A stretch of 25,875 nucleotides of DNA from a virus. The stretch's first letter is position 1. The number at the start of each line of letters is the position of its first letter. This document shows positions 1 through 25,875 of this stretch, piece by piece. The stretch is from IMG/VR virus record IMGVR_UViG_3300025012_000268, positions 1 through 25,875 of that record; one strand, written 5' to 3'. A model generated the notes under the pieces. The model was not told the origin of the DNA and made no database searches. It was given only the letters and a program-made list of their open reading frames with translations. Both the position numbers and the translations under genes were made by a program.

Positions 1-1
1 A

Positions 2-814
2 AATACAAGTGCTCTTAATAAAGCCAATAAATATAATACCAAGTGTAGAAAGTGTTGTAAACGAGGTATTAAATCTCCATTTATAAATAAAACATATGAA
101 GATATTTATGGAAAAAAATTAGCCAAGATATTAAAGAATAAATTAAGTAAATCACATATAGGGATAAAACATAGTAAAGAATCTAAAGAAAAAATATCTA
201 AGAACAATGCTAGATATTTTTTAGGTAAAACGTTTACAATAGAACATATAGAAAAATTATGTGCAAATAGTGGTATGAGAGGCACAAATTTTTCTAATAT
301 ATGGATAGAAAAATATGGTAAGGAGGAAGCAGATAAGAGATTAAAAGAAAGATCAAATAAATTAAGTATTAAGCAGAAGGGAATACCATTATCAGAGGAA
401 CATAAGAAAAAATTATCGATTGCAAAAAAAGGTAAAAAGAGAAAACTGTTTTCAGAAGAAGCAAAAAGAAAAATGAGATTATCAGCTATTAAAAGAATAG
501 AAAAAAACAAACTAGATGGTAGACAACTTATTCCTAGTTATAATCCAATATCCATTCCTATAATAGAAGAATATGGTAGAGCTAATGGATATAACTTTCA
601 ACACGCAGAAAACAGTGGAGAATATTTTATAGAAGACTTAGGTTACTGGGTAGATGGATATGATAAGATTCGAAATACTGTAATAGAATATTATGAGAGA
701 GCTCATAAAAATAAAGTTAATAGAGATGAAAGTAGAAAACAAGAAATTGTTTCTTTACTCAATTGTAAATTTATAGAACTTAGAGAATGGGAGATAAGTG
801 ATGCATTACCTTAA
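2..814 (+). CDS. EDxHD-type homing endonuclease with NUMOD3-like repeats (5' end outside window)
   Basis: The reading frame is open from base 2, so the gene begins before the window; 270 codons are visible. The start has a Cys-rich stretch (CRKCC, about residues 16-20). Short basic repeats of the NUMOD3 DNA-binding type follow (SKSHIG, SKESKEKIS, SEEHKKKLS, SEEAKRKM), with a NIWIEKYGKEEAD segment between them. The C-terminal domain (GYWVDGYDK to LLNCKFIEL) matches the Vsr-like EDxHD nuclease domain of the 13889 gene. Known role of such proteins: a site-specific double-strand break that copies the gene into empty alleles. Oddity: where the sister gene has E-V-D-E-Q-H-H, this one has E-Y-Y-E-R-A-H (visible residues 229-235), so a predicted catalytic Asp is Tyr and it may be inactive. 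Its last codons overlap the start of the virion gene at 801. Confidence 0.8.
   Translation, partial: NTSALNKANKYNTKCRKCCKRGIKSPFINKTYEDIYGKKLAKILKNKLSKSHIGIKHSKESKEKISKNNARYFLGKTFTIEHIEKLCANSGMRGTNFSNIWIEKYGKEEADKRLKERSNKLSIKQKGIPLSEEHKKKLSIAKKGKKRKLFSEEAKRKMRLSAIKRIEKNKLDGRQLIPSYNPISIPIIEEYGRANGYNFQHAENSGEYFIEDLGYWVDGYDKIRNTVIEYYERAHKNKVNRDESRKQEIVSLLNCKFIELREWEISDALP
789..793 (+). promoter_or_regulatory. Shine-Dalgarno site inside the endonuclease end, fixing the 801 start
   Basis: GGGAG lies 7 bases upstream of ATG 801. It favours ATG 801 over the in-frame GTG immediately before it at 798. The site lies within the last codons of the upstream endonuclease gene. Confidence 0.6.
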
Positions 815-1889
815 ATTTGCGCGTGTCGATACAACTATATATTCGGATCATCCCACACAGAATTGTGGTCGTGACGAAATTCTAGAAATTATTAAGACTT
901 TTTCTTCGGCAAGTTATAGTTCAGCTATAGTGTCAACTATTAACTCGCGTGCGCTAGTTCAGTTTGATCTAACTGATATTTCTCAATCCATTGTTGACGG
1001 TACAATTGCTAATCCTAGATTTTATTTAAATATGTATATTTGTACTGCAAAAAATCAAGAACAAACTACTAATCTTTACATATACCCAATTTCATCAAGT
1101 TGGGTACAAGGTGTTGGTAAAAGATTTGACTATCCTATTAGAACTGCAGGTGCGAGCTGGACAGCTAGTGATGGTGATGTTCCAACTTATTGGGATGCAA
1201 CTGGTTCAGATTATATTTTGGCTGATATTGTAACAACTTCTTTGTGGTCTAACGAAAATACATTTCAATCGTCTGGTCATTATACATATGAATTAGCAGA
1301 TTTAAGGGCTGATGTTACAAGTATAGTAAATAATTGGTTTAATGAGTCTTATGTAAACAATGGATTTTTAATTAAGAGATCAGATTCAGAAGAAACTAAT
1401 ACTAAAGACTATGGTTATTTACAATTTTATTCTATAGATACTAATACAATATATAATCCTAAATTAGAAGTAGCATGGGATGATTCTTCATTTATAACTG
1501 GAAGTTTAACTTCTTCTAATATGACCGATATGTACATATATGCGAAGAACATGGACAGTGAATATAATAACGGAGAAAAAGTACAAATAAGACTTGGTGT
1601 TAGAAAAAAATATCCAAGGAGATCATATTCAATTAATAATGCATATGAAATGTTGCAATATTTACCATCATCTTCTTATTATTCGATTGTAGATGCTCAA
1701 TCATTACACACTCTAATACCATTTGATACAGGGAGCACTAAAATCTCTTGTGATTCCAGTGGAAGTTTTTTCAATATCTGGATGAATTCGTTTCATCCCT
1801 CTAGATACTATAATATAAGGATTGAGGTTGTATCAGGATCATTGAAGAATATTTATGAACTTCCTGTTTCATTTAAGGTTGTAAGATAA
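801..1889 (+). CDS. Phage virion (tail/fibre-like) protein with DNRLRE-like domain
   Basis: 362 residues from ATG 801. The first two thirds read like a DNRLRE-type beta-sandwich: SRALVQFDLTDIS, then YLNMYICTA, LYIYPISSSWVQGVG, DVTSIVNNW, NNGFLIKRSDSEE, YLQFYSIDT and NPKLEVAWDD in order. These proteins are structural rather than enzymatic. The last third (from SSFITGSLTSSNMTD) is a second beta-rich module ending in IEVVSGSLKNIYELPVSFKVVR. I recognise this style from large environmental myophage tail proteins, but not the exact gene. The coding sequence for the last ~23 residues has a diverged copy at the end of the next gene (2628-2693). The gene is sandwiched between two homing endonuclease genes. 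The virion role is inference from domain style and neighbours. Confidence 0.7.
   Translation: MHYLKFARVDTTIYSDHPTQNCGRDEILEIIKTFSSASYSSAIVSTINSRALVQFDLTDISQSIVDGTIANPRFYLNMYICTAKNQEQTTNLYIYPISSSWVQGVGKRFDYPIRTAGASWTASDGDVPTYWDATGSDYILADIVTTSLWSNENTFQSSGHYTYELADLRADVTSIVNNWFNESYVNNGFLIKRSDSEETNTKDYGYLQFYSIDTNTIYNPKLEVAWDDSSFITGSLTSSNMTDMYIYAKNMDSEYNNGEKVQIRLGVRKKYPRRSYSINNAYEMLQYLPSSSYYSIVDAQSLHTLIPFDTGSTKISCDSSGSFFNIWMNSFHPSRYYNIRIEVVSGSLKNIYELPVSFKVVR
1821..1889 (+). repeat. 3'-end segment of the virion gene, copy A of a diverged duplication
   Basis: Encodes IEVVSGSLKNIYELPVSFKVVR plus the stop. Copy B at 2628-2693 encodes IKVISGSLENIFELPTEFLVT plus a stop, in frame at the end of the GIY-YIG gene. 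SGSL, NI and ELP are identical and most other positions conservative, while the DNA has diverged substantially, so this is not a recent local duplication. Confidence 0.75.
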
Positions 1890-1892
1890 TAA

Positions 1893-2693
1893 ATGATATA
1901 TTATACATATGAGTTAGTTGATCCAAGAACTAATTTAATATTCTATGTTGGAAAAGGCAAAAATAATAGAATGCATCAGCATTTTAAAAAAGTAAAAAAT
2001 AATAAAACTTTAATTAATAAACACTTAGAAAATAAATTAAAACAATTAATAGACGAAAAATTAGAACCAATATATAATAAAACTTTTGAATCAGAAAATG
2101 AACAAGAATGTTTTCAAAAAGAAATTAGTAGAATTAAAGAAATAGGAATTGACAACTTGTGTAATATGACACATGGTGGTGAAGGTGGATTATTATCAAT
2201 AGAAGCAATACATAAATTATCTATATCTAAGATGTGTCCAAGATTTAATTATATATTAGAATGTTTAAAATGTAAAAATAAGTATACACTATGTTTAACA
2301 TTAAATGAATTTAATAGAGGCTGGTATAAGAAACATTGTTCTAAAAAATGTGCATATAGTAGAATAAAGAGCGCATTAGAAAAATTAAAAATTTCCAACA
2401 TAATGATAGTGCGGGGCACTTCTAAAGGAAAAAATAATTCAAGATATGGAAAAAATTTATATAACACATGGGTTGAAAAATATGGGAAAATAGAAGCAGA
2501 TAATAAAATGAAAATATATAAAGAAAAACAAAGAAATTCTCTCACCAATAGAAAATTTTCTAATCAGACTATTAAAAAAATGTCAGATGCTGCAAAAACT
2601 AGGTGGAAAAATTTTAATAAACAGAAGATTAAGGTAATTTCTGGATCCTTAGAAAATATTTTTGAATTACCAACAGAATTTTTAGTCACATGA
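1893..2693 (+). CDS. GIY-YIG homing endonuclease carrying a fused virion-gene tail
   Basis: 266 residues. The N-terminus (about 3-30: YYTYELVDP, FYVGKGKNNRMHQH) is the GIY-YIG nuclease core, variant form, with Gly20, Lys21 and Arg26 in the expected places and an acidic helix near CFQKEISRI that could supply the catalytic Glu. A four-Cys zinc finger follows (Cys124, Cys127, Cys149, Cys153). Next comes an NTWVEKYGKIEAD module shared with the endonuclease at the window start. It ends in about 22 residues homologous to the C-terminus of the preceding virion protein, an odd addition to a nuclease and best read as the displaced end of that gene. It starts 3 bases after the virion stop with no SD, so translation probably depends on reinitiation. 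Family role: site-specific cleavage that drives lateral copying. Confidence 0.82.
   Translation: MIYYTYELVDPRTNLIFYVGKGKNNRMHQHFKKVKNNKTLINKHLENKLKQLIDEKLEPIYNKTFESENEQECFQKEISRIKEIGIDNLCNMTHGGEGGLLSIEAIHKLSISKMCPRFNYILECLKCKNKYTLCLTLNEFNRGWYKKHCSKKCAYSRIKSALEKLKISNIMIVRGTSKGKNNSRYGKNLYNTWVEKYGKIEADNKMKIYKEKQRNSLTNRKFSNQTIKKMSDAAKTRWKNFNKQKIKVISGSLENIFELPTEFLVT
2628..2693 (+). repeat. Displaced 3'-end segment of the virion gene, copy B
   Basis: In frame at the end of the GIY-YIG gene. Encodes IKVISGSLENIFELPTEFLVT and a stop, homologous to the end of the 801-1889 product. Together with copy A it brackets the endonuclease gene, as expected if an element carrying its own version of the gene's 3' end inserted near codon 341 of the virion gene. 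Confidence 0.7.
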
Positions 2694-2702
2694 AGATAAA
2701 AA

Positions 2703-4658
2703 ATGGCAGAAATAAATAGTCAAATATATAACACAATAGAAGGTGAATTAGTAACTAGTCGTTCTGATGATGGTAGTATACTGTCAATTTCGAGTTCAAC
2801 TATTAAGGCAACCGATGAACACCAATTTGTAGAATTAGATTCTATGCTGTTTTATTATTCATCACCCTATTTAGATGATATAATGGATACAGAATTTAAA
2901 GAGTTGGTACCACCTCAAGATTTGATAGATGCTCAGCAATCTATAATACCTCCTGGTATGATATTGATTAGTCAGTCAGATTGGTTAGCAACAGAATCGT
3001 TAGTACTAAATTTACATGAAGACTTAATAGTATCTAAAAGCTACTTTGACAATGAAATTTATATATTAAAGGCAGAAAATACTTCATTGGATTCAATAGT
3101 AAAATATGTTGACCAAGCAGCAAGTACTATACTAGATAAACAGATTGTTAAATATTCAGACCCATTTAGTAAACACTTTCCCAATAATCTTTCACCAGAA
3201 AATGAGAAATCATTTAATGAATTTTGGGTAGTACTAAATGCAACAAGAGCAGTGTTTGATATTCCATTTTCAAGTATAATTGAAAGTAGGGTACCTATTG
3301 CAAGTAGAACATCTTCATACGTTGATTATACATATGAGGTAGTAGCATCTATGTCGGCTCAAAATGGAATTAAACCCTATGTTTCTAAAATTATTACACA
3401 TGAAACAGATGTCAATTATAAAACTGCTTATAGTGATAAATATTTATTTGATTCATTTTATTATGGTGCATATATATTTGAAAATCCAGATACTGTAACA
3501 GCATTATTAGGAGAAAGGCAATATTTGTTAAACGTAACAAAATCTTTAAGAGAAGAAATTACACGATTACATGTTATATTATCAGGGGGGGGCGGAGGTG
3601 AAGGTATTACTGTAATTCCATCTATAGTGACAATAAACGAAAATCAAGAAATAAATTGTACATTAAAGTATGGAGCTTTACCATATAGAATAGATAATGC
3701 ACCTGAATCAGAAATTGCAATTGCATCTATAAATGGTGAAACGCTTGTGATAAAAGGTATTAAAGAAGGAAATACCCATTTATTAATCAAAGATGCAACA
3801 GTTAAAAATTTTGCAACAGTTGGAATAATAGTTAGTAACAAAGAGGTCTATTTTGATGAAAATCAATTTGCTAAAATGAGTTTAACATTTGTAGATTATT
3901 CTGGAAAATTTGATGTTTCTGATTTAGGTGTTACCATAAGTCATGTTACATTTCCTTCTGGTAAATATACATGGACACATAAACCAATTTGGACTCCAGA
4001 ACAAGCAGAATGGAAATACATACAAGAAGCGAAAATTCCTCCTGGATATATTAAGATAGATTTTAGTAAAAATATAGATCCTAATGATGTTGAAGAAATC
4101 TGGTATAATGAAAATGGTCCAACATTTCCATATGAAGATCGTAAATATGTTGATGTAAAACTAATTAATAATCTTAATGTTGCGAATATAGATGAAAAGA
4201 TATTATATTTTGGACCACCTGGAAATGTTAGCTCAAATAAACAAATAAATATAACATTTAGACACTATGTAGAAAATATTAATACAGGTAATCTTATACT
4301 TATTCTAAAGCAAGACATAAACTCATCTTGGTGGTGGAGATATGATGATGTGACTATTACTGTTAGATCTAGATTGCATCCTGAGAAATTTAATAAACAA
4401 ATTAGACCACCTTTATATAGTCAAAGTGATAGGTCTAATGAGATTCAATTCACTGAGGTACCTCCAGGACTTATAGATATTATATTTAGTGAAGAATTAA
4501 AACCTATTAATGTGACAAAACTTGAATGGTATCAGGATTTATTTTACTATCAACCAATTGATTTACCAATTCCAATTATACCATTCACTACTTTAACAGT
4601 GGAACACTTAACAAATGCAGATTCACAATTAAGCATATCGTTTAAAGGAGATTATTAA
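2703..4658 (+). CDS. Phage virion protein with Gly linker and Ig-like (BIg2-like) domain
   Basis: 651 residues, unrecognised as a specific gene. The N-terminal part (1-293) is mixed and ends in a helical stretch (ERQYLLNVTKSLREEITRLHVIL). A Ser-Gly5 linker (294-299) is encoded partly by a run of eight G bases. Next comes a domain resembling bacterial Ig-like domains: ITVIPSIVTINENQE, ALPYRIDNAP, GETLVIKGIKEGNTHLLIKDA (about 302-370). The remainder is beta-rich, with two related IPPGYIKIDFSK / VPPGLIDIIFSEE motifs that suggest a repeated module. Ig-like domains on phage virions usually mediate weak surface binding, so an exposed tail or decoration role is inferred. The start at ATG 2703 has only a weak SD (GAAG). 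Four bases separate it from the next gene, suggesting co-expression. Confidence 0.65.
   Translation: MAEINSQIYNTIEGELVTSRSDDGSILSISSSTIKATDEHQFVELDSMLFYYSSPYLDDIMDTEFKELVPPQDLIDAQQSIIPPGMILISQSDWLATESLVLNLHEDLIVSKSYFDNEIYILKAENTSLDSIVKYVDQAASTILDKQIVKYSDPFSKHFPNNLSPENEKSFNEFWVVLNATRAVFDIPFSSIIESRVPIASRTSSYVDYTYEVVASMSAQNGIKPYVSKIITHETDVNYKTAYSDKYLFDSFYYGAYIFENPDTVTALLGERQYLLNVTKSLREEITRLHVILSGGGGGEGITVIPSIVTINENQEINCTLKYGALPYRIDNAPESEIAIASINGETLVIKGIKEGNTHLLIKDATVKNFATVGIIVSNKEVYFDENQFAKMSLTFVDYSGKFDVSDLGVTISHVTFPSGKYTWTHKPIWTPEQAEWKYIQEAKIPPGYIKIDFSKNIDPNDVEEIWYNENGPTFPYEDRKYVDVKLINNLNVANIDEKILYFGPPGNVSSNKQINITFRHYVENINTGNLILILKQDINSSWWWRYDDVTITVRSRLHPEKFNKQIRPPLYSQSDRSNEIQFTEVPPGLIDIIFSEELKPINVTKLEWYQDLFYYQPIDLPIPIIPFTTLTVEHLTNADSQLSISFKGDY
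3585..3592 (+). repeat. G8 homopolymer in a virion gene
   Basis: Eight consecutive G bases, then CGGAGG, in an otherwise AT-rich gene. It encodes the Gly linker just before the Ig-like domain. Slippage would frameshift the gene after residue ~296. Confidence 0.9.
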
Positions 4659-4662
4659 TAAA

Positions 4663-6255
4663 ATGCCTATAAACAACAATTTAAATAGAGATGTTAAAGT
4701 AGTTGATAAGAGATTAGAAAAACTTGAAAAGACTGGCGAAGGATATTTCTCACCAGGATATATTCAGGATATAGGGCTAGATGTTTATTTAGAATTATTT
4801 GTATATAATGTAGCTACTAATGAGTTAATTAACTATAATAAATTAAATTTTGAATCCGAATTAAATAAGAGTATATTTGTAACAAATGATTCTTTATTAA
4901 TTAACCCTGGAATGCATTTACGGGTATTAGGATATTCATCTGGTGTATATAAGATAAAATATGAATTTTATAGGAAATTAATAGGTAACGAAATAGTTGA
5001 TGATGTAGCTAATAAATTACTTATTAAACAAATTTCCCCATCTAGAAATGAAATAGAATATTTAATACCACTTTCTTATTCTAATGATGTTAATACTGTT
5101 ATTGCAGGGATAAAAAAATTAAAAACATATGTGAATTTTGGAGAAGGTAACTCCAACTTAATCATTAATTCTAAATTATTAGAAAATAGACATTTTTTTA
5201 AATTTTATGAATATTTGAGTAGTACATTAGATATTAATAATACATTTTGGATAGTAGAAAAATTATTAGATACATATGAAGATAAAGTTACCTTGTATAC
5301 AGAGATACCTGAGTATGAAGGAGAACTAAAAAAACTTCTAGGTCCAAAAATAGATTATAAATTACTAAATGTTACGCAGAGAACAACAAACTTAGAAAAT
5401 TTTGATTCATTAACAGCACCATCAGGTTCAATAACAGATAAAGATGTAATTAGAACATTCTTAAGTGGTAGTATAGTTGAAGGAATGGAATTAAATACCG
5501 ACTTTAGGGCATTTAGTAATTTTATTCATTTTAGCTCAGCAACGCAGAGGTTACAAAATTTTAAATATAAAGTCGGTCAAATTGAATTTTATGATTCTAA
5601 AATATTTACATTAACATCAGGAACAATTGGAAGTGCAAGTACAGGAACACCTGAAATATCTGCTAGTAAGATATATTACGATAATAAGAAATTTGAAACT
5701 TTAAATTCATTTGATTCTTATGAAAAATATATGTATTTTGAGAGTCATTCGGCTGAAAGCGGCTCAGAAGGAATATTTTCTGCTGCTACATGGCCCAAGT
5801 ATAATTCTGCTGGTTCAGGTTCATTTTTATTATATTCATATTCTTCTAGTGCAGCAATAGATTGGTATAATTCTCAGATATATAGTGCAAGTGTATATGA
5901 TAATGAAAACCCAAATAAGTTAACGAATTTTGTTCCATTGGAAATACAGTTAGATGTACAAAATGACAACTTTGTTAAATTTATTGATATGATTGCTCAA
6001 ATTTTTGATATCAACTATATTTATATTAATAGTATAACTTCTAAAAATCAGACTGAACATCATGTATACAAAGGTATACCAAAAGAAATAATAAACATTC
6101 AAGTTGCTAGTAAGAATTTTGATATAAGAAGTACAGTATCAACTAAATTTTTAGCCAATATAATGGGAACTTCTAATTTAGATACAGAATATTATTTGTT
6201 AACAGAAAATGATTTAGTGTTATTAACAGAAGATGGTATACCACTAATATTATAA
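4663..6255 (+). CDS. N-terminal part of a large phage virion protein (split gene)
   Basis: 530 residues, with AAAGGAG at 4644-4650 upstream. The N-terminus is charged (DKRLEKLEKTGEGYFSPGYIQDIGLDVYLELFVYN). The middle contains GSITDKDVIRTFLSGSIVEGMELNTDF and a SASKIYYDNKKFE / HSAESGSEG region. The end contains FVKFIDMIAQIFDINYIYINSIT and GIPKEII. In the large-myophage virion proteins I recall, this last stretch is followed in the same polypeptide by the 'WKRILNNLPYLLKTKGT' segment, which here begins a separate ORF at 11731. The last ~25 residues (TEYYLLTENDLVLLTEDGIPLIL) have a repetitive 'LLTE' pattern and may not be original. I read this as the front half of a gene interrupted by a ~5.5 kb insert. 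The split is inferred from family memory, not alignment. Confidence 0.68.
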   Translation: MPINNNLNRDVKVVDKRLEKLEKTGEGYFSPGYIQDIGLDVYLELFVYNVATNELINYNKLNFESELNKSIFVTNDSLLINPGMHLRVLGYSSGVYKIKYEFYRKLIGNEIVDDVANKLLIKQISPSRNEIEYLIPLSYSNDVNTVIAGIKKLKTYVNFGEGNSNLIINSKLLENRHFFKFYEYLSSTLDINNTFWIVEKLLDTYEDKVTLYTEIPEYEGELKKLLGPKIDYKLLNVTQRTTNLENFDSLTAPSGSITDKDVIRTFLSGSIVEGMELNTDFRAFSNFIHFSSATQRLQNFKYKVGQIEFYDSKIFTLTSGTIGSASTGTPEISASKIYYDNKKFETLNSFDSYEKYMYFESHSAESGSEGIFSAATWPKYNSAGSGSFLLYSYSSSAAIDWYNSQIYSASVYDNENPNKLTNFVPLEIQLDVQNDNFVKFIDMIAQIFDINYIYINSITSKNQTEHHVYKGIPKEIINIQVASKNFDIRSTVSTKFLANIMGTSNLDTEYYLLTENDLVLLTEDGIPLIL

Positions 6256-6265
6256 CAACAGGAAA

Positions 6266-6346
6266 ATGAAAACAATTAAACTTCCATATAAAACTAAAGA
6301 AGATTTAACTTCTATACTTAAACAAGTCATAAAAGCATGGTACTAA
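6266..6346 (+). pseudogene. 26-codon ORF, possible N-terminal stump of a TnpB-like gene
   Basis: The product begins MKTIKLPYKTKEDL and ends ILKQVIKAWY. The opening resembles N-termini I associate with IS605 OrfB/TnpB-type proteins, but nothing after it supports that family and the frame closes at once. AGGA lies very close to the ATG. If the resemblance is real, it marks a decayed mobile gene at the left edge of the insert. Otherwise it is a chance short ORF. Confidence 0.25.
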
Positions 6347-6377
6347 ATTATGTTTTTATGATTAATTATTGAATTTT

Positions 6378-6400
6378 GTATTTTATAGACTTAAATAGGA
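6378..6400 (+). promoter_or_regulatory. AT-rich promoter-like stretch and SD ahead of the fibre cassette
   Basis: TGTATTTTATAGACTTAAA followed by TAGGA, 7 bases before ATG 6408. It loosely resembles the CTATATTTATA/TTATAAATAA motif upstream of the primase gene and the 24118 gene. AGGA (6397-6400) is a normal SD. The promoter role is a guess from resemblance and position. Confidence 0.3.
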
Positions 6401-6407
6401 TATTGTT

Positions 6408-7535
6408 ATGAAAAAATTTAAATACATATTATTTTTTACAATTTTACTTTCAACCATGATTATAGGTCAGGTAAAAATATCCGAATTGCCTACACTAAAT
6501 TCACCTGATAGTACAGATTATACTATAATGGTAAGTGGCGGAATCACTAAGAAAATTGCACTTCATGTTCTTGTAAATAGTGCCGTTGCTCAAACAATGA
6601 TATTTGATTATAATACTAGTGATCTTGCTAGAACAAAAACTTTAATAAATGACTCACTTATTCTTGAGCGCGCAGCAAGGAGTGCTGCTGACTTGTTGAA
6701 AATTAGTATTGCTGATAGTGCCATATACTTCTATAAACGTGCTTACATTGATGCTGTTGCTAATGGAAAATTGTCCATAGCTGATAGTGCTACTTATTTT
6801 TATAAAAGAGCCTATCTTGATGCTGCCTTAGCTGCTAAACAAGCAAGCTTAACTTTTGGAATTGCAAATACAAATAAAGTCCAAATTAACGCTGCTGATG
6901 TAGCTGAAGATGATTATGCAAAGTTCACGGCAACGGGATTATTAGGCAGAAGTTATGCAGAAGTATTAAGTGACATAGGTGCAGCGGCTTTGGCACAGAC
7001 GATGTACATTGGAACTACTGCACATGCTATTAATCGGGCTTCGGCTGCGGAAGGGTTAATGGGCATTACAAGTCTAACTCCAGGGGCAGATTTCACTTTA
7101 TCACAAAACTCTGTAAATGTTTTCACTTCAGAAAATTCTGGGGCAATAGTTAATACGCTTTATCTAAAGGCGGGCAATGTCGGCATCAGTACTGTTTTAC
7201 CCTCGGCTAAATTAGATGTTGCTGGTTCTTTAGAATTTGAGACAGTACAATCACCGATAAGAAGTTTAACTTCTCTTAACATAGCTTGGGATTCAGCTTC
7301 AATATTTAGAGATACTATTGCGGTTAATTCTGAATATACATTTTCAAGTGAAGCAGATGCACAATGGATAACGGTTGAGATATTCAGTAACGGAAGTTAC
7401 ACGGCCACTTTTAGTGATGCTGCAATAGTATGGCAAGGTGGAGTAGCACCAACACAAACAGCAGATAAAACGGATATATATCAGTTCTTCAGGTCAGGTT
7501 CAAGAATATTTGGAATGGTAATGCAGAATTTTTAA
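6408..7535 (+). CDS. Tail-fibre-like protein with N-terminal signal peptide
   Basis: 375 residues. It begins with a typical signal peptide (MKKFKYILFFTILLSTMIIG, then Q). Next is KISELPTLNSPDSTDYTIMVSGGITKK, a phage or prophage fibre opening ('...ELP..T...D.T..I.VSGG.TKK'). Residues 98-143 are two tandem 23-residue repeats built on SIADSAxYFYKRAYxDA. Later segments (GNVGISTVLPSAKLDVAGSLEF, then a C-terminal domain ending FRSGSRIFGMVMQNF) match the head-fibre/tail-fibre style seen in phages and prophages of Bacteroidota-like hosts. A secretion signal on a virion fibre is unusual, so it may instead be a secreted host-surface protein. It shares a base with the next start (TAATG). Composition differs from the virion genes on both sides, suggesting transfer. 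Family call moderate, role uncertain. Confidence 0.6.
   Translation: MKKFKYILFFTILLSTMIIGQVKISELPTLNSPDSTDYTIMVSGGITKKIALHVLVNSAVAQTMIFDYNTSDLARTKTLINDSLILERAARSAADLLKISIADSAIYFYKRAYIDAVANGKLSIADSATYFYKRAYLDAALAAKQASLTFGIANTNKVQINAADVAEDDYAKFTATGLLGRSYAEVLSDIGAAALAQTMYIGTTAHAINRASAAEGLMGITSLTPGADFTLSQNSVNVFTSENSGAIVNTLYLKAGNVGISTVLPSAKLDVAGSLEFETVQSPIRSLTSLNIAWDSASIFRDTIAVNSEYTFSSEADAQWITVEIFSNGSYTATFSDAAIVWQGGVAPTQTADKTDIYQFFRSGSRIFGMVMQNF
6699..6836 (+). repeat. Two tandem 69-bp coding repeats in the fibre gene
   Basis: 6699-6767 and 6768-6836 each encode 23 residues sharing the pattern SIADSAxYFYKRAYxDA. The period and Ala/Tyr/Asp content suit a trimeric fibre shaft. The DNA copies have diverged, so this is not a recent slippage event. 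Confidence 0.8.
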
Positions 7536-10500
7536 TGAAAATAATCTTAATAATATTACTCAGTTCGGTTAGTGTATTAGCACAACTCAAACCTTTTATT
7601 TTTGGGGTTGGTTCGAGTATAAACGATACCACAACGAATATTTATGTTGTTACTTCCTTAGCAAATGATAACGGAGATGGACTGACTTATGAAACAGCTA
7701 AAAAATATTTACCTTCGGCTTTAAGTTTAGTTGATGCACCAACAGATACGGTTTTTATTGTTGGAAATTTACCAGACTCCACTTATACCAATACAAAAAA
7801 TTGTGTTATTACTGCTTATAACTTATCAAACCCGCCCTTATTGTATGGCGGTGATACTGTGGATTATTCACACAGTTATGCTTGGCAGCAAATTAATACT
7901 GTCTCCTCAGACACTAATGTTAATTACTTTAGTAGTACAAGTACAACGGTAACTTCGGCTGCTGCTGATAGGATATGGACATGGAGAGTGTACGTTGCTA
8001 ATCCAGGTAAGCTTTGGGCTTATATGGTTTATCATGGTATTAATTCGGATGCAGACGTAGTGAAACTTTGTTTGAATACCAGAACAAACAGCGATATTAC
8101 TATGATAACTGATAGCTGCCAAGTTATAGATACAACTGCCGCTAATACTTGGAATGTGTCTCGTTATTGGGGTGAAGGTAAGTATTTAAGTGATACTGTT
8201 TGGTTTTCTATTGTTGCTAATAGTACAATTAGCGTACCAATAGGAACGTCAACAGGAGAGACAGAAACAACGAGGGGATATAAGGATAGTGGGGTAGATG
8301 GATATGAAAATTTTCCAGCAGCAAGTTATTCAACCTTAACATTTGATAAACAAACCGATATAGCAGTTGGGATAATTACAAAAACTGAAACTGGTGGACT
8401 TGATTCAAATAAATACTATGCAATATTCCCAGATACAACGTATCAAGTATTTTTAAGTGGAATATTGGGTACAGAGGTTTCGGATGCTTCATTAGTCGAT
8501 ACTTTGAAAGAATGGCATTATAAAAACGATACTCTTTATGTTAATAGATACACCGATACTTCAGCAGTTGAAGCAACAACACGAGATGGTTTTTTAGTTA
8601 CAAGTCAATCCACTATAAGCGGATTTAAAATTGAAAAAACAAGATATGGAATAACCGCAACTGGAACGATCGATTCATTAACATTATCAAGAAATGAATT
8701 TACAAATAATATACAAGCTATTTTAGATTCATCAGCTGGCGATGCTTTATATGCTAATAATTTATTTGATAATAACACTAGAGATATAAAATTAGTTAGC
8801 AAAGATTCTGCTTATGTTAGGAATAATAGTTTTTATAGTGCAGGTGATACAAGTTTACTTTCAATTAACACAAAATTATTCTATGAAAATAATTTAAGCT
8901 ATACCGAAGCATATCCAAGGAAAGCATGGATTATTGATGACTTAGCAAATGTTAAAGCGTTAAATTTTAATGCCTATGCTTCTTCAAGCTTGTCTCTGGG
9001 CAGAATAGGCGCTGTCGAATATGATAGCTTACCTACCATAGTTTCAAATACTGATTTTGAGGATAATTCATTCCAGGTTAAAACTTGGAAAGCAGAACCA
9101 TATAACAGTTTCACAAAAGTTTGGACAAATATGTTTGCCGGGGATTTTAGTTTACGTTTAGACAGCTTAATCACAAGTCCAGCAATAGATGCCGGAACTA
9201 ATTTGGGATTAGAAACTGATATTATCGGCAATCCAATACCAGATGCTTTAACTGATTTGGCAGATATGGGGGCTTATGAAAAGGTATTATCTGATGAGCC
9301 GCCAGCATCGCCTTTTAATGTTTTAGCTTCAATGGTTGGAGATTCTGCTTATATCACGTATGAATACGATTTTGAGAATGATTTAGATTCTGCAAGAATA
9401 CACATAGGAAGTACATGGATTGCTTCGGTTGGAATAGGTTCTTTTTATTATCATCATCCTACAAGAAGTTCAACGAGTTCGATCCCAGGATTAACCGCAT
9501 TAAATGTTGTTGGAGTAAATGATGATTCGGCAACAGTAAGTTTTAGGATTAAGACAAATAATGACACGACTTCTTATCGTATTCGGTATGGGATAGGAAG
9601 TTTGTCAGATTCAACTGTATCAGCAGACACTTTTATTTTTATACCGCAAGCGACAACCTATGGGGTAAGGTTGCTTGATACTGCTGGGCAAACAAGTGGA
9701 TTAGTTACATCTGCTTTAACTTGGATTGATAGCACAAGGATTTATGTTACTTTAATTGGGCTTACTGCTTCGTCAGGTTATATGTGGGATGTAACTGCTT
9801 TGAATGATAATGGATGGGTGAATAGTTCCGATGGTTCATTCACGACAACAAGCGGAGCAACTTTAACTGCTGATTTTTATGTTAGCCCATGGGGTGGCGG
9901 TGATACGCTTACTTACTCACAGATAGTTGATTTAACTTTTGCTGGCGGAGATACAATTTTATTTTTGAAAGGATATACTTATAAAGGTGCGTGGACTATC
10001 AGAAGGACTGCTGGCATAGATACTGTTTATATTGATTCTTATGGTATTGGATTAAAACCAATTTTAACTTTGAAAGATTCTGTAAACGGTGCTATGGATG
10101 GAAGCAACTGGTCAGCAGTAAGTGGACTAACTAATGTTTGGCGAATGACTTTATTATCAGACAGAGTTATTGACCGACTTTGGTTAAGTGGTTCAGAGGT
10201 TAAATTAGCTGGGTGGTATAAGTTTGAGCCTACGGTATGGATGGAGTATTTACAAAGGGGTGATAATGGAGATGGTACTTATGGTGTTTGTCCCGAACAT
10301 CCATTCCATCATTATAAAGGGACTGGTTACTATCTTCACGTTTATGCTGCTTCTAATCCAGCGACTGTTTATAGTTCTTTTGAAATTCCAGCACCAGTAA
10401 TAAGCGGAGCTTTAGTAAGAGAAACTATTTTAATAAAAGATGCAGATTATATTACTATTAATGGATTAGATATTCAAGGGGGAGGTTATGCTTCGCTGGG

Positions 10501-11599
10501 ATTGGCAGGTGCTGATTATATTACAATTACTAACTGTAACATAGGTAAAAATAGTAATTATGCAGCCATAGCTGGTGATAGATTGAGCGGAACAGATAAG
10601 AAATCAAATTATGTAACTGTTTCAAATGATACAATTGACAGCCATTGGGACTATGATTATGTATTCTATACTCAAAGGACACCTTATGGGATGTATATTG
10701 ATAACTCTAGTTATTGGGATATTCACGACAACTATATCAAAGATTGGTGGATGGGTATTTATATAATAGGTACGACTGGACTTACACAGTATCACAATTT
10801 TTATAATAATGAAGTAACCTCATCAGTGAGTTTATCGAAAGGCATGCAGATTGGTGGAGCCGCCCAATATGGACAATATTATACCAATGTGTATAACAAC
10901 TATTTCCATAACTTAAAAGTGGGCGTACAAATGTCCTCTTCAATCGGTAATAAGGTTTACTATAATATCTTTGAAAATTTAGTTCCATCAACAAACTCTC
11001 ATTCAACTGGGTCAAACTCTGGATGGGGCGTAAGCATGGGTGAGGAATATCCAGAGTTAACCTCAGATAGTAATACTGTATTCAATAATACGTTTTACGA
11101 TTTCACAAATCAGGTTTGTATGTTTCCAGGAGAATGGGCTAAATTTTCCAATAATCTTATGTTATATACTAATCAACGCTATCCAAGTGGGGGTGTAACA
11201 AGAGCCACTGCCAATAGGAACCAGACATATAAAAATAATTTGTTCTTTTATCCGAGCAGGGGTTCATCAGATGATATGATAACACTTCAATTAGGCAGCA
11301 TACCAGGAACATATACAACAAGTGAATTTAATGCTTTGAATGGACAAGAAGAACTTACAATTTCCGATAACTTACAGCATGTTGGAGTGATTGAGGATTT
11401 AATAAATACAAGCAACTTTACTTTACCAACTGGTAGTCCAGCTTTGAATGCAAGTGATACTACATCCGTTCTAAGATTAATACTTGATGCAGTAGCAGAC
11501 GAGAATGGAGACTTTTTTGATAGACAAAATAATTTAATTCTTGATAACCATGACTGGTATAATTTTGAGAAGCCTCACATTGGTGCAATTAAAAATTGA
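7535..11599 (+). CDS. Large secreted-type parallel beta-helix protein, possible receptor-binding or depolymerase-like fibre
   Basis: 1354 residues. A signal peptide (MKIILIILLSSVSVLA, then Q) precedes a first beta-helix unit: IYVVTSLANDNGDGLTYETA at the start, NNxF/NNLF-type turns at about 385-460, and AIDAGTN...DMGAYEK at about 550-583, a common end of Bacteroidota polysaccharide-lyase-like helices. A fibronectin-III-like region follows (about 590-770). A second beta-helix opens with DFYVSPWGGGDTL (about 775), contains ADYITINGLDIQGGGY, NNYFHNLKVGVQMSSSIGNKVYYNIFENL and NTVFNNTFYDF, and ends FEKPHIGAIKN. So it is two helices around an Fn3 spacer. Known helices of this kind bind or cut glycans, but I see no diagnostic catalytic residues. 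No T9SS-type C-terminal sorting domain is apparent. It is coupled to the upstream gene (TAATG) and followed by an overlapping truncated gene. Probably transferred from a bacterial or unrelated phage/prophage source. Confidence 0.62.
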   Translation: MKIILIILLSSVSVLAQLKPFIFGVGSSINDTTTNIYVVTSLANDNGDGLTYETAKKYLPSALSLVDAPTDTVFIVGNLPDSTYTNTKNCVITAYNLSNPPLLYGGDTVDYSHSYAWQQINTVSSDTNVNYFSSTSTTVTSAAADRIWTWRVYVANPGKLWAYMVYHGINSDADVVKLCLNTRTNSDITMITDSCQVIDTTAANTWNVSRYWGEGKYLSDTVWFSIVANSTISVPIGTSTGETETTRGYKDSGVDGYENFPAASYSTLTFDKQTDIAVGIITKTETGGLDSNKYYAIFPDTTYQVFLSGILGTEVSDASLVDTLKEWHYKNDTLYVNRYTDTSAVEATTRDGFLVTSQSTISGFKIEKTRYGITATGTIDSLTLSRNEFTNNIQAILDSSAGDALYANNLFDNNTRDIKLVSKDSAYVRNNSFYSAGDTSLLSINTKLFYENNLSYTEAYPRKAWIIDDLANVKALNFNAYASSSLSLGRIGAVEYDSLPTIVSNTDFEDNSFQVKTWKAEPYNSFTKVWTNMFAGDFSLRLDSLITSPAIDAGTNLGLETDIIGNPIPDALTDLADMGAYEKVLSDEPPASPFNVLASMVGDSAYITYEYDFENDLDSARIHIGSTWIASVGIGSFYYHHPTRSSTSSIPGLTALNVVGVNDDSATVSFRIKTNNDTTSYRIRYGIGSLSDSTVSADTFIFIPQATTYGVRLLDTAGQTSGLVTSALTWIDSTRIYVTLIGLTASSGYMWDVTALNDNGWVNSSDGSFTTTSGATLTADFYVSPWGGGDTLTYSQIVDLTFAGGDTILFLKGYTYKGAWTIRRTAGIDTVYIDSYGIGLKPILTLKDSVNGAMDGSNWSAVSGLTNVWRMTLLSDRVIDRLWLSGSEVKLAGWYKFEPTVWMEYLQRGDNGDGTYGVCPEHPFHHYKGTGYYLHVYAASNPATVYSSFEIPAPVISGALVRETILIKDADYITINGLDIQGGGYASLGLAGADYITITNCNIGKNSNYAAIAGDRLSGTDKKSNYVTVSNDTIDSHWDYDYVFYTQRTPYGMYIDNSSYWDIHDNYIKDWWMGIYIIGTTGLTQYHNFYNNEVTSSVSLSKGMQIGGAAQYGQYYTNVYNNYFHNLKVGVQMSSSIGNKVYYNIFENLVPSTNSHSTGSNSGWGVSMGEEYPELTSDSNTVFNNTFYDFTNQVCMFPGEWAKFSNNLMLYTNQRYPSGGVTRATANRNQTYKNNLFFYPSRGSSDDMITLQLGSIPGTYTTSEFNALNGQEELTISDNLQHVGVIEDLINTSNFTLPTGSPALNASDTTSVLRLILDAVADENGDFFDRQNNLILDNHDWYNFEKPHIGAIKN

Positions 11600-11715
11600 A
11601 AAAACTAATCTTATTCGTCTTAGTCGGACTTTTATTCACAGCGATAGGATATTCGCAAAATCTCAATTATTCTTTTATTATTTCCGTACCAAATACAGGA
11701 ATGGTTGATAATTAA
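11596..11715 (+). pseudogene. Truncated third signal-peptide gene at the right edge of the insert
   Basis: A TTG start overlaps the TGA of the beta-helix gene. The 39-residue product is a signal peptide (MKKLILFVLVGLLFTAIGYS, then Q) followed by NLNYSFIISVPNTGMVDN and a stop. A secreted protein this short is implausible, and the frame ends just before the right-hand virion ORF resumes. This is what a gene cut off by a junction looks like. The overlap style matches the other cassette genes, so it probably belonged to the same donor operon. Confidence 0.6.
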
Positions 11716-11730
11716 TATTTATTATTTAAT

Positions 11731-13845
11731 ATGTCTTATAGAGATGATTATATAACATTAAGAGATGCAACATTAGAAATATGGAAAAGAATTTTAAACA
11801 ATCTACCATATTTGTACAAAACGAAGGGTACTATTCGTGGTCTTAGAGCAATGGTTACTTGTTATGGTATACCATCTACTCTTTTATATGTTAGAGAATT
11901 TGGAGGCCCAGATGTAAGTTCATCTATATGGAATGAATATAGATTTGATAATTATTCTTATGCATTAGATTTTATTCCAACTGCAAGTATGATGGGTGTA
12001 TGGACAGGAAGTAATTCAATTTATAATAGGGTACCAAGTTGCATTGAATTTAGATTTATAACAACAGGCAGTGCATATACAAAAAATGCTACAATGTCTT
12101 TATTTGAATTAGATAAAATTACTAATGGGGCAGGTACACTTAATAGTTTATTCGGAATACATACAATATATACAAATGAAGACACAGGTCACCTACAATT
12201 TGTAATTCCAAACAGCAATGATACTAGTAGTTTATTTGTTGCTTCTACAAGTGAATTTCCAATTTATGATAATAATCCCATTCACGTTGTTTTTCAGAAA
12301 GATACTGCATCTGATGGGGATATATCAAATGAATATCATCTATATGCAAATAAATATTTATATGGTTCTATCCTATATGCAGTATCTGCATCACTAATAG
12401 TATCAGCTAGCCAGAACTTATATTTTTCATCTCATTCATATGTAAACGTTGGTGGAGTGGTAAGTGGTACTGATGTAGTTAATAGATTTTCAAATGTAAA
12501 AGCATTCTACGGTTCTATAGATGAATTTAGATTATGGGATACAGCTCTAGCAAGAACAACAATAAATACTCACACCAGATATCCTCAGTCATTTATAGGT
12601 GACACTATTACAGCCTCCTATAATGATTTATTGTTAAAATATTCGTTTAATAATCCATTAGATGTTGGTGATAATACTATGGTGAGTATTGGTTTACCAA
12701 ATGAAGCACCATCTAATGGGTACGAGTTTCAAACTACATTTAGTCAATTTCCCAATATAACAGTATTTCCTTACCAATATAGCTTATATGAATATGAATC
12801 TGAAGCACATAGTATAAATTTAGGAAGCTCACGACAATCTTCTAATAAAGTTAGAATAGAAAATGGTACGCTTTTAGGACCACTTTCACCTACTGATAAG
12901 ATGGAAATAGGTCAATATGATTTATCACAAATTGATTCAAATAGACTGGGAATATATTTTACTCCTTCAGATCCAGTAAACGAAGATATGATTAAAACGT
13001 TAGCAATATCTGATCCGGGAGACTTAATAGGTAACCCAATAGATTTATATAATGATACATATTCAGAATTAGACAAGTTAAAAAATATCTATTGGCACAA
13101 TAGTTCAAGGAAAATTGGTGTAAATGATTATTTGAGATATATTAAATATTATGATCCAACATTGTTTGACCACCTAAGGTTAATGGTACCCGCAAGATGT
13201 CATATTAATTTTGGTATTGTCTATGAACAAACTTTGTTAGAAAGAGCGAAGACAAAATATATAAAACCTATAATTACTCCCCATCACTATGAACAATCAA
13301 TTGATATGCCAGAACATTATAGGAATATTACAAGTAGTTATATATCAACTGATGTATACTATGATATAAATTCCATTGTAACAATGAGTAACTCTGGATA
13401 TGATAATTTACCTGAGTTAATTTATTATATGAATGATGTTATGTACATAGTTAGTTCTAGTTATGCTAATTATAATTTACCTATGACTATAGAATTAACA
13501 GATTATTACAATGGTTTATCAGGAAGTATTGTAAACATTATAGGTCCAATTGTAGACTTTGATCATAATATTACCTATGAACATAAAGTTAAAATACCTC
13601 TGTCTCAGTCTTATATACCAACTAGTGGATATATTGGTTCTGCTACATGGATAGGATATCATCCTTCTCATTATAAATATTTTAATTGTTTCGGTACCTG
13701 GGAAAAGAGATTAAAGTGGATGGGTTGTTCTAATAATGAATCAATGACTACTGATAGGTTACCTGCAATTCAGACCTGGATCACAGATAAGAGGGTATTA
13801 AAATCAAAAGATGATGGAAAATCAAAATTGCAGATCATTAATTAA
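11731..13845 (+). CDS. C-terminal part of the large phage virion protein (split gene), LamG-like domain
   Basis: 704 residues. It opens with DYITLRDATLEIWKRILNNLPYLYKTKGTIRGLRAM, then CYGIPSTLLYVREFGGPD, signatures I know from the interior of large-myophage virion proteins rather than from an N-terminus. Next comes a LamG/concanavalin-like region: SCIEFRFITTGSAY, LQFVIPNSND, VHVVFQK-type strand, FYGSIDEFRLWDTAL (about 100-275). The end includes NRLGIYFTPSDPVNEDMIKTL, LRYIKYYDPTLFDHLRLMVPARC and a C-terminal beta module. No SD precedes ATG 11731; the upstream bases are pure A/T, unlike most neighbouring virion genes. Taken with the 4663-6255 ORF, it is best read as the back half of one gene. 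Either both halves are made separately, or the gene is broken. Confidence 0.72.
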   Translation: MSYRDDYITLRDATLEIWKRILNNLPYLYKTKGTIRGLRAMVTCYGIPSTLLYVREFGGPDVSSSIWNEYRFDNYSYALDFIPTASMMGVWTGSNSIYNRVPSCIEFRFITTGSAYTKNATMSLFELDKITNGAGTLNSLFGIHTIYTNEDTGHLQFVIPNSNDTSSLFVASTSEFPIYDNNPIHVVFQKDTASDGDISNEYHLYANKYLYGSILYAVSASLIVSASQNLYFSSHSYVNVGGVVSGTDVVNRFSNVKAFYGSIDEFRLWDTALARTTINTHTRYPQSFIGDTITASYNDLLLKYSFNNPLDVGDNTMVSIGLPNEAPSNGYEFQTTFSQFPNITVFPYQYSLYEYESEAHSINLGSSRQSSNKVRIENGTLLGPLSPTDKMEIGQYDLSQIDSNRLGIYFTPSDPVNEDMIKTLAISDPGDLIGNPIDLYNDTYSELDKLKNIYWHNSSRKIGVNDYLRYIKYYDPTLFDHLRLMVPARCHINFGIVYEQTLLERAKTKYIKPIITPHHYEQSIDMPEHYRNITSSYISTDVYYDINSIVTMSNSGYDNLPELIYYMNDVMYIVSSSYANYNLPMTIELTDYYNGLSGSIVNIIGPIVDFDHNITYEHKVKIPLSQSYIPTSGYIGSATWIGYHPSHYKYFNCFGTWEKRLKWMGCSNNESMTTDRLPAIQTWITDKRVLKSKDDGKSKLQIIN

Positions 13846-13888
13846 AAACTATTAAATTTTTAAAAAATCTGTATATTAATATAAAAAT

Positions 13889-14425
13889 ATGCCAAGCGGG
13901 GTTTATATAAGAACAGAAGAAATTAGAAAAAATATGTCTAAGTCACATATAGGAAAACACCATTCAGAAGAAACTAAGCAAAAAATATCTAAGACGGGGA
14001 CAGGTAAAACTAGAAAACCATTTTCGGAAGAAACAAAAAGAAAGATGTCTGAAGCGAATAGAGGAATGTTAGGAAAACATCACTCTGAAAGAACAAAAAG
14101 AAAAATGAGACTGTCAGCTATAAAAAGAATAGAAACTAGACTTGGTACTGCTATTCCTAATTATAACATTGGTGCTTGCAAAATAATAGAAGATTATGGT
14201 ATAGCTAATGGTTACAACTTCCAACGTGCAGAAAACGGTGGAGAATTTTATATTAAAACTCTGGGATATTACGTAGATGGATATGATAAAGATAAAAACG
14301 TAGTAGTTGAGGTTGATGAACAACACCATTTTGATAGAAATGGAAATTTAAAAGAAAAAGATATTACAAGACAGCGTGAAATACAAAATTTTTTAAGTTG
14401 TAATTTTATAAGAATTAAGATATAA
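13889..14425 (+). CDS. EDxHD-type homing endonuclease with NUMOD3-like repeats
   Basis: 178 residues. The N-terminal half is short basic NUMOD3-type repeats (KSHIGKHHSEETKQKIS, KPFSEETKRKMSEANRG, GKHHSERTKRKMRLSAIKRIE). A central segment (NYNIGACKIIEDYGIANGYNFQRAENGGEF) leads to the nuclease domain GYYVDGYDKDKNVVVEVDEQHHFD...DITRQREIQNFLSCNFIRI. Glu141, Asp143, His146/147 and a following Asp fit the EDxHD metal site. It is clearly a paralogue of the endonuclease at 2-814, but with the catalytic Asp intact. No SD is visible before ATG 13889. Its end, the following SD and the next gene's first codons are duplicated 260 bases downstream, so this element or a relative entered this junction at least twice. 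Confidence 0.82.
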   Translation: MPSGVYIRTEEIRKNMSKSHIGKHHSEETKQKISKTGTGKTRKPFSEETKRKMSEANRGMLGKHHSERTKRKMRLSAIKRIETRLGTAIPNYNIGACKIIEDYGIANGYNFQRAENGGEFYIKTLGYYVDGYDKDKNVVVEVDEQHHFDRNGNLKEKDITRQREIQNFLSCNFIRIKI

Positions 14426-14457
14426 GGAGAACAAACATGTCGTATTTAAATAATGAT
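14401..14457 (+). repeat. Direct repeat copy 1: endonuclease tail, SD and virion gene start
   Basis: Begins TAATTTTATAAGAATTA (encoding NFIRI), then AAGGAGAACAAAC and ATGTCGTATTTAAATAATGA. Copy 2 at 14661-14723 matches apart from a few substitutions and about 6 extra bases between the endonuclease tail and the SD. Confidence 0.9.
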
Positions 14458-14487
14458 ACAATTACTACAAACAATTACCTAAAATAA
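14437..14487 (+). pseudogene. Orphan duplicated 5' end of the 14703 virion gene
   Basis: Encodes MSYLNNDTITTNNYLK and a stop, behind a strong SD (AAGGAGA). The first seven residues equal those of the intact gene at 14703 (MSYLNND), and the next few align (TIT against QIS) before the frame diverges and stops. It therefore looks like the original or an older start of this gene, severed after about 10 codons. It should still be translated into a short peptide because its SD is intact. Confidence 0.78.
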
Positions 14488-14680
14488 TTAATTAAACTTA
14501 AAAATTCAATATATATTATTAATAAAGTAATTAGATAACCTCAAAGAATAAACACATAGATTAGAAATGGTAAACAAAGGAACAGTTCCTTGGAATAAAG
14601 GATTGACAAAATAAACTAGTAAATCTGTGGAACTCTATGCTAATTAGAAGGTCTAGGTTATAATTTTATAAGAATTAGAA
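14488..14680 (+). pseudogene. Relic of a second homing endonuclease gene
   Basis: Two scraps of coding sequence survive. At 14567-14614 the frame reads MVNKGTVPWNKGLTK and a stop; reading through gives TSKSVELYAN. This is a typical start of phage HNH/EDxHD endonucleases ('PWNKGLTKET..'). At 14642-14683 another frame reads LEGLGYNFIRIRI and a stop, the C-terminal strand of an EDxHD nuclease domain. The catalytic middle is gone, so this is a heavily deleted copy. The N-terminus differs from the intact 13889 gene, so it was a different element with a similar nuclease end. 14488-14566 shows nothing else I recognise. Confidence 0.65.
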
Positions 14681-14723
14681 TTTAAAATTAAGGAGAACAA
14701 ATATGTCGTATTTAAACAATGAT
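14661..14723 (+). repeat. Direct repeat copy 2: endonuclease tail, SD and virion gene start
   Basis: Matches 14401-14457. Here the endonuclease tail belongs to the relic, and the ATG at 14703 continues into the full virion gene. Confidence 0.9.
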
Positions 14724-15344
14724 CAAATTTCGGTTGACGCCATTCTAACAAAACGGGGTCGCGAATTATTTTCACAGGGAAAATTTTCTATAACTAAATT
14801 TGCTCTTTCAGATGATGAAATTGATTATGGTTTATATGATAGAACACATCCATCTGGTTCAGATTATTATTCTGTAGCAATAGAAAATTTACCTATGTTA
14901 GAAGCTATTCCAGATGGTAGTAAAATGATGAAACATAAATTGGTAACATTACCAAAAGGAACAACTACTATACCTATGGTTACAGTTGGTCTAACATCAA
15001 TACATTTAACATCAAAAACTGCAACATATCCTGGGTCATCACAACAAGTCACTCCTTCTACTGTAAATGGGTTAAATGCAACACTGGGGTACACAGCAAC
15101 TATATACAGTACAGCATATGTAACATTGAGTGTTCTAGCTAATGTTCAGGGAAATGCAACTACGCTGCCTACATCGACATATCAACCAGGATATTCAGTT
15201 GTTGGATTGTCATTCTTGCTTCAGGCAAAAACAATAAGGCCTGGTATAACAGCAACAACAACATTAATAATAACAGGAAATGAAACAGGTGGTACTGTTA
15301 CTATTCCGATATATATAGTAGAAGGTGTTACTAATCAAAGTTAA
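14703..15344 (+). CDS. Phage virion structural protein (MSYLNND family)
   Basis: 213 residues with a good SD (AAGGAG, 14690-14695). The N-terminal ~80 residues (SVDAILTKRGRELFSQGKFSITKFALSDDEIDYGLYDRTHPSGSDYYSVAIENLPMLEA) are a pattern I recognise from structural proteins of large environmental myophages, function undetermined. The C-terminal part from about residue 85 is Thr/Val-rich beta sequence (ATLGYTATIYSTAYVTLSV, PGITATTTLIITGNETGGTVTIPIYIVEG), resembling an Ig-like domain. It lies 18 bases before the next virion gene, suggesting one transcript. Its first codons were duplicated by the selfish elements upstream, and the copy used now may derive from the invading element. The virion role is inferred from family style and neighbours. 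Confidence 0.7.
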   Translation: MSYLNNDQISVDAILTKRGRELFSQGKFSITKFALSDDEIDYGLYDRTHPSGSDYYSVAIENLPMLEAIPDGSKMMKHKLVTLPKGTTTIPMVTVGLTSIHLTSKTATYPGSSQQVTPSTVNGLNATLGYTATIYSTAYVTLSVLANVQGNATTLPTSTYQPGYSVVGLSFLLQAKTIRPGITATTTLIITGNETGGTVTIPIYIVEGVTNQS

Positions 15345-15362
15345 TATAATTAGGAGATAAAA

Positions 15363-16406
15363 ATGGCAGATGACGTAATTCAAACAACAATGGCTAGACC
15401 TGTATCTGTATTTACACCGTTTAATTTAGACGATGACATTGTAACAGAGGTACCAAGTAGAGTAACATATGGACTTTGGTCAGATGGTAGTGGAATTTTA
15501 ACGGGAATGTCTACATCTTCTGTAGCTGATGCTTCTATAAAGAAGTATTATCACGATGTATATGGATCAGGGGCAACAGGAAGTGCAGCAGTTGAATTTT
15601 CTATTGCATACGGACACGTATCAGGAAGTGGTTCTGATGTATCAGATAGGGACAATTCTACACAGGCAATTTATGGTCAATATAGATCTTTATTACTTGC
15701 AAATCCAAATGGCTCATTTATAACAATTGATGGTACTAAAACTTTAACTGATTTTATTGCAATAAATATTAAAAGATCTAATTTAAAACAAAAATTAGAT
15801 GCAGGAAACTGGCAACTTAATCTAACTAGTACAGTATCGGGAACTCACTATTTAATTGACAATAGCGGAGGCGCAGAAGATACTAATATAAGTACAGTCG
15901 GTAATGTATTAGCAGTTGTTAGTGGAACAGTTGTAGGTGGAGAAGTTGCAGCTGGAGCATTGGCTAATAAAGAATACGGATTATGTTATCCAGAATATGG
16001 AATTATATTACTAGATCCTCGGAGAATCTCAGAGTCTTTGTGTCCATTTGATTATAATACCGCAAGTGATGCATATTATGATAATCATGGTAAACTCTTT
16101 GGTAAAATGTCAGGTTCAGCAGCTGTTTGTTATTTTGAAGCTCGTAGTGAAGAAATAATAAGTTCAACTCATTATTTTGTCAGACTGAAAAATAAACAAT
16201 ACAACTATACTACTAACCCAACATTTTATTCTGCATCAGATGGTACTATAATATATTCAGAATTTTATGATAATCCAGAGGTATATGTAACAAGTATAGG
16301 ATTATATAATAATAGTAATGAATTGGTTGCAGTTGCAAAGACAAGTCAACCTATTAAGAAGTCGTTTTCACTTGAATCCCTATTTTCCGTCCGGCTCGAT
16401 TTTTGA
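15363..16406 (+). CDS. Phage virion protein, paralogue of the 17571 gene
   Basis: 347 residues, with SD AGGAG at 15352-15356. The N-terminus (RPVSVFTPFNLDDDIVTEVPSRVTYGLWSDGSGILTG) precedes DASIKKYYHDVYG and a region with IYGQYRSLLLANPNGSF and FIAINIKRSNLKQKLDAGNWQLNL. The C-terminus (VYVTSIGLYNNSNELVAVAKTSQPIKKSFSLESLFSVRLDF) is the hallmark end of this virion family. The 17571 product ends in a clearly homologous way (AIGLYNDHNELVMVGKLGAPFKRDYDLDTTFIIRLDV). The two are tandem paralogues now separated by an endonuclease gene. Exact place in the virion unknown; tail or neck is a guess from context. Confidence 0.7.
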   Translation: MADDVIQTTMARPVSVFTPFNLDDDIVTEVPSRVTYGLWSDGSGILTGMSTSSVADASIKKYYHDVYGSGATGSAAVEFSIAYGHVSGSGSDVSDRDNSTQAIYGQYRSLLLANPNGSFITIDGTKTLTDFIAINIKRSNLKQKLDAGNWQLNLTSTVSGTHYLIDNSGGAEDTNISTVGNVLAVVSGTVVGGEVAAGALANKEYGLCYPEYGIILLDPRRISESLCPFDYNTASDAYYDNHGKLFGKMSGSAAVCYFEARSEEIISSTHYFVRLKNKQYNYTTNPTFYSASDGTIIYSEFYDNPEVYVTSIGLYNNSNELVAVAKTSQPIKKSFSLESLFSVRLDF

Positions 16407-16440
16407 GAAATATTATTTAGTGTTTGGTTAGAAAATGTAT

Positions 16441-16480
16441 ATCTCCTATATTTATTAATAATGAAAATAAAATAGGAGAT
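16441..16480 (+). promoter_or_regulatory. Hairpin that masks the SD of the Vsr-like endonuclease gene
   Basis: ATCTCCTAT (16441-16449) is perfectly complementary to ATAGGAGAT (16472-16480), with a 22-base A/T loop. The 3' arm contains AGGAG, the SD for ATG 16485. On a long transcript the SD would be base-paired; a transcript starting inside the loop would expose it. The loop includes a TATATTTATTA stretch that could be a promoter. T4 controls I-TevI in a comparable way, with a late promoter inside an SD-masking stem-loop. Confidence 0.65.
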
Positions 16481-16484
16481 TTTT

Positions 16485-17495
16485 ATGAGCAAAGAAATAC
16501 TATGCAGAATATGTAATAAAATTTTTAAAGTAAGTTCTATGGCATCCCATCTAAGAGTTCATAACATTAAATACGAAGAATATGCAGAAAAAAATTTAGA
16601 TCAATTTCCACAACTTAAAAATAAAACATGTATAAAATGTGGATCTAAAACAACAAATAACAAATTATGTAAACTATGTTACAAAGATTCTGATAAACAA
16701 GTTAAATGTAAACACTGTAATAGACAAATTAAGATTAAAGGGTTGGCTCATCACTTAAAAACAACGCATCACATTTTATTCGATGATTATGTACAAAATA
16801 GTATAGAACAATTTCCCAACTGGCATCCCTGTTTAATCTGTGGAAAATTAACTCCAAACAAAACAACCTGCTCTGGAAAATGTGAAGGAGAACACAAAAA
16901 AATTATTTATAAAGGTAGGGGACTTTTTAGTTTAATTTCAGAAGAACAAAAAATAATAGTTGGAAAAAAAATAGGTGAATCTCAGAGAAAAAGATTTTCT
17001 ATACCAGGAAACAGTGATTATTTAAAGGGTGATAATAATCCAGCTCACAGACCAGGGGTTGGAAAGAAAATATCGGAAACCCGTTTAGCTCGTGGCTGTG
17101 GAGTAGGTAGTAAAAATCCAATGTATGGTAAAACTCATACCCCAGAGGCAATTAAGAAAATATTCTCGTACCGAAAAATGAATAAAACTGAGAAAATAGT
17201 AGCTGATTTGTTAGATCAACAAAAAATTCCATATGAATTCCAATTCTTTATCACTGATAATAGTATCTGCAAATCATATGACTTTAAGCTTAAGGACAGA
17301 CCTGTAATTATAGAGGTTGATGGAGATTTTTGGCACGGTGGTCCAGGTTCAAAAACATATTGGAAAGACGTTGATAAGGTAAAACTAAATGATGTATTAA
17401 AAGAATCCATTGCTAAAACTAAAGGTTATAAGTTGTTAAGGTTCTGGGAAAGTGATTTAAAAAAAGATGTAAATATTATTCTTCAATATTTATAA
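16485..17495 (+). CDS. Vsr-like (EDxHD) homing endonuclease with duplicated zinc-finger units
   Basis: 336 residues. The N-terminal 133 residues form two tandem units of the same plan: CxxC, HxxxH or HHxxxxH, a Y...QFP segment, CxxC, then CxxC/CxxxC. Unit 1 uses Cys7/10, His22/26, Cys49/52, Cys62/65. Unit 2 uses Cys75/78, His89/90/95, Cys116/119, Cys129/133. Basic NUMOD3-like linkers follow (GVGKKISETRLARGCGVGSKNPMYGKTHTPEAIKK). The C-terminal nuclease domain is NKTEKIVADLLDQQKIPYEFQF, SYDFKLKDRPVIIEVDGDFWHGG (Glu277, Asp279, His284), a downstream Asp and GYKLLRFWESDL, as in Vsr-like nucleases. It is inserted between two paralogous virion genes, and its SD is sequestered in a hairpin. Confidence 0.85.
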   Translation: MSKEILCRICNKIFKVSSMASHLRVHNIKYEEYAEKNLDQFPQLKNKTCIKCGSKTTNNKLCKLCYKDSDKQVKCKHCNRQIKIKGLAHHLKTTHHILFDDYVQNSIEQFPNWHPCLICGKLTPNKTTCSGKCEGEHKKIIYKGRGLFSLISEEQKIIVGKKIGESQRKRFSIPGNSDYLKGDNNPAHRPGVGKKISETRLARGCGVGSKNPMYGKTHTPEAIKKIFSYRKMNKTEKIVADLLDQQKIPYEFQFFITDNSICKSYDFKLKDRPVIIEVDGDFWHGGPGSKTYWKDVDKVKLNDVLKESIAKTKGYKLLRFWESDLKKDVNIILQYL

Positions 17496-17541
17496 TAGAA
17501 TGAGACTTTTTATGACTTCTGGTGGTGTAAAGGTTATTCTT

Positions 17542-17558
17542 CTATTTTTATATTAAAA
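17542..17558 (+). promoter_or_regulatory. AT-rich promoter-like stretch before the 17571 gene
   Basis: CTATTTTTATATTAAAA, shortly before SD AGGAAA (17561-17566). It resembles the motif upstream of 18906 and 24118. Resemblance only. Confidence 0.25.
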
Positions 17559-17570
17559 TCAGGAAACAAG

Positions 17571-18404
17571 ATGTCCGACGGATTTGTGTTTAAAGGTTTA
17601 GATTCTACAGATTTATCTTTAAAAATATTTAAGGTATTTAAAAATTGGAGTTGTGATGAATCTAATTATGATACTTTTGGTATATCTCTACAAATTGGAA
17701 TCTCAGGAAGTAAACGATTTTATCCAGAAACAGATGTACAAAACTCTGATGGTAGTTATCAGAAATTAGTCTGGAAATCTATTAAATATTTATACTATCC
17801 AAGTTCGAGTGTACATCTTCGCACAAATCCATTGGATATAACCCAAAATTATATAGACATGGATAAGATTCATTTAGTTAGTAGAAGTTTAGAAGATAGT
17901 ATATGTGTTGTAAATATTCCACATAGGGTATTTGGAGAAAGAATCAAACCAACGTCAGTATATTTATCAGATGAGAATCTAGGGTATGTATATATTGATG
18001 ACGGTAATTATAATTTATATATTAGTGGTACTGATAATCCTAGAGTATTGGTAGGGAATGTGTTTTATGAAAGTGGTCATATAGTTATTTCAACATCATC
18101 TTATTATGAATTAGCAACACATAATTTTGAATTATATTTTCAAGGTACCCAGACAATAACAGAATATGAAATTATATGCACTGCCCTAGAATCAGAATTT
18201 AATAATACACTAAATCCAAGTGCTCAGGAACCAGGTACAAATAAATATATACCACTGTTTTCATCATCTGAAATTCCACCACTTGTTACAGCTATAGGAT
18301 TATATAATGATCACAATGAGTTGGTAATGGTTGGTAAATTAGGAGCTCCATTTAAGCGTGACTATGATCTTGATACAACGTTTATTATTCGGCTAGACGT
18401 GTAG
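17571..18404 (+). CDS. Phage virion protein, paralogue of the 15363 gene
   Basis: 277 residues, with SD AGGAAA at 17561-17566. It opens FVFKGLDSTDLSLKIFKVFKNWSCDESNYDTFGISLQIGISG. It continues with SIKYLYYPSSSVHLRTNPLDI, NIPHRVFGERIKPTSVYLSDENLGYVYIDDGNYNLYISG and VGNVFYESGHIVIS. It ends AIGLYNDHNELVMVGKLGAPFKRDYDLDTTFIIRLDV, homologous to the end of the 15363 product. It is about 70 residues shorter than that paralogue, mainly through loss of the central segment. Likely arose by tandem duplication, with the endonuclease invading between the copies. Function in the virion not determined. Confidence 0.68.
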   Translation: MSDGFVFKGLDSTDLSLKIFKVFKNWSCDESNYDTFGISLQIGISGSKRFYPETDVQNSDGSYQKLVWKSIKYLYYPSSSVHLRTNPLDITQNYIDMDKIHLVSRSLEDSICVVNIPHRVFGERIKPTSVYLSDENLGYVYIDDGNYNLYISGTDNPRVLVGNVFYESGHIVISTSSYYELATHNFELYFQGTQTITEYEIICTALESEFNNTLNPSAQEPGTNKYIPLFSSSEIPPLVTAIGLYNDHNELVMVGKLGAPFKRDYDLDTTFIIRLDV

Positions 18405-18420
18405 ATTATAGAGAGGATCA

Positions 18421-18534
18421 ATGCAAATAATTATGAAATTTGAAACCAAAAAAGGACAATTTTATTCTAAAATGTGTCAACTGAAATATTTACATAAACA
18501 TAGGAAACATAAAAATGAGCACAATACGCAGTAG
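18421..18534 (+). CDS. Very small basic protein, hypothetical
   Basis: 37 codons beginning MQIIMKFETKKGQFYSK and ending KYLHKHRKHKNEHNTQ. A good SD (GAGAGG, 18411-18416) lies 4 bases before the ATG. The product is strongly basic and His/Lys-rich at its end. It overlaps the first 20 bases of the nuclease gene at 18515 in another frame, which could couple the two. The SD and position argue for a real gene; the lack of any recognisable family argues caution. Confidence 0.4.
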   Translation: MQIIMKFETKKGQFYSKMCQLKYLHKHRKHKNEHNTQ

Positions 18535-18865
18535 AAAAAATAAAGGTCGAAAGCTCCAGCAAGAAGTTAGAGATCTTTTATTAGAAAAAACAAAGGGATA
18601 TGGATTGGTAGAAGGTGATATTGAAAGTGTTACGATGAGTACTGGGGGACGCGATATCCAGTTATCACCATCTGCAGAAAAAGTTATTCCTTGGGATATC
18701 GAGTGCAAAAATACCCAAACTTTAAATGTTACGTCAGCCATAAATCAAGCTGAATCTAATACTAAGGAAGGTAGAATACCACTCGTTGTATTTAGAAGAA
18801 ACAGAAGCAAAACATATTGTGTTCTTGAATTTCCATTGTTACTTGACTTACTTTTTAAGAAATAA
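18515..18865 (+). CDS. Small PD-(D/E)XK-fold nuclease
   Basis: 116 residues, with SD AGGAAA at 18502-18507. A basic N-terminus (RSRKNKGRKLQQEVRDLLLEK) carries Glu17 on the first helix. The core motif follows: GGRDIQLS (Asp47), then WDIECKN (Glu63-x-Lys65), then Gln77 in SAINQAES. That order, Glu / Asp / ExK / Gln, is the PD-(D/E)XK fold used by Holliday-junction resolvases and restriction-type nucleases. Its length is close to a minimal domain, with no added DNA-binding module. It lies immediately before primase and the SbcCD-like gene, so a role in recombination or branch resolution is plausible. A defensive or host-DNA-degrading nuclease cannot be excluded. Confidence 0.75.
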   Translation: MSTIRSRKNKGRKLQQEVRDLLLEKTKGYGLVEGDIESVTMSTGGRDIQLSPSAEKVIPWDIECKNTQTLNVTSAINQAESNTKEGRIPLVVFRRNRSKTYCVLEFPLLLDLLFKK

Positions 18866-18868
18866 TTT

Positions 18869-18890
18869 CTATATTTATAATTATAAATAA
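18869..18890 (+). promoter_or_regulatory. Palindromic AT motif upstream of primase, candidate promoter/operator
   Basis: 18872-18889 is a perfect 18-base palindrome, TATTTATAATTATAAATA, preceded by CTA and containing TATAAATA, the T4 late-promoter core. A 22-base stretch here recurs with one mismatch at 24083-24104, also just upstream of a gene start. Function inferred from recurrence and position. Confidence 0.5.
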
Positions 18891-18905
18891 TTTAAAGGGA
18901 TTGTA

Positions 18906-19889
18906 GTGAATTTAGGGTTATTAAGTTTTCTTGAAAAAATTTTAAATCAAAAGGGTTTAATATCTAAAGGTGATAATGTAGCATTTTATTGTCCAGTATG
19001 TAAAAAATCAGATTTACATAAGAAAAAACTTATTGTGAATCTCGATGAAAATTCTAAAAAATTTGGTTGGTGGAGATGCTGGATATGTAAAGATGAAAAC
19101 AATATGTATGGTAGAAATTTAGTCAAACTACTTTATAAATTAAAGGTTGATAGAAATAAAATAGTAGAGTTATATGGATTAGTAGATAAAAATACTTTAT
19201 TATTTATAAAAGAAACCGATGATTTATTTGATGATTTACCAAAACCAACGTTTAATATTACCTACTTACCAAGAGAATATATTCCTCTCTATGAACCCCA
19301 CAGTTCTTCAGAATATAAATATGCTAAGACTTATTTGATAAAAAGAGGGATTACAGAAGAAGAAATTTTACAATATAATATTGGTTATTGTGAATTTGGG
19401 GAATATAAAAATAGAATTATAATACCTTCTTATGATTCTAATGGACACTTAAATTATTTTATAGGTAGAAGTTATTACAATTTATTGAAACCTAAATATA
19501 AGATGCCTCCAATAAAAAATTCTAATATAGTATTTTTTGATCAGTTTATCAGCTGGAATTTTCCAGTGCTGTTATGTGAGGGGGTCTTTGACGCAATTGC
19601 AGCCAAACGAAATGCAATTCCAATAATAGGTACTAATATACCACATTCAGTTAAACAGAGAATATTATCTGAAAATGTTAAAGATATATTTTTGGCTCTT
19701 GATATGGATGCAATTAAAACTTCTTTAGGTTACATAGAAAAGTTTATCTCAGAGGGAATTAATGTTAGATTAATAGAGATGAATAAGAAAGACCCCTCAG
19801 AACTTGGGTTTCCAAAGTTTATAAATTTATATAACAGTGCAAGTATAATAGATTTTGAAAAAATAATTAAATTAAAGATGAAATTTTAA
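18906..19889 (+). CDS. DnaG-type primase (T4 gp61-like role)
   Basis: 327 residues from a GTG start (18906) behind AAAGGGA (18894-18900). A zinc-binding domain is visible at Cys29, Cys32, Cys58 and Cys61 (FYCPVCKK ... WWRCWICKD). The catalytic core follows: AKTYLIKRGITEEEILQYNIGYC, then KNRIIIPSYDSNGHLNYFIGRSY, then a TOPRIM domain with LLCEGVFDAIAA (Glu225) and FLALDMDA (Asp266, Asp268), and KKDPSELG. These are the metal-binding residues of DnaG-family primases, which lay RNA primers for lagging-strand synthesis. It lacks the C-terminal helicase-binding domain of bacterial DnaG, as phage primases often do. It lies 10 bases before the SbcCD-like gene, so both are probably made together for replication and recombination. 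Confidence 0.85.
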   Translation: MNLGLLSFLEKILNQKGLISKGDNVAFYCPVCKKSDLHKKKLIVNLDENSKKFGWWRCWICKDENNMYGRNLVKLLYKLKVDRNKIVELYGLVDKNTLLFIKETDDLFDDLPKPTFNITYLPREYIPLYEPHSSSEYKYAKTYLIKRGITEEEILQYNIGYCEFGEYKNRIIIPSYDSNGHLNYFIGRSYYNLLKPKYKMPPIKNSNIVFFDQFISWNFPVLLCEGVFDAIAAKRNAIPIIGTNIPHSVKQRILSENVKDIFLALDMDAIKTSLGYIEKFISEGINVRLIEMNKKDPSELGFPKFINLYNSASIIDFEKIIKLKMKF

Positions 19890-19899
19890 GGAATAATAT

Positions 19900-22800
19900 A
19901 TGGAAATAAAAAAACTCACCACTAAAATTACCTCAGTAGATCAAATTGTACATATTGCGGATATCCATATAAGGCCTTATAAGCGACATGTTGAATTTAA
20001 ACAAGTGTTTGAAAATTTATATAAATCGATCAATTCAATAAAAACAGAAAATACCATTATTGCTATTTTAGGAGATCTATTTCATGCTAAAACAGAAATG
20101 ACTCCAGAGCTTATTTCTATTGTATCAAATCTATTAATAAATCTTTCTAATATATGTCCTTTGATAATAATACCAGGAAACCACGATTGTTTTACAGGAG
20201 ACCATGAAATTTTAACTAGAACTGGTTGGGTATCTTTAAAAGAATATATAGATTTAAATAAAAACGAAGAAGTAACAACATTTAATTTATCTACAAATGA
20301 ATTAAGCTTTGAAATGCCAACTGCGAAAATAAAAAGACGTCACAATGGTAAACTTCTACATTATAATGGAAAGGATGCGGAATTTATATGTACTCCAACA
20401 CATAGAATATTATATAAACAAGGAAATAATATTATTGGTGAAAAAATATATGAAAAAGAAGCTAAATTTTTAATAAACAGAAAAATTAATATTCCATTAA
20501 ATGGTATAATTAATAATGATAATTATATACAAAATAAATTTGCAAGATTAGCTGGATTTTCTTTTGCTGAGGGTACATTTGTTAAAAAATATTTTAATAA
20601 AAATAAAAGATTAGTGGGCAGAATACAATTTCATTTAAAAAAAGATAGAGAAATAAATTACATATGTAATATAATGTCTCAATATGGAATAAAAATAGAT
20701 ATAAATAAATACATTAAAAAAGATGGCGCTTGGACATATTCTATAAGTGGGCAACTAGCAACTGATATTTTTAAATTTTTTAATACTGATAAAGATTTGA
20801 TTAAATTTACGTGTTTAAATAAGAATATACCATGGACAATTTTAAATGAAGATATAAATTCTTTGAAATCTTTTATGGATGGATATTTACATGGAGATGG
20901 TTGTAAGAATAAGAATTTTTGGTCGTTTTGTTCTATGAATAAACAGAGTATAGAAATTCTATCGACAATTTCTAGATTTATTGGAGCTCGTTCTAGAACA
21001 TATTTTAAAAAAATATTTTATGGAAAATATGAAAATTCTAAAAGATTATACGGGGGATCATGTACAATAAATAATTTAATTAATAGTACACATTGTAATT
21101 TTTCAAATGAAATAGATTATAATGATTATGTATATTGTTTAACAACTCCAAATTCAACTCTTTTAATAAGATATAAAGATAAAATATTTATTTCTGGCAA
21201 TTGCAATTTAAATAATCCAAATAGATTAGATTCTATAAGTCCGATTGTAAATAATTTAAATAGAAAAAATATTTTTTATTTGAAGCAAGGTGGGGTTTAT
21301 GAGTTAGCAGATATATATTTTTGTCACCTATCTATCTTTGATGTGCCTAAAAATTATATAAGAGCAGTTGATGTTCCAAATGATAAAAGAAAAATTGCAT
21401 TATTTCATGGAATTGTTGATAAATCAACAAACGAATTTGGTTATAATCTAAGAAATGAACTCGTAGACAAGACTATTTTTTCTGGATATAATATTACTCT
21501 TTTAGGAGACATTCACAAACCCCAATCCTTATCAGAAAAAATAGTTTATCCGGGAAGTTTGGTGCAAAATAATTATGGCGAGGGATTAACTCATGGGTAT
21601 GTATTGTGGACTCTTAAAAATGAATCTAATAAATTCATTACTATAGAAAATGAATATGGTTATTACACCTTAGAAATTAAAAATGGAGTTGTTCCGGATG
21701 CAACTGATGTTCCAAAAAAGTGTAGAATGAGAGTTCATGCATATGATATGGCAGTTGCAGAATTGAATGATGCATTGGGTATCATAAAGAAAAAATATAA
21801 TCCTATTGAAATTACTATAAATAGAATATCATCAACAAAATATAATATTTCTACAGAAGATAGAGTTAAATTGAATATTCTAAATATTCAAGATATATCG
21901 TACCAAAATGATTTAATAGAAACATACATTTTACAAAATAATACCATCGATCAAAAAGGTTTAGATACTATAAGAGAAATTAATACAAATTTAAATAGTA
22001 GTATTAATACAGGCGACTTTGTTAAAAATGTTAGATGGTCACCTTTAAAGTTCGAGTGGTCAAATATGTTTTCCTATGGAGAAAATAATATAATTGATTT
22101 TACAAATCTAAGGGGTATAGTGGGCTTATTTGGAGTAAATGTAGTTGGAAAAACATCCGCAGTTGACAGTTTGTCATTTTGTTTATTTGATAAGACTAGT
22201 AGAGATTTTAAACCTATAAACATTATTAATAATAAATCAAACTACCTTGATTGCAAAATAAAATTTTTATTATCTAATACTGAATATTCAATACATAGAC
22301 ATGTATATAAAAATAAAAAAGGTGATCCTATGTATAAAGTAGAATTTTCATATATAGATGATGCCAAAGAAGTACAATCGCTTAATGGAGAAAATAGGTG
22401 GGATACCAATAAAAACATATATTCAAGAATAGGTACCTTTGAAGATTTTATTTTAACTGCATTTAGTATGCAGGGTAAAAATGCGAATTTTTTAGAAAAA
22501 GGACATTCAGAAAGAAAAGATTTATTAATTCAATTTATGGGGTTAAGCTTATTTGATAGTCTATATGAGATGGCATCTAATAAATATAAGGATAAAATGT
22601 CTTCTCTAAAGACACTACAACACGAAAACTGGGCAGATAAACTAATTAAATCAGAAAGAAAATTGACAGATTTAGAAACTATATATTCGGAAAAAATTTT
22701 AAATAAACAAAATATATCAAATACTATTAAGTCAATTGAAACAAATATAAATGAGTTAAGAGAACAATTGGTAGATATAGATGAAGATTTGGATATAAAT

Positions 22801-24072
22801 GATTTGATAATTAAGAAACATAATAAAGAAAAAGAAATTAAAGAATTAAATAATGAAATAACTAAAATAATTGATGGCTTAGAAAAGTCTAGGAGTACTA
22901 TAGAAGAATATAATGCCAGAAAAAGTATGTACAAAAGTTTAAATATAGATAATATGATTATAGATGTAAATAATTTAGAAAAAAATAAAACTGAATTATT
23001 ATCAAAAATAGATACATTTCAGGTAATCGTCGACAACGAGTTGGATAAGATGGACAAGTTAAAAGAGTTGGAGTATGATCTTAGTTGTAAATATTGCATG
23101 AACAACATATTTGTAAAAGATGCGATTGCAACAAAACAAAAATTAGAAGAAGATAGTGAAAAATTAAATGCATTAAAAACAGACTTAAATTTACTAAAAG
23201 ATATTATAGAATCTAAGTCTAATATTAAAGAACAGTACGAAGAATACCAGATGATACTTAAAGATATTCCTAATTTAGAAGTTACACTGCACAGAGAAGA
23301 TTTAGAAAAAATCACACTACAAAGTTCTATGCACTCAAAAGAACATGAACTTGGGTCATTAAATGATAGGATAGAGAAGTATAATTATAATAAAGTATCT
23401 ATAGAAAATAACAATCGAATAAACACGTTCATCACTGAGTTAAACAGGGAGGTCCACAAATATGATAAACCTATACGTTTATTAGATACAGAAATTTTAA
23501 ACATATTCGGTAAAATAAAGGTCGAAGAATCTAATCAAAAAGCATATAAGTTAAATATAGAAAAACAGAACAGTTTATTAATAGAAACCGATTGTTATAA
23601 AGTATATCTAGATGCTATTAAACGAGACGGAATTCCCTATGATTTGATTTCTAAAATTATACCAACCTTAGAAACTGAAATTAATAACATCTTGAATCAG
23701 ATTGTAGATTTTTCTATAATGATTAGTTTGGATGAATCAAAGAATATAAATATGTATATTGTATATGATGAAAATAACTTTTGGCCTTTAGAAATGACTA
23801 GTGGAATGGAACGTGTCATATCTTCAATTGCGATACGGGTTGCCTTAATAAATATCTCTGAATTACCAAGGTCCAACTTTTTGATTTTAGATGAGTTGTT
23901 TGGTGTATTAGATGCAGATAATTTAAATAATGTTTCAATGTTAATGGATTATTTGAAAACTCAGTTTGATTTTGTATTACTTATCTCCCATATAGATGAT
24001 ATCAAAGAGATACCGGACGTTTATATTGATCTTCAGAAAATAAACGGATTTAGCTCCATTTCTCACAACTAA
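19900..24072 (+). CDS. Fused SbcD-SbcC (T4 gp47-gp46-like) recombination nuclease/ATPase with intein
   Basis: 1390 residues as translated; about 1052 after removal of the 338-residue intein. The SbcD/Mre11 part has HIADIH (Asp21, His23), GDLFH (58-62), GNHD (93-96) and, after the intein, GDIHKP (536-541) and YPGSLVQNNYGEG, the metal-site motifs of this phosphoesterase family. From about residue 708 it becomes SbcC/Rad50: RWSPLKFEWSNMFSYGENN, Walker A GVNVVGKT (745-752), long coiled coils, a CKYC zinc hook (Cys1063, Cys1066), signature MTSGMERV (1299-1306) and Walker B FLILDELFGVLD (Asp1331, Glu1332). The complex processes DNA ends for recombination-dependent replication. In T4 these are two genes (47 and 46); here they are one polypeptide. 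Oddities: Walker A lacks the usual Gly after Asn, and the intein splits the active site just after GNHD. Confidence 0.88.
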   Translation: MEIKKLTTKITSVDQIVHIADIHIRPYKRHVEFKQVFENLYKSINSIKTENTIIAILGDLFHAKTEMTPELISIVSNLLINLSNICPLIIIPGNHDCFTGDHEILTRTGWVSLKEYIDLNKNEEVTTFNLSTNELSFEMPTAKIKRRHNGKLLHYNGKDAEFICTPTHRILYKQGNNIIGEKIYEKEAKFLINRKINIPLNGIINNDNYIQNKFARLAGFSFAEGTFVKKYFNKNKRLVGRIQFHLKKDREINYICNIMSQYGIKIDINKYIKKDGAWTYSISGQLATDIFKFFNTDKDLIKFTCLNKNIPWTILNEDINSLKSFMDGYLHGDGCKNKNFWSFCSMNKQSIEILSTISRFIGARSRTYFKKIFYGKYENSKRLYGGSCTINNLINSTHCNFSNEIDYNDYVYCLTTPNSTLLIRYKDKIFISGNCNLNNPNRLDSISPIVNNLNRKNIFYLKQGGVYELADIYFCHLSIFDVPKNYIRAVDVPNDKRKIALFHGIVDKSTNEFGYNLRNELVDKTIFSGYNITLLGDIHKPQSLSEKIVYPGSLVQNNYGEGLTHGYVLWTLKNESNKFITIENEYGYYTLEIKNGVVPDATDVPKKCRMRVHAYDMAVAELNDALGIIKKKYNPIEITINRISSTKYNISTEDRVKLNILNIQDISYQNDLIETYILQNNTIDQKGLDTIREINTNLNSSINTGDFVKNVRWSPLKFEWSNMFSYGENNIIDFTNLRGIVGLFGVNVVGKTSAVDSLSFCLFDKTSRDFKPINIINNKSNYLDCKIKFLLSNTEYSIHRHVYKNKKGDPMYKVEFSYIDDAKEVQSLNGENRWDTNKNIYSRIGTFEDFILTAFSMQGKNANFLEKGHSERKDLLIQFMGLSLFDSLYEMASNKYKDKMSSLKTLQHENWADKLIKSERKLTDLETIYSEKILNKQNISNTIKSIETNINELREQLVDIDEDLDINDLIIKKHNKEKEIKELNNEITKIIDGLEKSRSTIEEYNARKSMYKSLNIDNMIIDVNNLEKNKTELLSKIDTFQVIVDNELDKMDKLKELEYDLSCKYCMNNIFVKDAIATKQKLEEDSEKLNALKTDLNLLKDIIESKSNIKEQYEEYQMILKDIPNLEVTLHREDLEKITLQSSMHSKEHELGSLNDRIEKYNYNKVSIENNNRINTFITELNREVHKYDKPIRLLDTEILNIFGKIKVEESNQKAYKLNIEKQNSLLIETDCYKVYLDAIKRDGIPYDLISKIIPTLETEINNILNQIVDFSIMISLDESKNINMYIVYDENNFWPLEMTSGMERVISSIAIRVALINISELPRSNFLILDELFGVLDADNLNNVSMLMDYLKTQFDFVLLISHIDDIKEIPDVYIDLQKINGFSSISHN
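20188..21201 (+). mobile_element. Intein with LAGLIDADG endonuclease domain in the SbcD active site
   Basis: Residues 97-434 of the fusion protein. Block A starts at Cys97 (CFTGDHEILTRTGW). Block B has CTPTH (Thr165, His168). Two LAGLIDADG-like motifs follow (LAGFSFAEG, 217-225; FMDGYLHGDG, 325-334). The C-terminal blocks are YVYCLTTPNSTLLIRYKDK and FISGN (Asn434), with +1 Cys435. Removing it rejoins IIIPGNHD to CNLNNPNRLDSISP, a normal SbcD sequence. Gly replaces the usual penultimate His. It inserts right behind a catalytic motif, as inteins commonly do. It looks even more A/T-rich than its host gene. Confidence 0.9.
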
Positions 24073-24082
24073 ATTGTTTTCC

Positions 24083-24104
24083 CTATATTTATACTTATAA
24101 ATAA
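24083..24104 (+). promoter_or_regulatory. Second copy of the palindromic AT motif, upstream of the 24118 gene
   Basis: TATTTATACTTATAAATA (24086-24103) differs from the 18872-18889 palindrome at one central base. It again contains TATAAATA and sits just before a gene start. SD AAAGGA (24103-24108) overlaps its end. Confidence 0.5.
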
Positions 24105-24117
24105 AGGATAAAAGTCT

Positions 24118-25875
24118 ATGGGAAAAGAACGCAAATCATTATTTCATCAAAATTTATTAAGTTGTACCGTACATCAGGAAGATACAGATAATTCAGTCTT
24201 TGATGTGGTTAATGTTCCTTCATTCTTTCCTCAAGGAAAATCTTATTTTTTAATAAGAGGTTCTGATCTTTTGAGACAGGAAAGCAATCTAAATATAGAA
24301 ATATTAGATTCTGAAAATATTCCAATTTATTATGAGATACCTATATACTTAGAAGCAAGCAGTAGAGCGATATCGGTATTTATATATGAGGACACTGCCG
24401 CAGGTCCTGGAAAATTAATAATAACAGGTGAACTAAAAGATGTTCCTAAAGACTGGAAGGGACTACACAATATAAGATATGTTCAAGACATTAACATCAT
24501 GCCTCAGGCACGTAACCAAGAATCGATTAAATTTAAAAATACTCCTAGTGCAATAATTAGTGAAGGATTGAGTACCAGAGCATCATATACGCCCGCTAGA
24601 TTAACATTATCATCGATATCAGCTGGATATATAATTAGTAAGTTACCTACTGTCACAACAAAAAAACCATCAAAAGGAATTACTAAACGTGTGATCGATG
24701 TTGATGAGTCTAGGGTACCTACTTATGAGATAGAATTTACTGATGTGGAGACAAATAAGAACTTTGTAGGTGGTAAAATATATGTTGAAACTCCAGTTAT
24801 CCACGTATCTCCTTTCAATTTACAATATTATCAGACAGCGTCATACACAGCATCAATCGTAGCTATTAAAAATTCAAATACTGTTTTGGTGGATCCTACA
24901 TTTAAAGCATTAAATACACTAAATAATTATTATGAACCCCTTGTATTCAATCAAAGTTCTTATAGATTAGATTATATGACATCAGAAACGGGATCTAATA
25001 CAATCTTTACCTCGTCATATGCCAAAATTGAATTAAAAAATTTAACCACATTTTCGGGAAAAGTAAACAGTGTAACAGTAAATAAGAGTAGCATATATAC
25101 TAGAAATGATTTTGAGTTTGTAGGTAATTATCCTATAAAACCAACTGAGTTGTTGTCAATTGAAACCAATAACGTACCAATGTATATTGGACAATTTGAA
25201 TCAGCTTCTATGCTAACTCACTGGATATCATCTTCACTATTAGGAAATTCATTTACCTCAACTCAGCCAACTGCAAGTATAGATAAAAATTATTTATTTA
25301 ATTCAGTTAAATTATATGGAGGAAATTATACAAGTTCTTTTAAATTTTTCCCAAGTTTAAGTTTATCATCACCAGCAACCCATGAATATTCATTAAATGC
25401 AAAATTTAAAACTAGGTTACAACCAGTAGGTAGTACTGCCATCGAATCATCATCACTATTTATATATGTATCAGGTTCAGCATTTTATCATACCACATTG
25501 GATGACCAACTGGGACGTAAAATAGGTGAATTGACATCTAATATTGATAGGGCATTTGATGAAAAAGAATTTAATTTTACTACAGATAAAGATGGGACAA
25601 GTAATATTGTATTTGTTGTTAATAGTGGTGAATGGTACATTTCAGAAATATCTTTAATGTCTGCATATGATGTTGGCTTTAATCCTGATGCTACAACATT
25701 ATATATTCCAACTAATAATGAAATACGAAATGATGTTGTTAATTTTAAATTGGAATATTTAAATGAACGGGGTGAACTAGCATATGAATCAACTGTGTTA
25801 GATACACCAGTCACGCTAAGGGGTTCTCCTACATATATATTAGGATCAGAAAATTTGATTACTGGATCTTTAAAC
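24118..25875 (+). CDS. Large phage virion protein (3' end outside window)
   Basis: ATG 24118 follows AAAGGA (24103-24108). The frame stays open for 586 codons to the window end. The product starts MGKERKSLFHQNLLSCTVHQED. It contains an early beta domain (IEILDSENIPIYYEIPIYLE, VFIYEDTAAGPGKLIITGEL). A linker follows (KPSKGITKRVIDVDESRVPTYEIEFTDVETNKNFVGGKIYVETP), then Ser/Thr-rich beta sequence (NYTSSFKFFPSLSLSSPATHEYSLNAKFKTRL, IFVV-type strands, GEWYISEISLMSAYDVGFNPDATTLYIPT). The visible end (FKLEYLNERGELAYE...GSPTYILGSENLITGSLN) matches the 'SGS.NLLTGS' style of large-myophage tail proteins. No enzymatic motif seen. A tail or baseplate role is inferred from this style and the surrounding virion genes. 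Confidence 0.68.
   Translation, partial: MGKERKSLFHQNLLSCTVHQEDTDNSVFDVVNVPSFFPQGKSYFLIRGSDLLRQESNLNIEILDSENIPIYYEIPIYLEASSRAISVFIYEDTAAGPGKLIITGELKDVPKDWKGLHNIRYVQDINIMPQARNQESIKFKNTPSAIISEGLSTRASYTPARLTLSSISAGYIISKLPTVTTKKPSKGITKRVIDVDESRVPTYEIEFTDVETNKNFVGGKIYVETPVIHVSPFNLQYYQTASYTASIVAIKNSNTVLVDPTFKALNTLNNYYEPLVFNQSSYRLDYMTSETGSNTIFTSSYAKIELKNLTTFSGKVNSVTVNKSSIYTRNDFEFVGNYPIKPTELLSIETNNVPMYIGQFESASMLTHWISSSLLGNSFTSTQPTASIDKNYLFNSVKLYGGNYTSSFKFFPSLSLSSPATHEYSLNAKFKTRLQPVGSTAIESSSLFIYVSGSAFYHTTLDDQLGRKIGELTSNIDRAFDEKEFNFTTDKDGTSNIVFVVNSGEWYISEISLMSAYDVGFNPDATTLYIPTNNEIRNDVVNFKLEYLNERGELAYESTVLDTPVTLRGSPTYILGSENLITGSLN

Follow-up and report, generated by a model that had tools for sequence, protein, structure and literature searches.

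Here, we describe a virion gene whose 3′ end is duplicated around a gene for a GIY-YIG endonuclease, such that one copy terminates the virion gene and the other terminates the endonuclease open reading frame (ORF). The locus lies in the virus record IMGVR_UViG_3300025012_000268 of IMG/VR, positions 1–25,875 of which (25,875 nucleotides) comprise the window that was analyzed. The arrangement was probably produced by the insertion of a unit consisting of a homologous replacement 3′ end and the GIY-YIG gene at about codon 341 of the virion gene, within the last beta-hairpin of its product.

All features of the locus are encoded on the plus strand. The virion gene, hereafter gene A, occupies positions 801–1889 (ATG at 801, stop at 1889), and its working 3′ end, tail A (1821–1889 including the stop), corresponds to codons 341–362 of the ORF that begins with the ATG at 801. 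The entire GIY-YIG ORF (1893–2693; 801 nt, 266 amino acids) starts 3 nt past the gene A stop with its own start codon and comprises the endonuclease proper (1893–2627), with a catalytic domain at about residues 1–100 followed by a helical, DNA-binding-like part, and tail B (2628–2693 including the stop), which is in frame and makes up residues 246–266. The C-terminal sequence of the gene A product is IEVVSGSLKNIYELPVSFKVVR, and that of the GIY-YIG ORF is IKVISGSLENIFELPTEFLVT. Based on the boundaries of the duplication and on uninterrupted relatives, the putative mobile unit (replacement tail plus endonuclease) would span positions 1821–2627, flanked by codon 340 of gene A on the left and by the displaced tail B on the right. 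The next virion gene (2703–4658) has a homolog located directly after gene A in the closest relative. Upstream, and separate from the duplication, a NUMOD3-type endonuclease ORF (275–814) has its stop within the first codons of gene A. NUMOD3-type ORFs at L001:1790–2284 and L001:4148–5014, in the near-identical contig IMGVR_UViG_3300025030_000418 (L001), similarly overlap the first few codons of the next virion gene, within which they terminate; the window and L001 have the gene A flank in common and diverge upstream of position 560, inside the NUMOD3-type ORF.

Tails A and B are identical at 13 of 21 residues and similar at 18 of 21, and the match between them was the top BLASTP hit when the whole gene A and GIY-YIG proteins were compared (E = 5e-6, single comparison), in agreement with the claim of the earlier note that the endonuclease carries a second copy of the virion gene's 3′ end. 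When the C-termini of same-strand neighboring ORFs were compared, this pair scored 70; among the listed matches scoring at least 48 from 7,805 other neighboring ORF pairs, none combined a host gene with an endonuclease, all being paralogs, repetitive or antisense frames, or lower-scoring. At the nucleotide level, 39 of 63 positions are identical (13, 16, and 10 of 21 at codon positions 1, 2, and 3, respectively), and because identity is lowest at the third position, the tails are homologous coding sequences and not a simple repeat. The arrangement in L001, which is 99.7% identical across the stretch, is the same, so that an assembly error confined to the window contig is unlikely. A degenerate DNA pattern for GSLxNI[FY]ELP found one contig among 2.9 million in IMG/VR, the near-identical one, with both copies matched. 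The duplication of the virion gene's 3′ end around the endonuclease is confirmed. The idea that the duplication reaches on into the ribosome-binding leader of the following ATG was rejected, given that the 9/13 identity there is attained by 6 of the 618 ATGs in the window and is not significant.

About 140 relatives of gene A were gathered. In annotated relatives, including the immuto phage, the gene A homolog lies directly downstream of the baseplate wedge gene, and by this synteny gene A most likely encodes a baseplate-region virion protein. The protein has a CBM-like N-terminal part and an Ig-like C-terminal domain; a Foldseek search with the fold yielded partial matches only, to carbohydrate-binding modules and Ig-like folds. 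The AlphaFold2 model (pLDDT 79, pTM 0.80) ends in strands at residues 335–345 and 348–361 (pLDDT about 88–91), and the duplicated segment is predicted to form most of the last beta-hairpin of the Ig-like domain. Members of the family end in a conserved FKVVR-like motif, which tail A retains as FKVVR, and the family profile scores the gene A C-terminus at 127.8 bits without a tail, 143.5 bits with tail A, and 140.5 bits with tail B.

The closest relative of gene A apart from that in L001, encoded in contig 3300023210_000804 (L277; 50.7% identity over 365 columns), has a single tail and no interruption, with the C-terminal sequence IKSVSSSIEEFYDDNYKFKVVR. The ORF directly after it (L277:5442–6737) is homologous to the window gene that starts at 2703 (BLASTP E = 2e-5 over 69 N-terminal residues); the gene that follows gene A in Mel-JY01 is not recognizably homologous to it. 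Altogether, gene A is uninterrupted, with one C-terminus, in L277 and in over 100 more distant relatives, and no relatives were found between 51% identity and the near-identical L001, which shares the arrangement. Where the sequence of a relative continues past gene A, the start of the following ORF almost always falls between −7 and +11 nt from the gene A stop, the exception being L005, with the next ORF at +226, and a profile search of these relatives detected no second tail downstream of gene A, with two hits over the inclusion threshold, both of them ORFs that overlap gene A in another frame. The junction of gene A and the next gene is occupied in L246 by an endonuclease of a different, NUMOD3 type (L246:3599–4417), starting 3 nt after the stop and carrying no copy of the gene A tail, which suggests that this junction has been repeatedly invaded, in L246 by another type of endonuclease.

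In a phylogenetic tree of 85 distinct tails, inferred from a short alignment onto which tail B was threaded along A without gaps, tails A and B are sisters (UFBoot 100), so that each is a gene A end and the two derive from a single clade. Tail B has the features of a degraded copy, with the K and R of the conserved FK..R lost and a longer branch (0.31, against 0.067 for tail A); this degradation fits the role of B as the displaced copy but does not prove the direction of transfer. The two tails differ at 0.72 per synonymous site and 0.28 per nonsynonymous site. A codon model with both copies constrained was preferred, by 2.4 lnL, over the alternative in which B is neutral, which is weak evidence given the 21 codons and boundary estimates, and which is the preference expected if the tails diverged in separate phages before meeting. 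The picture suggested by these comparisons is that of two gene A ends that were long separated while remaining functional, with B having apparently degraded since.

Under the insertion scenario, the endonuclease would have cleaved an intact gene A close to codon 341 in a mixed infection, and repair would have copied tail A and the endonuclease gene from a phage of the same clade, using homology on the left, with the right end joined to the old tail (B) of the recipient by end-joining. Tail B would now supply the last 21 codons and the stop of the endonuclease, and the hairpin encoded by tail A, being almost the same, would keep gene A functional, with no splicing involved at any step. The synonymous divergence of tail A might, in addition, block the enzyme from cutting the occupied allele.

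The earlier note proposed that a foreign gene end was inserted together with the endonuclease, with copy A foreign and copy B native. The insertion is supported by both the duplication and the uninterrupted relatives, whereas on the origin of each copy the informative residues are split, with tail A agreeing with L277 (51% identical) at 4 and tail B at 2. Reversed roles, with tail A native and the endonuclease having either arrived already fused to a foreign tail B or gained B via out-of-register repair, are unlikely but deserve consideration: the residue matches, the canonical FKVVR ending of tail A, and its shorter branch all point in that direction, but are equally expected if A is the copy in use. 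Furthermore, the family-typical K at tail position 2 and the L277-like E at position 9 are present in B, not in A, and the reversal needs an endonuclease pre-fused to a gene A tail, hence an earlier insertion of the very kind that we favor.

A somewhat smaller probability is attached to partial duplication of the 3′ end in place, by a long target-site duplication or slippage at insertion, followed by divergence within one lineage. No donor is needed in this case, and the duplicate sits exactly at the insertion, but the GIY-YIG enzymes that have been studied leave a 2-nt overhang, not one of about 66 nt (PMC2988022). Moreover, such a history is not readily reconciled with the near saturation of synonymous sites, given that both copies have kept a conserved protein sequence, or with the apparently intact state of the endonuclease.

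Endonucleases of the GIY-YIG family often ride in group I introns, a point in favor of location within an intron or intein, with the duplicated tail as an alternative exon. This explanation is highly improbable: there are no Rfam matches in the window, and gene A has a complete C-terminus and terminates at a stop of its own ahead of the endonuclease start, so that splicing is unneeded.

The endonuclease matches the Pfam family LEM-3_GIY-YIG (1.8e-11), and in an alignment of 22 GIY-YIG sequences, Y4, Y6, Y18, G20, R26, E77, and N91 are invariant and H30 nearly so, indicating a GIY-YIG domain with its catalytic residues present. The catalytic part of the model has a pLDDT of 95+, and tail B, which no relative covers there, is predicted to be disordered (pLDDT below 50). 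The closest enzyme relative found (60% over 98 catalytic-domain residues), located in the L277 contig at another intergenic site, ends with KYNKI*, before the tail, and the tail has no counterpart in any other related GIY-YIG ORF examined, supporting the conclusion that tail B is not intrinsic to the GIY-YIG family. An origin of tail B as a domain proper to the endonuclease, the alternative raised in the earlier note, with the resemblance to tail A due to chance or convergence, would be compatible with the in-frame, C-terminal position of the tail in both proteins. It is nevertheless barely credible, in view of the absence of the tail from all the endonuclease relatives examined, the E value of the match, the sister position inside the gene A family, and the predicted disorder.

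Several other genes in the window depart from the organization seen in relatives or contain inserts. Two ORFs (4663–6255 and 11731–13845) correspond to a single virion gene of relatives (1336 amino acids in Mel-JY01, 1400 in LR756508), and the approximately 5.4 kb that splits them carries two ORFs with signal-peptide-like starts, one with a tail-fibre-like motif (6408–7535) and the other with beta-helix and fn3 regions (7535–11599). Virion paralogs with similar C-termini (15363–16406 and 17571–18404), which are adjacent in the relatives L177, L193, and L206, are separated in the window by an endonuclease with a Vsr-like part (16485–17495). Further downstream, Mre11-like phosphoesterase and Rad50-like ATPase parts (gp47-gp46 type) are combined in one ORF (19900–24072), with an intein-like insert that immediately follows the GNHD motif (CFTGDHEILTRTGW ... 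ISGN).

The prevailing view of homing endonucleases is that they gain access to conserved coding sequence chiefly under cover of an intron or intein and, failing that, occupy intergenic positions. The locus described here points to a third route in phages, so far documented in fungal mitochondria, whereby the endonuclease brings a spare gene end. We tentatively raise the possibility, for which the odds are somewhat short of even, that a class of intron-free mobile elements exists in phages, invading the coding sequence of essential genes with a synonymously diverged replacement 3′ end, which restores the protein and removes the target site, with the old end recycled as the C-terminus and stop of the endonuclease. 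Elements of this kind would then mediate the exchange of short gene ends among phage lineages, and the locus provides a straightforward way to test how a site, once occupied, gains immunity to its own enzyme.

The same arrangement was looked for at other virion genes, as the earlier note had suggested, and none was found in about 165 homing-endonuclease loci, with scans that included 79 GIY-YIG and 79 NUMOD3 loci; the strong C-terminal matches in these scans were endonuclease or virion paralogs. A first GIY-YIG alignment was too divergent to scan with. A phage precedent was not found in the literature searched, which is weak evidence as most subscription journals are missing from it. With one locus so far, this is apparently the first phage case of the fungal-type arrangement.

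Among phage systems, the free-standing endonucleases of T4-like phages are described as intergenic, in a review the text of which contains no instance of “duplicat” (PMC2988022). The T4 seg GIY-YIG genes resemble the endonuclease described here in lying between conserved phage genes, in having their own start codons, and in having presumably spread by cutting and repair. However, a free-standing enzyme of the seg type would be expected to lie between genes unfused to neighboring coding sequence, whereas here there are two copies of the host 3′ end, one of them within the endonuclease ORF, the last 21 codons of which copy the end of gene A. The NUMOD3-type endonucleases at this or nearby junctions (L246:3599–4417, L001:1790–2284, and 275–814 in the window) are likewise homing-type genes packed between the same virion genes, but they carry no copy of the end of a neighboring gene, and some merely overlap the start of the next gene.

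Outside phages, hybrids of genes with mobile ORFs have been described in fungal mitochondria, in atp6 of Allomyces macrogynus, in atp6, atp9, cox2, and nad3 of Glomus sp., in atp9 of Rhizopus oryzae, and in cox2 of Mortierella verticillata (PMC3630166). The Allomyces-type parallel drawn in the earlier note holds at the level of anatomy: in the fungal hybrids, as here, a diverged homologous new C-terminus on the host gene is followed by an endonuclease ORF and then by the displaced old C-terminus. The fungal hybrids differ in that the genes are mitochondrial, in place of a phage virion gene, and the displaced copies in Glomus share 91–98% nucleotide identity with a close relative, whereas the nearest uninterrupted relative of gene A is only 51% identical. 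In Glomus atp9, a GIY-YIG ORF is accompanied by a 51-bp inserted C-terminus and immediately followed by the 52-bp native one (PMC3630166), and with its GIY-YIG enzyme and similar tail sizes, this gene is the closest anatomical match to the phage locus.

Follow-up and report, generated by a model that had tools for sequence, protein, structure and literature searches.

Can an endonuclease that arrives beside a conserved phage gene bring a new beginning for that gene with it and leave the old one stranded? This question is raised by a locus in a virus record of 25,875 bases (the whole stretch analysed, hereafter the window), where the start of a structural gene occurs twice, each time after the tail of an endonuclease. 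The rearrangement is real, well bounded and rather uncommon.

A duplicated endonuclease tail and gene start

The boundary lies between a tail-type structural gene and a second structural gene, here called the target gene. Its features are listed below with strand and evidence.

11731..13845, +, tail-type structural gene of 704 aa, left neighbour of the boundary (ORF; homologues directly upstream of the target gene in relatives)
13865..13892, +, degenerate leader motif before HEN1 (rank 11 of 25,848)
13889..14425, +, HEN1, intact 178-aa homing-endonuclease-type protein (Pfam NUMOD3, 7.4e-12; PHROG homing endonuclease)
14394..14425, +, C-terminal tail of HEN1, NFIRIKI and stop, first repeat copy (repeat D4, 84% to 14654-14685)
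14424..14435, +, ribosome-binding site AAGGAGAACAAA of the stranded start (direct reading)
14437..14466, +, stranded codons 1-10, MSYLNNDTIT (25 of 30 nt identical to copy 2; closer to 100 of 109 homologues)
14467..14500, +, left junction of the putative inserted block, with loose 13-nt repeats starting ACAATTAC (TRF score 41-43, weak)
14501..14528, +, leader motif of the second block (rank 9 of 25,848)
14567..14685, +, HEN2 remnant of 119 nt (translation; 63% over 19 aa to an N-terminus in L049; tail in repeat D4)
14690..14701, +, ribosome-binding site AAGGAGAACAAA of the functional start (direct reading)
14703..15344, +, target gene, a 213-aa structural protein, with codons 1-10 as copy 2 (ORF; more than 100 phage homologues)

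The unit made up of an endonuclease tail, AAGGAGAACAAA and ATGTCGTATTTAAA is present at 14394-14466 and again at 14654-14732, the tails lying 260 and the starts 266 nucleotides apart. Mechanical repeat finding returns two direct repeats, D2 (14408-14463 and 14674-14729) and D4 (14394-14425 and 14654-14685), each with 84% identity, tails and starts being equally diverged between the copies. As a single gapped alignment that includes a 6-nt indel (14394-14463 versus 14654-14729), the copies score 80-83, whereas 1000 shuffles average 21-23 and reach 41 at most, which bears out the duplication claimed in the earlier note. The first ATG, at 14437, opens a short ORF that closes at 14487 and is gene-like only to codon 10, in line with the claim that this start breaks off after about ten codons; the second, at 14703, opens the full target gene, whose protein begins MSYLNNDQISVDAIL and has MSYLNNDQIS as its first ten residues. 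The 17% difference between the copies and the decay of the second endonuclease fit the further suggestion that the event is not recent or that the copies came from different phages.

Homologues of the target gene form a family that is widespread among phages, has the consensus MGYLNNSTITVDAILT and includes members in Microcystis phage Mel-JY01 and Flavobacterium immuto phages. The predicted model of the target gene's product is poor over residues 1-12 (pLDDT below 50) and hence uninformative on the 5' end.

Since the window is a virus record without reads, the repeat could in principle reflect two strain variants joined in a metagenomic contig. This is very improbable: the repeats differ by 16% and by an indel, the longest exact words they share (~17 nt) are too short for the usual assembler overlaps, the junction between the first copy and the following block lies outside the repeat, and the intervening relic, with its stops and deletion, looks like decayed DNA.

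An intact and a decayed endonuclease at one boundary

Two endonucleases have arrived at this boundary, of which HEN1 is intact and HEN2 decayed. HEN1 is composed of three NUMOD3 motifs and a C-terminal domain, putatively PD-(D/E)XK/Vsr-like, the predicted model of which weakly resembles restriction-endonuclease-like folds including I-Bth0305I and Vsr (Foldseek hits to 3r3p at E = 0.097 and 1cw0 at E = 0.15; none below 0.001). Of the positions that characterise the Vsr-like EDxHD endonucleases, E/H are conserved in an alignment. The gene is an intergenic nuclease-type ORF whose site is empty in ~110 loci, as in free-standing phage homing endonucleases. Within 13800-15400 no Rfam match was obtained up to E = 1, and the target gene is contiguous, placing the locus outside any self-splicing intron by this test.

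Of the two endonuclease tails claimed earlier, the first is thus the end of a complete gene, while the second turned out to be the end of a relic. In-frame stops interrupt the HEN2 remnant, its reading frame changes, and a large internal part of it is deleted. Its N-terminus, encoded by ATGGTAAACAAAGGAACAGTTCCTTGGAATAAAGGATTGACAAAATAA, reads MVNKGTVPWNKGLTK and then a stop, with further stops after it; its tail, GYNFIRIRI and stop, is out of frame and leads up to the functional start with its ribosome-binding site. This N-terminus matches an endonuclease-type N-terminus in L049 (63% over 19 aa); it has no Pfam match, being too short for one, and no second carrier of HEN2 was found. The two enzymes differ in their N-termini, with NUMOD3 repeats in HEN1 and MVNKGTVPWNKGLTK in HEN2.

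Between the first start and HEN2 lies an AT-rich leader of about 100 nt. Of 112 target-gene leaders from relatives, 101 contain the motif ATATTTAT, against 2.9 expected from shuffles; the motif is probably promoter-like. When a profile built from 88 relatives' leaders was scored over 25,848 window positions, matches ranked 11 and 9 fell before HEN1 and in the second block, respectively, and the top-ranked position, 16440, lies ahead of another endonuclease at 16485. The motif likewise precedes the endonuclease in L034 and L176; hence, endonucleases here tend to sit between leader motif and ribosome-binding site. The second unit looks like a full leader-endonuclease-start block, more than a start.

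Elsewhere in the window, matches to the leader motif also precede the genes at 11731, 16485, 18906 and 24118. The ORF at 16485-17495 codes for a zinc-finger/NUMOD3/Vsr-like endonuclease and follows the gene at 15363-16406. L196 has a broken copy at this site, and in L197 the site is empty.

By eye the second block seemed to open with a copy of the 3' end of the tail gene (KQLPKIIN versus KLQIIN, each before a stop). This suggestion was discarded, since alignments of the left junction to the 3' ends of nine upstream genes were no better than shuffles, as were those of leader 1 to leader 2 (p 0.35). The junction has two copies of ACAATTAC 13 nt apart, a microhomology candidate. A long-span measure of these repeats was reached in 2 of 300 shuffles and an adjacent-repeat measure in 93 of 300; as a tandem repeat, with a TRF score of 41-43, it is borderline and was set aside as a mark of the junction.

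Empty and occupied sites in related phages

The earlier note had proposed looking for an empty site continuous from TIT to VDAIL, and such sites exist in L001 and other relatives. Their layout is the tail gene, about 30-120 nt and an uninterrupted M(G/S)YLNNxTITVDAIL, so that the first copy in the window stops exactly where the relatives continue. In nearly all loci of the family the target gene follows the tail gene or another structural gene. TIT directly precedes VDAIL in L001 and in 22 of the 118 homologues, being the commonest triplet there, and T is the residue before the motif in 93 of the 118; L197 has TVT. The triplet QIS occurs in the window only and in none of the other homologues surveyed.

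Six of the 118 loci, namely the window, L034, L112, L176, L025 and L029, carry an endonuclease in the gap between the tail gene and the target gene. The 369-aa enzyme of L034 combines DUF7487 repeats with the same catalytic domain as that of HEN1; by identity HEN1 is closest to this enzyme (65%), a relation that the tree of catalytic domains does not resolve. L112, a 484-kb uncultured phage (LR756508), has an endonuclease at the target-gene boundary that falls in a supported clade apart from HEN1. The enzyme of L176 is GIY-YIG-like with NUMOD3, and that of L025 is HNH-like. PD-(D/E)XK/NUMOD3, GIY-YIG-like, HNH-like and DUF7487-type families are thus all present at the boundary, in a census partly seeded with the boundary's own enzymes, the numbers of which are descriptive. 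These different families in the window and five other phages, along with the separate clade of the L112 enzyme, make the repeated invasion of one 5' boundary that had been proposed well supported by sequence comparison.

The other five occupied sites all have single starts, with no duplication of the start. Searches for closer relatives by scanning for the pattern K[R/S]GREL[F/Y]SQG returned only contigs already known, and a genome scan returned only 37-59% relatives, in bacterial bins.

Origin of the two starts

Of 109 homologues, 100 are nearer to the stranded start and 2 to the functional one, with 7 ties, in a comparison that rests on 30 nt and on homologues that are not independent of one another. 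Against L197, the nearest empty-site relative, the stranded start matches at 26 of 30 nt and the functional one at 21 of 30. The greater divergence of the functional start is what the earlier note's idea of an imported start would lead one to expect. Together with the unique QIS it points to a foreign origin: by these comparisons the functional 5' end of the target gene looks foreign, and the stranded start appears to be the native-looking one. MSYLNNDTIT at 14437..14466 is probably the old 5' end of the target gene, and end replacement is probable at this gene. Among the sequences searched, no donor of the functional start was found.

These data bear on another history, in which the leader and start were duplicated in tandem within one genome, an endonuclease was later inserted between the copies or swapped, and drift did the rest. 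Such a history would account for the endonuclease tail, ribosome-binding site and start common to both copies and for the equal divergence of tails and starts. Plain duplication and drift would, however, leave the selected copy nearer to the relatives, and it is the unselected, stranded one that is nearer. Given also the different N-termini of the two endonucleases, and that a bare tandem duplication of the start is seen in no relative, we consider this history improbable.

Flanking duplications at other endonucleases

DNA repeats across the endonuclease gene were scanned in 74 endonuclease contexts, of which three, HEN2, L108 and L085, gave strong cases. In L108, a NUMOD3/HNH endonuclease (3607-4541) lies between the genes for the terminase small and large subunits (gp16/gp17), and 28 exact nucleotides, AAGAGAAGATTGTAACTGATGCAGCGGA, which take in the end of one gene and the beginning of the following one, occur on both its sides. 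In phage C48C1 the two terminase genes overlap; hence, the duplication in L108 keeps both of them whole. In L176 (2645-3466), the GIY-YIG-like endonuclease is flanked by a 37-nt repeated leader segment with ATATTTAT, scoring 44 against a shuffled maximum of 36 (0 of 200 shuffles).

The window itself holds a 3' case. A GIY-YIG endonuclease at 1893-2693 ends KIKVISGSLENIFELPTEFLVT, a diverged copy of the end of the preceding gene (798-1889), RIEVVSGSLKNIYELPVSFKVVR; some 21 last codons of that gene are copied (protein z = 12.7). L194 has an empty site at the corresponding position (798-2693), and here it is the functional end that the relatives resemble more.

In L085 (3568-4567), a 35-nt repeat lies on both sides of a NUMOD3 endonuclease. 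It matches codons 33-49 of the downstream gene, internal codons rather than its start, and was not retained as a clean case.

A separate observation concerns the ORF at 19900-24072, a fused metallophosphatase and SMC-type ATPase (gp47/gp46-like) in which Pfam finds both host domains. About 330 extra residues inside the phosphatase, starting CFTGDHEILTRTGW, read like a candidate intein.

One-sided homing as a possible route

We favour a reading, at about an even chance of being right, in which one-sided homing swapped the 5' end of the target gene. The ancestral state would be that of the relatives, with the tail gene, a short leader and the target gene. The free-standing HEN1 would have inserted into the leader, downstream of the promoter-like motif and upstream of the ribosome-binding site; the resulting state, with a single endonuclease, exists in L034. 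While a second phage, bearing the different endonuclease HEN2 in the same leader, coinfected the cell, the target gene would then have been cut close to codon 10, where its conserved VDAILTK stretch has its edge. On the gene-body side, homologous repair would have brought over the donor's HEN2, leader motif, ribosome-binding site and codons 1-10. The opposite side, lacking homology, would have been closed by an illegitimate join, stranding the recipient's ribosome-binding site and first ten codons upstream. With MSYLNNDQIS, the donor block would have given the target gene an entire new 5' end and so kept it functional, and HEN2 would afterwards have reached the decayed state now observed. The cut near codon 10, the coinfection and the order of arrival are what we infer; the anatomy, the empty site, the decay of HEN2, the repeated occupation and the relative divergence of the starts are read directly. 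In T4, one-sided homing, illegitimate repair and microhomology junctions are documented (PMC2988022).

Several observations support one-sided homing: the break of the first copy at a position continuous in relatives, the presence between the copies of a decayed endonuclease that has a leader motif and a start region of its own, the native-looking stranded start, the single-endonuclease intermediate in L034, the several families and resolved lineages of boundary endonucleases, and the flanking duplications in L176, L108 and the 3' case of the window. Against it stand the single starts at the five other occupied sites and the left-junction sequence, which matches no tail-gene 3' end beyond shuffles. 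The favoured order is further opposed by the decay of HEN2, the supposed newcomer beside the full gene, while HEN1 is intact.

That last point speaks for a reversed order, with HEN2 resident and already decayed in the arrangement tail gene, HEN2, MSYLNNDQIS, and with a block of HEN1, ribosome-binding site and MSYLNNDTIT copied in upstream later. The left end of this block would have been set in through tail-gene homology and its right end joined illegitimately, which would make the extra start the newcomer's useless end rather than a displaced native one. Most relatives have T-x-T, and any unit with this usual start would look native. Yet the resident must have evolved QIS, which is absent from the other homologues including the nearest (L197, L034, L195 and L198), and the break at the edge of the conserved target motif is left unexplained. 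We regard the reversed order as possible though unlikely.

Returning to one-sided homing, the earlier note's concept of an element that ends in a replacement 5' end for the gene it enters gains from the foreign-looking functional start; as a regular part of a mobile unit, such an end is not borne out at the five other sites, which have single starts. The same anatomy could have come from one single one-sided repair event.

Comparison with known end-replacing elements

In the fungal mitochondrial mORF hybrids (Glomus atp6, atp9, cox2 and nad3; Allomyces atp6), much as proposed for the window, a free-standing endonuclease ORF brings a foreign gene end that is taken into the functional gene, the native end is stranded beyond the endonuclease, and it is the native end that groups with its kin and not the inserted one (PMC3630166). 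These hybrids concern 3' ends (C-termini), LAGLIDADG or GIY-YIG enzymes and mitochondria (PMC3630166), whereas the window presents a 5' end, a tailed phage and NUMOD3/PD-(D/E)XK-type enzymes. The yeast WHO elements, which home into FBA1, compare with the proposed reading as mobile units of an endonuclease gene and a replacement gene end, whose repeated arrivals leave endonuclease pseudogenes and gene-end fragments clustered beside the full-length gene (PMC7282813). They differ in replacing 3' ends, in being intein-derived with a zinc finger and in having had cleavage shown (PMC7282813), as against a 5' end and an unrelated enzyme family in the window.

The order found in WHO and mORF elements recurs here, with the stranded, native-looking end at 14437-14466, the HEN2 remnant at 14567-14685 and the functional, probable replacement end from 14703 onward. 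The same replacement end was not found travelling with an endonuclease in several genomes, L034, L112, L176, L025 and L029 being single-start. HEN1, with NUMOD3 and a PD-(D/E)XK-like fold, is not intein-like with a zinc finger and hence lies outside the WHO family proper. By analogy, it is plausible that the locus works like WHO elements.

Among phage systems, the one-sided homing of the T4 td intron shares with the proposed route homology repair on one flank, an illegitimate join on the other and phage recombination (PMC2988022). It differs in that the T4 work involves laboratory intron crosses (PMC2988022), whereas the window has a natural locus, free-standing endonucleases and a displaced gene start. 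The T4-type free-standing seg and mob genes are also intron-less endonucleases at the edges of conserved structural genes and variably present, and the available portions of PMC2988022 and PMC10448857 contain no duplicated target-gene start beside an endonuclease. Nor did the limited set of literature searched include a 5'-end version or a phage case of gene-end replacement.

End-swapping selfish genes have so far been described mainly in fungi and at 3' ends, and the window would be their 5' mirror in a phage. It is a tentative and rather doubtful generalization that phages harbor a recurrent class of homing elements with a replacement gene end, 5' or 3', in the mobile unit, each arrival rewriting the edge of a structural gene and stranding the old one. 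If true, this would be the phage counterpart of the WHO and mORF elements, with the 5' version in the window and the 3' version at 798-2693 and at gp16/gp17 in L108. The locus itself would show, in natural phage DNA, how an arriving endonuclease can alter the ribosome-binding site and opening codons of a conserved structural gene while leaving that gene whole. Gene ends near endonuclease hot spots would then evolve as foreign patches, and the gene-edge fragments in phage leaders would be accounted for. The locus would thereby provide a testable phage model for a kind of end replacement otherwise known for fungal 3' ends.
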